NCBI RefSeq assembly: GCF_000612545.2
Contig: NZ_CP097800.1
Coordinates: 6,688,001 to 6,752,000 of the forward strand
DNA: 64,000 bases
Direction of reading: 5' to 3'
Source of the DNA: Streptomyces sp. PCS3-D2
GTDB lineage: Bacteria > Actinomycetota > Actinomycetes > Streptomycetales > Streptomycetaceae
Part shown: positions 1 through 64,000 of the stretch, in pieces
Layout of the letters: each line of letters begins with the position of its first letter
Numbering within the stretch: position 1 is the first letter of the stretch
Made by a program: the position numbers and the translations under genes
Notes under the pieces: generated by a model
Database searches by the model: none
What the model saw: the letters and a program-made list of their open reading frames with translations, nothing else
What the model was told of the DNA's origin: nothing

Positions 1-374
1 GCACGCAAGGCGCAGAAACCGGCAAGCCGACCGCACCGTCAGACGATCTGCGCACCAGACGTGAACCCAGGACCAGCGGTGGCAGCCCGAGATCCGCTCA
101 CACCAGCCTTTTCAACTGCGACTTCACGTTGGCCGAGGCTCAGTGCAGGGCTCTGCCGGGACGGCTCGGACGGCGCGCCCTCAGACGGATCCGCCGGAAC
201 GCGGTCAGTCCCGGGGTCTGGGGGAGTGACGGCGTGGGGTCGGCGGTGGGGGCTCCGGATGGTCGGGCCGGGCCGAGGAGTGTCAGGCCGGCGAAGCGGC
301 TCCGGAGTGTGCGTACGGGCAGGAGGGCCTGCCGGCCGCATGGTCGAGCACGGTCAGTCGAGCACGCTCAACGG
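1..374. other. Left-edge stretch without a recognisable gene
   Basis: No reading frame on either strand resembles a known protein, and no good ribosome site is seen. The open frames here are typical high-GC antisense frames. It is the region downstream of the SsgA-like gene and may hold its transcript end. Confidence 0.4.
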
Positions 375-773
375 TCACCGGGAGAAGCGGGAGATGCTGT
401 CCAACTCCGTGTCCAGATGCCACCAGTAGCAGGGGTGGTGCTGCTCCCGACCGAACGGCACGAGGGTGTGGGTGCGGTCGAGGAAGGCCTTGAGCGGACG
501 GTCGACGACGGCGAACAGCGCTTCCTGCCGGTTGGCTCGAAGGCGGATCAACACCCGCTCGCCGTAGGGTTGTTCCATCGGAGAGACCGTCACGTCGCCT
601 TCTCCGCAGGGGTGTCCGAGGCCGTCCAGGAGGAGCGCTCGGGCGAAGCGCCAGCTGTTCGTGGAGCCGTCGGGCAACGGGATGTCGAGGCGCACCGCGA
701 GGGGGTCGCAGGTGTCGTACTTCATGCGCACCGGGATCCGGTGCGGGGGACCCTCGGTCGGCACGATGTCCAT
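375..773 (-). CDS. SsgA-family sporulation/cell-division regulator (SALP)
   Basis: This is a 132-residue protein of the SsgA-like family. In streptomycetes these small cytoplasmic proteins control septum-site selection and peptidoglycan remodelling during sporulation. The family pattern is clear: an N-terminal beta segment (IPVRMKYDTCDPLAVRL), then WRFARALLLDGL, a PCGEGDV turn and a C-terminal FLDRTHTLVPFG segment. The length is typical of the family. The frame stays open far upstream, but the ATG at 773 has a strong GAGGAGG ribosome site about 6 bases before it, and family similarity begins there. It is a single gene with no operon partner. The paralogue cannot be assigned without alignment. 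Confidence 0.88.
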   Translation of the reverse strand: MDIVPTEGPPHRIPVRMKYDTCDPLAVRLDIPLPDGSTNSWRFARALLLDGLGHPCGEGDVTVSPMEQPYGERVLIRLRANRQEALFAVVDRPLKAFLDRTHTLVPFGREQHHPCYWWHLDTELDSISRFSR

Positions 774-1389
774 CGGGACCTCCTCGTCGACGAGCTTGCG
801 CACAGGTCGTTCCTTCCTCGTTCTTCGCTTCCACGGCGTCCGCGGCCACGTGGCACGGCGGCGGGCGCCGCGCACGGGAGCGCGACGGCTCCCGTCGTCA
901 CGGGGATCCGGATGCGGCGGGGGAGCCGCTGACCGAAGAGCGGGTGCGGGAACGGACAGGCCGATCTGCTCGGTGGTTGGCGTGATCACGCGAGGTTCAA
1001 CGAAGGGCGGCCGCACCACGTCACCGTGCGGGTTCTGCCGCTCGCGGGGCGGCCCCGGCCGATGCCGGGCGGGCCGGGGGACCTCCTCCGCGTCCCGGCC
1101 GGCCGGACGAACGCGCACAGACCGTTAATGCTGGGCTCAACGAGCTGTGCAGATCTCGTCGTCGGTCGGGCCGGCCCGGGCGCCGAGGCTGGATGCATCG
1201 ACGACGAGAGGAAGCCACCCTGGCGAACCCGGTGCCCGAGGCGTGCAAGAGCCCGAGGGGCCGCACGCACGCGAGCGGAGCGCGCGCCGGACCGGGGCGC
1301 CACCGGGACCGCGGTCACCTCGGCCGGCCGGCCGGATGCTGCGCGAGTGACCCGCCGCCGTGCTGCGGGGGCCGGCAGCGGTGGCGGCG
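774..1389. other. Intergenic region without a supported gene
   Basis: About 600 bases lie between the SsgA-like start and the hydrolase remnant. Several overlapping frames are open on both strands but are arginine/proline-rich with no family resemblance, as expected of non-coding 70+ percent GC DNA. The SsgA-like promoter should lie in the first 200 bases. The right end may hold unrecognisable hydrolase sequence. Confidence 0.4.
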
Positions 1390-1774
1390 CCACTCGCGCT
1401 GGGCGTGCTCAACGCCGTGTTCGCCCTGCGAGGAGGAGGCCCGCGAGCTGTACGACAGCTTCGCCGTCCCCGCCCCCGGCGAACCCCTCTTCCAGGCCGC
1501 CGCGGCCAACCTCGACCCGTGGACCGAAGCGGCCGTGGACACCACGGCCGCCGACCGCGGCCCCCTTCTGATCATCTCCGGCGAGAGGGACCACACCGTC
1601 CCCTGGGCCATCGCCAACGCCTCGTACAAGAAGCAGGCCCGCGACGAGCACGCCGTCACCGAGATCACCGAGATCACCGGCCGCGGGCACTCCCTCGCCA
1701 TCGACCACGGCTGGCGCCGGGTCGCCGACACCGCACTCGCCTTCGTCCGGCGGTTCGCCGAACCCGGCGCGTGA
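1390..1774 (+). pseudogene. C-terminal remnant of an alpha/beta hydrolase
   Basis: From about 1425 to the stop at 1772-1774 the frame encodes the C-terminal third of an alpha/beta hydrolase: EEARELYDSFAVPAPGEPLF, then IISGERDHTVPW with the acid residue, then TGRGHSLAIDHGW with the catalytic His. The nucleophile elbow and N-terminal half are missing, and similarity fades into frame-disrupted sequence at 1390-1425. The closest relative in the window is the IS-interrupted hydrolase at 58309-62520, with near-identical residues and very similar DNA. This copy reads straight through YKKQAR, so it shows what the other gene looked like before its insertion. It has no usable start. Confidence 0.8.
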
Positions 1775-1989
1775 CGGCCCCGTCGAGCCGACCGGCCCGC
1801 CCGCCACCGCGGAGGCCGAGGCCGACCGCCCAAGACGGGCCGCGCACGTACGTCCCGCCCTGCATGCGGCGCCCCGCCGCAGGTCAGGCGGAACGCGCGG
1901 CCGAAGGGGCGCGTGCCGGCCAACCTGCCGGTGGGCGACGGCAGCCCTGCGCACGCCAGCCGGAACGCCGGTGCTGCGGTCGCTTCCGG

Positions 1990-2940
1990 TCACTCGTCGG
2001 TGAGCGGGCCGCTCGCCGCCACGGCGAGGTCCTCGACCAGGGCCATGCCGGTCTCCTGTGACCGCTGCCCGTCGCACAACACGGCCAGCAGCAGCGTGTG
2101 CCCGGCCGTCTCCACCCGTCCGATGCTGTTGGTCACCCAGAGTCCCGTCCCGCTGCGCGCGAGCCAGCCGTTCTTGAGCTGCGCTGCTCCGGGCTCGTCG
2201 GCGGCCGCCGACACGCCCCAGGCCTGGTCGGCCGCGACGGAGCCCATGAGGCCTCCGAGGTAGTTCCGGGCCTCCGCGGACAGGATCGAGTCATGACCGA
2301 ACACCGCCTGGAGCAGACGTAGTTGGTCGTCCGGAGTGGTCCGGGTGAGGCCCCAGTACGCGCCCTCGCCAGGAACCGTCTCGACGAGACCCAGCCGGGT
2401 GTTGGCCTCCGCGAGCCCCTGCGCACCACCGATGGCGTCCCACAGGGCGTTCGCCGCGGCATTGTCGCTGTTCTCGATCATGACCGTCGCCCACTGGCGC
2501 TCCTGAGCGGTCAGGGACCGCCCGGCGTCACCGGCCCGGAGCAGCAGCGCGGCGAGGATGTCGACCTTGACGATGCTGGCGGTGTCGAACGTGTGCTCCT
2601 CGGCATCGACGCTGCCGACCGACACACTGACCCCGGTAGTCACGTCGAGCACGGCCACCGCCGCGTTCCCCTCGGTCCCCGCCGTGGCTTCCCGTACCGC
2701 CGCCTCGACCTCGGTCGCCAGCCCATCCGCGATCTCGGTGTCGATGTCCTCCCGTGAGGGAGCCGTCGTCTGCGGACGCGGCAGCGCGGTCACCGAGGCG
2801 GCGGTCCGCACCGGGTTCTCACCCGTCCGGGGCCACGGCCCCGTCTGGGCGACACCGATCGCGCCAGTGAGCGCGGCCAGCGTGCCGATCGCGAGGTAGC
2901 GGGGTATCCGGGACGGGGAGCGGTGCCTGTGGCGTGCCAT
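1990..2940 (-). CDS. Exported class A beta-lactamase-like serine hydrolase
   Basis: A 316-residue protein with an N-terminal Arg/His-rich stretch and a hydrophobic segment (about 14-32) that should be a signal or membrane anchor. The penicillin-recognising fold follows: SxxK at Ser122-Lys125 (ASIVK), SDN at 158-160, and KNG at 256-258 in place of the usual KTG. The omega-loop Glu of true class A enzymes is not obvious. I therefore favour a penicillin-binding or DD-peptidase-related role over clinical-type beta-lactamase activity. The product should act outside the membrane. The ATG at 2940 is followed at once by the export segment. It is a lone gene downstream of the TerD gene, with a 215-base gap. 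Confidence 0.75.
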   Translation of the reverse strand: MARHRHRSPSRIPRYLAIGTLAALTGAIGVAQTGPWPRTGENPVRTAASVTALPRPQTTAPSREDIDTEIADGLATEVEAAVREATAGTEGNAAVAVLDVTTGVSVSVGSVDAEEHTFDTASIVKVDILAALLLRAGDAGRSLTAQERQWATVMIENSDNAAANALWDAIGGAQGLAEANTRLGLVETVPGEGAYWGLTRTTPDDQLRLLQAVFGHDSILSAEARNYLGGLMGSVAADQAWGVSAAADEPGAAQLKNGWLARSGTGLWVTNSIGRVETAGHTLLLAVLCDGQRSQETGMALVEDLAVAASGPLTDE

Positions 2941-3155
2941 GGGGCGAAGCTACGAACCCGGGATGGGAATGGTGTGTGCGGCAGCTCTGGATCCGCTGTG
3001 AAGGCTCCCGCTCCCCAAGCCCGCCCGCGCGGTGCCACTGACGGGGAGCGGCCACGGGTATCACGACCGGATCGCGCTCCCGTCCCCGCGCCCGGCCCGC
3101 CACGACGGCCGCGCGAGCTTCCCTCTCTGCCGTATCGGGCCGGCCGCGGCCGTGG

Positions 3156-4412
3156 TCAGCCGCCGGCCGGGACGGTCTTGAACTCGACGGGACCGGTGCC
3201 CATGCGGAACTTGCCGTTGGAGTACAGCGTCGGGCGCGCCTCGACGTTGCGTCCGCTGTACTGCTCCACGTGCCCGATCCGGACGCCCTCCTCGGCCGTG
3301 AAGTCGACCATGGCGATGGCCACCCAGTAGGCCTGGGCCCGGGTGCTGAACAGGGGCACGGTCACGGTGGAGCCGCAGTTGTCGGTGACGACCACCCGTG
3401 CTCCGTAGGACCGGAACGATCCGACACCGTTCTCGACCGCGCTGTAGGCGCACAGCAGGACGTAGCCCTGGAGGTCGGGGCGGGCGATCGAGACGGTCTC
3501 GCGTCCGGGCTCCCGGGCGTCGCCGTCCAGGGCGATGAAGGGCGGGCCGGTGAGCGAGCCGAGGCGCCGGTAGTAGATGGTCAGATCGGTGGCCTTCGGC
3601 CGCTGCCCCCGTACGGTCACCAGGTGCCTCGGGACGGACAGCGCGTACAGGTCGAGGTCCGCGCCGGCCTGGCGTCGCCGCGCGCTCCCGCCGTCCCATT
3701 CGAGCGTCGCGGTCACCACGACCCGGGGGTCGTCCTTGCGCAGCGAGAGCACGTCCGTACCGGACTTGGTGAGGACAATGCGCCGCGCGGCGGGGGCCGG
3801 CGGTGCCGACGGCCGGGCCGGGACGGGGACCTGAACGGGGGCCTGAACGGGGACCTGGACGGGTCCCTGAACGGGGGCCTGGACGGGGGTGGGCGTGACG
3901 GTCGGGGTCGGGCCGGGGTCGTCCACGACCACGCCGAAGTCCGTCGCGAGTCCGGCGAGGCCGGTGGCCCAGCCCTGTCCCACGGCCCGCACCTTCCACG
4001 CACCCGCCCGCCGATACAGCTCGACCACCAGGGCCGCCGTCTCCCCGCCCACCAGCGGCGGCGGTTCGAAGACGATCCGCGTCCCACCGCACTCGACCGC
4101 GGCCCGCGGGGTGCTTCCGGCGTCGAAGGAGACGGGGCCGCTCGCGCCGGTGTCGAGCGCGGCGACGATCGCGACGCACTCGACCGACGCGGGGACCGCG
4201 GCCAGGTTCACCGTGATCGTCGCGTCCGTCAGCTCCACCCCGCTCTCCACCGGATGGTTGAAGAAGACCAGATCGTGATCCCCGCGGACCCTGCCGTCGG
4301 CTCCGAGCAGCACGGCGCACACATCGATCTCCGCGCCGGGCGACACGAGCTGCACCCGGCACGAGGGTGCCGGCAGCGGGGCGTTGGCGCCCTTGGCGAG
4401 TCTGATGTCCAT
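3156..4412 (-). CDS. TerD-family protein with two TerD domains
   Basis: A 418-residue protein. Residues 1 to about 165 form a TerD domain (starting MDIRLAKGANAPL, with FDAGSTPRA and ELYRRAGAWKVRAVGQGW late in the domain). A linker of alternating Pro-Val-Gln units (about 172-200) leads to a second, diverged TerD-like half ending with YSNGKFRMG. TerD domains bind calcium and appear in tellurite-resistance and phage-defence gene sets, often next to CHAT or caspase proteases. It starts at ATG 4412 after GAGAGG. It lies 64 bases downstream of the CHAT gene on the same strand and is probably co-transcribed. The linker DNA is a degenerate tandem repeat at about 3825-3895. Confidence 0.85.
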   Translation of the reverse strand: MDIRLAKGANAPLPAPSCRVQLVSPGAEIDVCAVLLGADGRVRGDHDLVFFNHPVESGVELTDATITVNLAAVPASVECVAIVAALDTGASGPVSFDAGSTPRAAVECGGTRIVFEPPPLVGGETAALVVELYRRAGAWKVRAVGQGWATGLAGLATDFGVVVDDPGPTPTVTPTPVQAPVQGPVQVPVQAPVQVPVPARPSAPPAPAARRIVLTKSGTDVLSLRKDDPRVVVTATLEWDGGSARRRQAGADLDLYALSVPRHLVTVRGQRPKATDLTIYYRRLGSLTGPPFIALDGDAREPGRETVSIARPDLQGYVLLCAYSAVENGVGSFRSYGARVVVTDNCGSTVTVPLFSTRAQAYWVAIAMVDFTAEEGVRIGHVEQYSGRNVEARPTLYSNGKFRMGTGPVEFKTVPAGG

Positions 4413-4476
4413 CGGTGGCCTCTCGTCGTGTTCCTGTGGGGCGGTCCCGGCTCCGGGTCCCGCCCCGTGCGTTCGG

Positions 4477-7400
4477 TCAGCGCCCCGTGGCGATGAAGCC
4501 CGCCCAGGCGCTCAGGTCGTCGGGCACGATGCGCGGCAGCAGGCGCGCCAGCCCGTCGGGAGCGTGTGGCGGCAGCGACCGGCCCGGGTCCGCCATCCAC
4601 CGCTGCGCCAGCCGCAGCGCCTCGGCCGGCCCACGGCCCTCGGCCCGCAGGTAGTGGTGGGTCATGAACATCAGCAGCGACGTGGCCTCGTCGGGCACCG
4701 GCCACAGCGAGCCGACCACCGACCGCGCTCCGGCCGTGAGGAAGGCCGTGGCGAGGGTGTAGGCCTCGTTGGTCCCGCGCCCGGAGACGTGGCTGCGGCA
4801 GGCCGCCAGCACCACCAGGTCCGGGTGCCCGCCGTCCGCGTCGCCGTCGATGGTCTCCGTCAGCTCCTCCGCCGCCAGGTTTCCTCCGTGCAGCAGCAGT
4901 GCCGCGCTGTGCCGCACGTTCTCCACCACCGTGGCGTGGCAGGCCAGGTGGAGCGTGCCGCCCCGGCCGGCGCCGGACCGCAGCCACGCGAGCACCTCCT
5001 GCGGACGGCCCGTCCCGCCGGGTGTGGTGAGGCCGCCGGCCCCGGCGCGCCCGAGGTAGACGGCCTGCGGGTAGTAGGCCTCGCGCACGGCCGCCGCCTC
5101 CCGACCGGCGAAGGGCAGGTCTCCGGTCGGATCGCCGACGATGAGGGCCGCGTCGGTGCGGGGCCGTGCCGGGCGCTCGGCCACCTCGCACAGCAGTCGG
5201 GCGGAGGCGGTGTAGGTGAACTCCGCCGTGTCCACCGCGTACCGGCGCCCTCCGCCGGACCGGGTGCTCCAGGCGGCGTGCCACGGCACGGCCGACAGCT
5301 CCCCCATGGGGACGAGGACCAGCCGGGGCGCCCGGCCGGCCGGTGCGACCGGTACGTCCCGACCCAATCCGCACGCCAAGGGCTCCGCCACCGCCTGCCA
5401 GGCCCAGGCGCACAGCCGGTCGAGCCGCTGGGACAGCGACCTCGCACGGGGCGGGACATGGGTGCCGGGCCCGCTGCCCATGTCCCGCCGCGCGGGCCGG
5501 CCGCCCCGCTCCGTGGTGGTGACGGTGGTGAGGGCGTCGAATGCGGCGACCGGATCGAATCCGGCGGCCGGATCGAACCCGTCGGCCGGGGCGACACCGG
5601 CGTCCCTCCGCGGTCCGTCCCGTTCCGGCGGGGTGGCCGTCATCCGGGCCTGCCGGACCGGCCCGCCCTCCGGCCGGACGAGGTACTGGCGTATCGGCTC
5701 GGCGTCCTCACGCAGCAGCGGCAGTGGTACGACGCCGGTCCGTCCGTCGGCCGCCACCACGAGCGCGGCGCCGGCGCCCTCACCGACAGAGCCTGGCGGG
5801 CCGGCGGGGAGCAGGTAGACCAGGGCGTCGCGCCCGAGCGTCCGCAAAGCGGCGGCGATCCGCGGGACGCCCGGTGGGGAGAGCAGGCGGGCGGCAGCAT
5901 CGCCGTCCAAGGCCAGCAGCACATCCAGGACCTCGCGGCGCAGGGCGCTCGCCGGAGCGGCACCGGAAGCGAGCACCCTTGCCCATCGGTCGGCCAGTGC
6001 GCCGTGCCCGGCGTCGCTCAGGCGTCGTTCGACGGTCCGGGCCGTCGTCGCCGCGTGCAGGACGAGGCCGCGGCAGGCGTCGAGCGTCCAGGCGGCCTCG
6101 GCCGGTTCACCGTCCGCCAGGCACCAGTGGGCCACGCTCAGCGCGGTGGCGCTCGCCCCGGCGGCGGCCGTCGCGGCGTCGGCCGTACCGGCCTGGAGGA
6201 GCACGCCGTACGCGGTGGCCCGCAGCGCGTCCGCGGCGATGCGCCGGGACCTCTGCCGGTCGCCCGCGGCCCCGTCGTCCCGCAGGCGCAGGGACTTGGC
6301 GAACAGGAATCCGCTGTGGGCCCGGAAGGGGTGCTCGGGGCCCCCGGTCTCCCGGTACGTCTGGTCCAGGACCCCGATGGCTTCGTCGAGCCGCCGGCGC
6401 CGCGACCAGGGGCGGCCCAGGACCGCTTCACCGCAGCTCAGGAGGCCGATGAGCATGCCGGATCCGAGCCACACGTCGTCACCGCGTACGGCTGCGTCCC
6501 GGGCCGCCCTCAGCACGGCGGCGGCGTCCCGCAGGGCGGAGCGGTCCCTGCTGCCGTAGGCGCGCGCCGCGCGCGCAGTGCCGATCGCGGCCAGCATCCC
6601 GGCGCGTTGTGTCGACGGCATGCCCGCCGTGGAACGGACGAGGTCGAGCGCGGCGATGTCGCCGCTCGCCGGTGGGGTGGCGGTCCGGGCCAGCTCGGTC
6701 CGCAGGGCCTCCCACGCCGGATGGCCGGGGTCCATGCCGAGGACCTCGGGGCTCAGGGCGGCGAGGGCCTGGTCCCGTGGGCCGGCGGGTCCCGGTTCCA
6801 GGAGCGTTGAGAGGACGGGGAAGACGGCCTGGAGGCCGGCGAGGTCCGGCAGGCCCGCGCGCTCGGCCTCGGTCATCCCCTCCATGCGCCGGATGAGGTC
6901 CCGCATGGCCCGCACGCCCGCGGTGACGTCGTCGTGGCCGCCGTTCACCACGCCGTTGAGGATTCTGAGGACGGACTCCATGCCGACCATCACGTCCGGG
7001 TGCCCGGTGGCCGGGCCGTGCTCGCCCGGGGCGCCGGTCGCGGTCGCCGCCACCCCGGCGGCCTCGACCGCGCGGCCCAGCAGCGGGCCGGCGCGCAGCG
7101 CCCCGTAGTGGCCCTGCGCCACGCTGACGGCCATGCTCGCGTTCCGGCCGAGCGCCCCTTCCGCGGGCGCGACCGTCTCCAGCAGGGCCTGGAGACGGTC
7201 GGGGGTGAGCCGCGTCCGGTCGGGGTCGAGCAGGGGGGGTGTGCCGCAGCAGGACCATGGCGTGGGCGACGTGGTCCGTGTCGCGGTCGGTCCCCTGCTG
7301 CCAGCGCCGCAGCAGTTCCTCGACGTCTTCGGTGGGCCCGACGAGTTGGTCGACGGTTCGGGTCCAGTGCTCGGCATCCGTCGGCGTACCGGCGCCGGCC

Positions 7401-8830
7401 GCCGCGGCCGTCTCGGCGCGGTAGCGGGCCGCGTCGGGGTCGGCGGTGTTCCCCCCGCCGGCGAGCAACTGGGCGCGGACGACGGCTCGTATCAGGAGCG
7501 CCGACAGGAGGGGATTCGGCTCCGCCGTCCGGTCGAGGACGGCTGCGGCGGCCCGGGCGGAGGCCAGCAGCTCCGCCGGCCGGTCACTGGACAGGTCCAG
7601 GCGGTAGGCCGCCAGCTTCAGGTACGGGGCGTGCGGGGGGCCGTGTTCCGGCAGCCACCGGGCGGCGGCCTCCTCCAGCAGCTCCAGGGCGTGTGCCTGC
7701 TCCGTCGGGTCGGTGTCGGCCGCGGGGAGGTCGACGAGGAAGCAGGCCAGCGCAACGAGCACGTTCGGGACGGCCGCGCCGGTGTGCGCGGCGGAACCGG
7801 TGACGCTGCGGACACGGTCGACCAGTGCGCCCGGTGCGGCGGCGGCTCCGTCCACCTGCCAGGCCTGTACCGCTGCGCAGACGGCCAGCGTCTCGGCCCG
7901 CTGCGCGCGGTCGGCCCAGAAGGCCTCTCCCTCCGACGCGGACTGCGCCGCGGAGGCGGCCTGCCGGGCCCTCGCCTCCTCGCCCGACGCGGTGAAGGCG
8001 GCGTCCGCCTCCCGGAACAGCCCGGCGTCCGAGGCCAGTACCCCCTGGTTGAAGAGGGCGACACCCCGGCCGTCCCCGATGGGCGACACGTCGTCGGCGT
8101 CGGCCTGCGCGCCCCGGACCCTCGCTGCCCGGGCTTCGGCGAAGTGGCGGGCCCCCTCGGCGAGGCCGGGCGCGTCACCGAGGTGCGCCGCCCGTTCGGA
8201 CAGCAGCCGGGCCAGGGCTTCCTGCAGCGCCGCGCGGTCCGCCGGCGCCAGGGCGGGTTCGCGGCCTTCGCCGGCCTCGGGGCCTTTGCCGTCGAGGAGC
8301 GCCGTGTAGCCCGCCACGGCCCGCGCGTGGTCGGACGGCGCGCCGGTGAGCGACCAGCGCAGGGCGGCGATCTCGGGCAGGTGCAGGCGTGCCCACCGGG
8401 CCGCGTCGGCGTCGACGGTGTCCCGTGGGAGGTTCACGACGGCGGCGACCAGCGTCTCGGCGCGGTCCACCGTGGCCGGCGTCGGGTGCCCGTCGTCCTC
8501 CGTGAGGAGCAACTGGGCCAGGTGCAGGTACCCGTGGGCGCGCAGTTCAACGGGCCCGCCGTCCGCCGCCAGGCCCCGCTCCAGTGCGGCCCGAGCCAGT
8601 GCACGGTCGTACGGGCCCTGTTCGGGGTCGCCGCCGTCCGCCACCCGCTCGGCACAGAGCAGGCCGAGCCGCAGCCAGGTACCGGCAGCCTCCGGGGACC
8701 CGGGAGCCGCCTCCTGCGCCTCGCCCAGCAGCAGGTCGCGGTCCCAGCGGGAGGCGTCGAACCACTGGCTTTCCCACGGGGGCGGCAGCGGGTGGGCGGG
8801 ATCGAAGCAGGGGTGGCGGGAGCCGGTCAT
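4477..8830 (-). CDS. CHAT-domain protease with long helical N-terminus (frameshift in this sequence)
   Basis: Two overlapping frames form one protein of about 1450 residues. The N-terminal 530 residues run from ATG 8830 (after GAGGGAAA) to the end of VAHAMVLLRHTPP. The rest continues in the next frame at LLDPDRTRLTPDRL. The switch falls on a seven-G run (7233-7239, C in the coding strand); removing one base restores the frame. Residues 1-1000 are Ala/Leu-rich helical-repeat sequence. The C-terminal 350 are a CHAT (caspase-HetF-associated) peptidase with the LHLACHA histidine (about 1298) and LAACRS cysteine (about 1344) both present. Intact catalytic residues after the shift suggest a sequencing error or recent mutation. 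It lies between the membrane protein and TerD genes. Confidence 0.82.
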
Positions 8831-8919
8831 CGTGGATTTCCCTCGGGTGCTTCGTCCTGGTGCGGATGGCGGGCGGATGGCGGCGGCGGGTGGGCGGCTG
8901 CCGCTGTCGGGTGCCCCGT

Positions 8920-9990
8920 TCAGGGCCGCAGTACCACGCCGAACCGGGTCGTCAGCCGGTGGACCTCCCACCACGTCACGGCGGTGACCGTGATCGGGCC
9001 GCCGAGCACGAACAGCAGCGCGAGGGGTACGGGCCCGGGCGGGAGGCCCGACGTCAGGAGGCCGACGGGCACGAACTCCCACACGAGGAGGGCGGTCAGC
9101 AGGCCGGGCAGCGCCTTGTGGATCTGGCCGGTCCCGAACCCGGCGCGCACCACGAGGCTGGACGAGAACAAGGTGAACGCCGCAGCCCACACCAGCAGGG
9201 CCACGATCACGATGGCGACCGCGAAAGCGATGTACGGGTGATCCTCCAGGGAGCCCAGTACTCCGATGGTCGCCAGCAGCAGCAACGGCACGGACGACAG
9301 CGCGCCCACGTACTTGGCCACGGTGATGAGCGGGACGCGCAGCGTGCCCCTCATCCGGGCGTGCTCGCTCACGGAGGCCCATCTCATGAGCAGGTAGACG
9401 AGCAGTGGGGCGGTCAGCACCAGCAGCCATGGCGCGACCATCATGCGTACGGCGCCGTCCGTCAGGGCGTTCTCGATGTCGTTCTGCGCCCCGTAGGCGA
9501 TGAGGAAGACGGACGACGCCAGCACGGCGAGCACCGCGCGGACCTTTTTCATCCGCGACAGGGGAGGGTCGAGGATCGGATCGTGTTCCAGGCGGAAGAC
9601 GCGATGCGCGCGATTGCGTGCCGATCGGACCAGCGAGTACATGATGAGGAGCGGGATCGTTCCCGGCACCAGCAGGACGGCGGCGTTGAGGCAGCCGGGT
9701 ACGGACTGCGCGATTTCTCCCACCGACCGCCACTCGCGGAAGCCCTGGGGCGTCTCCTGCGGGGCGGCGGCCCCCCAGCCCTCGGGGGTCTGCTGCCCGT
9801 GTCCCCAGCCCTGCCCGGGTTGAGGGGTCGGGTAACCCCACCCTTGGACGGGGTGCGGGGCCGGTTGTCCCCAGCCGGGGGCGGGCGGTTGCCCGGCGCC
9901 CCAGGGCTGCGGCTGTCCCGGTATGGAACCGTGCCCGTACGGACCGCCGGGGTTGCCCGGCGGCGTCGCGTTCGGAGTGGTGTCGGTCAT
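8920..9990 (-). CDS. Polytopic membrane protein with Pro/Gly/Trp-rich cytoplasmic tail
   Basis: A 356-residue protein starting at ATG 9990 after AAGGGGG. The first 85 residues are low-complexity Pro/Gly/Gln with repeated GWG and PQPGQGW units. Several hydrophobic helices follow (near AAVLLVPGTIPLLIMYSLV, VLAVLASSVFLIAY, LLVLTAPLLVYLL, VPLLLLATIGVL, IAFAVAIVIVALLVWAAAF and a last pair near the C-terminus). I do not recognise a transport or enzymatic family. It is the first gene of the minus-strand set membrane protein-CHAT-TerD, 89 bases before the CHAT start, and faces the caspase gene. A role as the membrane target or anchor of the CHAT/caspase system is inference from position only. Confidence 0.75.
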   Translation of the reverse strand: MTDTTPNATPPGNPGGPYGHGSIPGQPQPWGAGQPPAPGWGQPAPHPVQGWGYPTPQPGQGWGHGQQTPEGWGAAAPQETPQGFREWRSVGEIAQSVPGCLNAAVLLVPGTIPLLIMYSLVRSARNRAHRVFRLEHDPILDPPLSRMKKVRAVLAVLASSVFLIAYGAQNDIENALTDGAVRMMVAPWLLVLTAPLLVYLLMRWASVSEHARMRGTLRVPLITVAKYVGALSSVPLLLLATIGVLGSLEDHPYIAFAVAIVIVALLVWAAAFTLFSSSLVVRAGFGTGQIHKALPGLLTALLVWEFVPVGLLTSGLPPGPVPLALLFVLGGPITVTAVTWWEVHRLTTRFGVVLRP

Positions 9991-10370
9991 GCTGTCCCCC
10001 TTGCGCCGGAGACCCCCGAGAGGGCGGCGCGGTGCTACGGAACGGATCAGGCGGAGGCACCCGGGCGGTGGCGCGGGTGGTACGGGCCGTACGAGCGGCG
10101 CGGATGCGGATGCGGGTACGAGAAGGAACGGAGCATGCGGATTCAGTGCGCCGCGGACGGGCGCGAAGGCGCGTGCAGGCAGGCCGGGTTGACGGTGATG
10201 TGCCCGTCCGAACGCTGTTACGGCCCGGCCCCGAGCCCGCGCGCCGGGCGGGTGCCGACCTCAAGTGAACCCCAACCCGAGCCTTTTGGAGGCCTGTTTC
10301 ACCGTCTGCGCCCCGAAGACAACCCGGATTCGCCCTACGGGCGACCCACCCCCTCTGCCAGGCTTTCCGC
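9991..10370. other. Divergent promoter region between membrane protein and caspase genes
   Basis: A 380-base interval without a supported gene. Promoters for the minus-strand membrane-CHAT-TerD set and the plus-strand caspase gene must lie here. I could not pick out convincing -10/-35 pairs. The CTTTTGGAGG sequence near 10282 looks like a ribosome site but no good coding frame follows it. Confidence 0.4.
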
Positions 10371-12248
10371 ATGCCAACGGTCAACTGCCTCCTCGTGGGC
10401 ATCGACGCCTACCCCACCCACCCCTTGACGGGCTGCCGCAACGACGTCGCGTCCGCCGAGCGATGGCTCCGCTCGCTGGCGGACCCCCTGGTGAACATCC
10501 GCGTGCTCACCGACGCCGGGGCCCAGCGGTCGGCCGTCGTCAAGGAGATCAAAACGCACCTCGGCGCGGTCGGCCCCGGGGACACGGCCCTGCTCTGGTT
10601 CAGCGGGCACGGCTCCGACCGTGCGACCGAGGATCCGCGCGAGGCCACCGGCCGGGCGCAGGCGCTGGTGTGCCACGACAGCCTGGACGAAGGCGGCCTG
10701 CCCCTGGCCGACGACGAACTGGGCGCGCTGCTGGACGGGATCGCGGCGACCGGCGCGCACGTCGTGGCCGTCCTCGACTGCTGCTACTCGGGCGGGGCGA
10801 CCCGTGAGGACCGTAGGGCCCGCAGCCTGCCCTGGCAGCCGTCGTGGGACCGGCTCACGCGGCGCGGCGCTGGGAGATCGCTCTCGGGACCGGCCGCCGG
10901 CGCACCCCGGCACGTCCTGCTGGCGGCGAGCCGTCTCGACGAACTCGCCTACGAGACCCGTGTCCCGGACGCCGACCCGCATCCGGCGACGGAGGTCTCG
11001 CCCTCACCCGTCGATCCGGGGAGCAGCCACGGGGTGTTCAGCGCAGCGTTGTTGGAGGTCCTCGCCGACCTGGGCCCCGACGCATCGTGCCGCGAGATCC
11101 TCGACGTGGCCACGGCGCGGATGCACGGCAGGCCCGGACGGCAGCACCCCACCCTCCACGGCCGGGGGGACCTCGGGTTCCTGCACGGCGGGCGGGTGCC
11201 CGCGTCCCGTTTTCGGCTCGGCTTCGCGCACGGGTCCTGGTCGGTCAACTGCGGTTCCGTGCACGGACTGGACGCGGTGGGGGGCGAGTTCACCGTACGG
11301 ACTCCGTCGGGCGGAACCGGGACCGTGGCGGTGCGCGAGGTGTTCCCCGAACGGTCCCGGGTGGAACCGCTGGACGGTCTTGCCGGGGCGCTGGACCGTA
11401 CCCGCCTCACCCCCGCGGTACCGTCCGCCATGGCCTTCCGGCCCGCGGCCGTCACGGTGACCGGTGGCGGTGCGTGGACGGGTCCGCTCAGGTCCGCGAT
11501 CGATGACCACCCCCTGCTGGCGACCGGCGGCGCCGGGACGCCGCTGACCGTCGCCGTCACGGACGGGGTCGCGCGCGTCACCGGCGGCAGCCGCCCCCTG
11601 CCGTCGCTGCCGCTGCGCGACGACGGCGACGTGGCGGGCGTCGTCAATGCCCTGTCGCACCTGGCGCACTGGCACCGGGTACGCGCCCTCGCGAACCCCG
11701 ATCCGACGCTGTCCGAGCTTGTCCGGGTCCGCGTGGAGCCGATCCTCGGTGCCCAGCGCCTCTCGGCCACGGGCGAGCTGGTGCACGAGTACACCCCCGA
11801 CGGGCAGCCGCCGCAGGCCCGCATCACGATCCACAACACTGCGGACCGCAGGCTCTGGTGCACCCTGCTGGACCTGACGGACAGCCACGGCATCTCACAC
11901 GGGCTCTACGAAGGCGACTTCGTGGCGCCCGGCCACACGGCGTACGCCCTCAGGGGCGCCCCCGTCCTGCTCTACCTGCCCGAGGGCCGCTTGGTGCAGC
12001 CCGGCGCGTACGTCCAGGACTGGCTGAAGGTCATCGTTTCCGAGAACGAGTTCGACCTCGAACCCCTCCTGCTCCCGGCCTGGTCCACCGAGAACGCGGG
12101 GCGCTCGACACGCGGGGCGTCCGCACCGCTCCTGCGCGTCGGGGGATCCGCCGCCGACCGTGACCTGGGCGGGTCCTCCGCGGCCGGCCGGTGGGGAACG
12201 TCCACGTTGGCCCTGCGCACCGAGGTACCGGGCCCGGCCCGTTGGTGA
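10371..12248 (+). CDS. Caspase-family (peptidase C14) protein
   Basis: A 625-residue protein with an N-terminal caspase/metacaspase domain (1 to about 255). It begins with NCLLVGIDAY and carries the catalytic His80 in LWFSGHGS and Cys138 in VLDCCYSGG. The SSHGVFSAALLEVL helix is typical of bacterial caspase-like proteases. The remaining 370 residues form a beta-rich region with PQARITIHNTADRRLWCTLL and ALRGAPVLLYLPEG. This looks like the uncharacterised C-terminal region of actinobacterial caspase proteins and may be a sensor or partner-binding part. The ATG at 10371 has only a weak ribosome site. It is transcribed away from the membrane-CHAT-TerD set and convergent with the RES operon. Confidence 0.88.
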   Translation: MPTVNCLLVGIDAYPTHPLTGCRNDVASAERWLRSLADPLVNIRVLTDAGAQRSAVVKEIKTHLGAVGPGDTALLWFSGHGSDRATEDPREATGRAQALVCHDSLDEGGLPLADDELGALLDGIAATGAHVVAVLDCCYSGGATREDRRARSLPWQPSWDRLTRRGAGRSLSGPAAGAPRHVLLAASRLDELAYETRVPDADPHPATEVSPSPVDPGSSHGVFSAALLEVLADLGPDASCREILDVATARMHGRPGRQHPTLHGRGDLGFLHGGRVPASRFRLGFAHGSWSVNCGSVHGLDAVGGEFTVRTPSGGTGTVAVREVFPERSRVEPLDGLAGALDRTRLTPAVPSAMAFRPAAVTVTGGGAWTGPLRSAIDDHPLLATGGAGTPLTVAVTDGVARVTGGSRPLPSLPLRDDGDVAGVVNALSHLAHWHRVRALANPDPTLSELVRVRVEPILGAQRLSATGELVHEYTPDGQPPQARITIHNTADRRLWCTLLDLTDSHGISHGLYEGDFVAPGHTAYALRGAPVLLYLPEGRLVQPGAYVQDWLKVIVSENEFDLEPLLLPAWSTENAGRSTRGASAPLLRVGGSAADRDLGGSSAAGRWGTSTLALRTEVPGPARW

Positions 12249-12263
12249 GGACGCCTGGGAAGG

Positions 12264-12300
12264 CCCGCGTGTGGACCCGGAACAGGTAGGCCCACGCGGG
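12264..12300. terminator. Hairpin between convergent caspase and RES genes
   Basis: CCCGCGTG at 12264 pairs with CACGCGGG at 12293, with two further GG/CC pairs after a one-base bulge. No U-tract follows, which is common in actinobacteria. Its position between converging stop codons supports a bidirectional terminator. Confidence 0.55.
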
Positions 12301-12324
12301 TCGGTGCGGGGACGCCCAGGCAGG

Positions 12325-13005
12325 TCACCATGCCAACTGCGACACGGACACGGCGGGAGCGACCCTGGCTCCGTAGCCGGAGAGGACCTGGTTCAGCCAG
12401 TGCTCACCCTCCGGTGTCCCGAAGTCGATGCGCGGGGCCGTGTCCGCCTCCAGCAGCTCCGCTGGGCAGCGGTCCTCGAACAGGACGGTCGCCCGGTCGG
12501 CCGGTTCCCGCTTCGACGGCCACACAAAGCCCGCCGCCCAGGGCTCCGTGTGCTCCCTGATCCACCGCGCCCAGTCGCGGGTCTGCGGGTACTCGGGGGG
12601 CTCGGCGTGAATGAGCCAGGAGTCCTGGCCGACGGCGGCGAGGTCGGCGCCCGACATGAGCGACAGCACGTCGATGTCCTCGGACAGCTGCAGAAAGGAC
12701 AGGCTCCGCCGGGCCACTGCGGCCCGCGGGAGGAGGCGGAGCCCGCCGTCGGGGCGGAAGGGCACCGACCGCAGCAGCACTTCGCTCACCGCGGCGCCCA
12801 CGCCGAAGCCCGCGTAGAGGAATCCGAAGGGGGCGCGGGCGGTGCCGTCGAACCGGCCGCCGCCGTAGAGTTCGTCTGCCGGTACGGGGTTGAAGGCCGT
12901 ACCGGGACGGCGTGAGGAGTGCACCCGGTACAGCGGGGTCCCGGCCGGGAGGACCACCGGTCGCGGAACGCCGGGCAGGGCCGCGGGCGGCGGCTGGTTC
13001 GGCAC
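12325..13005 (-). CDS. RES-domain toxin, likely NAD+ phosphorylase/NADase
   Basis: A 226-residue RES-domain protein. The family signature is LYRVHS with Arg27, then FLYAGFGVGAAVSEVLL with Tyr64 and Glu75. Known RES toxins (for example mycobacterial MbcT) degrade NAD+ and are held by an Xre/MbcA-type antitoxin. The start is GTG 13005, one base after the stop of the antitoxin-like gene (TGA-C-GTG), so the two are translationally coupled. The longer open frame upstream is antisense-type sequence. The order antitoxin then toxin matches the known family. It is the last gene of the macro-antitoxin-RES operon. Confidence 0.82.
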   Translation of the reverse strand: MPNQPPPAALPGVPRPVVLPAGTPLYRVHSSRRPGTAFNPVPADELYGGGRFDGTARAPFGFLYAGFGVGAAVSEVLLRSVPFRPDGGLRLLPRAAVARRSLSFLQLSEDIDVLSLMSGADLAAVGQDSWLIHAEPPEYPQTRDWARWIREHTEPWAAGFVWPSKREPADRATVLFEDRCPAELLEADTAPRIDFGTPEGEHWLNQVLSGYGARVAPAVSVSQLAW

Positions 13006-13006
13006 G

Positions 13007-13684
13007 TCAGTCCCCCTCGCCCGCGTCGGCCGCCTCGCGGCCGGCCGCCCACAGTGCGACGTCGCGGCCGGTTCCGAGCAGTGCCGATGGGGGCTCTCCC
13101 CACCAGGTGTGCTCCGAGGCCCACCAGTCGGCCGTGCCCCACGGGTCCTCGGCCGCCCCCAGCAGGGCATTGATCCGGGCGACGATGTCCCAGGGGGCGG
13201 CGCCGGACTCGAACTGGAACGCTGGGTAGCGGCGCCGGCCCCGTGCGTCGGACAGGGCGATCAGGTCCCGGTGGGTCGGATCGCCGCCCGCCCGCACGAG
13301 CTCCGTCTCCGACAGCGCCGGCATGTCCAGCAGCCGTTCGCGGACCGGTCGGAGCCGGGGTCCCACCATGGGATTGCCGTCGATGACGAGCATGCACAGG
13401 TCGGCGGCGTCGAATCCGGCCGCGGCCTGGGCCTGCGCTCCGGCATACCGGGCCGCGTCGGTGTCGCGGCGCAGTTGGTCCACCTCGTCCTCGGGCAGGG
13501 CGTCCAGCACCGCCCGTACGACGTGCGCGACGATCTCCGCGCGCTCCGTTGCCCCGGCGTCCTCCTCGCCGCGCAGCCTGCCGAGCAGCGCCGTGAGTTC
13601 GTGCCGCACGGGCCGGGGGAGCCGCGGTGCCAGTCGGTCCCACCGTGCGGCGAACACGCCGAGCATGTCGGGGGAACTCACCAT
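13007..13684 (-). CDS. MbcA/ParS/Xre-type antitoxin-like protein
   Basis: A 225-residue protein. The C-terminal 70 residues (RYPAFQFESG, then IVARINALLG, DPWGTADWWASEHTWW and a small GTGRDVALWAAG helix) match the toxin-binding fold shared by MbcA, ParS and Xre antitoxins that pair with RES toxins. The N-terminal 130 residues are helical and longer than in minimal antitoxins. They lack an obvious helix-turn-helix, so self-repression of transcription is uncertain. It starts at ATG 13684 and overlaps the end of the macro-domain gene. Its stop is one base from the RES start. Confidence 0.75.
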   Translation of the reverse strand: MVSSPDMLGVFAARWDRLAPRLPRPVRHELTALLGRLRGEEDAGATERAEIVAHVVRAVLDALPEDEVDQLRRDTDAARYAGAQAQAAAGFDAADLCMLVIDGNPMVGPRLRPVRERLLDMPALSETELVRAGGDPTHRDLIALSDARGRRRYPAFQFESGAAPWDIVARINALLGAAEDPWGTADWWASEHTWWGEPPSALLGTGRDVALWAAGREAADAGEGD

Positions 13685-14847
13685 GTCCCCTCCACCACCT
13701 CGTCGCACCGGTACGCGGCCGGCTCGCCGGCCCCCTCCACCCTGCGACCGTCCAGCACCCGCAGCAGTGTTCCGGCGGAGGCCGGACGCCGCATGACCAG
13801 GTGCACCTCGCGCCCGGCGGCGACGGCTGCGGCGAGCGTCGGCCACAGGGCGCTCACGCTCTCCTGGACGGGCAGCCCCCCGCGCCCGGCGCCCAGCAGG
13901 GCGAAGCAGATCGAGCGCAGCGGAGGATCGAAGAGCGGCGCTTCCCGCGCCATCAGGGACAGCGCCCCGGAGGCGGCGGCCGCGACGTCCCGGGGCAGGA
14001 CGTCGTAGTCGTTCGAGCCGGTGCGCGGAATGGCCACCGCGGCGTGGTAGACACGGCGTACGCCCTGTCCGGCCAGGGCTCCGGAGGGGGTCGACACGAC
14101 GGTACCCGGAGCCACCGCTCCGTGCGCCAGGCGGTGCTCCCGGCGCCAGGCGGTCAGCCCTTCCTGGAGCGGATCCTCCACGACGGTCCCCGAGGCGTCC
14201 CGGACCGCCGCGGCCCGGCGCAGGGCGGCTCCCACCGAGGCCTTGTACGGGCCCGGGAGGCTCAGGTGGGTATTGGTCGGCGCCACCACCACGTCCACGC
14301 CGCGCAACAGCTCCACGGGGTGGATGTGCAGGACCACCCGCGCGTGGCGCCCGGCACCCCGCAGCTCGGCCCGTTGGTGTTGGAGGTCCGGGGCGGGCAG
14401 CGGTGCGGCCCGCTCGGCGAGCGTGCGGGGGCGTGCGGCGGCACCGTTCGCGGCGACCCAGCACACCTGCTCGGCCACCTGGTTCAGGACCATCCCCTCC
14501 TGGAACTTGCGGAACCGCTCGGTGCTCACCCCGTAGACTTCGGCCGCGAGCCGGCGGCGGTCTGCGGCAGCCCGGCTCCGCAGTGCCGGCGCGAGGCCGA
14601 GCGAGAACTCGGCGGCCTGTCGTAGGTCGCCCTCTCCTAGCAGTTCGACGGCCGTCCGCAGCGTCCGCTCCACGGCCATCGGCCAGGAGGCGGGGGGCGG
14701 ATCCGCCACACAGGCCGCGGCCCGGCGCAGCAGCGGGACGTCGAGGTGGCGCAGCCGCGTCACGCCCTCGCGGCGGACGACCTTGATCTCGGCCAGCATC
14801 GACGCGGGGTCGAGGGGCTCCTCGGTCGGCCATGGCATGCTGCCCAT
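13678..14847 (-). CDS. Helical domain plus macro (ADP-ribose-binding-like) domain protein
   Basis: About 389 residues. The N-terminal 150 are helical, with FRKFQEGMVLNQVAEQV, and resemble adaptor domains found in actinobacterial conflict proteins. Residues 190-350 follow macro-domain order: VDVVVAPTNTHLSLPG as the VNAAN-like strand, GTVVSTPSGAL as the G-x-A-x-x-T strand, RVYHAAVAIP as the H-x-V-x-P strand, and a FALLGAGRGGLP loop. Macro domains bind or remove ADP-ribose. Several ligand positions are non-canonical, so it may only bind. The start could be ATG 14847 or 14838. It is the first gene of the operon, and its last bases overlap the antitoxin start. Confidence 0.66.
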   Translation of the reverse strand: MGSMPWPTEEPLDPASMLAEIKVVRREGVTRLRHLDVPLLRRAAACVADPPPASWPMAVERTLRTAVELLGEGDLRQAAEFSLGLAPALRSRAAADRRRLAAEVYGVSTERFRKFQEGMVLNQVAEQVCWVAANGAAARPRTLAERAAPLPAPDLQHQRAELRGAGRHARVVLHIHPVELLRGVDVVVAPTNTHLSLPGPYKASVGAALRRAAAVRDASGTVVEDPLQEGLTAWRREHRLAHGAVAPGTVVSTPSGALAGQGVRRVYHAAVAIPRTGSNDYDVLPRDVAAAASGALSLMAREAPLFDPPLRSICFALLGAGRGGLPVQESVSALWPTLAAAVAAGREVHLVMRRPASAGTLLRVLDGRRVEGAGEPAAYRCDEVVEGTW

Positions 14848-15089
14848 CGTGGCACAGCCACGCCTCCGACATGTCGCACTTCCCCGTTCTCGCTCCACCG
14901 CCCGCCCCTCTCCCACATGCCCCACAGTGCAGGCTGGTTACGCACACGCGGGGCGGGTAGGGCGAGGCTTGCTCGCCGACCGACGAGTTCCGACGGCTCC
15001 CCGCGGACCGCTTCGGCGGATCCGTTCGGCGTGAGCGGGGGCTCGCTGGTGGACGCCGTCCCGGCATCCGACGGTTCGATCCCTGCACT

Positions 15090-15831
15090 GTTCGCCGCCG
15101 CCGCCGACCCGCACCCCGCCTCACATGCGGCCACGACGATCTGGCTGAGGGCGGCGGGGTCGGGTGCGTCGGCGGGGAAGAGGATTTCGGTGCGGCGGCT
15201 GATTTCGAAGCGGCTGTTTCCGTCGCCCTGACGGACGTAGAGCTTGCCGTCGGGTATGCGGGCGATGAGGTCTGCGATGCCGTCGCCGGGGTACCAGTCG
15301 CCGGAGTGCGCGATCAGCGCGTCCTTGAAGTGGCCGGAGGGTGCGGGCTTGCCGTCATCGGTGGCGGCGGGCATCCAGGCGTCCACGTCACCAGTGGCAT
15401 CTGCCGGATAGACACGCAGGTCCCCCGTGCCGTCGACGGCCAGGACATCGGCTGACCGTCGCCGGGGCCGTCGAGGCTGGGGCGGGGGTGGGGACGGCCT
15501 TCCTGTCGTAGATCGGGTGGTTGAGGGACCGCTGGGACTCGGTCATGTCCGTGGGGGTGGTTCCGCCCGCGATGACGGTGATCTTGCCCGGGCCCAGGGT
15601 GTTCTCGGCCTCGCCGTTCCAGGGGCCGCTGCCGGACCACTGCTCTGCCCAGTCGATGGTCTGGGCGAGCCAGTAGTGCGTCTTGCCAGGCGTGAACTTC
15701 TTCCAGCCGATGAGGTGCTGCCGGAAGGCCGAAGCGCGCGTCCCCCGGTGGCGGATGCGGGCTTCGGTGGTGCGGGTCCACAGCACCCGGAAATCTTCCA
15801 CGGAGTCATGTCCCCGACGGTGGTCGATCAC
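15090..15831 (-). pseudogene. Fragment of an FG-GAP/VCBS-repeat secreted protein
   Basis: Three frames together give a plausible protein piece. They read EDFRVLWTRTTEARIRHRG to LNHPIYDRK, then LDGPGDGQP in a second frame, then DVLAVDGTGDLRVYPA and GDGIADLIARIPDGKLYVRQ in a third. The latter parts resemble FG-GAP-type propeller repeats common in Streptomyces secreted proteins. At least two frame changes occur between about 15430 and 15510. There is no signal peptide and the right end is lost, so this is a decayed internal fragment. The host gene family is unclear. Confidence 0.6.
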
Positions 15832-15884
15832 GTAAAGTAATTTCCTGTTCGCTGAGCGTACGTACGGGGCAAGGGGGCGGCCGG

Positions 15885-18800
15885 GTGCTGGAGTTGCAGC
15901 TCCGCGTGGAGGACTTCGATGGGCCGAGGTCCTGGAGGTGGGTGCTCAGCCGGGAAGGCGAGTTCCTGGCCGACCACCAGGTGGTCATACCCGAACCCTG
16001 CTGGGAGTTCGCTGCTCTGCAGGACCTGCACGGCCATGTGCAGTGGGCAGGTGTGACTGACATCTCTGCCGACAGCGAGAGCGAGATCCTGACCCAGATC
16101 GGGCATTGGGCGTACACGTACGGTTTGGGGGCGGTGGGGCAGGCGCTCGTCGCCCAGTCGGTCCCGGTCACCGTACGGCTCGTCACCTCGGCGCAGACGC
16201 GTCACCTTGCCATCTGGCCATGGGAGTTGGCCATCGCGGACAGCCGCACGCTCGCCTCGCGAGACATTCGCTTCGTCGTCGATCTCGACCTCCAGACACC
16301 GGTGCGGCCGCGGGTGGAAGCCGGACAGGCACTGCGGGTGCTCGGCCTGTTCAGCCTTCCTGACGACGCGAGCCCGCTGAACCTCCGCCGGGAGAGGGTC
16401 GCGCTGATGAACCTCTTCCAGGAGGTGAGTGCCGTACACAGGAAGGCGATCGACCTGCGGATCCTTCAGTACGGCGTGACGCGGAAGCGATTGCGGGACG
16501 TCGTCAACGACGGACAGGGGTGGGACATCCTCCATGTATCCGCCCATGGATCGACGACCGGCCTCCTGCTGGAACGGGAGGACGGTTCACCGGACCTGGT
16601 CACCAGCGAGGACCTGCGGATTCTCCTCGGCCCCCTGGCCGCGCGGGTCAAGTTCGCCATGGTCTCCTCGTGCTCATCGGGCGCCTCGGAATCCGACGCT
16701 TTCGCCGCACGTGTGGACGAACTCCGACCGGTCCACAGGGACAACGTGTCCCGGTCGGATCGGATATCACCGTCGCCCTCACTGGCGGCGGCCCTGGCCG
16801 CACAACTGGGCTGCTGGGTGCTCGGCATGCGCTACCCGGTCGACGACCGGTTCGCGATCGAACTGTCCCACCGCGTCTACAACCGCCTGATCGGCGATGC
16901 CGCTCAATCCCCGCCCCAGGCACTTGCCTTCGCCCTGTCGGAATGGCAAGAGGAGTCCGGAAGGCCGACACTCGCTGAGATGACGCCGATCCTCTTCGGG
17001 TGTCAAGGCGCGGAGGTGAGGCTGACTGCCCCCGCCCTCACCGGTCCGCCGCTCGGCGCGACCCACTCCAGACAGCAGGCCTTCCTGCCCTCCCCGCCGG
17101 CGGAATTCGTGGGCCGCGCCGGACTGCTGACCGCTGCGAGCAAGGCACTCGCGCCCCGCAGCGGTGCGTCAGGAGTCGTGCTGCACGGCATGCCGAGGGT
17201 GGGCAAGAGGGCTTGCGCCCTCGAACTCGCGCACACCCACGCCGACAGGTTCGCGGCGGTCGTATGGCACGAGGTGCGTGACGACGAGCACGTGGGCACG
17301 GCCCTGCAACGCTTCGCGCGCGAGTTCCGGAAGCAGCTCGAGGATGCCGGCCTCACACCGATCGCCCACTTCGACGACCTGCGCACCCTGGACGATCCGG
17401 ACCTGCTCGCCAGGTCCCTGCGCCTGCTGTCGATCTTCCTCACCAACAACCGCGTCCTCGTCGTACTGGACCATGCGACTCCTCTGCTCACCGAACAGGG
17501 GCGGTGGCGGGACCACCGATGGGGCAGGTTCGTCGACGCGGTGACCGGCCACTCCGGTCTGTCCAGGCTGGTCATGACGACGTCGAGTGCCGTCCCAGAC
17601 CTGGACGACCGGGTGACGCGTCTGCCTGTCGTGCCGCTGTCGACCCGCGAGGCCGCGCTCCTGGCCAGGTCCCTGCCGGACATGTCGGCGCTCTTCGGCG
17701 AGGGATCGAAGTCCCGAGAGACCATTCGCAGCCTCCTTCGAGCGTGTGGGGGCCACCCAGGACTGCTGATGGACGCTTCGCGCGACGTCCTCCTCGACGC
17801 AGGGCCGCCCGACGGCTTCCGTCACGCCGAACTGAATGACGACCACCTCGCCATCACCCGGTGGACCTGCACGGTGACCGGTCAACTGCCGTACCCCGAG
17901 CAGCTACTGGCGGCTCTGCTGTGCGACCTGGAGGAGAACGACCGCATCCCTTGGGTTCTCCGTGATGCCTGGCCGAAGCTGTGGCAACACCTCGACCGGC
18001 CGGGCACCGCACCACCCTGGCAAACCCTGCTGCGCAGTCTCGAGGCACGAGCGCTGCTGACCGTCGAACGTGCGACGGAACAGAACACTTTCGAGGTCGA
18101 GGTTCCGCCCGTCCAGGGCTCCGCCGACAGCCCCGGAACCGCCTTCACGATGACGGGTCAGGCCGCGGTGGAGATCTACCCCGGCCTCGTCGTCGGTGTC
18201 CACGACGATGACGAGGGCGTTCTCTGCATCCGCGTCCATCCCACGGTGGCGGAAGCCGTGCGCGCCATGGCCGAACCGGAGTTCCCGCAGACCATCTCCG
18301 GATGTCTCGCCGAACTGTGGATGCGCCTGATGAGCGCGGAAGCCCTGAACTACCCGGATCGCGAACTGACGATCATGGAGGCCGCGGCTGCTCGCCACGC
18401 CATCCCGTACGCAGCGCGACAAGGCGCCTGGAGTGAGGTCCACCAGCTCTTCGAAGTGCTCTTCTCCCGGGACGCGTCGCCGGAGACGGTACGCGGCGTG
18501 CTGCCTTGGCTGCGCCAGGCGGCCGCGGAAGCGGACGCCGCTCCTGTGCGTTCCTTCTGCATGCGGTGGATCGCCCAGGCGTCGGGGGCCTCGTCCGCCC
18601 CAGCAGACGACGACCACATCCCGTCCGGCTTCCCGGGGGAGCCGGGCCTCAGTGCTCCTCAGCCGCGGATGGAGTCCGAGACCTGGCTGGACGACCTGCA
18701 GGAAGCCTACGAGCAGGGCGACTTCCACCGAGTGCTGGGCCATCTGACGAGGCTGCGCGACCAGTCGGTCCTGACGCCCCCGGCCGACAGCTCCCTCCGC

Positions 18801-20066
18801 GGGCGGGAGATGCGACGATTGATCGAGTCCGCCTTCGAGATGGGCTTCCGTGCCGCGGTGGGCCTGCGTGAATGGCAGCGGGCGCTCGACCTCAACAACG
18901 ACCTCCTCGACCTGATGCGCCAGAGGATGGCGGTCAGAGCCGCATCCGTCCGCGTCGAATTCCACAATCACGCCCCACTGATGGCGCTGGGCCGCTTCGA
19001 CGACGCCCGAGAGCTGCTGTTGCGGGTACGCCGGACAGCCGAACAAGAGGAGGATTCGAAGCTGCTGGGGATGGTCATGGGCTCGCAGGCTGGTCTTGAG
19101 TACCTGCAGGGCCACGTCGAGGTGGCCGTCCGCCTGCAGCGCGAAGCCCTCCGCCACTCTACCGAGGCCGGTGATCTCCATGATCTCAGCATCGGTCATC
19201 TCAACCTGGGCAACATGCACGTCGCCGCCGATGAGCCCTTGCAGGCATTGTGCAATCACCTCATCGGAGCCGTCATCGAGTGCGTGCGTGGCGGTGTCAC
19301 CACCTCCGATTCCGTGGCGGACCAGCTGGCCGAGAATCTGGACAAAGGGCGCGTCATGGCCTGCCCCCTCGACTGGCCGGACGTGCACCGGGCCGCTTAC
19401 GAGCACATCGGCATCCCCCTCGAACAGAGCCTCCCCGGCCTCTTTACCGCCGAGGACCCCCTCTCGCCGCAGCGAACGCTGGACGACCTTCTGCGGCGTG
19501 CCTGGCACCGGCTCAACCTCCGCTTCGCCCCTCATCTCGCAGCCTGGGACCCAGTGCTGTCAGCGATCGATGCCGCGTTGGCCGGCGACGACACCGCCCG
19601 TCGGGAGGCCCACCTCGCGCTGGACGACCTCTTGGAATCTCCGGAGTGGAGCCCGCTGGTCCGCATCCTGCGTGGCGTGCTCGAGAACAGGGCTGACGTG
19701 CCCGACGACAACCTCCAGCTCCTCCACCATGTGATCGTCTACCGGTTGCTGCACATGCCGACGACCGACGTCGGCATCCCGCCCGGGTTGTGGGTTCTCC
19801 AGTCCATGCGGCACCTCCTGTCTAGGGTGGTGGCCGCCGCGAACGGCGACGCGGGGGCGGCGGCCGAGCTTCAGCAGGCCTTGGACGAGCTGCCGGCCGG
19901 CGGCGGTGAGCAAGACCCACTTGCCGGGTTCCTGCGCCGACTCGCCTGCGGAGATACGACCGCGCAGGTGATGCCCCGGCTCGACTCCTTCATGGAGAGC
20001 GTCGTCCACTGGCTTGACACCCACATCGACCCGGCGGGCCCCCTTCCCGCCACACCTCCGAGCTGA
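15885..20066 (+). CDS. CHAT protease-NTPase-helical repeat conflict protein
   Basis: A 1393-residue protein. Residues about 140-380 are a CHAT domain with His221 (HVSAHGST) and Cys263 (VSSCSSG). EFVGRAGLL (about 407) opens a STAND-like NTPase with a P-loop GMPRVGKRA (435-443), where Arg replaces the usual Ser/Thr, and a Walker B-like strand VLVVLDHA lacking the second acid. ATP use may therefore be impaired. The C-terminal 650 residues are helical TPR-like repeats (for example AVRLQREALRHSTEAGDLHD). In known CHAT-STAND proteins the repeats sense a trigger and release the protease. It starts at GTG 15885 after a purine-rich AAGGGGG. No partner gene overlaps it. Confidence 0.83.
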   Translation: MLELQLRVEDFDGPRSWRWVLSREGEFLADHQVVIPEPCWEFAALQDLHGHVQWAGVTDISADSESEILTQIGHWAYTYGLGAVGQALVAQSVPVTVRLVTSAQTRHLAIWPWELAIADSRTLASRDIRFVVDLDLQTPVRPRVEAGQALRVLGLFSLPDDASPLNLRRERVALMNLFQEVSAVHRKAIDLRILQYGVTRKRLRDVVNDGQGWDILHVSAHGSTTGLLLEREDGSPDLVTSEDLRILLGPLAARVKFAMVSSCSSGASESDAFAARVDELRPVHRDNVSRSDRISPSPSLAAALAAQLGCWVLGMRYPVDDRFAIELSHRVYNRLIGDAAQSPPQALAFALSEWQEESGRPTLAEMTPILFGCQGAEVRLTAPALTGPPLGATHSRQQAFLPSPPAEFVGRAGLLTAASKALAPRSGASGVVLHGMPRVGKRACALELAHTHADRFAAVVWHEVRDDEHVGTALQRFAREFRKQLEDAGLTPIAHFDDLRTLDDPDLLARSLRLLSIFLTNNRVLVVLDHATPLLTEQGRWRDHRWGRFVDAVTGHSGLSRLVMTTSSAVPDLDDRVTRLPVVPLSTREAALLARSLPDMSALFGEGSKSRETIRSLLRACGGHPGLLMDASRDVLLDAGPPDGFRHAELNDDHLAITRWTCTVTGQLPYPEQLLAALLCDLEENDRIPWVLRDAWPKLWQHLDRPGTAPPWQTLLRSLEARALLTVERATEQNTFEVEVPPVQGSADSPGTAFTMTGQAAVEIYPGLVVGVHDDDEGVLCIRVHPTVAEAVRAMAEPEFPQTISGCLAELWMRLMSAEALNYPDRELTIMEAAAARHAIPYAARQGAWSEVHQLFEVLFSRDASPETVRGVLPWLRQAAAEADAAPVRSFCMRWIAQASGASSAPADDDHIPSGFPGEPGLSAPQPRMESETWLDDLQEAYEQGDFHRVLGHLTRLRDQSVLTPPADSSLRGREMRRLIESAFEMGFRAAVGLREWQRALDLNNDLLDLMRQRMAVRAASVRVEFHNHAPLMALGRFDDARELLLRVRRTAEQEEDSKLLGMVMGSQAGLEYLQGHVEVAVRLQREALRHSTEAGDLHDLSIGHLNLGNMHVAADEPLQALCNHLIGAVIECVRGGVTTSDSVADQLAENLDKGRVMACPLDWPDVHRAAYEHIGIPLEQSLPGLFTAEDPLSPQRTLDDLLRRAWHRLNLRFAPHLAAWDPVLSAIDAALAGDDTARREAHLALDDLLESPEWSPLVRILRGVLENRADVPDDNLQLLHHVIVYRLLHMPTTDVGIPPGLWVLQSMRHLLSRVVAAANGDAGAAAELQQALDELPAGGGEQDPLAGFLRRLACGDTTAQVMPRLDSFMESVVHWLDTHIDPAGPLPATPPS

Positions 20067-20101
20067 CAGTCCGGGCTGGGCCCCGCAGTTCATGAGATCC
20101 C

Positions 20102-20362
20102 TTGCTCCCGCCGTACGAGGGCGCGGGTCCCGGCGTGCTGCCACGCTCGCTGCGCCGGTGGACCAACCTCGGGGAGCCGATGGACCTGTTGGCTTTCGTC
20201 ACCGCCCGGATGTTCCGGCTCCACGACGGCACCGCGCCCTTGGACATCTGCATCCCCGCCCCGGCGAGTGACCTGGGTTGGGGCTGGACGTATTCGTCGT
20301 ACTGGGATCTCCCACTGGTCGCCACTGAGATCGGCAGGGCCATGGCGACGGCATCCCGTTGA
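20102..20362 (+). pseudogene. C-terminal remnant of an unrecognised protein (hydrolase-like tail)
   Basis: An 86-residue frame just after the CHAT-NTPase gene. GVLPRSLRRWTNLGEPMDLL, then a DICIPAPASD strand and SSYWDLPLVATEIGRAM look like the tail of the alpha/beta-hydrolase-type effector region seen in some Streptomyces conflict proteins (W-x-N-x-x-x-P-x-D, then a Y-x-x-x-P helix). No ribosome site or catalytic motifs are present, so it is probably the remnant of a lost gene. The assignment is weak. Confidence 0.35.
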
Positions 20363-20730
20363 CCGGACGGGTCCGCCGGTGGGTCGGCCCGGCATCCGAT
20401 GCATACGTACGACCGGGGAGAGTGGCTCCGTGGCTTTCGGCATCTCGCGAGACTTCGCGCTCCGGCTCGTCCGCTCGCGCACGCTCCGCACCCCTGCCAT
20501 GCCGCGCGTTCAGCGGCAGCCTCCGCGCCCCGCAGTCCGGCCGCCCGACGACCTCCCGGCCCCCTCTGCGCTGGCCGGGACGGCAGGCCAACCGTCTCAT
20601 CGAGCAGTCCATGGAGGAATGGGATCGCGTAAGCAAGGGCGGCCCACCCACCCGGCGAGCGCGCTTTGGTCCGTGACTGGTCCGGAACAGCCGGTCTGGA
20701 GTGGGATACAGGTGGGAGGAACGGTGAAAA
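20363..20730. other. Degraded stretch without a supported gene
   Basis: About 370 bases of short, overlapping frames with no family resemblance. One frame ends with RLIEQSMEEWDRVSKGG, which looks protein-like but has no start or context. It is likely gene debris between the CHAT-NTPase gene and the coiled-coil fragment. Confidence 0.35.
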
Positions 20731-21036
20731 TCAATGTCCGCGGCGCCTCACCGGCAGCCCATCCCGCCAGGGCGGCACCACCGACCCCGGCAGCGGTGAG
20801 GGCACGGTTTCCTGCTCCGCCCCGGTCTCGGCAGTCGACTCGGCGGCAGAGGCTGGCAGAGCCTCGACCAGCTCCTCCCGCGCGATCACCCGCCGGTCCA
20901 GCTCGATCTCCGCGGCCTCCAACACCTCAGCCAGCCGCGCGGCTTCCTCCCGCAGACCCTCCACCCGAACCCGGGCAGCCGACTCCCGCTCCTCCAGCAT
21001 TCCCAGCACCGACGCCACCGCACACCCCTCGACCAC
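20731..21036 (-). pseudogene. Truncated coiled-coil protein of a common Streptomyces family
   Basis: The 101-residue frame reads LGMLEERESAARVRVEGLRE and continues as a coiled coil to VIAREELVEALPAS. It then reaches VVPPWRDGLPVRRRGH and stops. Relatives I recall continue past the PxWR motif into a winged-helix-like region (a typical RI/RL-VEGVR segment), which is missing here. It therefore appears cut short by a frame change or deletion. Function is unknown; relatives often sit beside transposases. Confidence 0.5.
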
Positions 21037-21168
21037 GAAGCGGACACAAGACGCCGCATGCCTCCCTCACCCCGAGCCACACCATGCCTGAGCAGCAGAA
21101 ATCAAGCGATCACGTTCGGTTTAGATACGGCTTCTGAGTCAATCGCATCCCTCTGGGTGCGGTGCGCT

Positions 21169-21804
21169 TCATGCAACAGCCGACGGCCTGCCGTCCGGCG
21201 CCGGACCGGACGGGTGCTCCAACTCGAGGTCGGTGCCGACGGCTGTGTACCCGCAGCCGTCGGCCCGGACCGCGCGGATGCGCAGGCGGTCACCGGGAAG
21301 GAGGACGACCAGGGCCAACGGGAAGGAGAGACGTCTGATGTGGTGGGAGGGCCTGGACAGGTTCTCCACTTCCAGGCCATCGGCCTCTGGTGTGACGAGG
21401 AGCTCCACGGCACGGACGAGTTCGTCACCGTCGTCCTCGGGCACCCTGCCGGTGTGCACCAGGGACTCGGATTCGGTGACCATTGCCATGGCGTGGCGGG
21501 CGAGGATCTCCTCCCGAGCCGCCGGGTCCGTCGGATCGAAACCCAGCAGTCCTCCGCTGAGGTGGTCGCAGTCGGCCCACTCGGTCGCTCCCGTGTCCTC
21601 GTCGGAGGCGCGCAGGGAGGAGAACAGCTCCTCCGCGAAGTGCCCGTCGTCCCGGCGGTGGACGAGCAGGACGAATCCGAGGTCGTCCTCGGTCCAGACG
21701 TCCGCGACGACCGGGCCGGTGTCGTCGGTCGCCGCTGTGGAGACTGAGTTGAGGGCCTCCTGGGCGATTCTGGCCAGTGGTCGCCTCATGGGCTTGCCTT
21801 TCAT
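21169..21804 (-). CDS. Putative immunity protein for the upstream RHS protein
   Basis: A 211-residue acidic protein of no family I recognise. It has no signal peptide and no membrane segment. Its start is ATG 21804 with AAGGAG 6-7 bases upstream; the longer frame to 21894 is less likely. It lies directly downstream (107 bases) of the giant RHS gene on the same strand, the usual place for the immunity gene of a polymorphic toxin. The role is inferred from position only. A strong hairpin at 21856-21884 separates the two genes, so it may have its own promoter or be read through in part. Confidence 0.65.
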   Translation of the reverse strand: MKGKPMRRPLARIAQEALNSVSTAATDDTGPVVADVWTEDDLGFVLLVHRRDDGHFAEELFSSLRASDEDTGATEWADCDHLSGGLLGFDPTDPAAREEILARHAMAMVTESESLVHTGRVPEDDGDELVRAVELLVTPEADGLEVENLSRPSHHIRRLSFPLALVVLLPGDRLRIRAVRADGCGYTAVGTDLELEHPSGPAPDGRPSAVA

Positions 21805-21855
21805 CTCTTTCTCCTTCCACCTCCGGGCTGTGTACGGGCCGTGCGGAAATGCGGA

Positions 21856-21884
21856 GGTGGCGCGCCCCTGTGGGACGCGCCACC
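21856..21884 (-). terminator. Hairpin between RHS gene and putative immunity gene
   Basis: GGTGGCGCG at 21856-21864 pairs exactly with CGCGCCACC at 21876-21884, with an inner CCC/GGG pairing. It could terminate the RHS transcript or reduce read-through into the next gene. Confidence 0.6.
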
Positions 21885-21910
21885 CATTCAACACTAGGCC
21901 GTACAGGTCG

Positions 21911-24900
21911 TCACTTGGCCATGCAGTTGTCTGTCATGCTCGCTACGTAGCCGCTCCAGCCGAAGACCGCGACCGCGCCGCCCGACCAAATGCGGGTGCC
22001 GGGCTTCACCTGGATGTTGTAGTGGACCGCCCACTGGAGCTTCAGGGGGGTGTACCAGCTCTTCTTGCTCTGGAGCTTGACCATCTTGTTACTCCGTCCC
22101 GGCTTGACGCCCCAGGTCTCGGCCTGGGTGGCGTTCTTCGCCAGGAAGCGGTTACCGAAGCCCGTCACCTGCACATTGATGTAGTAGCCCATGTACCGGT
22201 AGCCGTTCTTGGCGACGCCGCCACCACGCCGGCTGGTGATGATGCGCATACCGTAGCCGTTCCGGATACGGCGAGTGCCGCAGCTCGGGTACAGGCCGTT
22301 GATGTCGGTGGAGTTGCACGGGTCGGCGTTGGAGTAGTCGTAGGCGTTGGCCGAACCGCCGTACACCGGGTCGGTCTGCATGAACCGGCCGCGGGACGGG
22401 TCGTAGAGCCGGACACCCATGAGCATGAGCCCGCTGGGCGTATCAGAGGGACGCTGCTGCGAACCCAGCCAGCCGTACCGTGTCTGCGTCTGGCCCGAGC
22501 GGGCATTGCCGTACTCGTCATTGTCGAGTACGACCGGTGCCTTGCCGGCGTCGAGCGGCAGCTGCAGGGCAATGTCACCGTGGAGGTTGGCGAGCTGCAG
22601 CACCGTGTTGCCGGTTTTGTCGGTCGTTGCCCCGAGGGTGCCGGTGACGGTCTCGACGTTGCGGGTCACTGCGCCGGTCGTCGTGTTCTCGACGACCCAG
22701 CGCGGGTTGTCGCTGTCGCTGTCGTAGTGGTTCAGCTTGGACGCGGTCTGGGTCCAGTTGCTGCCGCTGCCCGACTCGGCCTTCCAGGATCGGAAGCGGA
22801 GGTCGGAGTCCAGCTGCCAGGTCTGCCGCTTGCCGTTCGCGGTCTGCTGGTGGGCGAGGTCGTTGGCGTAGTAGCCGATCGTGCCGTGGTCGGGCGTGGC
22901 CGAGGTGCGGCCGAAGGCGTCATACGTCCAGCCCGCGTCACTGGCGCGGTCGGCGGAGTCGTAGGCGTGGGTCTTGGTCGTTCCTCCGGTGGCGGGGCAG
23001 TCGGCACCGGGCGTGCCGGTCGCGGTGGTCAGAGAGGTGCGGTTGCTGCGCTGGTCGAAACCGTAGGAGCGGGTGGTGCAGACGGTGTCCGCGGTGTCCT
23101 TGACGGTGCTGAGGCGACCTACGTTGTCGTAGGTGTACTTCTGGTCGGACCAGCCCGCCTGAGCGGTGACCTGGCCGTGGACGGATTCGCTGGTCCGGTC
23201 GGAGAACACGATCGCGCCGTCGCTGTCCCGCGTGTAGGTCCGCGCGATCGCGGAGCCCGCAGTGTCCCTGGTCTGGGCGAGGGAGTAGCCGCCGGGCAGC
23301 TTCTCGCTCACCACACCGCCGTCGGCGTCGTAGGCTGCGGTGAAGTCGCCGGCCACGGAGTCGCTGGTCTTCGTCGGCAGACCGCGCGGCTCGGCCGCGT
23401 GGTCGTAGGAGAAGACGACAGCGGACGGGACGGAGTCGGTGGCCTTCAGGGGACGGTCTAGGGCGTCGAACTGCACCTGGGTCTGCCCACCGTCGGCGTC
23501 TGTGTAAGAGATCAGACGGGTGAGCTTGTCGTAGACCCGGGTGATCGTCCCGCCAGTGGCGGAGACGGACTTGACCGCTTCGCCGTTGGCCGGGTCGTAC
23601 TCGATGGTGACCTGGGGAACAGCTGCTCCCACGCCGCCGGTTATCGCGACCTGGGCGGGACGGCCCGCCGCGTCGTGCGTGGTCGTGGTGGTACGGGTGA
23701 CGCCATTGGCGGTGTCCACGGTCTTCTCCGCGTTGCCCCACCAGTCGTACTCGGTGGTGCTCGTCACCAACTGCGCCGGGTTGGAACCGCCGCCGACGGC
23801 GACGCCGGCCGGTCCGGTGGAGCAGGCCTTGCCCGCCCACTCGGGGCGGCCGTTACAGGGACCGGTGCCGGTCGCCGACCAGTAGGTGGTTACCCGGGCT
23901 GCCGCGTCGGTGCCGGTCGAGCCGGGCAGCAGCTGCTTGACGACCCGGCCCTGGGCATCGTGGACCGTCTCGGTCGTGAGCGCCTGGCCACCGGGATCCT
24001 GGATGGTCTTGACCGAGACGCCCTTGGCCCAGTCGAAGACTGTCTGGGTCTGGCGGGTCTCGCCGTGCACGGTCGGGTGCTCACGAACCTGGGCACCGGC
24101 GCTGACCTTGGTGACCTGGTCCTTGAGCGTCGCGGTTCCGTCGGTGGGACGGCCCGTGTCGAACTCGTTGACCGTCCAGGGCCTGGCGGTCACGGAGGTG
24201 CCCGCAGGCACCAGCACCGTGGTGCCCGACTTGAGGTCGGCGGTCAGCTCGACCCGGCGCAGAGGGCCGAACTCCTCCAGCTTGCGTGTGCCGTCAGCGT
24301 TGTGGACCGACCGGGAGGAGAGCAGCTCGGCCCGCTCCGCACTGGAGAGCTGAGCGATGCCCAGGCCGGCTTGGACGTCCCGGTCCGAAGCTGTGAGGCC
24401 GAGGGCGAGGGAGCGGTTGGCCGCGGTGAGCGCGCGCACGGTGTTGCCGAAGCGGTCGTTCTCCGTGGCGGAGATGTGGCCGCCGGGGGCGGCTGCGTTG
24501 ACCAGGTCGCCGGAAGCGGCCAGGTAGTGGATGCCCGCCCGACGGTACTCGGCCGCGGTCAGCTGTCCGCCGGTGTGCCCGGAAGGCACGGAGTCGGCGG
24601 GGAAGACGGCGGTGGCGTCGGTGGGAGCCTGGATCTGTCCCCATGCCTTCACGTCGGCTGCGCCCATCTGGTACGGCGCGGTGGAGCCGGTCAGCGGTAC
24701 CTCGTACACGACGCTGGTCACGGCCTGTCCCTCGACGGTGTCGACCGTGCCTGGCTTCAGCGCGGCGCGGGACGCCTTGAGGAGCATGCCCTCACCGGCC
24801 GTGGGAGAGGTTCCCGCCTTGCCGTACGTGAGGGTCCAGGGCAGTTGCCCGGGAGCGGTGTAGGTGGTGACCCGGCCTGCGGCGTCGTACCCGTAGCTCG

Positions 24901-27900
24901 TCTTGAGCGCGGGCGAGATCTGCGTCTGCCAGGCCTCCCGCAGGCGGCCCTGGTCGTCGTACGCGTAGGACTGGACCGCCTTCGCCGTGGCGGAGGCGGC
25001 ACCCGGCGCGGTCGCCCACAGACGGATCTCCTTGACCTGACCGGTGTAGTCACCGAGGGCGGAGCCTGTCGCCGTGGTGGAGGTCGCGTACGCGAACTCC
25101 AGGACACGGCAGCCCTTGGTGGCCGGCGTGGCTGCGCACGTGGCCGCCGGAACGGCTGAGTCCTGCGCGATCACACGGTGCGGACGGGCCAGCTTCTTGC
25201 CGTCGACGGTCACGGTCTCCGAGACCATGGTGACCGTCGAGTCGCTCTTGCCGTCGAGCATGGTCGACGACACGTTCCAGACGGTGGACGCGGCGTCGAG
25301 CTTGCTGAACGCGGTGACCGAGCCGTCGGTGTCGGTCAGGGTGAAGCTGCCCGTGACGCTGCCCTTAAGAGTCAGTTTGGGGGACCCCGGCTCGGCGATC
25401 CAGCCGGTCTTCGAAGCGTTCGCCGTGAAGTGGACGGAGTCGCCGGCTCCCGTCACGACGGCCACCGCCGTGTCGGAGATCTTGCGGACGTGGGTGTAAT
25501 CGGATTCGGTCGTTTCCGCGTTCATCGCCGCGGACCACTGCTTACCGAAGACCGGCACCTGTCCGTCCTGCTCAGCCCCCAGATCGGGAGTCAGCGAGGA
25601 GGCGGTGCGGCTGACCGACATCCCGAAGTGAGACGCCTCGGACTCGGACAGTGTGTATTCACCGGTCAGCAGGTTCAACGCGCCCGGTCCGACACGGCCG
25701 GGCGCCGCGCCCTGGGCGTTGCGGTCGACGACGACGGTGAGCGGCTGAGTGTTGCCCGTGGCGGAGTTCGGTCCCGTGAATTCGGCCTGGATCTGGACGG
25801 TGCCGTCGGGGTTCACGGTGTCAGTGGCGTTCCAGACCAGGTCGCCGTTGCGCCCGTTCTGCAGGGCGACCGGCCAAGTGGCGAGCGGGGTTCCGCCTGA
25901 GGTGACGTTCCCGGCCGGGATCTTCACCCACGGGTCTGCCTCGGAGCGGCGCCAGGAGAAGGAGACCTTGTCGTACTTGGCGCCGTCAGCTTCCGCGACC
26001 AGAGGCAGGCGCCGCGCGGTGCGCGCACCCTCAGCGGGCTGCACGAAGCCGCCCGGGCCGGCATGGAAGGCGTACTCGATCGCCTCCGACTTGTTGTCGG
26101 CCTTGTCGACCTGTCTCACCTGGAGGGTGTGGGTGCCGTTCTTCGGCGGATTGACGCTGATCGCCTTGGCGGCCGTGGAGCCGCCGGTTCCGACCTTGGT
26201 CCACGTCACGCCGTCCAGCGACCACTCGACCCAGTTGTGGTCGGTGCCGTTGGGGGTGACGGTGAAGGTTCCGGCCTGGCCGGCGCCCTTGACCCACGCG
26301 TCCGACGGGTAGTCGGTGGAGGCAATGCCCGTGGGGGCAGAAGGTGCGGAGCTGTCGACCGTGAAGGTCTTCCACGCCGACCAGCCGAGGTTGTAGTGGG
26401 TGCCGTCGTAAGGCGAACTGCGGAACTTGTACGTCTTGCCGTTGGCCAGCACCCCGGCCGGGACGGTGACCGGGGCGGCCTGTCCGGAGGGCACGAACGC
26501 CGAGCGCAGGACGTCGCCGACCTGGGTATCGGTGGCCGCGTCGAAGATCTGGTATGCGCCCTGGACGGTGTCACCGTTGGCGTCGACGAACGTGTCGCGC
26601 AGAGTCGGCGTCACCGTGTTGACGGTGTAGGCGCCGCCGTAGGAGAAGAACGGCGGACCCGCCTCCTGCTTCGTGCCCGTACGCGGCCGGTAGTTGTAGG
26701 TGACCGTCAGCTTGGGGACATTGGCGGAGGCGTTGGCGGAGTTGACGCGCTTCCACTGCTTGGTGTTGTTCTCGTCGGTGGCCCGAAGGCCCATGCTGGA
26801 GGACGTCCACTTGTTGTTGGCCCAGTGCTGGACCAGGCTGGTGACGTCGGCGCTGATCCAGCCGTCGGGCTGGGAGGCGCAGCCGGGGTTGCCCTTGGTC
26901 TGGGTGGAGGTCGCCATCTTGGTGACCATCGCCGGCTGGTTCGTCCAGCGCGAAGCGGTGGTAGGACCGTTGGAGGTCCACACCTCCCAGGGCTGGGCCG
27001 AGCAGTCGGTGTTGCCGGAGTGGAAGTTCCACAGCGACAGCTGAGCACTGGAGACCAGCGCGTCGGAGACCGGAGCGGTGTTCCAGGTGATGAAGGAACG
27101 AGCCGTACGGAAGGTGCCGTTACCGTTCTTCGTGCCTGGGTTGCCGAGGTCCAGTTCGGTGTCGGCCGACCAGTCGACCGTCTCGCCCTGCTGGACGTAG
27201 GTATCGAAGAGGTTGCCCAGCGACGAGGTCGAGGGGTCGACCGTCACCGGGAACTTCGTCGCAGGGTTGGCGAGGAAGCCGGCGTCAGGCGTGATGACCA
27301 GATCGACGCCGCCCTTGGCCTTGACGACCTTCATGGCGACCTTCGCCCGGCGGGTGTGCTCACCGGAGACCGGGTCGACGGTGGCATCCCACATCACGGG
27401 CGCCGGCATTGTCGCGGTCTTCTTCGACTTCTTGTCGGTGAACAGCACACTGCCGTCGGCCAGCTCCTCGACCTTCAGGCCCTTCGTCCGCAGCGGCAGA
27501 GTGTACGAGAATCCGGCCTCAGGCTTCGCCTTCACCTCGACGAACTGCTCGAAGCCGGTACGGGTCGCCTCGACGACCACGTCCGCTCCAGGAACGGCGC
27601 TCTCGTACGTGGCCCGGGTGCCGTCCAGCTTCGGTGCCGGCAGCCCGCCACGCCACTGCAGCGTGATCGCGTCGTCGCCCGTGCCGAGGGTGACAAGGTC
27701 GGTCGCGGGGGCGGCCTGCGCCGCCCGCAATGATGTGGCCTTGGCGCCGGACCGGCCCGCCAGCTTGAGACCCTGCGGGTGTGCCTTGGCAGCGACCGAA
27801 CCGTCGGCCGCCGCAGCGAGGTCGATGTCGACATCACGCCAGCTGCCGTTGCGCGGGTCCTGGAAACGGATGGGACCGGCCGCGATCTCCGTCGTGAGCG

Positions 27901-28189
27901 AACCGTCGCCGTTCACCCAAGTCGTGGAGGACTCCGTGCGCTCGGACAGTGCCTCCACCCGCTTGCCCGACAGCCTAGCCGCCACCCGGGCGGAGGCGAT
28001 GTCCCCGGCCTCGGTGGGAGAAGGCCGGTCGACTGCCGCGGACACCGCGGGCCCGGCCGCCATGGCGGCGCTGGTGCCATCGACGAGCGTCACCGCCAGG
28101 GCCAAGGCAATGCCGACTGCGGTGTACCGCAGGCCGTGCCCCGCCCACAGCCGCCCGTGCTCGTGTGGCACAGGTCTATGCATGGTCAT
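21911..28189 (-). CDS. Secreted DNRLRE/RHS-repeat protein (WapA-like polymorphic toxin candidate)
   Basis: A 2092-residue exported protein starting at ATG 28189. A signal peptide spans about residues 18-45 (YTAVGIALALAVTLVDG, ending in AMAAG). A DNRLRE-type stalk domain follows around residues 330-500 (DTYVQQGETVDWSADTELDL). Fibronectin-like and low-complexity parts come next. RHS/YD repeats (YDAAGRVTTYTAPG and others) run from about 1050 and end at the conserved core LYDPSRGRFMQTDPV. About 115 residues follow, starting near GLYPSCGTRR, with an AVFGWSGYVASMTDNC ending; I do not recognise them. In RHS toxins this variable C-terminus carries the activity. The basic, Gly/aromatic-rich make-up could suit a nuclease or pore-former, but no catalytic motif is visible. 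Confidence 0.88.
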   Translation of the reverse strand: MTMHRPVPHEHGRLWAGHGLRYTAVGIALALAVTLVDGTSAAMAAGPAVSAAVDRPSPTEAGDIASARVAARLSGKRVEALSERTESSTTWVNGDGSLTTEIAAGPIRFQDPRNGSWRDVDIDLAAAADGSVAAKAHPQGLKLAGRSGAKATSLRAAQAAPATDLVTLGTGDDAITLQWRGGLPAPKLDGTRATYESAVPGADVVVEATRTGFEQFVEVKAKPEAGFSYTLPLRTKGLKVEELADGSVLFTDKKSKKTATMPAPVMWDATVDPVSGEHTRRAKVAMKVVKAKGGVDLVITPDAGFLANPATKFPVTVDPSTSSLGNLFDTYVQQGETVDWSADTELDLGNPGTKNGNGTFRTARSFITWNTAPVSDALVSSAQLSLWNFHSGNTDCSAQPWEVWTSNGPTTASRWTNQPAMVTKMATSTQTKGNPGCASQPDGWISADVTSLVQHWANNKWTSSSMGLRATDENNTKQWKRVNSANASANVPKLTVTYNYRPRTGTKQEAGPPFFSYGGAYTVNTVTPTLRDTFVDANGDTVQGAYQIFDAATDTQVGDVLRSAFVPSGQAAPVTVPAGVLANGKTYKFRSSPYDGTHYNLGWSAWKTFTVDSSAPSAPTGIASTDYPSDAWVKGAGQAGTFTVTPNGTDHNWVEWSLDGVTWTKVGTGGSTAAKAISVNPPKNGTHTLQVRQVDKADNKSEAIEYAFHAGPGGFVQPAEGARTARRLPLVAEADGAKYDKVSFSWRRSEADPWVKIPAGNVTSGGTPLATWPVALQNGRNGDLVWNATDTVNPDGTVQIQAEFTGPNSATGNTQPLTVVVDRNAQGAAPGRVGPGALNLLTGEYTLSESEASHFGMSVSRTASSLTPDLGAEQDGQVPVFGKQWSAAMNAETTESDYTHVRKISDTAVAVVTGAGDSVHFTANASKTGWIAEPGSPKLTLKGSVTGSFTLTDTDGSVTAFSKLDAASTVWNVSSTMLDGKSDSTVTMVSETVTVDGKKLARPHRVIAQDSAVPAATCAATPATKGCRVLEFAYATSTTATGSALGDYTGQVKEIRLWATAPGAASATAKAVQSYAYDDQGRLREAWQTQISPALKTSYGYDAAGRVTTYTAPGQLPWTLTYGKAGTSPTAGEGMLLKASRAALKPGTVDTVEGQAVTSVVYEVPLTGSTAPYQMGAADVKAWGQIQAPTDATAVFPADSVPSGHTGGQLTAAEYRRAGIHYLAASGDLVNAAAPGGHISATENDRFGNTVRALTAANRSLALGLTASDRDVQAGLGIAQLSSAERAELLSSRSVHNADGTRKLEEFGPLRRVELTADLKSGTTVLVPAGTSVTARPWTVNEFDTGRPTDGTATLKDQVTKVSAGAQVREHPTVHGETRQTQTVFDWAKGVSVKTIQDPGGQALTTETVHDAQGRVVKQLLPGSTGTDAAARVTTYWSATGTGPCNGRPEWAGKACSTGPAGVAVGGGSNPAQLVTSTTEYDWWGNAEKTVDTANGVTRTTTTTHDAAGRPAQVAITGGVGAAVPQVTIEYDPANGEAVKSVSATGGTITRVYDKLTRLISYTDADGGQTQVQFDALDRPLKATDSVPSAVVFSYDHAAEPRGLPTKTSDSVAGDFTAAYDADGGVVSEKLPGGYSLAQTRDTAGSAIARTYTRDSDGAIVFSDRTSESVHGQVTAQAGWSDQKYTYDNVGRLSTVKDTADTVCTTRSYGFDQRSNRTSLTTATGTPGADCPATGGTTKTHAYDSADRASDAGWTYDAFGRTSATPDHGTIGYYANDLAHQQTANGKRQTWQLDSDLRFRSWKAESGSGSNWTQTASKLNHYDSDSDNPRWVVENTTTGAVTRNVETVTGTLGATTDKTGNTVLQLANLHGDIALQLPLDAGKAPVVLDNDEYGNARSGQTQTRYGWLGSQQRPSDTPSGLMLMGVRLYDPSRGRFMQTDPVYGGSANAYDYSNADPCNSTDINGLYPSCGTRRIRNGYGMRIITSRRGGGVAKNGYRYMGYYINVQVTGFGNRFLAKNATQAETWGVKPGRSNKMVKLQSKKSWYTPLKLQWAVHYNIQVKPGTRIWSGGAVAVFGWSGYVASMTDNCMAK

Positions 28190-28218
28190 ATGGAACTTTC
28201 TTGGTCAGATGCGCAATG

Positions 28219-28237
28219 GTGCCGCAGACAGCGGCAC
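28219..28237 (-). promoter_or_regulatory. Palindrome in the RHS gene leader
   Basis: GTGCCGC-AGACA-GCGGCAC forms a perfect 7-bp inverted repeat about 30 bases before the RHS start. It could be an operator or a leader hairpin. The surrounding 100 bases are notably less GC-rich than the genes. Confidence 0.4.
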
Positions 28238-28493
28238 TTGACAGAACGTTACAAAACACGAAAAGCCCAAAAGTGAATCAAGACTGCACAAGACCCGAGA
28301 GGTTCCAATCAATCGCCATGACGTTGGTCACATTTTCGGGGGGGTTTGGATGTGCAGGAGCTCCGCTCGATCAGTGCTATGCGCCGACTGTTCCGCCAGC
28401 GATGGGTCATCAGGTTCAAGCCGATCACCCAGCCGTCGCCGTTGTTGCAGGTCTCTACCGCCAGATAGACGGCGAGCCAGTGAGCCTTTTCCG

Positions 28494-28862
28494 TCATCGC
28501 TCTGAGCTGGCCAGGTGCAGGGCGAGGACGGCCTGGACGAGTGCGGTGATGCGGGTGGTCGAGCATCGGATCTTGCGGAGGAGTCGCCGGGCTTTGAGGG
28601 TGGCCATGGCCTGCTCGACGAGTGCGCGGATCTTCGCGTGCGAGCGGTTGACGGCCTTCTGACCGGTGGAAAGGGTTTCCCAGCGGTCCCAGTAGGGGGT
28701 GCGGACCGTTCCACCGGCACCCTGATAGGCCTTGTCTGCCCAGCAGGTGACGCCGACCTCGGCAAGGGAGTCGACGATGCCGTGTTCGCGGGCCGCGCGG
28801 ACATCGCGGACGGCGCCGGGCAGGGCCGGCGAGGCCCACAGCAGCCGGCCGAAGGGTCCTCG
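28494..28862 (-). pseudogene. IS5-family transposase C-terminal fragment
   Basis: The frame encodes the C-terminal part of an IS5-family DDE transposase: LLWASPALPGAV, CWADKAYQGAGGTVR, HAKIRALVEQAMATLKARRL and RCSTTRITALVQAVLALHL. The stop is at 28494-28496. The start and the first catalytic Asp are missing. Its left end (about 28860) abuts a broken XRE regulator gene, and a frame change lies near the junction. It is related to the fragment at 48661-49283 but clearly diverged. Confidence 0.8.
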
Positions 28863-29531
28863 TGGCGCTCGTGAGGCTGACCCGCAGCCCGTTGCCGATG
28901 ATCCAGGCCGCTGAGGCGAGCGCGATCGGGTCGTCGGCCTGCTCGGCGGCCATCCGGGCGCGGTCGACGATGACCCAGTACAGCTCGGGCTCGACGATGG
29001 GGGCCACGTACTGCTGGGCGACGGCGTAGGTCTCGGAGAGGACCACCGAGGCCCCGCGCTTCTCGGCGCCCTCCGTGGCCCGCACCGTGGCGTGCCCGGC
29101 CTCGATCAGGCCGGGCAGCACCGAGGCGACGGCCGTGCGCTGGTCGCGGGCGCGATGCCAGACCTCCCACGCCTGCCGGACCGCCCGGCCAGATGCCCGA
29201 CGTCTTCCGGCGTGCCGGCCGCGGCGACCAGCGGCGCGTGGATCGCCGACGCAGCGCGCCCACGCCAGGATGGGTGACCTTGCCGCCGTCGTACACCGGC
29301 ACGGAGGCATCCGCCTGGGGCAACTCGTTGACGTCCTGGCAAGCCAGCACCCGGGCGAGCTGCACGATCATCGCGAGCGACCGGACGGTGCGCTCCCCGC
29401 GCTCGACGTTCTCGACCCAGTCCTCACTCCGGCCGACCAGGCCGCCCAGCGCCGAGCGGCGGAGCCCGCGATACTCGCGGCGCCTTCAACAACTCGCCGT
29501 CTACCGTCATCTGCACATTGCCATCAGGCAT
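28863..29531 (-). pseudogene. XRE-family regulator broken by IS5 debris and frameshifts
   Basis: From ATG 29531 the frame gives MPDGNVQMTVDGELL. A frame change near 29485 leads to the HTH part SALGGLVGRSEDWVENVERG and RSLAMIVQLARVLACQDVNE. A further shift leads to RQAWEVWHRARDQRTAV and ALASAAWIIGNGLRVSL, where the transposase fragment begins. This is the usual Streptomyces XRE regulator with a helical sensor half. It lacks its C-terminus and has at least two frameshifts, so it is a pseudogene. Confidence 0.72.
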
Positions 29532-29780
29532 ATGAGCCCCCTCAGCAGCTTCCTCACCCTTCTCGGGGAGGACCCCTCGGCCGGCCCGTCCTCGCTGCGG
29601 GGCGAACTGGACGACTACGGCCCCGACGGCGGCGACGGCGAGCGGGACGGCGGAAAGGAGTGACGCCGTAGATCGCGCGTGTCACTCCGGATCGTTCCGG
29701 ATGCCCCGCCCGGCGCTCCCCGTCCTACCCTGTCGACGGCGCCCACCAGACCCGACCAGTCCGGAGCCCGGAGAGCAACG

Positions 29781-30866
29781 ATGCCGACGACTACCACCAC
29801 CGCCCGCCGTCCCGCCGCCACCGCCCTCGGGCAGTGGGAGCGTCAAGTGCTCTCCGCGGTCGGCTGCGGCCTGCGGGACGACGAGATAGCCGACGCCCTC
29901 GCGATCCCCGAGGACGCCGTGGCCGAACTCCTCGCGCGGATACTCGACACCCTCCGGCTCCGCGACCGGGCAGCGGCCATCGTCCACGCCTTCGACTGCG
30001 GCCTGGTCGTCCCCGGCCGTGGCACCCGTACGCAGCCGGTGAGCTCGGCGACCCGGCCGGCCGGCCGGGCGACCGGTCCTGCGGTGCGGATCTCCCTGCT
30101 CGGACCGGTGCGGGCGTGGCACGACGGGCGGCCGCTGAACCTGGGGCATCCGCGCCAGCAGGCGGTGCTCGCGACCCTGGCGCTGTGCGCGGGGCGGTCC
30201 CTGAGCCGGCAGGAACTGCTCGACGACGTCTGGGGCACGGAGCCGCCGGTGGCGAACGTGGTGCCGGTGTACGTCTACCGCCTGCGCAAGACCCTGCGCA
30301 TCGGTGACAGTCCCGGCTCGGTCATCGAGCACGCCCGGCACGGATACCGGCTCGTCCCGGGCGCGGTCGACGTGGACGTGACGCGGATGGAGGAGCTCCT
30401 CGTCGGCATCGGCACGGCCGAGCGCGCGGGTGAACCGGCCGAGGCGGTCCGCCTGTGCGCCCAGGCCCTCGACCTGTTCCGCGGGGAACCGCTGGCCGGT
30501 CTGCCCGGGCCGCTCGCCGAGCTGGAGCGGCTGCGGCTCACCCGGCGCAGGATCGCCGTCGTCCAGCGCAAGGTGGAGTGCCAGCTGCGGCTCGGCCAGG
30601 ATGCCGAGGCCATCTCCGAGCTGTTCGCCCTGTCCGCCGCGCACCCCCTGGACGAGCCGGTGGCCGCGCTGCTGATGCGGGCGCTGTACCGCGACGGCCG
30701 CCAGGCCGACGCCCTCACCGTGTTCGACCGGGCCCGCCGCGGCCTCGCCGACGAACTGGGCGTCTCCCCCGGCCGGACCCTGCGGCGGACGCACGAGATG
30801 ATCCTGCGCGGTGACGAGATCGGCCTCGGCCTCACTCCCTCGGCCGGTCGCACCGCTTTCGCGTGA
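29781..30866 (+). CDS. LuxR-type HTH fused to SARP regulator (BTAD domain)
   Basis: A 361-residue regulator from ATG 29781 (GGAGAG upstream). Residues about 15-80 resemble a LuxR/GerE helix-turn-helix (LGQWERQVLSAVGCGLRDDE, then IADALAIPEDAVAELLARIL). An OmpR-like winged helix typical of SARPs starts near residue 98 (ISLLGPVRAWHDGRPLNLG, with VWGTEPPVANVVPVYVYRLR). A bacterial transcriptional activation domain with DALTVFDRARRGLADELGVS follows. SARPs activate by binding heptamer repeats with 11-bp spacing. Three such sites occur in promoters of the adjacent hydrolase genes. Its stop abuts the stop of the convergent cutinase-like gene with no base between. A GTG at 29679 would add 34 residues. 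Confidence 0.82.
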   Translation: MPTTTTTARRPAATALGQWERQVLSAVGCGLRDDEIADALAIPEDAVAELLARILDTLRLRDRAAAIVHAFDCGLVVPGRGTRTQPVSSATRPAGRATGPAVRISLLGPVRAWHDGRPLNLGHPRQQAVLATLALCAGRSLSRQELLDDVWGTEPPVANVVPVYVYRLRKTLRIGDSPGSVIEHARHGYRLVPGAVDVDVTRMEELLVGIGTAERAGEPAEAVRLCAQALDLFRGEPLAGLPGPLAELERLRLTRRRIAVVQRKVECQLRLGQDAEAISELFALSAAHPLDEPVAALLMRALYRDGRQADALTVFDRARRGLADELGVSPGRTLRRTHEMILRGDEIGLGLTPSAGRTAFA

Positions 30867-31532
30867 TCACCAGGACGCGGGATACCAGGCGCCGTTGTAC
30901 CACTGCTCGTTGGCGACGTCGTTGTGGAAGTCCATGTTGAAGTCGTTGGGGTAGTTCCTCACGTGGTTGCCGGGGTAGGTCCAGATTCCGGCGGACTCGT
31001 CGCACACGTAGTCCCAGTGGCAGATGGTCTTGACCGGCACATTACCGAAGAACCGGTCGGCACCGGCCAGCGGGGCGCCGACGATTCCGCCGAAGGGGAC
31101 GGATCCGCCGTTGGCGCCGGGATTTCCCTGCCGCTTCGGGTCGGCGATGAGAATGGCGTTGACATTGCCGAACGTCTGCCAGTTCTCGGTGACCCAGATG
31201 TGGACGACCGCAGCGCCCAGCGAGTATCCGCCCATCTTCACGTGCTGCCACGGGCACGCGGCCCGCTGGTCACGGACCAGCCGGTTCAGCTCGTTGACAC
31301 CGGCCCGGGCGCTCGCGCCGTTGGGAATCTGGGTCGGATATCCCACGTGCTGCTGGATGTTGCCGTAGAAGCCGTCGCTGTTCCACGAGCTTCCCGTACC
31401 GCCGACGACGATCGTGTACGTGCCCTCGCACGGAGCCGTCGCCGCCGCCTGCGCCGTGGCGCCCTGCGTCACCGAAATCCCGGCCGTCAGCAGAATTCCG
31501 GCCAGCGCGGCCTTGATCCTCTTCGCTCGCAT
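30867..31532 (-). CDS. Secreted cutinase/PE-PPE-like alpha/beta hydrolase
   Basis: A 221-residue protein with a clear signal peptide (RIKAALAGILLTAGISVTQG, cleavage after AQAAA). IVVGGTGSSW begins the fold and the nucleophile elbow is GGYSLGAAVV. This resembles cutinase or PE-PPE-type esterases acting on lipid or polyester substrates outside the cell. Paired cysteines (CEGTY and CPWQH; CHWDYVCDE) suggest disulfides. It starts at ATG 31532 after GGGAGG. It is divergent from the lysozyme-like gene, and the shared 156-base region holds two SARP-like sites, one per direction. Confidence 0.75.
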   Translation of the reverse strand: MRAKRIKAALAGILLTAGISVTQGATAQAAATAPCEGTYTIVVGGTGSSWNSDGFYGNIQQHVGYPTQIPNGASARAGVNELNRLVRDQRAACPWQHVKMGGYSLGAAVVHIWVTENWQTFGNVNAILIADPKRQGNPGANGGSVPFGGIVGAPLAGADRFFGNVPVKTICHWDYVCDESAGIWTYPGNHVRNYPNDFNMDFHNDVANEQWYNGAWYPASW

Positions 31533-31567
31533 GTCGATCCTCCCGTGTGTTCGGCCTGCGTGCAACG

Positions 31568-31598
31568 AGATTGGCAGCGGCCGATGACATCCCGATGA
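31568..31598 (-). promoter_or_regulatory. SARP-type promoter of the cutinase-like gene
   Basis: Read on the minus strand, TCATCGG occurs twice (31592-31598 and 31581-31587), starts 11 bases apart, followed by 7 bases and CAATCT (31573-31568) as a weak -10. The geometry is that of SARP-activated promoters. Confidence 0.6.
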
Positions 31599-31618
31599 AA
31601 TGCGCTCGGGAATCGATT

Positions 31619-31649
31619 CCATCGGCATTTCATCGGTGCCTCCTACTGT
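31619..31649 (+). promoter_or_regulatory. SARP-type promoter of the lysozyme-like gene
   Basis: CCATCGG (31619-31625) and TCATCGG (31630-31636) are 11 bases apart. Seven bases separate the second from TACTGT (31644-31649), a good -10. The ATG lies 40 bases downstream. With the facing site it forms a 12-bp inverted repeat. Confidence 0.65.
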
Positions 31650-31688
31650 CGGCCGCCGACCACCTGAATGCATGACGGAAGGCACACG

Positions 31689-33434
31689 ATGAGAGGAACC
31701 GGCTTCACACGCGTGCTCGGCAGACTGGCCCTGCTGGTCGGCGTCTGGGCACTGGTCGTCGGGTTGACGGCCTCGGTCGCCGTGGCCCTGCCCGACCCCG
31801 GACCGGCCCCGCGCGACGACCACTACGGCGTTTCCCGGTACTTCAGGGGACCGGACGCCCTGCTCCTACCGACCGAGCCCTGCGACCCGGCCGGCCCTTC
31901 GGCCGCCGACGGCATCATGGCCGGCCAGCTCAACCCCCAGCTGGGGGCGCGGATGGCGGGCCTACTGACGCCCTACAGGATGTCCTGTGCGCGGATGGTC
32001 ACCAAGGCGGTCAAGGACCGGGGGCTCAACCCGAGGGCCGCGGCCATCGCGATCGCCACGGTCATCGTGGAGACCGACATCAACAACTACTCCCAGGCCG
32101 TCGACCACACGAGCATCGGGCTGTTCCAGCAGCAGGACTGGTGGGGCAGCAAGGCGCAGCGGCTGGACCCGGTCTACGCCACCAACGCGTTCCTCGACGC
32201 GATGGAGGACATGTTCCCCGGCGGCTCGTGGAACGACGTGGCGATCGGGGACGTGTGCTGGCAGGTGCAGCGGCCGCGCGAGGACCTGCGGTACAAGTAC
32301 GGCCTGGAGGCGGGCGACGCCGTGATCATCGCCAACGCGCTCTGGTCCGGGATGAGCACGGGTCCCCGGCACCCGTACGGCTCCGGGCGGGTGGTGTCGG
32401 GCCGGTCCGCCGACGGACGCCTGGAGGCCTTCGCGGCGGGCGCCGACGGCGTCTACCACTCGTGGCAGAACGAGGTGAACGGCGGTTGGGCGCCATGGCG
32501 GTTCGCAGGCGGCCCGGGCGACGCCCAGCTGGCGGTGGCCGCCAACGCCGACGGCCGACTGGAGCTGTTCGCGCTGTCGGGCAGCACGCTCGACCACATG
32601 TGGCAGACCGGGCCCAGTGCGGGGTGGTCCGGCTGGGCGACCTTCGGCACCGGCGGGTACCGGCTGGCGGCGGGCAACAACGCCGACGGCCGTATCGAGG
32701 TGTTCGCCTCCAACGCCGAAGGCGTGTTCCACCGCTGGCAGACCGCGCCGAGCGGCGGCTGGTCCGGCTGGACAGGGACCGGTGGTGGCCCGGCGAACGC
32801 GCGGCTCGCCATGGAGAACGCGCCCGACGGACGGCTCGAGGTGTTCGCGCTGTCGGACTCGACCTTCGGGCACCTGTACCAGATGGGCGTCAACGGCGAC
32901 TGGTCCGCCTGGGAGCACTTCGGCGAGGGCGGGCACGCCGTGACCGCGAGCCACAACCAGGACGGCAGGCTGGAGGTGTTCGCCTCCAACGCCGGCGGGG
33001 TGTTCCACCGCTGGCAGACCAGCCCCACCACATGGTCGGAATGGACGGGCACGGGCACCGGGGGGCTGCCCAACGCCGAGCTGGCCACCTCGCGGTCGGT
33101 CGACGGCCGGGTGGAGGTGTTCGCGATCAACGCCGACGCGGCCAGCCACTCCTGGCAGACCGCCCCCAACGCGCCCTTCTCGCCGTGGGAGAACTTCGGC
33201 ACCGGAGGCACTGCGATCGGCGCGAGCAACAACGCCGACGGCCGCATCGAGGTGTTCGGCACCAGCAGTGCCGGTGTCTACCACCGGTGGCAGACCGGGT
33301 TCGCCAGCTGGTCGCAATGGGGCTGGCTGAACGGCCCCGGCCCGGCGGTCGGCAGGCCCGCCGCGCCCGCCCGGTCCGCCGCCGCGCCCGCTCGGAGCGC
33401 GCCCGTCGGCCGGCCCGTACCGGCGGTCGGCTAG
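31689..33434 (+). CDS. Secreted lysozyme-like protein with seven-repeat PLL-type propeller
   Basis: A 581-residue exported protein from ATG 31689 (GGAAGG upstream). It has an N-terminal signal segment (LALLVGVWALVVGLTASVAVA). Residues about 80-230 are a lysozyme-like domain of the kind seen with actinobacterial M23 enzymes (AIAIATVIVETDINN as the Glu-bearing helix, then HTSIGLFQQQDWWG). It probably cleaves or binds peptidoglycan. Seven repeats of about 45 residues follow, each with a DGRLEVFA-type strand and WQT...WSGW, forming a PLL-like beta-propeller lectin. A short Ala/Pro/Arg tail ends it. The same propeller occurs in the M23 and GH43-like proteins nearby. Confidence 0.82.
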   Translation: MRGTGFTRVLGRLALLVGVWALVVGLTASVAVALPDPGPAPRDDHYGVSRYFRGPDALLLPTEPCDPAGPSAADGIMAGQLNPQLGARMAGLLTPYRMSCARMVTKAVKDRGLNPRAAAIAIATVIVETDINNYSQAVDHTSIGLFQQQDWWGSKAQRLDPVYATNAFLDAMEDMFPGGSWNDVAIGDVCWQVQRPREDLRYKYGLEAGDAVIIANALWSGMSTGPRHPYGSGRVVSGRSADGRLEAFAAGADGVYHSWQNEVNGGWAPWRFAGGPGDAQLAVAANADGRLELFALSGSTLDHMWQTGPSAGWSGWATFGTGGYRLAAGNNADGRIEVFASNAEGVFHRWQTAPSGGWSGWTGTGGGPANARLAMENAPDGRLEVFALSDSTFGHLYQMGVNGDWSAWEHFGEGGHAVTASHNQDGRLEVFASNAGGVFHRWQTSPTTWSEWTGTGTGGLPNAELATSRSVDGRVEVFAINADAASHSWQTAPNAPFSPWENFGTGGTAIGASNNADGRIEVFGTSSAGVYHRWQTGFASWSQWGWLNGPGPAVGRPAAPARSAAAPARSAPVGRPVPAVG

Positions 33435-33478
33435 ACGTGTCCGCCGGCGGACCGTACAGGCCCGCCGGCGGATGGTGT

Positions 33479-33530
33479 GAGCCCGCCGTCGTCCCGTACC
33501 GCTCGTGCGGTACGGGACGACGGCGGGCTC
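33479..33530. terminator. Perfect 23-bp bidirectional hairpin
   Basis: The arms at 33479-33501 and 33508-33530 are exact reverse complements, separated by CTCGTG. It sits between the converging stops of the lysozyme-like gene (33434) and the esterase (33537). The length of the perfect stem is unusual. Confidence 0.85.
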
Positions 33531-33536
33531 ATGGCG

Positions 33537-34568
33537 TCAGGAGGCGAAGTGCCTCTCCAGCCGGGGAACCAGGTCCCGGAGGTCCTCCTCCCAGCAGCCG
33601 GCGTTGTGGCCGCCGTTGCACAGGGTGCCCCAGCCGGAACCGTCGCCGTAGTTCACGTAGTGGTACGACATGCCCAGCGCGTCCATGGCGTTCTTGACGT
33701 GCTTGGCCGCGCCCTCCAGCCAGAACTCCAGGTCGGTGACCGAGCCTCCGCCGTTGCCCACGTAGATCGAGACCCCGATCCCGCCCTGCTTGATCCGGTC
33801 CATGTGCTGCGAGGGGTCGACCTCGTTGAACCGCCAGTCGGCGTTGAACACCGGGTACGGCGAGCCGAACGCGGCGTCGCTGTCCACGGAGGGCTCGTAG
33901 GCGACGAGGGAGGCGACGACGGCCAGGCGCAGGTCCATGGACCGCACCGACAGGTCGATGTCGCCGGACAGGGACGCGGTCTGGCTGAAGAGGTCCGGGC
34001 GCGCCTGGGCGTAGTGGAGGGCTCCGAACCCGCCCATCGAGACACCGGCGACGGCCCTGGCCTTCTTGGTGGCGATGGTCCGCAGGTTGGCGTCGATGAA
34101 CGGGATCACCTGCTTGAGGTGGAAGTTCTCCCAGTTCTGGGCACCGGCGGCGGTCTTCTGGTTGAGCCAGTTGGCGTACCAGCCCCGGGCGCCGCCGTCC
34201 GGGATGACGGTGATCATCCGGTCGGACATGCGCAGCGCCGGATAGTTCTGCTGGATCGGGTCGTCGGGTGATCCGTGCAGGAAGTACATCACCGGATAGC
34301 GCCGGTTCGGGTCGTCGTAGTAGGTCTTCGGCAGGATGATCTTGATGTGCTGTTCCTCCGCGACCTCGGGCGTGGTCACGGTCAGGTAGAACTCCGTCGC
34401 GTTGCCCGTCGCCGTGCCGACCTGCGTCAGGCCGAACCCGTTCGCCATCGGGGGCGGCGTGCCGTCGTCGGCGGCCTGTGCCGAGGCCGCCGGTATGACC
34501 GTGACCACGGCCAGGACGGCGAACACCCATGCCAGCGCCGTGCGCCGGACGTTCGCTGTTCCTCTCAC
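33537..34568 (-). CDS. Secreted esterase (esterase D/antigen 85-like)
   Basis: A 343-residue exported alpha/beta hydrolase. A signal peptide (ALAWVFAVLAVVTVIPAAS, then AQA) leads to a putative esterase domain with PVMYFLHGSPDD, the nucleophile elbow VAGVSMGGFGALHYA and a late GHNAGCWEEDL histidine region. It likely hydrolyses acyl esters outside the cell. It starts at GTG 34568 with GGGAG about 6 bases before. It lies 53 bases downstream of the acylase gene on the same strand, so the two probably share the SARP-type promoter at 37123-37153. Confidence 0.8.
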   Translation of the reverse strand: MRGTANVRRTALAWVFAVLAVVTVIPAASAQAADDGTPPPMANGFGLTQVGTATGNATEFYLTVTTPEVAEEQHIKIILPKTYYDDPNRRYPVMYFLHGSPDDPIQQNYPALRMSDRMITVIPDGGARGWYANWLNQKTAAGAQNWENFHLKQVIPFIDANLRTIATKKARAVAGVSMGGFGALHYAQARPDLFSQTASLSGDIDLSVRSMDLRLAVVASLVAYEPSVDSDAAFGSPYPVFNADWRFNEVDPSQHMDRIKQGGIGVSIYVGNGGGSVTDLEFWLEGAAKHVKNAMDALGMSYHYVNYGDGSGWGTLCNGGHNAGCWEEDLRDLVPRLERHFAS

Positions 34569-34621
34569 TGTGCTCCCTCTCTTGTGATGCTCTGTCTGCG
34601 CTTCGGATTCCGTGCGTCGGA

Positions 34622-37078
34622 TCAGTCGAGGACCTTGACCACCAGGGCCGGTGACGCCGCGATCTGTTCCTCGGTGAACCGCTCGGTCACCCACTGGCCG
34701 GCCGAGAAGAGCCTGGTCTGGTCGGCGTGGTGCGGCGAGTTCGGGTCGGCCGACTGGGAGTAGGCCAGGACGGAGCGGGTCTGCGGCGGCCCTTCGGCGG
34801 TGAACCGGACCTGCTGGATGAAACTGGACCCGAAGACGACGTCCGTCTTTCCGTCGACCTGGCCCATGGTGATGACGTTGAGTACGCCCAGTTCGCCGAT
34901 CATTCCGTGGATCGGAATCTGCTCGCCGCCGCGGGTGACCTTCTGGACGTCCGAGAGCGGCGCGTTCAACGGAATGCCCGCCTTGCGCATCGCGAGGACG
35001 GCCCGGCCGAACGCGTCGCGGACGGCGGAGCTGCCGGAGTCCAGCGAATTCGGTGTGTGTACCGGGTCCTTGGGGTCGAAGGGGACCCGCCAGGGGAGCT
35101 TCTCGATGCCCTGTCCGCCCTGCAGGGAGGCCCAGTAGTTCGCGAATAGCAGGGAACCCCGGCTGTCCGCCGTGTAGTCGTGGCTCTTCCAGGCGGCCAG
35201 GATCGGGCACGCCTCGCTCACGTTGACCAGGGTGCCGTCCACGAGGATGAGCCCGAAGGGCACGCTCTTGCACATCGCCACGGTGGCGTCGAGGGCGAGG
35301 TCGGCCGCTCGGCTGTTGTCGGCGAACAGCAGCTTCCCCATGGTCTCCGGGGTGAAGCCCCTGCCCGGCAGCCCGTCCGTGCCGTCGATCCGCTTCCGGG
35401 CGGCCAGGATGAGCTCCTGGGTGCGCAGCGAGCGGGGTGCCTGGGCGTCGCCCATCACCCGGGGGAAGGTCAGCGGCTGGTCGGGGTTGGCCAGCCAGGC
35501 GCTGTCGTTGGCGTTGCCCACGAAGTCGTCCCGGATCAGGCGGGGTTGCTTGCGCGGGTCGAGGAGTCCCGGCGCGACCGCGTTCGGGTCGTCGGGCCAG
35601 TCGCACGCGCTCCGCTTGCCGTCGAAGATGGAGATCGGCGGCACGTTCGGCAGCCTCAGCGGCTGGTTGAAGAGGAGTTGGCCGGTCATCGTGAGACACG
35701 ACTGGGCGTGCGCGTCGGTGATGTTCGCGGTGGCCTGGATGTCCGCGTACAACGCCTTGCCCTTGCGGTCCGCGGCGATCGTGTTGAAGAAGGGGACGCC
35801 CTGCGTGGTCTCCAGGGTGTTGACGACGTCTTCGACGTCCTTGGCCTGGTCGAGACGGAACCAGGTGTTCAGCGCCCGCAGGTTGTTCATGTTGACGTCG
35901 CGCACGGCGTGCGCGCTGACCACCCAGGGCAGCGACACCCCCTGCATCGACGTGGTGACGGGGCCGTACCGGGTGGACCACAGGGTCCTGGTGACCTTGC
36001 CGAGGGAGCCGTCCGACTTTCGCACGTCGACGGTGACCTGCTGCGAGGTCATCTGTTCCCAGACGCCGTCGACGAGGTACTTGGTGGGGTTGAGCGGATC
36101 CACCTGGACGTCGAAGAGCCCGAACGGGGCGACCGTGGCGACCGTGTGGCTCCAGGCGACGTCGGCGTTGTACCCGATGTTCACCGCGGGGAGTCCCAGG
36201 AGGCTCGCCCCGGAGACGTTGACCTTGCCCGGGATGGTGAGATGGCTCTGCCACATCCGGTTCTTGCCCTGCCACGGGAAGTGCGGGTTGGCCAGCAGCA
36301 TGCCGGTGCCGCCGGAGACGCCCTGCGAGCCGACGGCCAGCGCGTTGCTGCCCATGCTCTGCTGCCGGCTCACCGCCAGCGCGGAACTGATCTTCGCCGC
36401 GGTCTCCTTGGGCGAGGACGCGGGTTTCGCGGGGGCGGACGCCGCCCCCGGGGGCGCGGCGTCGACCTGGCCGTCGAGGAGCGCGTCGGCGCTGCCCATG
36501 ATGATCTCGGCGTGCGCGTGCCGGTAGACGTCGAGTTCCGTGATCGGCCGCACCCAGGCGGCGCCCCGGCAGGCCGGGTCGGTAAGGGCGTCGGCGCCCG
36601 TCTCGGACAGGTACCGGTTGTATCCCTGGACGTAGCCCCGGATGGCCTCCTTGACCTCGGGCTCCGGGCCGTCGGGGGCGGGCTGTGCGATCAGCCGCTC
36701 CACCACCCCGTCGTCCTTGATCCGCTGGAAGTACAGGTCGCTCTTGAGATTGGTGGTGGTGTTCTGGTTCTGGCCGGGGCTCGCCCTGCCGTCGGGCCCC
36801 AGATGGCGGGACCTCTGGGCGTTGACCATCAGATAGGTGTCGGCCAGGGTGCAGATGTTGTCCTTGGCCGCCGCGTATCCGTAGCCGGTGCCCAGGCCCT
36901 CCCAGTCCGAGGCGATGATGTGCGGGATGCCGTACTCGGTGTACCGGATGGTCGGCCTGTCCGGTCCCGCCGCCGGCCGGGTGGCGGCCGTGGAGCCCGT
37001 GGCGGCCATCGTGCTCATCACCGCGACGGCGGCCGCCACCGCCATCGGCCGCCTCGCTCTTGCTCGCGTCCGTGCCAT
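34622..37078 (-). CDS. Secreted penicillin-amidase-family acylase (AHL/lipopeptide acylase-like)
   Basis: An 818-residue Ntn-hydrolase. It has an Arg-rich signal peptide (1 to about 32), then an alpha chain from RPTIRYTEYGIPHIIASDWE. A linker of Pro/Ala/Ser (about 205-225) is followed by the processing site SMGSNALAVG, where Ser244 becomes the N-terminal nucleophile of the beta chain. The Ser start and length resemble Streptomyces acyl-homoserine-lactone and cyclic lipopeptide acylases (AhlM, aculeacin acylase type). Substrates would be fatty-acyl amides such as quorum signals or lipopeptide antibiotics; this is family inference. ATG 37078 precedes the Arg-rich signal. It is first of a two-gene set with the esterase. 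Confidence 0.85.
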   Translation of the reverse strand: MARTRARARRPMAVAAAVAVMSTMAATGSTAATRPAAGPDRPTIRYTEYGIPHIIASDWEGLGTGYGYAAAKDNICTLADTYLMVNAQRSRHLGPDGRASPGQNQNTTTNLKSDLYFQRIKDDGVVERLIAQPAPDGPEPEVKEAIRGYVQGYNRYLSETGADALTDPACRGAAWVRPITELDVYRHAHAEIIMGSADALLDGQVDAAPPGAASAPAKPASSPKETAAKISSALAVSRQQSMGSNALAVGSQGVSGGTGMLLANPHFPWQGKNRMWQSHLTIPGKVNVSGASLLGLPAVNIGYNADVAWSHTVATVAPFGLFDVQVDPLNPTKYLVDGVWEQMTSQQVTVDVRKSDGSLGKVTRTLWSTRYGPVTTSMQGVSLPWVVSAHAVRDVNMNNLRALNTWFRLDQAKDVEDVVNTLETTQGVPFFNTIAADRKGKALYADIQATANITDAHAQSCLTMTGQLLFNQPLRLPNVPPISIFDGKRSACDWPDDPNAVAPGLLDPRKQPRLIRDDFVGNANDSAWLANPDQPLTFPRVMGDAQAPRSLRTQELILAARKRIDGTDGLPGRGFTPETMGKLLFADNSRAADLALDATVAMCKSVPFGLILVDGTLVNVSEACPILAAWKSHDYTADSRGSLLFANYWASLQGGQGIEKLPWRVPFDPKDPVHTPNSLDSGSSAVRDAFGRAVLAMRKAGIPLNAPLSDVQKVTRGGEQIPIHGMIGELGVLNVITMGQVDGKTDVVFGSSFIQQVRFTAEGPPQTRSVLAYSQSADPNSPHHADQTRLFSAGQWVTERFTEEQIAASPALVVKVLD

Positions 37079-37122
37079 CGGCCCGTCCTCCCCTTCGTAC
37101 CGCTCCTCGTGCGAACGCGGTC

Positions 37123-37153
37123 ACGCTAGGAAGGGGCGATGAAATCCCGATGA
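37123..37153 (-). promoter_or_regulatory. SARP-type promoter of the acylase-esterase genes
   Basis: On the minus strand TCATCGG (37153-37147) and TCATCGC (37142-37136) are 11 bases apart, then 7 bases, then TAGCGT (37128-37123) as -10. The acylase start is 45 bases further. This is the third copy of the same arrangement. Confidence 0.65.
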
Positions 37154-37307
37154 TGGACCGCCGCCGACGGGCGATCCGGTACCCGAGGCGGGGCCGGCTG
37201 TCACCCCGTAACCTTCCGGGGTCTCCGGGCCGTCGGGGCGTTGCTACGTTCCCTACCGCCCGCTCGCGCCACCCGGTCGGCGGCCCGCGCCCCTGGAGGA
37301 GCTTCCT

Positions 37308-38897
37308 GTGCTTCGTGGACTTTCCCGCCGCGCGGTGAGCTCCGTGCTCGCGGCGTCGGCCGCCCTGCTGCTGCCGGCCCTGGTGCCCGCTGCGGCCCCG
37401 GCCGCAGCCCGGACCACCGCTTCCACCACGTCCGTCCGATCCACCGCGTCCGTCCGATCCACCGTTCCCGCCGCTTCGGTCGCATCAGCCGCTTCCACCG
37501 CGGCGTGCCCGGCGGCGGGGCCCGTGTCCCAGCACTTCCACTCCGGGCACAACGGCGTCGACGTCGCCAACGGGGTGGGGACGCCGATCTACGCCGTGTC
37601 CGACGGCGAGGTGACCATCTCCGGGTACGAGCCGGGCTACGGCCAGTGGATCCGGATCCAGCAGCCCGACGGGCGGATCTCCGAGTACGGGCACATGTCC
37701 CGGCGGGACGTCTTCGCCGGCGACCGTGTCGTGGCCGGCCAGCAGATCGCCCTGATGGGTTCGGAGGGGAACTCCACCGGCCCCCACCTGCATCTGCGGA
37801 TCTGGGGGGACTCGTCCGCCTCCTACGGCGTCGACCCCGAGGTCTATCTCGCCGAACGCGGCGTCGTGCTGCCCTGCACCCCGGGCACGGGGCCGCGGCC
37901 GAAGCCGCTCGTGTATCCGTCGGAGTCGGGCCGGGTCGTGTCGGCGCGGTCGGCGGACGGGCGTCTGGAGGTGTTCGCGGCCGGGGCCGACGGCATCCAC
38001 CACGCCTGGCAGCGGGAGGCCAACGGCGACTGGTCGCCCTGGGAGTCGCTGGGCGGTCCCGCCGGCGCCGAGCTCGCGCTCGCGCCCAACGCCGACGGCC
38101 GGCTGGAGCTGTTCGCGCTCAACGGGACCACCTTCCAGCACCGTTGGCAGCTGAGCCCGTCCGGCGGCTGGTCGCACTGGGAGGGCTTCGGCGAGGGCGG
38201 CCGGGACACCGCGGCCGGAGTCAACGCGGACGGCCGCATCGAGGTCTACGCCTCCGGCCCGGTCGGGCTGTTCCACCGGTATCAGCTCGCCCCCAACGGC
38301 GGCTGGTCGGGCTGGGAGTCCACGGGCGGCGGCCCCGCCGACAGCCGTGTGGAGATGGGGAAGGCTCCCGACGGACGCCTTGAGGTCTTCGCCCTCAACG
38401 GCACCACCTTCCAGCACCGCTACCAGACCGCGCCCAGCGGCGGCTGGTCCGCGTGGGGCCCGTTCGGCGAAGGCGGCCACGACCTGACCGTCGACCACAA
38501 CGCCGACGGCCGCCTGGAGGTCTTCGCCTCGGGTCCGGTCGGCGTGTTCCACCGGTACCAGACCGGGCCCTCGGGCTGGTCGGGCTGGGAACGCACCGGC
38601 GGCCCGGCCGACGCGCAGCTCACCAGCGAACGCACTCCCGACGGCCGCGTCGAGGTCTTCGCCATGAACGGCACCACCGCCATGCACAGTTGGCAGACCG
38701 CCGTCAACGCCCCCTACAGTGACTGGGCCCCCTTCGGCTCCGGCGGTACGGAGGTCACCGCCGCCTCCAACGCCGACGGCCGGATCGAGGTCTTCGGGAC
38801 CAATCCCTCCGGAACCTTCCACATCTGGCAGACCGGGTTCTCCAGCTGGTCCGGCTGGGAGTGGCTGGGCGGCTCCCCCGGCCCCGGCCAGGGCTGA
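37308..38897 (+). CDS. Secreted M23 endopeptidase with seven-repeat PLL-type propeller
   Basis: A 529-residue exported protein from GTG 37308 (GGAGGAG upstream). The signal peptide and an Ala/Ser/Thr spacer reach residue 65. The M23 (LytM) metallopeptidase domain follows, with zinc ligands in FHSGHNGVDVANG (HxGxD) and GPHLHLRIWG (HLH), all intact. It should cut peptide cross-links of peptidoglycan. Seven propeller repeats (DGRLEVFA-type) fill residues 205-520, nearly identical in pattern to those of the lysozyme-like protein. The GH43-like gene starts 25 bases after its stop, so the two form an operon. I found no SARP-type site on this strand upstream. Confidence 0.87.
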   Translation: MLRGLSRRAVSSVLAASAALLLPALVPAAAPAAARTTASTTSVRSTASVRSTVPAASVASAASTAACPAAGPVSQHFHSGHNGVDVANGVGTPIYAVSDGEVTISGYEPGYGQWIRIQQPDGRISEYGHMSRRDVFAGDRVVAGQQIALMGSEGNSTGPHLHLRIWGDSSASYGVDPEVYLAERGVVLPCTPGTGPRPKPLVYPSESGRVVSARSADGRLEVFAAGADGIHHAWQREANGDWSPWESLGGPAGAELALAPNADGRLELFALNGTTFQHRWQLSPSGGWSHWEGFGEGGRDTAAGVNADGRIEVYASGPVGLFHRYQLAPNGGWSGWESTGGGPADSRVEMGKAPDGRLEVFALNGTTFQHRYQTAPSGGWSAWGPFGEGGHDLTVDHNADGRLEVFASGPVGVFHRYQTGPSGWSGWERTGGPADAQLTSERTPDGRVEVFAMNGTTAMHSWQTAVNAPYSDWAPFGSGGTEVTAASNADGRIEVFGTNPSGTFHIWQTGFSSWSGWEWLGGSPGPGQG

Positions 38898-38922
38898 CCG
38901 CTCACCCGGAGGGATCAGATCC

Positions 38923-40953
38923 GTGTTTCCGATCAGCAGACGGAGTGTGCTGCGGGGTGTGGCCGGAGCCGGGACGCTGCCCCTGCTCGGCCTGTCCCGG
39001 GCCGTCGCCTCGCCCACCGGTGACGCCCCGGCGCCCTCGTGGGTCGGCGCGGGCCCCTTCGCGTACGTCCACGACCCGTCGACCCCCGCCGGCCCGCGCT
39101 ACCTCAACGACCACACGCTGATCAGGGCGCGGGGCCGCTGGCACGTCTTCGGCATCGTCGGCGACAGCGCGCCGCGCGGCGAGGCGCCGGACAGCTCGGC
39201 GGAGATCTCCTTCGCCCACGCCTCCACCCCGGGCCCGCTGGGTCCGTGGACCACTCACGCCGACGCCCTCACCGTCGACCGGTCCTACTTCGGCGAGGAG
39301 CACCTGTGGGCGCCGCACGTCGTCGAGGCCGACGGCACGTTCTGGATGTTCTACGCCGCAGGCGGCGCGAGCGGGGCGGCCGTCAACCTGGCCACGTCGA
39401 CCGATCTGTTCACGTGGACCCGCGTACCGTCCGGCCCGCTGTTCCGGGGCCTCGCGGCGCGTGACCCGATGGTGCTGCGGGTGGGGGACGAGTGGGTCAT
39501 GTACTACACGGAGCTCTCCGGGCCGGGCGGGCACCACGTCGTTGCCCACCGGCGGTCCGCCGACCTGACGCACTGGAGCGAGCCGGGCGTCGCCTTCACC
39601 GACGCGAGCACGAACGCGACCGTCTCGGTCACCGAGTCGCCGTACGTCGTCCGGCGGGACGGCTGGTACTACCTGTTCATCGGCCCGCGGGGCGGCTACG
39701 AGGGAACCGACGTACTGGCGTCGCGGGACCCCTTCCGCTTCGAACTCGCCGGGTACGCGGGGCATGTGGCCGGTCACGCCGTCGAGGTCATCGACGACGG
39801 GGGCACCTGGTACGCGAGCGCGGCCGGCTGGTTCCGCAACGGACTGTTCCTCGCGCCGCTCCAGTGGCGTGACACTCCGGTCCCGTGGCAGAGCCCCGAC
39901 CACCCGGTGGCCGGGCTCGACGTGCACGGCCGCCTCACGCTGTTCGCGCTCGACGCCGCCGACCGCTCGATGCTGCGGCGCGTCCAGCTCGACCCGTACG
40001 GCGACGGCTGGTCGGAGTGGGAGCCGTTCGGCGGCCCGGCGGGCGCGGTTCCCTCCCTCGGCCGCGACACCGACGGGAGGCTGGAGGTGTTCTCGATCGC
40101 CCCGGGCGGCACCCACCTGAACCTCCGCGTGCAGCGCCCGGACGGCGGGTGGCACGACTGGGAGGGGTTCGGCGGCCCGGCCGGCGCCGCGCCCGCCGTC
40201 GCCCGTGACGCGGCCGGCCGGCTGGAGGTCTTCGCCCTCAGCCCGGGCGGCGCGTCCTTCGCACGGCGCCGGCAGCGGTCGCGCGGGGCACTGGCCTGGG
40301 ATCCGTGGGAACCCGGCTTCGGTCCGGCGGCGGGCGCGCCACCTGTGGTCGCGGCGAACGCCGACGGCAGGCTCGAGGTGTTCGCCCTCGCGCCCGGCGG
40401 CGCCGGGATCGTCCACCGGTGGCAGGAGACCCCCGGCGGGCCGTGGACCCCGGCATGGCACCCGTACGGCACCGCGGCGGGCTCCGCGCCCCGGGTGGCC
40501 GAGGACGGCAGCGGCCGGCTCGCGGTCGCCGCGATCGGGCCGTCGGGCGTCGGGACCTTCACCCGGCGGCAGACCGCGCCGAGCGGCGGCTGGGACGCGT
40601 GGCTGCCGATGTTCGGATGGAGCGCCGCCGCCCCGGCGTTCGCCGCCAACGCCGACGGCCGCCTGGAGGCGTTCTCGCTCGCTCCGGGCGGCGCTCGGCT
40701 GAGTCACCGCTGGCAGCTCGCTCCGGGCGGTGACTGGGGCCCCGAGCGGGAGTTCGGCGAGGCCGGCGTCCGGCTCGTCGCCACCCCCGCGGCCGTACGC
40801 GACCCGGCCGGGCGGCTGCACGTCTTCGCCGTGACCGCCGCGGGGCGGATCCGGACCCGTGTCCAGGAGCGGCCGAGCGGCGAGTGGCGGCCGTGGACCT
40901 CCTTCGGCGAGCGTGCGGTGGCGCCGCTGGTGTCGCATGCTCCCGCCCTGTGA
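38923..40953 (+). CDS. Tat-exported GH43-like protein with seven-repeat PLL-type propeller
   Basis: A 676-residue protein from GTG 38923. A Tat signal (SRRSVLRGVAGAGTLPLLGL) indicates folded export. Residues 40-335 resemble a five-bladed GH43/arabinanase fold: FAYVHDPSTP, NDHTLIRARGRWHVFG, ARDPMVLRVGDEWVMYYTE, and SPYVVRRDGWYYLFIG. The acids near these strands are candidates for catalysis, but the substrate cannot be read. A more diverged seven-repeat propeller (DGRLEVFS, AGRLEVFA and similar, with GGP/GFG turns) makes up 340-675. It is the second gene of the M23 operon. Confidence 0.8.
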   Translation: MFPISRRSVLRGVAGAGTLPLLGLSRAVASPTGDAPAPSWVGAGPFAYVHDPSTPAGPRYLNDHTLIRARGRWHVFGIVGDSAPRGEAPDSSAEISFAHASTPGPLGPWTTHADALTVDRSYFGEEHLWAPHVVEADGTFWMFYAAGGASGAAVNLATSTDLFTWTRVPSGPLFRGLAARDPMVLRVGDEWVMYYTELSGPGGHHVVAHRRSADLTHWSEPGVAFTDASTNATVSVTESPYVVRRDGWYYLFIGPRGGYEGTDVLASRDPFRFELAGYAGHVAGHAVEVIDDGGTWYASAAGWFRNGLFLAPLQWRDTPVPWQSPDHPVAGLDVHGRLTLFALDAADRSMLRRVQLDPYGDGWSEWEPFGGPAGAVPSLGRDTDGRLEVFSIAPGGTHLNLRVQRPDGGWHDWEGFGGPAGAAPAVARDAAGRLEVFALSPGGASFARRRQRSRGALAWDPWEPGFGPAAGAPPVVAANADGRLEVFALAPGGAGIVHRWQETPGGPWTPAWHPYGTAAGSAPRVAEDGSGRLAVAAIGPSGVGTFTRRQTAPSGGWDAWLPMFGWSAAAPAFAANADGRLEAFSLAPGGARLSHRWQLAPGGDWGPEREFGEAGVRLVATPAAVRDPAGRLHVFAVTAAGRIRTRVQERPSGEWRPWTSFGERAVAPLVSHAPAL

Positions 40954-41451
40954 GCGGAGCGTACGGATCTCGCCACGTGAACGGTGACATAGGCCGCCCC
41001 CGGACACCTGTGAGGGCCCCGGACCCGGATTCCGCCCGCCGTTCACGGTGACGTTGCCCACCTTGTACGGCCCCGGGCCCGGCGGCGGCGGCCGGCCCCG
41101 GCCCGGCCGGTCCGCCGCTCCGGCGGCCCGCGGACACGGCCCGTCTCCCGCTCTCCCCGGTGCACGCTCCACGTCCCAACTGCTCGGCGGAGGACCGGAA
41201 ACAGTCCCACATGGCGGCTCATTTCACGGCGCCGACATGACCTGGGCCGGCGAGAAGGTCCCCGGCGGTCCGCGTCGCACGGAGTCACGGGGGGAGAGGC
41301 TCCGGGGCGCCCCGCGCACCGTCGTGGCGGGCGGCTCCGGCCGCCGGGCGGCCCGTCCGGACGAGGTGGCCAAAGTGCGACGGTGAACTCCCCCTACGGA
41401 TGAGTATCGTTCGGTTCGTCCGAGAGTACGGCCGGGGGAACGGGGGAACAG
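40954..41451. other. Intergenic region before the FHA-kinase pair
   Basis: About 500 bases with no supported gene. A GTGAACGG/CCGTTCAC pair at about 40978 and 41040 could end the M23 operon transcript, but the loop is long. The promoter of the FHA gene should be near 41390-41440. Confidence 0.4.
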
Positions 41452-42261
41452 GTGAGCGGCGTAGTCGTCCATCTGCCGCGAGGTACGGGAGGCGCCGACG
41501 GCGGCGAGCCGGGCGGGGACGCGGTGACGCTCCGGCTCGGCCCGGGCGAGGTGGCCCGCTTCGGACGGGGCTCCGCCGCGGTCCCCGTCGAGCTGGTCCT
41601 GGACGACCCGGCGATCTCGCGACTCGCCGGGGAGATCCGGGTGACCCAGGACCACTGGCAGCTGACGAACTACAGCGCCGGCCACAGCTATCTGGTGGAG
41701 AACCCGGAGGGCGCGGGCGAGTACCTGAGGATTCCGCCGCGCCGGGTCGGGGCGCCCATCCCGTTCGAGTTCTCCCGGGTGGTGCTGCCCACCCGGGGTG
41801 ACGCCACCGTCTCCTTCCAGGTGTTCGCCCCCGACCATGTGTTCCTCGACCCGGAGGCCACGGACGTCCCCTGGGGGAACAGCACGGTGACCGCGTACTC
41901 CCTGGACGAGACGGCCACGTACTTCCTCGTTCTCGTCGCGCTCTGCGAGCCGCGTCTGCGGGACCAGTCCCGGGTCGCGGTGCCCACCACCCCGCAGATC
42001 GTCGAGCGGCTCAGGGGGCACGTCACGTGCGGCACGCTGACCGCTCGGGCGGTCAGTTCGCACATCGACTACCTGGCCGAGGAGAAGCTGCGCATCGCGG
42101 GCCCCGCCACCGGGGAGTCCGGCAAGGGGGACCGCCGCAACGGCAAGCGGGAGGAGATCGTCGGGCTCGCCCTGCGGTTCGGGCTCGTGCGTGAGGAGCA
42201 CCTCGCGCTGCTGCCGCCCCTGACGGGGGCCGGCGGGCGGGAGCGGCAGGGCGCGTCGTGA
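41452..42261 (+). CDS. FHA-domain protein
   Basis: A 269-residue cytoplasmic protein. FHA motifs are visible in residues 30-85: ARFGRG, then a PAISRLAGEIRV strand and LTNYSAGHSYLVEN. These bind phosphothreonine peptides. The C-terminal half (about 150-260) is helical with VPTTPQIVERLRGHV and YLAEEKLRI, like the winged-helix tail of actinobacterial FHA proteins that partner kinases. It starts at GTG 41452 after AACAG, a weak site. Its stop overlaps the kinase start by GTGA, which implies coupled translation. It is likely a substrate or adaptor of that kinase. Confidence 0.85.
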   Translation: MSGVVVHLPRGTGGADGGEPGGDAVTLRLGPGEVARFGRGSAAVPVELVLDDPAISRLAGEIRVTQDHWQLTNYSAGHSYLVENPEGAGEYLRIPPRRVGAPIPFEFSRVVLPTRGDATVSFQVFAPDHVFLDPEATDVPWGNSTVTAYSLDETATYFLVLVALCEPRLRDQSRVAVPTTPQIVERLRGHVTCGTLTARAVSSHIDYLAEEKLRIAGPATGESGKGDRRNGKREEIVGLALRFGLVREEHLALLPPLTGAGGRERQGAS

Positions 42262-43649
42262 CCTCCCCGGGCGTCCCGGGAGGCATCGCGGGGCACGACC
42301 GTACGGACGAACTCCCGCCCGGCTACCGGGTGGGAGGCTGGGTGGTCTCCGAATTGATCGGGTCCGGGGGGTGGTCCACCGTCTACGCGGCGCGGCCGGC
42401 CGACGGGCCCGCGGGCCCCGCCGAGGTCGCGCTCAAGATCATGCCGACCGCGGGACTCGCACCCCGGCAGGCGCGCAGGATCATGGAGTCCGCCCGCCGC
42501 GAGGTCGAGCTCGGGAGCAGGGTCGGGCATCCCCGGCTGATCGGTCTCCTCGGCTCGTTCGTGCTCGCGGCGCCCGACCGGCCCGCCGTGGACGGCGCGA
42601 TCGTGCTCGTGATGGAACGGGCCTCCGGCAGCCTGCGCGAACTCCTCGACGCGGGGGTGCCCGAGGCGGACCGGGGACCGCTGATCGCGGGAATCTGCGA
42701 GGGGCTCGCGCATCTCCACCGGTCGGGCTGGGTCCACGCCGACCTCAAGCCGGAGAACGTCCTGCTGGGTGCCGACCGCTCGGTGAAGCTGTCGGACTTC
42801 GGCCTCGCGACCGAGCTCACGGGGACCCACGGGTACGCCCCGCCGATGGGCACCCTGGACTATCTGCCGCCCGAGCGCTGGCGGGCGCCCCTCGGCGAAC
42901 TCGGCGTCCGGATCAGGCCGACCGCGGACATCTGGGCCTTGGGCATCGTCGTCCACGAGGTGTTCTCGTCGGGCGGTTCGCCGTTCTCCGGCGCCACGCC
43001 GGTGGCGCGAGGCGCCGCGGTCCAGGAGTACGGCGAGGGGCGGGCGCCGCTGCGGATGGACCACGCGGTGCCGCCGTTCTGGCGGGAGCTGGCCGCCGAC
43101 TGTCTCGCCCCGACCCACGAGGCGCGGGCGCCGCACACCGCCGAGAGCCTGCTCGCCCGCATCGCCGGCCGTCAGAAGACGCCCGCCGGCGGGCGTCAGC
43201 GGGTCCGGGCCCGCGCCGCCGTCCTCGCGACCGCGATGTGCGGGGTCGCCGCCGCGGCCCTGTGCTCGGACGCGGTGCGGCCGGTCGGGTCCGTGCCGCC
43301 CGACGTCCTGGGCGCGACGGCCGGCACGATCCGGGTGTTCAACGCGGAGCGGAGTTGCCGCGAGCGGGTCGACCGGCACCCCGGGTGCAGCCTGGGGCTG
43401 GCGATCGATCCCGTACGGCCGTACACGGCGGACAACGTCGTGCCGACCAGGGTGTGGCACGGCGATGTGCTCGCCGCCGACTGCCAGGTCCCCGACGGGC
43501 AGCCCATCGTCGACGAGGAGGCCCGGTGGTCCACCCGCTGGTTCCGCGTCCGGCTCCCTTCCGGGTCTGGTCCCCCGGTGGCCTGGCTGCCCGCCGTGCG
43601 CACCAAGGAGCGGCCGGCGCTGCCGGAGTGCCCGCGCCCGACGGCCTGA
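42258..43649 (+). CDS. Membrane-anchored Ser/Thr protein kinase (PknB-like)
   Basis: A 463-residue kinase. Gly loop GSGGWS (35-40), Lys60 in VALKIM, catalytic loop HADLKPEN (160-167) and metal loop SDFG (179-182) are all present, so it should be active. A single transmembrane segment near 316-338 (VLATAMCGVAAAALC) is followed by a 125-residue outer domain with four or more cysteines (SCRERVDRHPGCSLG, DCQVPDG) and WFRVRLPSG, which is SH3-like. This part may sense a wall or extracellular cue. It is translationally coupled to the FHA gene. Confidence 0.87.
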   Translation: MTSPGVPGGIAGHDRTDELPPGYRVGGWVVSELIGSGGWSTVYAARPADGPAGPAEVALKIMPTAGLAPRQARRIMESARREVELGSRVGHPRLIGLLGSFVLAAPDRPAVDGAIVLVMERASGSLRELLDAGVPEADRGPLIAGICEGLAHLHRSGWVHADLKPENVLLGADRSVKLSDFGLATELTGTHGYAPPMGTLDYLPPERWRAPLGELGVRIRPTADIWALGIVVHEVFSSGGSPFSGATPVARGAAVQEYGEGRAPLRMDHAVPPFWRELAADCLAPTHEARAPHTAESLLARIAGRQKTPAGGRQRVRARAAVLATAMCGVAAAALCSDAVRPVGSVPPDVLGATAGTIRVFNAERSCRERVDRHPGCSLGLAIDPVRPYTADNVVPTRVWHGDVLAADCQVPDGQPIVDEEARWSTRWFRVRLPSGSGPPVAWLPAVRTKERPALPECPRPTA

Positions 43650-43668
43650 GCCGGAGGTGCGGGGACGC

Positions 43669-43704
43669 GCGTACCCCCGGGAGAGCTGCTTCCCGGGGGT
43701 ACGC
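43669..43704. terminator. Hairpin between kinase and desaturase genes
   Basis: A 14-bp perfect stem (arms 43669-43682 and 43691-43704, core CCCCCGGGA) with an 8-base loop lies between converging genes. It is a good bidirectional terminator. Confidence 0.8.
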
Positions 43705-43825
43705 GAAGGTTCACGCCGTACGGTGTACGGTCAGTTCGCTTTCACAGGGGCTGGCCCGGAAATGGTCCGGATCTTGGCCGGCGGTGCCTGCGGTACGGCC
43801 GGAAGATCCGAACCGATACCGGAAG

Positions 43826-44944
43826 TCAGGCAGCGACGAGCTCCCGCTCGCGGTCCGGCGCATCGACCTTGGGCTTCTTGTTCGGCAGCGAGAGCCGGAA
43901 GACCTTGTGCCACGCGGAGAACACCTGCTTGGGCAGGGGCCCGGTGACGTACTCCAGCTCGTACTTCTCGAACAGCGCGCGCACCTTCACCGCGACCTCG
44001 GCGTACCGGTTGCTCGGCAGGTCCGGGAACAGGTGGTGCTCGATCTGGTGCGACAGGTTGCCGGTCATGAAGTGCATGGCCCTGCTGCCGCTGATGTTCG
44101 CCGAGCCCATCATCTGGCGCAGGTACCACTGGCCGCGCGTCTCGCCCTTGATCGACCGGCGCTCGAAGACCTGGACGCCCTCGGGGAAGTGCCCGCACAT
44201 GATCACCGAGTGGGACCAGATGTTGCGGACCAGGTTCGCTGTGAACGTCGCGGCGAGCGTGGTGAGGAAGGACGGGCCCGACAGCAGCGGGTGGATCACG
44301 TAGTCCTTGAGCACCTGCTTGCGGATCTTGCGGCCCACGGCCCTGGCCCGCGCCCGGAACTCCGGGTCCTTGCGGCGGCGCTTGTGCAGGTTCTTGCCGA
44401 GCTCCAGGTCGTACGCCGCGATGCCGTACTCGAAGAAGCAGGCGTTGATGAAGTTCCACAACGGCTGGCCGAGGTGGAACGGGTGCCACTTCTGGTCCTC
44501 GTCGACGCGCATGATGCCGTAGCCGAGGTCGTTGTCCTTGCCGATCACGTTGGTGTACGTGTGGTGCAGCTCGTTGTGCGAATGCCTCCACTGGTCGGAC
44601 GGCGATACGTGATCCCACTCCCAGGTGGTGGAATGGATCTTCGGGTCCCGCATCCAGTCCCACTGGCCGTGCAGGATGTTGTGCCCGATCTCCATGTTGT
44701 CCATGATCTTCGCCACGGACAGTCCGGCCGTGCCGATCAGCCAAGCGGGCGGGAAGAAGGAGAACAGCAGCACGCCCCTGCTGACCAGCTCCAGCTTGCG
44801 CTGCGCCGAGATGACCTTGCGGATGTAGGCGGCGTCCTTCTCGCCCCGGCCGGCGATCACCTCGTCGCGGATCGCGTCCAGCTCGCGGCCGAGCTCCTCG
44901 ATCTGCTCCGCGGTCAGGTGGGCGGTGGGGTCGATGGCGGTCAA
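43826..44944 (-). CDS. Fatty acid desaturase (DesA3-like)
   Basis: A 372-residue membrane-associated di-iron desaturase. The three histidine boxes are HNILHGQ, HSHNELHH and HQIEHHLFP; hydrophobic stretches lie near LFSFFPPAWLIGTAGL and the middle. It should insert a double bond into acyl chains using electrons from the reductase encoded just upstream, as in the mycobacterial DesA3-Rv3230c pair. The start is TTG 44944, with GGAG 5-6 bases before it and 7 bases after the reductase stop. The longer frame upstream is antisense to the reductase. It is the last gene of the pair. Confidence 0.9.
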   Translation of the reverse strand: MTAIDPTAHLTAEQIEELGRELDAIRDEVIAGRGEKDAAYIRKVISAQRKLELVSRGVLLFSFFPPAWLIGTAGLSVAKIMDNMEIGHNILHGQWDWMRDPKIHSTTWEWDHVSPSDQWRHSHNELHHTYTNVIGKDNDLGYGIMRVDEDQKWHPFHLGQPLWNFINACFFEYGIAAYDLELGKNLHKRRRKDPEFRARARAVGRKIRKQVLKDYVIHPLLSGPSFLTTLAATFTANLVRNIWSHSVIMCGHFPEGVQVFERRSIKGETRGQWYLRQMMGSANISGSRAMHFMTGNLSHQIEHHLFPDLPSNRYAEVAVKVRALFEKYELEYVTGPLPKQVFSAWHKVFRLSLPNKKPKVDAPDRERELVAA

Positions 44945-44951
44945 GGTGCTC

Positions 44952-46007
44952 CTACCGTTCGATGTCACAGGGGCCCGCCGCGGCGGACACGCAGGTCTGG
45001 ATGAGGACGCCCGGCTCGGCCTCGGTGATCTCGCCGGTGCGCAGGTCGCGGACGGCGCCCGCCTTGAGCGGCGTGACGCAGCCGAAGCAGATGCCCATGC
45101 GGCACCCGGACGGCATGAGCACGCCGGCCTCCTCGCCGACGTCCAGCAGCGGCGTGGCGCCGTCCGCCTCGACGGTCTTGCCGGTGGCGCTGAAGGTGAC
45201 CTCGCCGCCGTCACCGGCGACGACGAGGGCGGCACGGAAACGTTCGGTGTGCAGGCGCTCTGCGACGCCGTGTTCGCTCCAGAACTCCTCGGCGGCGTCG
45301 AGCAGGCCCGCGGGTCCGCAGGCCCAGGTCTCGCGCTCGGCCCAGTCGGGTACCAGTTCGGCGAGACGGGTGATGTCGAGCACGCCGTCCGTGTCCGTGT
45401 GCACCTCGGTGAGCTGCAGCTTCCCGTCCGCGACCAGGTCGTGCAGTTCGTCACGGAAGATCACGTCCTGTGGGCGTGGCGCGCTGTGGACCATGACGAC
45501 GTCGTCGAACTCGGTGTCACGCAGCATGCCCATCACAGGCGTGATGCCGCTGCCGGCCGTCAGGTAGAGCACCTTGGCGGGCCGGGCCCGCGGCAGTACG
45601 AAGTCGCCGGTGGGCTGGTCGAGCTGGACCAGCGTGCCCGGCTGTGCCCTGCGGACCAGGTGGTTGCTGACCTTGCCGTCCGGGATCGCCTTCACGGTGA
45701 TCGTGACGCGGCCGTCCCGGCGGTTCGCCGGCGAGGTGATGGAGTAGGCGCGCCACAGGCGCCTGCCGTCGACGTCGACCCCGATCCGCACGTACTGGCC
45801 GGCCGTGTGACCGCGCCAGCCCTTTCCCGGCCTGATCACGATGGTCGCGGCGTCCCCCGTCTCGGGGTGCACGGCCTCGATGCGCCCCCGCAGGTCCGCG
45901 CCCGCACGCAGCGGGCTGACCAGGTCGAGGTAGTCCGACGGCAGCAGCGGCGTCGTGACCATCTCCAGCAGTTTCCACGCCCTACTGCGGAGGGCTGCAC
46001 TCGTCAT
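44952..46007 (-). CDS. Ferredoxin reductase (FAD/NAD(P)H with C-terminal 2Fe-2S)
   Basis: A 351-residue electron-transfer protein. The flavin motif is RAYSITSP, the NAD-binding strand YLTAGSGITPVMGML, and the C-terminal plant-type 2Fe-2S cluster ligands are CRMGICFGC plus the Cys in IQTCV. It should carry electrons from NAD(P)H to the desaturase, whose start is 7 bases after its stop. It starts at ATG 46007. The PucR-like regulator is divergent, and a palindrome lies in the 88-base interval, so the pair is probably regulated from there. Confidence 0.88.
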   Translation of the reverse strand: MTSAALRSRAWKLLEMVTTPLLPSDYLDLVSPLRAGADLRGRIEAVHPETGDAATIVIRPGKGWRGHTAGQYVRIGVDVDGRRLWRAYSITSPANRRDGRVTITVKAIPDGKVSNHLVRRAQPGTLVQLDQPTGDFVLPRARPAKVLYLTAGSGITPVMGMLRDTEFDDVVMVHSAPRPQDVIFRDELHDLVADGKLQLTEVHTDTDGVLDITRLAELVPDWAERETWACGPAGLLDAAEEFWSEHGVAERLHTERFRAALVVAGDGGEVTFSATGKTVEADGATPLLDVGEEAGVLMPSGCRMGICFGCVTPLKAGAVRDLRTGEITEAEPGVLIQTCVSAAAGPCDIER

Positions 46008-46038
46008 GACCCCAGCTTGATGCGCCTCACGGCGTAAA

Positions 46039-46054
46039 GTCCTGACCGCAGGAC
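46039..46054. promoter_or_regulatory. Operator candidate GTCCTG-N4-CAGGAC
   Basis: A perfect 6-bp inverted repeat with a 4-base centre, flanked by GTAAA on both sides (GCGTAAA before, CGTAAAT after). It lies between the reductase (start 46007) and the regulator (start 46096) and suits a dimeric regulator acting on both. Confidence 0.6.
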
Positions 46055-46095
46055 GTAAATCTGGCCGGCTGAATTGTTCGCAGGGAATAAAAGAC

Positions 46096-47235
46096 ATGAG
46101 CCATCCGATCCGGAGGGTCACCGAACCGGCTCTGGACCCGACAACGGTCACCGCACTCCGGGCCGCGCTGACGACCACCGCCGACGAGGTCGTCCAGGCG
46201 ATCATCGACGAGGTCCCTCCCTACGCCAACGCCCTTTCGGGCCGCATGGGCGTCACCATCCGCCGAGCGGTCCGCACCGCCCTGGGGCACTATCTGGACC
46301 TCGCGAGCGGGAACGCCACGGGCGGCGACGCCGGTGACGCGGCCTACGAGCTGGGCCGGGGCGAGGTGCGCGACGGGCGTTCGATGGACGCCCTGCTCAG
46401 TGCCTACCGCGTCGGCGCCCGCGTGGCCTGGCGATGCCTGGCAGCGGGTGCCGTACCCGCAGGTCTGCCCGCCGCCGAGGTCGCCAAGTTCGCCGAGCTG
46501 ACCTTCGCCTACATCGACGAGCTCTCCGCCGCCAGCGCCGCGGGCCACGCCGACGAACTGGCCGCCCGGGGCCGGGACCACGAGCGCCACCTGGAACACC
46601 TGGCCCGCGACCTCCTCGCCGGCGCGAGCCAGGATGTGCTGCTGGCCGCTGTTCAACGGGCCGGGTGGCAGCCCCCCGTTACGCTGACCGCCGTCCTGCT
46701 GCCCGCCGCCCAGACCCGGCCCGCCTACCGCACGCTCGACCCGGGCACCCTCGTCCTCGACGACCTGCCGGACGCCTACGGCGTGCTGCTCGTCCCCGAT
46801 GCCGACCGGTCGCACCTCTTGCGGCAGCTGACCGACCGCACCGCCGTGGTGGGCCCGGCCCGGCCATGGACCCGTGCGTCCGCCTCGTACGCACGAGCCG
46901 CACGCGCGCGCTCCCTCTCCCCGGATATCCGGGACACCGAGGACCACCTGCCCGAGCTGGTGCTGAGCGCCGACGCGGACGCGTTCGCAGACCTGCGGGC
47001 CCGGGCCCTCGCACCGTTGCGGACCTTGCCTGTCGCGACCGCACGGCGGATGGAGGAGACGTTGCGGGCGTGGTTGCTTCACCACGGCAGGCGGGACGAG
47101 GTGGCGGCGGCGTTGTTCGTCCATCCTCAGACCGTCCGGTACCGGATGTCGCAGCTGCGGGAGCTGTTTCCGGATCTCGCATCGCCACACCGGGTCCTCG
47201 AGCTGACGCTGGCGGTCGGTCTTCGGGCCGGCTGA
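46096..47235 (+). CDS. PucR-family (CdaR-like) transcriptional regulator
   Basis: A 379-residue regulator. The N-terminal 200 residues are a helical sensor region with ELGRGEVRDGRSMDALLSAY. The C-terminal PucR helix-turn-helix is clear: RMEETLRAWLLHHGRRDEVA, then LFVHPQTVRYRMSQLRELF and VLELTLAVGL. Members similar in layout lie opposite desaturase-reductase pairs in actinobacteria, where they probably control lipid unsaturation. ATG 46096 is used; the ribosome site is weak. The palindrome at 46039 is the candidate target. Confidence 0.82.
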   Translation: MSHPIRRVTEPALDPTTVTALRAALTTTADEVVQAIIDEVPPYANALSGRMGVTIRRAVRTALGHYLDLASGNATGGDAGDAAYELGRGEVRDGRSMDALLSAYRVGARVAWRCLAAGAVPAGLPAAEVAKFAELTFAYIDELSAASAAGHADELAARGRDHERHLEHLARDLLAGASQDVLLAAVQRAGWQPPVTLTAVLLPAAQTRPAYRTLDPGTLVLDDLPDAYGVLLVPDADRSHLLRQLTDRTAVVGPARPWTRASASYARAARARSLSPDIRDTEDHLPELVLSADADAFADLRARALAPLRTLPVATARRMEETLRAWLLHHGRRDEVAAALFVHPQTVRYRMSQLRELFPDLASPHRVLELTLAVGLRAG

Positions 47236-47350
47236 CGCGTACCGCGATCGGGGGAGAGGAGGAACAGAAAGAGTTGGCACCCGTGTCGAGCGGGTCGCGC
47301 CGACGGCGCCTGACGGGCGAAAGCCCAGGTCAGTCGCCGTCTTTCAGGCT

Positions 47351-47482
47351 CTAAAAGAAGCCGAGCTTCTTCGGCGAGTAGCTGACCAGCAGGTTCTTCG
47401 TCTGCTGGTAGTGGTCCAGCATCATCTTGTGGGTCTCCCGGCCGATGCCGGACTGCTTGTATCCCCCGAAGGCGGCGTGCGC
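47351..47482 (-). pseudogene. Aldehyde dehydrogenase C-terminal fragment
   Basis: The last 42 or so residues of an aldehyde dehydrogenase remain: [18 protein letters not shown], then [13 protein letters not shown]. Homology stops sharply near 47482, where lower-GC sequence (TGATGAAAATCC) begins. The catalytic Cys and NAD-binding parts are missing. Confidence 0.85.
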
Positions 47483-47527
47483 GGACTTTGATGAAAATCC
47501 GTATACGTGGAAGGTGGCTGACCAGGC

Positions 47528-47638
47528 ATGATGACGGAAACGCAGTGGCTTGATCACTGGTTGCAACGATCTCCAGCCCTTTCAGGGGAGACCCTGGAGC
47601 GACTTATGGAGCACCTGACCGAGGATGAAGACGAGTGA
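47528..47638 (+). CDS. Small acidic protein, 36 residues
   Basis: [20 protein letters not shown] opens a short frame that ends in an acidic EDEDE tail. It sits in a small island less GC-rich than its surroundings, downstream of the aldehyde dehydrogenase break. AAGGTGG lies about 15 bases upstream, which is rather far. I do not recognise it. Its balanced composition differs from the Arg/Pro-rich shadow frames nearby, which is why I list it. Confidence 0.35.
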
Positions 47639-47654
47639 CCACCGATCTGCGCCG

Positions 47655-48110
47655 TCACTCTGAGCTGGCGAGGCTCGAAGCTGGCTCGGGCAGCAGACCA
47701 CGGAGATGACCGAAGGCCCAGTTGTCGACAGCATCGGGGTACCCGTTGATCCAGTCCGTCGGCGGCGGGTCGTGCGGTTCAGCCAGGCCGTGGCACCACT
47801 GCGAGATGATGTTGTCGCCGGGCGCGAGATCCGTCACGGCGGCGCGCAGCTTGACGGCGTGCCGAAGGATGAGGTCGTGGTCCACGCACCAGATGGCGCC
47901 GATTGAGGCGCCTTCATGGGCGATCCAGTTTCGGGCCTGCCTGGCCTTGTGCAGGGTGTCCATGTCCATGGTCCGGCCCATTGCGTGTGCGGCCAGGCCG
48001 TGCAGCGTGCCGCCCAGCAGCTTGTCGGCGGGGACTGAGGCGACGGCCTCTTCGAAGGTCATGGTCGGGTCGGTTTGGTGGGCGGTGATCAGGTTGCCGA
48101 CACGGAGCAC
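47655..48110 (-). CDS. HEPN-like protein (RNase-type RxxxxH motif)
   Basis: About 151 residues from GTG 48110, or 157 from TTG 48128. An all-helical protein with KARQARNWIAHEGASIGA, whose RNWIAH matches the RX4H motif of HEPN ribonuclease toxins. DLILRHAVKLRAAVTDLAPG and WCHGLAEPHD follow. I infer a nucleic-acid-cleaving or HEPN-derived role. No minimal nucleotidyltransferase partner is adjacent, unlike classic HEPN-MNT pairs. The leader is a copy of that of the next gene upstream (48220-48609). Confidence 0.6.
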   Translation of the reverse strand: MLRVGNLITAHQTDPTMTFEEAVASVPADKLLGGTLHGLAAHAMGRTMDMDTLHKARQARNWIAHEGASIGAIWCVDHDLILRHAVKLRAAVTDLAPGDNIISQWCHGLAEPHDPPPTDWINGYPDAVDNWAFGHLRGLLPEPASSLASSE

Positions 48111-48133
48111 ATACTGAGCCTTTTCCAACCTCA

Positions 48134-48156
48134 GGTCGAGGCGTGGTGAAGGACGA
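48134..48156. repeat. Duplicated leader repeat, copy 1
   Basis: An exact 23-base match to 48629-48651 (begins GGTCGAGGCGTGG). On the minus strand it lies just before the HEPN-like gene. Similarity continues past the exact part (GAGG, then GAAAAG and CTC) into the start region. Confidence 0.85.
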
Positions 48157-48219
48157 GCGCGGTCTTCACGAGGCCGGCCCCGGGGGCCTGCACCAGGAAG
48201 GGGCCCCTCGTCCGTTCGT

Positions 48220-48609
48220 TCAGGAAGCGCGGATCGCCCGATCGATCTCCGCGCCCGTGCGGGCCACGATGACGGGCCACTCGTCCCTGAGAGCGGCAGG
48301 CAGAAGGTCGCGGTCTTCTTCCCGCTGAATCATGGTTGGTCCGCCAGGGACGACGAGCACGGCGTCCAGTCGGCGCAGCAGGGCGGCCAGGAGGTCCATG
48401 ATTCCGCCGCCTCCGAAGCGGTTGAAGGTGATGTTGTCCGGGCTGGAGAACACATCCGCCTCCTCCATATCCGCCGTACGCACATGCAGGAAGTTCGTCT
48501 GGGGGTCCCGTGCCACCACGTAAGGATCGAAGACCTCGTGCGCAGCACTCATGTCCAACTGTGTCGGCTCACCGTTCTCGAACCGGCACACGAAAATGTC
48601 GAAACTCAT
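48220..48609 (-). CDS. Immunity-like small protein (MSFDIFV type)
   Basis: A 129-residue soluble protein starting at ATG 48609. MSFDIFVCRFENGEP, then FNRFGGGGIMDLLAALLRRL and VVPGGPTMIQ, resembles small actinobacterial proteins found near polymorphic toxins and thought to be immunity factors. The family is not firmly identified. It is bracketed by two copies of a 23-base leader repeat and lies upstream of the HEPN-like gene on the same strand, so the two may form a toxin-immunity or cassette pair. Confidence 0.65.
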   Translation of the reverse strand: MSFDIFVCRFENGEPTQLDMSAAHEVFDPYVVARDPQTNFLHVRTADMEEADVFSSPDNITFNRFGGGGIMDLLAALLRRLDAVLVVPGGPTMIQREEDRDLLPAALRDEWPVIVARTGAEIDRAIRAS

Positions 48610-48628
48610 GGAGTCTTTTCTATCCTCG

Positions 48629-48651
48629 GGTCGAGGCGTGGTGAAGGACGA
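48629..48651. repeat. Duplicated leader repeat, copy 2
   Basis: The second exact copy of the 23-base repeat, 495 bases from copy 1. It precedes the 48220-48609 gene on the minus strand and lies 10 bases from the end of the IS5 remnant. Confidence 0.85.
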
Positions 48652-48660
48652 CGGCCTACC

Positions 48661-49283
48661 TCAGTTTGTGCAGTTCCGGTGCAGGGCGAGGATCGCCTGG
48701 ACGAGCCGGGTGATGCTGTTGGTGCTGCAGCGGAGCTTGCGTAGCAGGCGCCAGGTTTTCGGGGTGGCCATGGCCTGCTCGCCCAGGGCCCGGATGCGCG
48801 CGTGGGCGATGTTGACGGCTTGCTGACCTGCGGACAGTCGCTCCCACCGGCCGCGGAAGGGCACCCGGACGGTGCCGCCAGCGCCCTGGTAGCCCTTGTC
48901 GGCCCAGCAGGCCAGGCCGACGACGGTAAGGGCATCGATGATGCCATGGCTGCGGGCCGCCTTGATGTCGTGGACGGCGCCGGGCAGAGCGGGCGAGGCC
49001 CACAGCAGGCGGCCGAACGGGTCTGCGAGGACCTGCACGTTCATGCCGTGCTTCTTGTGCTTCCCGGAATGAACGGGCGGTCGGCGTCGATCGCCAGCAG
49101 CGTACCGTCGAGGATCACGAACGCCTTGTGGGATGCGGCCTTGACCGCACTCACCAGGTCCGGGGCGAGTGCGGCCAGGACCTCGACGGCCTCGGCGATG
49201 TACCGGTAGGCGGTGGTGGTGCCGACGCCGAAGCCGGCCGCAAGCCGGGCGTAGGTGTGCCCGCACCGCAGGGGGTTGCGCGG
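48661..49283 (-). pseudogene. IS5-family transposase remnant with frameshift
   Basis: The first part reads GVGTTTAYRYIAEAVEVLAA and AFVILDGTLLAIDADRP. A frame change near 49070 leads to YSGKHKKHGMNVQ-like sequence (here VHSGKHKKHGMNVQVLADPF), then CWADKGYQGAGGTVR and RLVQAILALH to the stop at 48661. The N-terminus is missing and the sequence beyond 49283 is unrelated. It is a relative of the piece at 28494-28862. Confidence 0.82.
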
Positions 49284-49439
49284 ACTACGTCGCCGCCTTC
49301 GGGGAGAACGTGCTCGTGATCGAGTACACCGACCAGGGCATGGGACGGGCTTGCCGGGGCTGGGGCGACAGGATCACCATGGTCCGTCGTGACCTGCACC
49401 TCGTGTCCGATGAGGAGAAAGGCCAGCGCTACGAGCGCT

Positions 49440-50200
49440 GCCCCGCGTCCTGACCGGCGGCGGGCGAGGAGGATCCGGCGGATCTCCGGGGGAGCGCCGT
49501 CCACGCGCAGCAGGCGTACGCCGTCCGGAAGGACCAGGGCCATGCGGGCCGGGGCGGTGGTCACGCCGGCTCCGCAGGCAACGAGCCGGAGTCTGGTCAG
49601 CCAGTCGCTGGTGGTGTGGGCGATGCGGGGCCGTCCGGGCAGGCCGGGCCAGACGCCGAGCTGAGGTTCGGCGTCCGAGGGCGGGGCGGCGATCCAGGGG
49701 GTTTCGGCGAGTTCGTCGACGTGCGCGGTGGTCCGGGCTGCGAACGGGCCGGTGGCCGGTGCGGCGACGAGGAGTTCGGTGTCCCCGACCGCGTCGATGT
49801 GCAGCCGCGGCGACTCGCCGCCCGCAGGCCGGTGCGGCGGGCGGGAGGTCAGCAGGGCAAGGTCGAGGGTGCCCGCGCGCAGGGCCCGGAGCAGACCGGG
49901 GGTGGTGCCGTCGCGGTTGGTAACGGTGAGGCCGGGGATGGTGGCCTTGAGGCGGGCGAGGAGCGGGGGCAGCAGTACTGCCCCCGCGCTGGGGAACACA
50001 CCCCGAGCCGTACGGTGCGCGATTCCGCGTCCACGTGTGCCAGTTCCTGCTCGGCGGCCTCGACGGCGTTCAGGATCGTTCGGGCGTGCCGGAGCAGGGC
50101 CAGGCCCGGTCCGGGTCGGCTCGGGGGACGGCGTGCTCACCCGCCTGCGTCTCGGAGATGGCCGCAGGCGAGCGGCGGTCCCGGCAGCTGCGACGACCTC
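49440..50200 (-). pseudogene. LysR-family regulator remnant
   Basis: The linker helix ALLRHARTILNAVEAAEQEL and AESRTVRLGV are in one frame. The effector domain FPSAGAVLLPPLLARLKATI, then GTLDLALLTSRPP and TTSDWLTRLRLVACGAGV, is in another, with the shift near 49998. The N-terminal helix-turn-helix is reduced to unrecognisable sequence around 50110-50200. It cannot make a working regulator. The tail runs into unplaced sequence (49284-49440) next to the IS5 remnant. Confidence 0.7.
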
Positions 50201-50453
50201 CCCCCTGCCCGGACCCTTCCCCGGGTCTGGGGCCGCGGCCACGGGCCGGGGGGAGGCTTCGCCGCCCGTGACGGTCTGAGGGCCATCAGCGTCCCCATCT
50301 TCTCCACGTACCGTTCGGCCGCTGCGGCGCCGAGTGCCCGGTGATCGGCGAAGTGGCGGTGGGCTGGGTTGTGCGAGGTGTCGACCGGCTCGCGGAACAG
50401 ACCCGTGCGGTACGGGGCATCGCGGGAGCCCGTAGGGCCTGCGTGACGGCGGG

Positions 50454-50670
50454 TCAGGTGTCGAGCCCTCTGTCGTCTGCGGGCAGCAGGTCCCGGGCTC
50501 GGCGCTCCATCAGGACCGGCAGGTACGTGCGCACGCGGGCGTACCTGAGTTCTTCGTAGGCGGTCCACACCGAGTCGTGGACCAGACGCGCGTCCAGCCG
50601 GGGGGTGCGCCTTCACCAGGCGTTCGGTCACCTCGCGGATGGTGCGGTCGTCATCATCGGGTTCCGTCAC
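50454..50670 (-). pseudogene. Three-helix-bundle small protein with frameshift
   Basis: From GTG 50670, TEPDDDDRTIREVTERLVKA leads into a C-run. After it the correct frame gives RLDARLVHDSVWTAYEELRY and VRTYLPVLMERRARDLLP, to TGA at 50454-50456. This matches a small three-helix domain common in Streptomyces. One surplus base in the run (near 50600) breaks it. Confidence 0.65.
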
Positions 50671-51589
50671 CGGGAGCACCTCGGTCTTCCGTCGGAGATC
50701 GCGTCCTCCAGTCTTGTGGGGGCGCCTGCGGCACGAAAGTCGATCTTGCGCCGCTCTGCTCGGCTCCTCGTCGAGGCCGGCACGCCGCCTCCAGCCGTTC
50801 GGAGATGACCCATTGCTCGAGCCGGATGCCGGCCCGGCCCAGAACCGTGTACAGCTGGCGCCGGGAGACGGCGTGTGCGCGGGCGATGCGGTCCGCGGTG
50901 AGGACGGGTCCGGTCAGATGGCGGCGGATGTAGGCCATGATCCGGGGGACGAGGGAGTCGTCCATGACGGTGCGGGCGCGCCGGTCGTCCTCGCCGTGTG
51001 CCGCCGAGGTGAGCAGCGCCCGTACCAGCTCAGTGGTGGCGTTGCCGAGGGCGGCGGCCGCGGGGTCGGTCTCCAGGCCGCCGGGGTCCTTCCACAGGGC
51101 GCGCAGGTGGGCCAGGACCAGGTCGTGCAGCGGACTGGACCGCAGGCGTTCCGAGGCACGTACGACGGTGTCCACCGGCACGCCGAGATGCTCCATGTCG
51201 ATGGTGACGGCCCGCGACGCCCCCTCGCCGGACCAGCCGTAGCGCCTGGGGGCGAGTTCGTGGAAGACGGCGATGTCGTCCGGGCCCAGCAGGTAGCGCC
51301 GGCCGGCGCTCTCGGCACGGTGGATGCCCCGGGTCTGCAGCGAGACCGAGACGACGGGCCGCTCGCGGTGCCATCGGACGTGCCGGGCCGTGCGCCGGAC
51401 CTCGAATCCGGTGCTCCGCATGTCGAACAGGTCCAGCGGACCGAGGCGCCAGCCTTCGAAGCGGGCTCGGATCCCCGTTTCGGGCGATTCGTGGATCACC
51501 TGGTTCGGCACGGAGGTGTCGGTCAGTGCGTGGTGAAAGGCGTCCGGACGCTCCTTCGGAGCGAAGCCGTCCAGGTCCAGCAGAAGCAT
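50654..51589 (-). CDS. AraC-family regulator with damaged C-terminal HTH
   Basis: A 311-residue frame from ATG 51589. The cupin-like sensor region has SLQTRGIHRAESAGRRYLLG and IAVFHELAPRRYGW. The first helix-turn-helix is intact (RHLTGPVLTADRIARAHAVS, RRQLYTVLGRAGI, VISERLEAA). After ERLEAAC the usual second helix-turn-helix (F-x-D-x-SHFSRxFR) is absent and replaced by unrelated sequence, so DNA binding is probably lost. It is divergent from the esterase at 51824, a likely former target. Confidence 0.72.
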   Translation of the reverse strand: MLLLDLDGFAPKERPDAFHHALTDTSVPNQVIHESPETGIRARFEGWRLGPLDLFDMRSTGFEVRRTARHVRWHRERPVVSVSLQTRGIHRAESAGRRYLLGPDDIAVFHELAPRRYGWSGEGASRAVTIDMEHLGVPVDTVVRASERLRSSPLHDLVLAHLRALWKDPGGLETDPAAAALGNATTELVRALLTSAAHGEDDRRARTVMDDSLVPRIMAYIRRHLTGPVLTADRIARAHAVSRRQLYTVLGRAGIRLEQWVISERLEAACRPRRGAEQSGARSTFVPQAPPQDWRTRSPTEDRGAPGDGTR

Positions 51590-51823
51590 GAAGTCCCGCT
51601 CTCGGCGCAGTCGTTGGCGCCCGTCTCAGTCTGAGGCACGGGCGTCGGTGGTCGGATCGTGCACGCACAGGCCAGATCCGTGCACGTACGGGACCGACGA
51701 CCGTCCCGATCACCTCTAGTTTTCGGACCGCCCCCGCAGCACTGGAGCGGGGGACCGGCGCGGCCCGGCACCCTCGGGCCAACCGCGCCCTCTCGTCCGT
51801 CCGCTTCGAAGGAAGGCCCGATC

Positions 51824-52801
51824 ATGACCGACCCGCACCCGCCCGCCCCCGTCACCCCGGTCCTGGAGAAGCCCGCGGCCGACTTCGCTCGGGCCACGGC
51901 CACGCCGCCGTTCCTCTTCCAGATCCCGCCGGCCGAGGGCCGCAAGACCGTCGACGAAGTCCAGTCCGGCCCGGTCCAGCTGCCGGCGGTCGACGAGGAG
52001 TGGGTGACTGTGCCGGGCGGACCGACCGGCGAGGTCCGTGCCCGCCTCGTGCGCCCGGCCGGCTCCGAGGGCCGGCTCCCGGTCGTCGTCTACCTCCACG
52101 GCGCGGGCTGGGTGTTCGGCAACGCCCATACCCACGACCGGCTCGTGCGGGAGCTCGCCGTCGGGGCCGGGGCGGCCGTCGTCTTCCCCGAGTACGACCT
52201 GTCGCCCGAGCACCGCTACCCGGTGGCCATCGAGCAGAACTGGACCGTGGCCCGCTGGGTCGTCACCGACGGAGCCGGGCACGGGCTGGACGCCTCCCGT
52301 ATCGCGGTGGCCGGTGATTCGGTCGGCGGCAACATGAGCGCGGCGCTCACCCTGATGGCCAAGGAGCGCGGTGGCCTGGACCTGCTCCAGCAGGTCCTGT
52401 TCTACCCGGTCACCGACGCGAGCTTCGACACCGGCTCCTACCGCCAGTTCGCCGAAGGGTACTTCCTCCGCCGCGACGGCATGCATTGGTTCTGGGACCA
52501 GTACACCACCGACCCGGCCGACCGCGCCCGGATCACCGCCTCCCCGCTGCGGGCCACCACCGAGCAGCTCACCGGCCTGCCCCCGGCCCTGGTCATCACC
52601 GCCGAGGCCGACGTCCTGCGCGACGAGGGGGAGGCGTACGCCAACAGGCTGCGCGCCGCCGGCGTGCCCGTCACCGCCGTGCGCTACCAGGGCATCATCC
52701 ATGACTTCGTCATGCTCAACGCGCTGCGCGAGACCCACGCCGCGCAGTCGGCCATCGACCTCGCCGCCGCCACCCTGCGGCGGGCCCTGGCTGATGGCTG
52801 A
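51824..52801 (+). CDS. Hormone-sensitive-lipase-type esterase
   Basis: A 325-residue cytoplasmic alpha/beta hydrolase of the HSL/acetyl-hydrolase family. VVVYLHGAGWVFGN is the oxyanion motif (HGAG in place of HGGG). AVAGDSVGGNMSAAL carries the nucleophile Ser, the acid lies in ITAEADVLRDEGE and the His in YQGIIHDFVML. It should hydrolyse short acyl esters. It starts at ATG 51824 with GGAAGG upstream. The stop overlaps the start of the membrane protein gene by 8 bases, so they are coupled. Confidence 0.88.
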   Translation: MTDPHPPAPVTPVLEKPAADFARATATPPFLFQIPPAEGRKTVDEVQSGPVQLPAVDEEWVTVPGGPTGEVRARLVRPAGSEGRLPVVVYLHGAGWVFGNAHTHDRLVRELAVGAGAAVVFPEYDLSPEHRYPVAIEQNWTVARWVVTDGAGHGLDASRIAVAGDSVGGNMSAALTLMAKERGGLDLLQQVLFYPVTDASFDTGSYRQFAEGYFLRRDGMHWFWDQYTTDPADRARITASPLRATTEQLTGLPPALVITAEADVLRDEGEAYANRLRAAGVPVTAVRYQGIIHDFVMLNALRETHAAQSAIDLAAATLRRALADG

Positions 52802-53516
52802 GCCGGGCCCGCGGCCGCTCGCCGAGGACGATCCGTACGGCGGCGGGCGGCACTTCGAGGCCGACCTGCGCCGCATGACCCGGATCAACCTGCGGCCGAT
52901 CGCCTCCCCGATGCCACTGGGCTTCTACACCGTGGCGATCGCCTCGGTCATCGTCGGCTGCTTCCAGCTGGGCGTCTTCGACGAGGACGCCCGCCGCGCC
53001 GTCGGGCTGGCGATCCTGCCGGCGTTCGTTCTGCAGCTGACGGTGAGCTGGTTCGCGCTGGGCGCCCGAGACGTGGCGGCGGCCACCCTGATGGCCTGCT
53101 TCTCGGGGCTGTGGCTGGCGAACTCGCTGACCCTGGTGCTGGACCCGCCGGACGGGGCGCGGGTCCTGGGGGTCCTGAGCGCCGTGTTCGCGCTGTTCGC
53201 GTTGCTGATGGCGTCGGTGGCGGGCCGCAAGCGGGCGTTGTGGCTGGTCCTGGCCGTGGCCGTGCCCCGGTTCGCGGTGGCGGCGGCCGCGGGCCTGAGC
53301 GGATCCGGGTGGGTGGGCACCCTCTCCGGAGCACTCGGCCTGCTCCTCGCCGCCGTCGCCCTGTACGCGGCGTTCGCGCTGATGCTGGAGGACATGCGAG
53401 GCCGGCAGGTGCTGCCGATCGGCCGCAGCGCGCCGGCCCACCATGCCGTCGAGGGCAGTCTGTCCGTCCAGCTGCGCGACCTCGAACGCCAGGCCGGGGT
53501 CCGGCGCACCCTCTAA
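52794..53516 (+). CDS. GPR1/FUN34/YaaH-like membrane protein
   Basis: A 240-residue protein with about six transmembrane helices. The segment NLRPIASPMPLGFYTVAIAS resembles the N-P-x-PLG signature of acetate/succinate transporters of the GPR1/FUN34/YaaH family. Coupling to an esterase that may release acetate fits, but the substrate is not shown. It starts at ATG 52794 inside the esterase end. The IS110 element begins within about 20 bases of its stop. Confidence 0.7.
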   Translation: MAEPGPRPLAEDDPYGGGRHFEADLRRMTRINLRPIASPMPLGFYTVAIASVIVGCFQLGVFDEDARRAVGLAILPAFVLQLTVSWFALGARDVAAATLMACFSGLWLANSLTLVLDPPDGARVLGVLSAVFALFALLMASVAGRKRALWLVLAVAVPRFAVAAAAGLSGSGWVGTLSGALGLLLAAVALYAAFALMLEDMRGRQVLPIGRSAPAHHAVEGSLSVQLRDLERQAGVRRTL

Positions 53517-53530
53517 TGGGTCTCGTCGGG

Positions 53531-53756
53531 CCGTAGGAGACTACGGTTCGTAGCTGCCAGCGGGTGAGCACTCCGTACCTCCGAGCCATTGCGAGTTCTG
53601 TGGTCAGACCGTGCCCCCGTTGGTCGGCCGGGAGGCCTGACTGCTGATGGGATGGCGTGCCCGCCCGGTGGTTGGGCGTGAGCACTTGATCCATTAGAGA
53701 GCGAGCCGTGCCTTCCGCGGGCTGCACGTCATGATCGGACGAGAGCGAGGGGGCGG
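53531..53756 (+). ncRNA. Candidate IS110 bridge RNA region
   Basis: The 240 bases between the upstream gene and the IS110 transposase carry no coding frame. They contain structured elements: CCGTAG-GAGA-CTACGG (53531-53546), a perfect 6-bp stem, and a 7-bp stem with GGGA loop (53623-53641). IS110-group elements encode a guide (bridge) RNA in this position. Exact ends and guide loops cannot be set from one copy. Confidence 0.5.
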
Positions 53757-54992
53757 GTGCTGATGCTGTTCATCGGCGACGACTGGGCCGAAGACCACCA
53801 CGATGTCGAGATCCAAGACGAGGCAGGCCGCAAGCTCGCCACCGCGCGGCTACCGGAAGGCGTGGAGGGCATCGCGAAGCTTCACACCCTCGTCGCCCGG
53901 CACAGTGGCGAAGACCCGGAATCCGCCCAGGTGATGGTCGGGATCGAGACCGATCGGGGGCCTTGGGTGCAGGCGCTGATCGCAGCCGGCTACCGCATCT
54001 ACGCGGTCAACCCCCGACAGGCGGCGCGGTTTAAGGAGCGGTACGGCACCTCCGGGGCCAAGAGCGACAAGGGAGACGCCCACGCGCTGGCGGACATGGT
54101 CCGCATCGACGGTGACCAGCTGCGGCCGGTCGCCGGAGACAGCGACCAGGCCCAGGCGATCAAGGTCGTCGCCCGCGCCCACCAGACCCTGATCTGGGAA
54201 CGCACCCGCGCCTTCCAGCGCCTGCGCAACACGCTGCGCGAGTACTTCCCCGGCGCGCTGACCGCCTACGCCTCCCTGGAATTGACCAGCACCGACGCAC
54301 TGGAACTGCTGCTCAAGGCCCCGACGCCCGAGCAGGCTGCGAAGCTGACCAAGCAGCAGATCACCGCCGTCCTGGCCCGGCACCGCCGCCGCAACCGGGA
54401 CCAGAGGGCCGCCGCGATCCAGGCCGGCCTGCGCGAGCCGCAGCTCGGTGTCGCCGCACCGGTCGCCGCCGCCTACGCCGCGGCGGCGACCGCACACGCC
54501 AACCTGCTGATCGCGCTGAACGAACAGATAGCTGCGATGGAAGAGCAGGTGAGCGCGCATTTTCTCGCGCACCCGGACGCTGAGATCTACCTGTCGATGC
54601 CCGGCATCGGCGCGATCACCGGCGCCCGGGTGCTGGCCGAGTTCGGGGACGACCCCACCCGCTACACCTCCGCCAAGGCCCGCAAGAACTACGCGGGCAC
54701 CAGCCCGATCACCCGCGCCTCCGGCAGGACCCACGCCGTCCACGCCCGCCACGCGCGCAACGACCGCCTCGCCGACGCCCTCCACCGGCAGGCGTTCTCC
54801 GCCATCAACACCTCGCCCGGCGCCCGGCGCTACTACGACAAGCAACGCGCTCGCGACGCCGGCTACAACCCCGCCCTGCGCCAGCTCGGCAACCGGCTCG
54901 TCGGCATCCTCCACGGGTGTCTCAAGACCCGCACCCCCTACGACGAGGCCACCGCGTGGTCACACCACGCAACCCTCGCCACCTCCGCTTGA
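53757..54992 (+). CDS. IS110-family transposase (DEDD)
   Basis: A 411-residue transposase. The RuvC-like DEDD domain has FIGDDWAEDHHDVEI, the Glu in MVGIETDRGPW, and KSDKGDAHALADM. The C-terminal transposase_20 domain has MPGIGAITGARVLAEFGD and KNYAGTSPITRASG with the conserved Ser. All appear intact, so the element may be active. It starts at GTG 53757 (ATG 53763 possible). IS110 elements lack terminal inverted repeats, so the element borders are not defined. Confidence 0.9.
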   Translation: MLMLFIGDDWAEDHHDVEIQDEAGRKLATARLPEGVEGIAKLHTLVARHSGEDPESAQVMVGIETDRGPWVQALIAAGYRIYAVNPRQAARFKERYGTSGAKSDKGDAHALADMVRIDGDQLRPVAGDSDQAQAIKVVARAHQTLIWERTRAFQRLRNTLREYFPGALTAYASLELTSTDALELLLKAPTPEQAAKLTKQQITAVLARHRRRNRDQRAAAIQAGLREPQLGVAAPVAAAYAAAATAHANLLIALNEQIAAMEEQVSAHFLAHPDAEIYLSMPGIGAITGARVLAEFGDDPTRYTSAKARKNYAGTSPITRASGRTHAVHARHARNDRLADALHRQAFSAINTSPGARRYYDKQRARDAGYNPALRQLGNRLVGILHGCLKTRTPYDEATAWSHHATLATSA

Positions 54993-55014
54993 CATCCCTG
55001 CGCCATGGGATGTC
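54991..55014. terminator. Hairpin at the IS110 transposase stop
   Basis: GACATCCC (54991) and GGGATGTC (55007) form a perfect 8-bp stem overlapping the transposase stop codon. It may end the transposase transcript or mark the right side of the element. Confidence 0.55.
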
Positions 55015-55096
55015 TGACCCGTCCCTTCCTGGCCAGAACGCGCGGACACCGGAACTTCCCCTGCCCTGCCGTGAGGCTCCACCGAAAGCGAGTGCC

Positions 55097-56995
55097 ATGA
55101 CCAGCATGCCCGTCGGCGGGATCACTCCCGCCCACAGCGCCCCGGACGGAGGGCACGCCGAACTCGTCCTGCGGAACGGGAAGATACACACCCAGGATCC
55201 CGCCCGGCCGTCCGCGACGGCGCTCGCCGTCCGCGACGGCCGGATCACCGCTCTCGGCGACGACGGCGACATCGCCGGCCTCGTCGGACCTGCCACCCGG
55301 GTCGTCGACGCGCTCGGCCGCCGTGTCGTCCCCGGTCTGAACGACTCCCACCTGCACGTCATCCGTGGCGGGCTCAACTACGTCCTGGAGCTGCGCTGGG
55401 ACGGCGTCACCTCGCTGCGCCGGGCGCTGGCCATGTTGCGCGAACAGGCCGGGCGCACCCCCAAGGGCCAGTGGATCCGGGTCGTCGGCAGCTGGAGCGC
55501 GGACCAGTTCGCCGAACGCCGGATGCCCACCCCGACGGAACTGACCGCCGCCGCGCCGGACACCCCGGTGTTCGTGCTGCACCTGTACCAGTCCGCGATC
55601 CTCAACCGCGCCGCAGTCCGGGCCGCCGGCTTCACCAGGGACAGCCCGGATCCTCAGGGCGGGCAGATCGTCCGGCACCGCGACGGCCCCCCCAACGGGC
55701 TGCTGCTCGCCGCTCCCAGCGTGCTGATCCTGTACTCCACCCTGGCCGAGGCACCCGCGCTCGACCCGGCCGAGCGGAAGACCTCCACCCGTCACTTCCT
55801 GCGCGAGCTGAACCGGTTCGGCCTGACCTCGGCCGTGGACGCCGCCGGCGGCTTCCAGAGCTTCCCGGAGAACTACGCCACCGTCACCGAGCTCGCCCGC
55901 GACGGCGAACTCAGCGTGCGCATCGGCTATCACCTCTTCCCGCAGATCGCCGGCCAGGAGCTGGCCGACCTGCGCCGCTGGACCGCGACCGTCCGCCCCG
56001 GCGACGGGGACGCCTGGCTCAAGCTCAACGGAGCGGGAGAGAACCTCACCTGGGCGGCCGCCGACTTCGAGAACTTCTCCGAGCCCCGGCCCGAACTCGC
56101 GACCGGCTACGAGACCGAGTTCGAGCAGGCGGTCCGCCTCCTGACCGAACACGGCTGGGGATTCCGGCTCCACGCCACCTACGACGAGACCATCCGCCGC
56201 GACCTGGCCGTCTTCGACAAGCTCGCCGCCGACGGGCTCTTCCCCGCCGGGAACCGCTGGCTCTTCGACCACGCCGAGACCGTCTCCGAGCAGAGCCTGG
56301 AGCGCGTCGCGGAACTCGGCGGCGGCATCTGCGTACAGAACCGGATGTCCTTCCAGGGCCGCGCGTTCGCCGAGCGGTACGGGGCCCAGGCCGCCGCCGC
56401 GGCGCCGCCGGTCACGGCCATGCTGAGGCTCGGCATCCCCGTGGGCGCCGGAACGGACGCCACCCGCGTCTCCTCGTACAACCCCTGGGTCGCCCTGCAC
56501 TGGCTGGTGACCGGCCGCACCGTCGGCGGCCTCGCGCTCCGTCCCGGCGACGAGCTCCTCTCGCGCGAACAGGCCCTGGAGCTGTACACGGTCGGCGGTG
56601 CCCGCGTCACCGGCGAGGCCGCCGACAAGGGCGTCCTCGCCGAGGGTCGGTTCGCCGACTTCGCTGTCCTGTCCCAGGACTACCTCATGGTGCCCGCCGC
56701 GGACATCCCGTACATCGAGTCCGTGCTGACGGTGGCCGGCGGACGGATCGTCCACGCCGCCGACACCTACGAGGGCCTCGACGAGGAGATACCGCCCGTC
56801 AGCCCCGCGTGGAGCCCGGTCGCCCACTACGGCGGCTACCAGACCGCCCCGCCGCCCGCCGTCCCCGGGGCCCGCCAGGCCGACCTGCTGGCCGAGGCCG
56901 CCGCCGAGTCCGAGGAGCACCGGCGCTGGCGGGCGGCCCGCGGGGACGTTCCCGCACAGCCCGCTCAGATGAACGACCCGTGCTTCGGGCCGTGA
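55097..56995 (+). CDS. Amidohydrolase family 3 protein (YtcJ-like)
   Basis: A 632-residue metal-dependent hydrolase. Metal ligands are in VPGLNDSHLHVIRGG (HxH), FRLHATYDE, LFDHAETVS and VGAGTDATRVSSYNPW (Asp). The beta-sandwich ends are LVLRNGKIHTQD and GRFADFAVLSQDYL. It likely hydrolyses an amide or similar bond in a small molecule; the substrate is unknown. ATG 55097 has only a weak AAGCGAG site. The truncated isochorismatase gene follows 53 bases later, so it was likely part of an operon. Confidence 0.85.
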   Translation: MTSMPVGGITPAHSAPDGGHAELVLRNGKIHTQDPARPSATALAVRDGRITALGDDGDIAGLVGPATRVVDALGRRVVPGLNDSHLHVIRGGLNYVLELRWDGVTSLRRALAMLREQAGRTPKGQWIRVVGSWSADQFAERRMPTPTELTAAAPDTPVFVLHLYQSAILNRAAVRAAGFTRDSPDPQGGQIVRHRDGPPNGLLLAAPSVLILYSTLAEAPALDPAERKTSTRHFLRELNRFGLTSAVDAAGGFQSFPENYATVTELARDGELSVRIGYHLFPQIAGQELADLRRWTATVRPGDGDAWLKLNGAGENLTWAAADFENFSEPRPELATGYETEFEQAVRLLTEHGWGFRLHATYDETIRRDLAVFDKLAADGLFPAGNRWLFDHAETVSEQSLERVAELGGGICVQNRMSFQGRAFAERYGAQAAAAAPPVTAMLRLGIPVGAGTDATRVSSYNPWVALHWLVTGRTVGGLALRPGDELLSREQALELYTVGGARVTGEAADKGVLAEGRFADFAVLSQDYLMVPAADIPYIESVLTVAGGRIVHAADTYEGLDEEIPPVSPAWSPVAHYGGYQTAPPPAVPGARQADLLAEAAAESEEHRRWRAARGDVPAQPAQMNDPCFGP

Positions 56996-57048
56996 CACCG
57001 CCCGGACCACCCACCACCTCCCCTGCCCGACCACCGAGAGGACCCCTC

Positions 57049-57234
57049 ATGACCGACTTCGCGTTCGACGTCGACTCCGTGCACGCCGGCCCCAGCCCGG
57101 ACCTGCTCACCCCCGACAACGCGATGATGCTGTTCGTCGACCACCAGCCGCAGATGTTCTTCGGCGCCGCGAGCACCGACCGCGTCGCCGTCATCAACGC
57201 CACCGTCGGCCTGGCCAAGGACGGCTACGAGTAG
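57049..57234 (+). pseudogene. Truncated isochorismatase-family hydrolase (N-terminus only)
   Basis: Only 61 residues remain: LLTPDNAMMLFVDHQPQMFF with the catalytic Asp, then INATVGLAKDGYE and a stop. Full-length relatives have about 200 residues with Lys and Cys of the triad. Directly after the stop the DoxX-like tail begins, so a deletion joined two genes. Confidence 0.75.
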
Positions 57235-57432
57235 CCCCTGTTCCTCGTCATCACAGCCTCCGTCCTCGCACTCACCGGCCCCGGACGCCACTCGGCCGAC
57301 CACGCCCTGGGCCTGCTGCCCTGGCCCGCCTGGGCAGCCGCGGCCGCCATTCCAGTCGGCGTACTGAGCGGCCTGGCCGGCCGCGCACTGCTGCACCGGC
57401 CCACCCCGCCCCTCCAAGGAGACAGCCTTTGA
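57235..57432 (+). pseudogene. DoxX-like membrane protein tail
   Basis: The frame after the deletion point reads LFLVITASVLALTGPGRHS, then a LGLLPWPAWAAAAAIPVGVL helix and ends at TGA 57430-57432. It resembles the last two helices of DoxX-type proteins. It has no start of its own. Its stop overlaps the next gene start. Confidence 0.6.
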
Positions 57433-58274
57433 TGCCCCCGCACTCCTCCCTCTCGCGACGCAGCGTGCTGGCCGGTGCCACCGCCGCGGCCGCCGGCACC
57501 CTCGGGATGACCGCGACCTCCCCCGCCGCGGCCGCGAACACAGGGCATGAAACGGCGGAGCGCGGCACCGGGCGGACCATCGTGCTCGTCCACGGCGCCT
57601 TCGCCGACGCCTCCAGCTGGCAACCCGTCACCGAACGCCTCCAGCGCCACGGCCACGAGGTGGTCGCCGTCCCCAATCCGCTCCGCTGCCTGGCCCACGA
57701 CGCCGCACATCTCGCTGCCCGCCTCGCCGCCCTCCCCGGCCCCATCGTGCTGGCCGGGCACTCCTACGGCGGCGCCGTCATCACCCGGGCCGCCGCCACC
57801 GCGCCCCATGTCAAGGCTCCCGTCTACATCTCCGCCTTCATGCCGGACGCCGGAGAGGTCCTGGGCGAACTCGCCGGCCGCTTCCCCGGCTCACAGCTCG
57901 AACCGGCCCTCACCGCCGTACCCACCCCCGCCCCCGACGGCACCCCCGGCCTTGATCTCTACATCCGGCCCGACCGGTACCACGACGTCTTCGCCCAGGA
58001 CGCACCGCGCTCTGTCACCCGCGTCCTGGCCGCCGGCCAGCGCCCACTCACCGCGACCGCGTTCACCGACCGCTGCACCGCCGCGGTCTGGCACACCCTC
58101 CCCACCTGGACGCTCGTCTCCACGCGCGACCGGGGCATCGCACCCGAGCTCCAGCGCTTCCAGGCCCGACGAGCGGGCTCAAGGACCACCGAGGTCCCCA
58201 CCTCCCACCTGCCGATGTACAGCAGGCCCGACGCCGTCACCTCCCTCATCCGGGCCGCCACCCGCACCCTGTGA
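57432..58274 (+). CDS. Tat-exported alpha/beta hydrolase (EstC-like)
   Basis: A 280-residue exported esterase. A Tat signal (SRRSVLAGATAAAAG) is followed by TIVLVHGAFADASSW, the nucleophile elbow VLAGHSYGGAVI and a C-terminal His in EVPTSHLPMY. It resembles small esterases such as EstC. AAGGAG lies 10 bases before ATG 57432; a TTG three bases earlier is possible. The interrupted hydrolase starts 35 bases after its stop, so both were co-transcribed. Confidence 0.85.
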   Translation: MPPHSSLSRRSVLAGATAAAAGTLGMTATSPAAAANTGHETAERGTGRTIVLVHGAFADASSWQPVTERLQRHGHEVVAVPNPLRCLAHDAAHLAARLAALPGPIVLAGHSYGGAVITRAAATAPHVKAPVYISAFMPDAGEVLGELAGRFPGSQLEPALTAVPTPAPDGTPGLDLYIRPDRYHDVFAQDAPRSVTRVLAAGQRPLTATAFTDRCTAAVWHTLPTWTLVSTRDRGIAPELQRFQARRAGSRTTEVPTSHLPMYSRPDAVTSLIRAATRTL

Positions 58275-59032
58275 TCCACCGTTCCGTCCGTACTGCAAGG
58301 AGCCTGTCGTGAACCCACCCTCCTCCAGCCCCTCCTACGCCCGCGACCTCGCCCAGATCGAGGCCGCCAACGCCACCGGCCGGATCCCGGCCGTTTTCGT
58401 CCACGGTCTCTGGCTGCTGCCCACCAGCTGGCAGCGGTGGGCCACCGTGTTCGAGGAGGCCGGCTTCGCACCCGTGCTGCCGGGCTGGCCCGACGACCCC
58501 GAAACGGTCGACGAGGCCCACGCCCACCCCGAGGTGTTCGCAGGCAAGAGCGTCGGTCAGGTCGCCGACCACTTCTGCGACCTGATCGGCAAACTCGACC
58601 GCACGCCCGTCGTCATCGGCCACTCCTTCGGCGGCCTGATCACCCAGATCGCCGCCGGACGAGGCCTGTCCCGGGCATCCGTCGCCATCGACCCCGCCCC
58701 CTTCCGCGGCGTGCTGCCCCTGCCGCTGTCCTCGTTGCGCGCGGCGAGCGCCGTCCTGGGCAACCCCGCCAACTACCACCGCGCCGTACCGCTCACCTAC
58801 GAGCAGTTTCGCTACGCCTTCGCCAACGCCGTGCCCGAGGAAGAGGCCCGCGAGCTGTACGCCACGTACGCCGTCCCTGCCCCCGGCGAGCCCCTCTTCC
58901 AGGCCGCCGCCGCCAACCTCAACCCGTGGACCGAGGCGGCCGTCGACACCACCAACGCCGACCGCGGCCCCCTTTTGATCATTTCCGGGGAGAAGGACCA
59001 CACCGTCCCCTGGGCCATCGCCAACGCCTCCT

Positions 59033-59037
59033 ACAAG
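59033..59037. repeat. Target-site duplication, left copy (ACAAG)
   Basis: ACAAG directly before the element's TGT end, repeated at 62372-62376. Removing the element and one copy restores the hydrolase frame exactly. Confidence 0.9.
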
Positions 59038-59116
59038 TGTCGACGGTCAGCGTTTTCCCCAGCGGTGACTGGTTTCGCGTCAGGTAATTCCCCACCCATG
59101 CGGTCACGTTTCCCCA
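59038..59116. repeat. Left end with three transposase-binding repeats
   Basis: The left end holds GTCAGCGTTTTCCCCA (59046), GTCAGGTAATTCCCCA (59079) and GTCACGTTTCCCCA (59103). Multiple end repeats of this kind are typical of IS21 elements. Confidence 0.8.
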
Positions 59117-59149
59117 AGGGGGCGCCGACCTCGCGGGCCTTGAGCGTTG

Positions 59150-59707
59150 TCAGCTGAGAGTGCGGGGCCCACGCGCGACGAGCGGGCGGCCGTCGTCCTC
59201 GGGTAGCACAGCAATGAAGCGCCAGGCGCCGTCTTCGACGCGTGCCAGGCCGAGGTTCGTGGTGGTGTTGAAGGCCTCGATGGCGGGCTCGGCCCCCTCG
59301 GTCAGCGAGTCGAGGTCTGCGTAGTGTCTGGCCAGGGTTGCGGCGGGACCGCGGAGCCATAGGCCCACTTTCACCCCTCTGCGCAAGGCGGCGAGTAGGT
59401 CGTCGCGGCCCTGTCCCGGGTCGGCGGCCTGGAGCCTGTCGTGAAGTCGCTCTTGAGCACACGGCTTTGTCGGAGCCGCTTCGGCCCGCTGGCGGCATTC
59501 CGGACACGCCTGCGGTTCTGCTGGTTCAAAGAGATGCATATAGCGGGTGACCTGGTGCTCCGGAATGCCGCAGAGCGTCCCGCTCTCGGCCATCGCATGT
59601 TCGACGCCGGGAACGCTTGTCAGCTCGCCGGCACCGAAGCTGGCTGCCTCCCGTGCGGTCGCGAAGGACCATCCGCCATCTGGGGCATGAATCACGCGGG
59701 CGAGCAT
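59150..59707 (-). CDS. IS21 passenger protein with Cys motifs, unknown function
   Basis: About 185 residues from ATG 59707 (a start at 59821 is possible; neither has a good ribosome site). MLARVIHAPDGGWSFATARE opens it. TLCGIPEHQVTRYMHLFEP, then ACPECRQRA, has Cys and His spacing like a small zinc site. The rest (LARHYADLDSLTEGAEPAIE, AWRFIAVLPEDDGRP) is unrecognised. It is antisense to istA and probably an accessory gene of the element rather than part of transposition. Confidence 0.6.
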   Translation of the reverse strand: MLARVIHAPDGGWSFATAREAASFGAGELTSVPGVEHAMAESGTLCGIPEHQVTRYMHLFEPAEPQACPECRQRAEAAPTKPCAQERLHDRLQAADPGQGRDDLLAALRRGVKVGLWLRGPAATLARHYADLDSLTEGAEPAIEAFNTTTNLGLARVEDGAWRFIAVLPEDDGRPLVARGPRTLS

Positions 59708-59926
59708 GCCACAGCTATCTGTCCTGGTCAGCCCGGTTTCGCGGCGGGGACGTTCCCTCAATGAGTGGTTTGAAAGCTGATGAGGCTTGCGCCCCGAATC
59801 GTTCAGGATCCCCTTGGGCATGTCCGTGCCGGGTTGAGGGTCCTGACCGTCGTGGAGTCGTCACCGTCCCTCGACCGAAGGCCGAGAGGTCGGCGGACAT
59901 TCCGGATGGCAAGGAGAACGTTCAAG

Positions 59927-61531
59927 GTGGTCGATGTCGTCGAGATCTACGTCCACTGGTATGCGGGCCGGTCGAAGAACCAGCTCGCGGCCTCGTTGGG
60001 GGTGGACCGAAAGACGGTCAGGAAGTATCTGGCGCCGGCGGAGGAGGCCGGGCTCGCCCCGGGTGGGCCGCCGATGAGCGAGGCGGACTGGGCCAAGCTG
60101 CTGAAGGTCTGGTTCCCGGACCTGGCGAGCCGCCGGTTGAACCAGGTGACATGGGCGGAGATCGAACCGCACCGCGAGTACGTCAAGGGCCTGCTGGAGA
60201 CCACCACAGTCACCACGATCCACCAGCGCCTGCGGGACGAGGGGAAGTTGACGGTGTCGCTTTCGACGTTCCGCCGGTGGGTGACCGAGAACCTGCCCGA
60301 TGAGTCGGCCCGGTCTCGGGTGACGGTGCTGCGGGACGACGTGGAGCCGGGCTCAGAGGCCCAGATCGACTACGGCTTCCTCGGCCAGTGGATCAACCCG
60401 GCCACCGGGAAGCGGCACCGGATCTGGGCATTCGTGATGGTGCTGCCCAGCTCACGGCACATGTTCGTGCGACCGGTCGTCCACATGGACCAGCACGCCT
60501 GGACCCAGGCCCACGTCGAAGCGTTTCGCTTCTTCGGGGGTGTCCCGCGCCGGCTGGTGCCCGACAACCTGCGCACGGCCGTGGACCGGCCGGACCTCTA
60601 CGACCCGAAGATCAACAAGTCGTATGCCGAGCTCGCGACCTACTACAGCACGCTGGTCGACCCGGCCCGCGCGGCGAAGCCGAAGGACAAACCGCGGGTT
60701 GAGCGGCCGATGCCCTATGTCCGTGACTCGTTCTGGAGCGGGCGGCAGTTCACCTCGGTCGAGCAGATGCAGGCCGAGGCCGTGACCTGGGCGAGCGGGA
60801 CCGCAGGCCGCAGGCAGTGCCGGCCGCTGGGAGGGGCATCGCCGCTGGCGGTGTTCGAGGCGGTCGAGTCGGCGGCCCTGCTGCCGCTGCCGGACAAGCC
60901 GTTCGTGCTGGCCCGCTGGTCGACCGCGACCGTGGGCCCGGACATCCACATCAAGGTCGGCCGCACCCTCTACTCGGTGCCCTGGAAGCTGATCGGCCGC
61001 AAGGTCGATGTCCGCTCGACCACGACCATGGTCCAGGTCTTCCACGACGGCGACCTCGTCAAGACCCACGCCGCCCTTGACCAGGGAAAACGCACCGATT
61101 CGGGCGACTACCCGCCGGAGAAGATCGCGTTTCAGATGAAGACGCCGATGTGGTGCCGCAGCCAGGCGTCTGAGGTCGGCGACGCCTGCCGCGAGGTGAT
61201 CGACCTGCTGCTGGAGGTCAACGCGCTCTACCGGCTCCGCGCGGCCCAGGGGATCCTCGGCCTGCGGAAGAAGTACGGCGACCAGCGCCTGGAGGCCGCC
61301 TGCACCAAGGCGATCACGGTCGGCGACCCATCCTACCGCACCATCAAGGGCATCCTGATCGCCGGGACCGAGACCGACCCCGAGCCGGAGACCGGCGACG
61401 CCGGGGCCGCGGCCTTCCTCCACGGCCCCGAGGGCCTGTTCGCCGCGAGCATCCCCTCCCAGATCTCTGACGAACTCCACGACGACCCCGGTCACGATGA
61501 CGCCGGCGATGCCGAGGAGGCCGCCCGATGA
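59927..61531 (+). CDS. istA: IS21 transposase IstA
   Basis: A 534-residue DDE transposase. The N-terminal HTH is NQLAASLGVDRKTVRKYL. The catalytic core has the first Asp in AQIDYGFLG, the second in LVPDNLRTAV, and the Glu in KPRVERPMPYV. It cuts and joins the element ends together with IstB. GTG 59927 follows AAGGAG by 10 bases; ATG 59906 is an in-frame alternative. Its stop overlaps the istB start (ATGA). Confidence 0.92.
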   Translation: MVDVVEIYVHWYAGRSKNQLAASLGVDRKTVRKYLAPAEEAGLAPGGPPMSEADWAKLLKVWFPDLASRRLNQVTWAEIEPHREYVKGLLETTTVTTIHQRLRDEGKLTVSLSTFRRWVTENLPDESARSRVTVLRDDVEPGSEAQIDYGFLGQWINPATGKRHRIWAFVMVLPSSRHMFVRPVVHMDQHAWTQAHVEAFRFFGGVPRRLVPDNLRTAVDRPDLYDPKINKSYAELATYYSTLVDPARAAKPKDKPRVERPMPYVRDSFWSGRQFTSVEQMQAEAVTWASGTAGRRQCRPLGGASPLAVFEAVESAALLPLPDKPFVLARWSTATVGPDIHIKVGRTLYSVPWKLIGRKVDVRSTTTMVQVFHDGDLVKTHAALDQGKRTDSGDYPPEKIAFQMKTPMWCRSQASEVGDACREVIDLLLEVNALYRLRAAQGILGLRKKYGDQRLEAACTKAITVGDPSYRTIKGILIAGTETDPEPETGDAGAAAFLHGPEGLFAASIPSQISDELHDDPGHDDAGDAEEAAR

Positions 61532-62301
61532 GCGTGCTGGACACCGCCCTGCGCGAGTCGCTCAAGACGCTTCGGCTGTCGGGGATGCTTGAGACCCTGG
61601 ACGCCCGGCTGGCCCAGGCCCACGGCGGCGAGCTCGGACACCTGGACTTCCTTCAGGTCCTCTGCCAGGACGAGATCACCCGCCGCGAGACCGTGGCCTT
61701 CCAACGACGGCTCCAACGCGCGAAGTTCGAGCAGCAGGTGACCCTGGAGGAGTTCGACTTCACCGCCTCCTCCAAGCTGCCCGCGGCCCAGATCCGGGAC
61801 CTGGCCGCACTGCGCTGGCTCCACGCCGGAGAGTCGGTGATCTTGTTCGGGCCCGTCGGCGTCGGCAAAACACACGTCGCCCAGGCCCTCGGCCATCTCT
61901 CCGTCCGGCAGGGCGCGAACGTCCGGTTCGCCAAGACCAGCCGGATCCTGGCCGAGCTGGCCGGCGGCCACGCGGACCGCACCTGGGACAAGCGCATGCG
62001 CGAGCTCATCCGCCCCGACGTCCTGATCCTCGACGACTTCGCCATGCGCCAACTGACTGCGGCCCAGGCCGACGACCTCTACGAACTCGTCTCCGAGCGG
62101 CAGGGACGCTCCCTGATCATCACCAGCAACCGGGCACCCAGCGACTGGTATCCCCTCTTCCCCAACCCCGTCGTCGCCGAGTCCCTGCTCGACCGCCTGA
62201 TCAACACCAGCCACCAAGTCATCATGAACGGCCCCAGCTACCGCCCGAACAAGCGCCCAAGGAACCCCGCCGACAAGCCCGATAAGCCCTCAGCCAACTG
62301 A
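61528..62301 (+). CDS. istB: IS21 helper ATPase IstB
   Basis: A 257-residue AAA+ ATPase. The P-loop is GPVGVGKTHVA and Walker B is VLILDDFAM; sensor residues lie in SLIITSNRAPSDW. It chooses the target and activates IstA. It starts at ATG 61528, overlapping the istA stop by four bases, so it is translationally coupled. The length and motifs are complete. Confidence 0.93.
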   Translation: MSVLDTALRESLKTLRLSGMLETLDARLAQAHGGELGHLDFLQVLCQDEITRRETVAFQRRLQRAKFEQQVTLEEFDFTASSKLPAAQIRDLAALRWLHAGESVILFGPVGVGKTHVAQALGHLSVRQGANVRFAKTSRILAELAGGHADRTWDKRMRELIRPDVLILDDFAMRQLTAAQADDLYELVSERQGRSLIITSNRAPSDWYPLFPNPVVAESLLDRLINTSHQVIMNGPSYRPNKRPRNPADKPDKPSAN

Positions 62302-62321
62302 TCAAGGCACCACCCCAGGGG

Positions 62322-62371
62322 TTGGGGAATTACGTGACCACAACCCCTGGGGAATTACGTGATCGTCCACA
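62322..62371. repeat. Right end of the IS21 element with two repeats
   Basis: TTGGGGAATTACGTGAC (62322) and TGGGGAATTACGTGATC (62348) are near-identical and inverse to the left repeats. The element ends with CCACA at 62371. Confidence 0.85.
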
Positions 62372-62376
62372 ACAAG
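62372..62376. repeat. Target-site duplication, right copy (ACAAG)
   Basis: The matching copy of 59033-59037, directly after the element end. Confidence 0.9.
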
Positions 62377-62677
62377 AAACAGGCCCGCAACACCCATGCC
62401 GTCACCGAGATCACCGAAATGCCCGACCGCGGTCACTCCCTCACCATCGATCACGGCTGGCGAGAGGTCGCCGACACCGCACTCACCTTCCTCCGGCGAT
62501 TCGCCGACCCCTCTCAGTAGCACCACACACCAAGCGCTGGGGCCAACCCACCGGGCCATACCGATCCAGCGCGACGGCGGACAGACCCTCCGCAGGCCGC
62601 CCAGCAGACCCATCAGGTCCTCTGAGAAGCCGTTGTCGGACCGATCATGCTGAGCATGGGTTCGACTCGCGGTGGCT

Positions 62678-63028
62678 CTACGAGGTCGGCATGGGTCGCA
62701 GGAATCGGGCCCAGATCTGGGCCTTGCGGTAGGGACCGTCGCCGTTGCTGTCATGCTGCGGCTGGTCGAAGCTGACCCAGTAGGCCAACTCTCCGCGCCT
62801 CGCGCTCGGGTGTCGGACGGGCTCCGGGGCGGCCATGTCGTCGATCGTGCCGAGGAACTCCCTCTGCCACGGGGCCCACCTCTCCAGCGGATCGCGGATC
62901 ACTATGACCCGGCAGCCGGGCGCCAGCGCGGCAGCTGGCCACACTCGGCCCAGGGGGCGGCCGAGGACGTGCTCAACGGCTTCCCGGTCCCGCGCTTGCC
63001 CTGTGCTGGAGGAGGAGTCGGCAGGCAT
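62678..63028 (-). CDS. Small conserved actinobacterial protein, unknown function
   Basis: About 116 residues from ATG 63028; the frame is open to 63190 but the extra part looks antisense. CRVIVIRDPLERWAPWQREF, then GTIDDMAAPEPVRHPSARRG and ELAYWVSFDQPQHDSNGDGP, followed by YRKAQIWARFLRP. I recall similar small Streptomyces proteins of unknown function with a beta-barrel-like pattern and these conserved WxxxFxGTIDDM and LAYWVxFDxPQ motifs. No signal or membrane segment is present. It stands alone between the split hydrolase and IS debris. Confidence 0.65.
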   Translation of the reverse strand: MPADSSSSTGQARDREAVEHVLGRPLGRVWPAAALAPGCRVIVIRDPLERWAPWQREFLGTIDDMAAPEPVRHPSARRGELAYWVSFDQPQHDSNGDGPYRKAQIWARFLRPMPTS

Positions 63029-63315
63029 GCGTTCAGCTTCCCCGGCTGCGTTCAAAGAAGCCACCCGATATCGGTCATCGGCCGCATGCTGTGACTCGGT
63101 CGGATGGTCTTCCAGCGGCCCGGGCATGAAGGCGGGGCCTCCTGCACAGCTCGTGGGTGCGAAGGCATCCGAACTGCAGGGAGACCCCATTGCCGCAGTT
63201 GTACGCGCCTACGTCCCACGAGTCCAACTCGCCGTCCCGGGCGTGTGATTGCCTCGCGCACCTGTACGGGAACGCGGCCGACGGTCCGGAACGGGTGCGG
63301 ACCTATCCCTCCGAC

Positions 63316-63427
63316 ATGACCGACGCCGAGTGGGCCGAGATCCGCGCTTCACTGCCCGTGCCGGGATGGCTGGAAGGCAGGGGCGGGCAGCCGGAGGGCT
63401 ACTGCCACCGGCAGATGATCGACCAAT
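63316..63427 (+). pseudogene. IS5-family transposase N-terminal fragment
   Basis: SDMTDAEWAEIRASLPVPGW, then PEGYCHRQMID is the first 37 residues of an IS5-family transposase. After MID (63427) the usual AIRYLV segment is replaced by unrelated sequence. It is cut by whatever joined the next gene. Confidence 0.78.
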
Positions 63428-63436
63428 GCCACGAAG

Positions 63437-64000
63437 TTAAGGATTCCGTGGTGGCGTCAAGGCGTCGGGGAGGGTGAGCCTGTAGGTGTTCGGCGCGGTG
63501 CGGATGAGCCGGCCGTTGCGGGCCCAGTAGCAGAGTTGCGCGGTGAGGCTGCTGAGGGGGCGCCCAGAGGCGGGGAGTCCAAGATGTCGCGCGATGTCCC
63601 GGGTGTGCATGGCCTGGTTGGAGTTCGCGGCCATGAGCTGGCAGAGCTGGCCCCAGCGGCCGGAGAGGGTCCGGCTCGGGTCCTGCGCGCTGGGCAGGGC
63701 TGGTGGGTGCACGGTGATCTCGATGGCGGTGATCGGGGTGCTGTCGCGTGGACGCCCGTCGCGGTTCCAGATGTTGTAGCGGGAGGTTCCGCACTTGACG
63801 ATGCGGGCGGACAGTCGCAGTCGGCGCCCGGGAAGCAACGCGTGCAGGACGCGGGCGCCGATGTGTCCGACCAGGTCGGAGTGGTTGCTCGGCCCACAGG
63901 CCGCGGCCGTCCCGACCAGGCTGACGACAGTGTCACGGGCGGCCTCCAGGGCGACGGTGAAGCTGGCCCGGTCGGGATCGCAGCCGGGCACCGTCTCCAC
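63437..64000 (-). CDS. Transposase-like C-terminal region, continues past the window
   Basis: A frame of at least 187 residues that runs off the right edge, so the start is not seen. IVKCGTSRYNIWNRDGRPRD, then ITAIEITVHPP resembles the C-terminal end of a Streptomyces IS4-type transposase. After that, a winged-helix-like tail (MHTRDIARHLGLPASGRPLS, then QLCYWARNGRLIRTAPNTYR) ends the protein. It abuts the IS5 fragment, which suggests insertion of one element into another. Confidence 0.55.
   Translation of the reverse strand: METVPGCDPDRASFTVALEAARDTVVSLVGTAAACGPSNHSDLVGHIGARVLHALLPGRRLRLSARIVKCGTSRYNIWNRDGRPRDSTPITAIEITVHPPALPSAQDPSRTLSGRWGQLCQLMAANSNQAMHTRDIARHLGLPASGRPLSSLTAQLCYWARNGRLIRTAPNTYRLTLPDALTPPRNP

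What the first reader, a model, noticed from the sequence alone, without database searches (positions are those of the whole stretch)
3156..20066. TerD-CHAT-membrane-caspase-RES-macro island with two protease classes and NAD chemistry
One 17-kb stretch encodes two CHAT proteases, a caspase with both catalytic residues, a two-domain TerD protein, a membrane protein, and a macro-antitoxin-RES operon. The membrane-CHAT-TerD set faces the caspase, and the RES operon converges on it. TerD, CHAT and caspase-type proteins are known to co-occur in actinobacterial conflict systems, but linking them to a RES NAD-degrading toxin and a macro protein suggests a combined proteolytic and NAD-depleting cell-death or phage-defence system. 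The union of all parts into one system is inference from adjacency.
Basis: partly seen in the sequence, partly recalled or inferred. Interest (0 to 1): 0.8.

Follow-up and report, generated by a model that had tools for sequence, protein, structure and literature searches.

The report
Protease-linked NAD-destroying toxin cassette
Some soil bacteria of the genus Streptomyces keep genes for a protein-cutting enzyme, a predicted NAD-destroying toxin, its likely antidote and an ADP-ribose-binding type of protein close together, here also with a caspase like those of animal cell death, which looks like a cell-suicide switch released by protein cutting.

Summary
A RES profile finds 69 places in 61 of 393 same-genus genomes. 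Of these 69 loci, 67 have the antitoxin-like gene within 1 kb; within 10 kb, 64 have CHAT, 59 macro and 24 the caspase. All 24 caspase loci also have CHAT, in five arrangements. Caspase-linked RES proteins form one clade (24 rows, SH-aLRT 98). So CHAT + antitoxin-like + RES + macro is a conserved cassette; the caspase is one partner, others being vWA/PP2C/kinase/ClpB/Hsp70 and GTPase-type genes. TerD belongs at most to one sub-lineage (1 of 80 relative loci), and the second CHAT protein to none (0 of 80). The window's CHAT gene is split by a frame change near 7233. Inferred mechanism: CHAT, helped by the caspase, cuts the antitoxin and frees RES to phosphorolyse NAD+; the macro protein handles the product, ADP-ribose-1''-phosphate. 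Cleavage, enzyme activity and phage defence are untested. Nine searches of the held papers found no description of this set.

The parts
13678..14847 (-). Macro-domain protein (389 aa): helical N-terminal part plus C-terminal macro fold; first gene of the operon
   Evidence: Pfam Macro 0.0035; profile matches PDB macro domains from 7.6e-5; AlphaFold pLDDT 86.6 and Foldseek to macroH2A, YmdB, AF1521 at E 1e-9 to 1e-7, TM by target 0.7-0.8; N192 in 85 of 85 rows
13007..13684 (-). Antitoxin-like protein (225 aa), partner of RES
12325..13005 (-). RES-domain protein (226 aa), predicted NAD+ phosphorylase toxin
   Evidence: PF08808 7.6e-17; R27 in 69, R51 in 68, E75 in 68 and S164 in 69 of 69 rows; homologue named 'RES family NAD+ phosphorylase' by PGAP
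10371..12248 (+). Caspase-family peptidase (625 aa), convergent with RES
   Evidence: PF00656 1.1e-14; H80 and C138 in 27 of 27 rows; near RES in 24 of 69 loci
8920..9990 (-). Membrane protein, 7 hydrophobic segments; optional partner (true start may lie further in)
   Evidence: Homologue near RES in 12 of 69 loci; hydrophobicity
4477..8830 (-). CHAT protease with a long N-terminal region, read in two frames that meet near 7233
   Evidence: PF12770 1.3e-52; the 1429-aa homologue in L109 matches in two frames; Cys in 73 and His in 71 of 74 rows; CHAT within 10 kb of RES in 64 of 69 loci
3156..4412 (-). TerD-domain protein; neighbour kept in one sub-lineage only, not a core part
   Evidence: PF02342 3.2e-23; also downstream of CHAT in L109/L230, 73% identical, but in 1 of 80 loci

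Best explanation
A protease-gated toxin-antitoxin cassette. Shown: CHAT protease, antitoxin-like protein, RES protein and macro protein are a conserved unit in Streptomyces, and in one clade they are joined to a caspase and often to a membrane protein. Inferred: at rest the antitoxin-like protein blocks the RES active site. A stress such as phage infection, sensed through the membrane protein, the long CHAT N-terminus or another partner module, switches on CHAT and the caspase as a protease relay. They cut the antitoxin; [quoted passage not shown] the cell stops growing or dies. The macro protein binds or clears that product, limiting damage or passing it on as a signal. The window's own CHAT gene is split, so this copy may be inactive, or the split is an assembly error.
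For: Linkage: 67, 64, 59 and 24 of 69 RES loci with antitoxin-like, CHAT, macro and caspase; RES and macro in the same 13 of 121 genomes; CHAT near 17 of 18 RES hits; the set is kept through five arrangements. Catalytic residues of CHAT, caspase and RES conserved. RES makes ADPR-1''P (PMC11535050, passages) and macro domains act on it (PMC9503650, passages). Antitoxin-like fold points to Rv2175c and weakly to NatRT. A caspase unmasks a killer enzyme in Canu phage defence (PMC12799240, abstract and section 8).
Against: No experiment. 5 of 69 RES loci lack CHAT and 10 lack macro within 10 kb (a few on short contigs). 2 of 7 caspase-CHAT pairs found elsewhere have no RES beside them. The antitoxin-like protein has no PF09722 match. 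No cleavage site was found or sought. The window's CHAT gene is split. PADLOC recognises the caspase and weakly a part of CHAT, not the set.
Confidence: 0.55

Rival explanations
1. RES with its antitoxin-like partner is an ordinary toxin-antitoxin pair (stress or addiction) riding with proteases whose substrates are other proteins, as Csx29 cuts Csx30.
For: RES pairs occur alone elsewhere in bacteria; 5 of 69 RES loci here lack CHAT within 10 kb; 2 of 7 caspase-CHAT pairs elsewhere lack RES.
Against: CHAT is near 64 of 69 RES genes and across most of the RES tree whatever the other partner; RES, antitoxin-like and CHAT genes often abut or overlap.
Confidence: 0.2
2. Reverse order: RES is the signal maker. 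A trigger frees RES, its ADP-ribose-1''-phosphate is bound by the macro protein, and that switches on CHAT and/or the caspase, which kill by proteolysis.
For: Fixed RES-macro pairing; macro fold with conserved N192; the sequence seems to lack the GGG loop of hydrolases (by eye, motif recalled), which suits a reader domain; macro domains read TIR products in Thoeris (PMC11204291, listing and start of abstract).
Against: 10 of 69 loci have no macro within 10 kb, 2 of the 24 caspase loci among them; ligand binding untested.
Confidence: 0.12
3. The same switch serves development (programmed death of mycelium) or protein-stress responses rather than phage defence.
For: Found in filamentous actinobacteria; partner modules include Hsp70 and ClpB-like chaperones.
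Against: Patchy presence, 61 of 393 genomes, unlike a core developmental gene.
Confidence: 0.12
4. Chance neighbours.
For: Fits the second CHAT protein and, outside one sub-lineage, TerD.
Against: 17 of 18 RES hits near CHAT against about 0.0067 each; 64 of 69.
Confidence: 0.01

Closest known systems
RES toxin-antitoxin pairs (NatRT, MbcTA, ParST, Xre-RES)
   Same: RES domain with conserved R, R, E, S, directly beside an antitoxin-like gene
   Different: No PF09722 match in the partner; two extra constant genes (CHAT, macro) and exchangeable sensing modules
Canu caspase-nuclease system (PMC12799240: abstract and section 8 read)
   Same: Caspase thought to unmask a killer enzyme; killer cassette shared by different systems
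   Different: Killer is a RES protein, not a metallo-beta-lactamase nuclease; CHAT and macro added
Craspase (type III-E CRISPR, Csx29 CHAT protease; PMC10028731 passages)
   Same: CHAT protease as the proposed switch
   Different: No match to the Csx29 model above cut-off (17.4 against 300 bits); no Cas protein among the ten island proteins
SAVED-CHAT to prokaryotic caspase relay of a type III CRISPR system (recalled, not read)
   Same: CHAT and caspase in one relay
   Different: No SAVED domain or CRISPR gene among the ten island proteins
EACC1-caspase and GAP1-N2 GTPase systems (Kaur 2020, PMC7159879: passages, sections 29 and 33)
   Same: Multicellular actinobacteria, caspase peptidase, kinase/PP2C/vWA/Hsp70 neighbours in other cassette loci
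   Different: The text has no 'RES domain' and no 'CHAT' (CHAT could be counted there as caspase superfamily); our caspase is under the EACC1-type cut-off
Macro-type Thoeris (PMC11204291: listing and start of abstract)
   Same: Macro domain beside a NAD-consuming enzyme
   Different: No TIR match among the ten island proteins; RES would make a different product; proteases present

Membership tests
RES domain family (PF08808) | Profile match above cut-off | tested here: met
   62.2 bits against 23.2
RES domain family (PF08808) | Conserved R, R, E, S (PMC3482391, passage) | tested here: met
   R27 69, R51 68, E75 68, S164 69 of 69 rows; assignment to the published residues is by motif, not by superposition
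RES domain family (PF08808) | NAD+ phosphorylase activity | not testable with these tools
   needs enzyme assay
RES-Xre/MbcA/ParS toxin-antitoxin pair | Adjacent partner gene | tested here: met
   67 of 69 loci within 1 kb
RES-Xre/MbcA/ParS toxin-antitoxin pair | Partner carries PF09722 (Xre_MbcA_ParS_C) | tested here: not met
   No match at the antitoxin-like gene and none over cut-off in 13 genomes
RES-Xre/MbcA/ParS toxin-antitoxin pair | Partner has the antitoxin fold | tested here: inconclusive
Macro domain | Macro fold | tested here: met
   Pfam itself below cut-off
Macro domain | Binds or cleaves ADP-ribose derivatives | not testable with these tools
   needs binding assay
EACC1-caspase system | Caspase of the EACC1-associated type | tested here: not met
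   43.6 bits against a cut-off of 140
EACC1-caspase system | Small partner with one membrane helix (PMC7159879 section 33) | tested here: not met
   the membrane protein has 7 hydrophobic segments
Craspase (type III-E) | CHAT protein over the Csx29 cut-off | tested here: not met
   17.4 against 300 bits
Canu caspase-nuclease | Metallo-beta-lactamase nuclease beside the caspase | tested here: not met
   no such Pfam match among the ten island proteins
Thoeris | TIR-domain gene | tested here: not met
   no TIR match among the ten island proteins

The most novel reading that the evidence does not exclude
RES does not merely starve the cell: its product ADP-ribose-1''-phosphate is an immune second messenger read by the macro protein, so a protease-released NAD+ phosphorylase feeds a signal back to CHAT and caspase. 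This would be a self-amplifying death circuit whose effector cassette has passed between caspase, kinase/chaperone and GTPase sensing systems.
Probability: 0.2. Interest if true: 0.92.

Novelty: new variant of a known kind. Interest (0 to 1): 0.72.

Why it matters
It ties a predicted NAD-destroying toxin to dedicated proteases in about one Streptomyces-genus genome in six of those sampled (61 of 393). It gives a tractable case for a question put in print: whether ADPR-1P made by RES enzymes has a role beyond NAD+ loss (PMC11535050, passage); the near-constant macro partner is a candidate receptor or processor. It would also be another example of one killer cassette shared by unrelated sensing systems, as in PMC12799240.

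Tried and rejected
TerD as core: 105 of 121 genomes have a homologue at E 1e-30. Seven regions around TerD homologues in other genomes (L086-L092) hold no other island gene at E 1e-4. Rejected except as a neighbour in the window and L109.

Second CHAT protein as core: no match in 80 loci. Programmed frameshift in CHAT: not favoured, since L109 lacks the run of C at that site; assembly error and real mutation were not told apart.

RES and antitoxin-like profiles against PDB sequences gave only antibody chains and one designed binder. Macro-only or incomplete loci exist: of the 80 macro loci 14 show macro alone and 2 no called family gene, some on short contigs. Phages: one weak match to the caspase domain (29%, 28% of the query). 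Plasmids: RES in 18 records, all Streptomyces; the 15 listed are S. clavuligerus.

Counting choices: L099 was mis-sliced (fused gene call); it stands apart in the RES tree and was dropped from the RES residue count. Seven loci fetched twice were dropped from the tree and residue counts, not from the 76. One of 23 caspase calls in the 80 loci (L121) is a partial 23-bit hit. Genomes of one genus are not independent, so the chance figures are rough.

Full report
What is there. The window (71% GC) lies in a 7.63-Mb genome. On the minus strand lie TerD (3156-4412), a CHAT protease (4477 to about 8830), a membrane protein (8920-9990), and a tight operon of macro, antitoxin-like and RES genes (14847 down to 12325), the first two overlapping by 7 bp and the last two one base apart with the starts chosen here. 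On the plus strand lie the caspase (10371-12248) and a second CHAT protein (15885-20066).

A correction. The 1429-aa homologue of Streptomyces sp. C10-9-1 (L109) matches the window with residues 1-522 in one frame and 525-1428 in another, the break lying at a run of C near 7233. The homologue has no such run there. Intact copies exist in relatives. Assembly error and broken gene were not told apart.

First sample. In 121 same-genus genomes the caspase is in 8, the window's own included. Of the 7 others, 5 have CHAT, antitoxin-like and RES beside it and 4 of these 5 also macro; 2 have CHAT beside the caspase but no RES. RES (E up to 1e-20) and macro (E up to 1e-15) occur in the same 13 of 121 genomes. 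17 of 18 RES hits have a CHAT domain within 8 kb, against about 0.0067 expected per gene from 48 CHAT domains in those 13 genomes. For the window the nearest CHAT in that count is the second, unrelated one; its own lies 6.8 kb from RES.

Second sample. Of 126 relatives of the macro protein the best 80 loci were returned. They hold RES in 60, antitoxin-like in 58, CHAT in 57, caspase in 23 (one partial) and membrane protein in 10; 14 show macro alone and 2 no called family gene. Record titles are mostly Streptomyces, with Actinomadura, Acrocarpospora, Herbidospora and Catenulispora.

Third sample, chosen by RES. 393 same-genus genomes gave 69 places in 61 genomes. All 69 regions were scanned: antitoxin-like within 1 kb in 67; CHAT, macro, caspase and membrane protein within 10 kb in 64, 59, 24 and 12; antitoxin-like + CHAT + macro in 58. 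Beyond the genus the profile is rare at E 1e-20: 4 of 396 phylum genomes, 3 of them this genus.

Gene order. Of the 24 caspase loci, 11 read macro-antitoxin-RES-CHAT with convergent caspase, 8 the same plus membrane protein, 2 this without macro, 1 has macro beyond the caspase, and 2 have CHAT beyond the membrane protein (window and L194). A set kept through rearrangement argues for a shared function. Caspase-linked RES proteins form one clade of 24 rows (SH-aLRT 98, quick tree; the 25th, L099, was mis-sliced). An independent annotation (PGAP) of a S. clavuligerus plasmid names, in order, two hypothetical proteins, RES family NAD+ phosphorylase, CHAT domain-containing protein and a convergent caspase family protein, then a hypothetical protein; the three hypotheticals match our macro, antitoxin-like and membrane proteins.

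Other partners. Among 76 RES-bearing loci, duplicates included, 26 are caspase type, 1 caspase plus AAA, 32 carry kinase/ClpB/PP2C/radical-SAM-type genes, 3 these plus GTPase-type genes, 2 GTPase type, 1 AAA and 11 none of those sought. Pfam names vWA, PP2C, protein kinase, 4Fe-4S/radical SAM, ClpB-like AAA and Hsp70 in L112, kinase, AAA and radical SAM in L163, and a sub-threshold DO-GTPase2 in L074. These recall the GAP1-N2 systems of Kaur 2020 (PMC7159879, section 29), whose text has no 'RES domain' and no 'CHAT'.

TerD and the second CHAT. A TerD homologue is in 105 of 121 genomes but in 1 of 80 cassette loci (L109; 73% identical when read in full in L230). It may belong to that sub-lineage. 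The second CHAT protein has no match in the 80 loci.

Mechanism. The best reading is a toxin held by its partner and released by dedicated proteases. CHAT is near-constant and so is the likely releasing enzyme; the caspase is an added layer in one clade and the membrane protein an optional input. Canu shows a caspase unmasking a killer enzyme in phage defence (PMC12799240, abstract and section 8), and Csx29 a CHAT protease switched by target binding (PMC10028731, passages). That CHAT or caspase cuts this antitoxin is inference.

Novelty. Each part is of a known family. The cassette and its sharing among sensing systems appear in none of nine searches of the held library, which lacks most subscription papers. 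PADLOC recognises the caspase (8.6e-24) and weakly part of CHAT. I rate it a new variant of protease-gated conflict systems.

Noticed in passing
window 7200-7260 (minus strand): Frame change at a run of C splits the CHAT gene; relatives L109 and L094 have it in one frame.
   Followed up: partly
window 15885-20066: CHAT-AAA-TPR protein with a sub-threshold FxSxx_TPR match (46.5 against 300 bits); no match in the 80 cassette loci.
   Followed up: partly
L021, L022, L025: Caspase-CHAT loci with an AAA ATPase (about 521 aa, PF00004) and a coiled-coil-looking gene of about 600 aa; L021 and L022 have no RES beside the caspase.
   Followed up: partly
L073-L076, L121 and others: In non-caspase cassette loci a small protein of about 180-190 aa with a hydrophobic N-terminus often precedes CHAT.
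   Followed up: no
L085:6447-8249: A 600-aa protein with a C-terminal part like our macro protein (39% over 236 aa) and no other cassette gene called on its 9.9-kb contig.
   Followed up: no
window 14760-15831: Two short ORFs with coding-like GC between macro and the second CHAT protein, one with a sub-threshold FG-GAP match; perhaps gene remnants.
   Followed up: no
window 21911-28189, 53757-54992, 59780-62301: A 2092-aa protein with an RHS repeat, an IS110-type transposase, and an IS21-like transposase/IstB pair.
   Followed up: no
window 1990-2940 and 34622-37078: A Beta-lactamase2-family protein and a penicillin-amidase-family protein.
   Followed up: no
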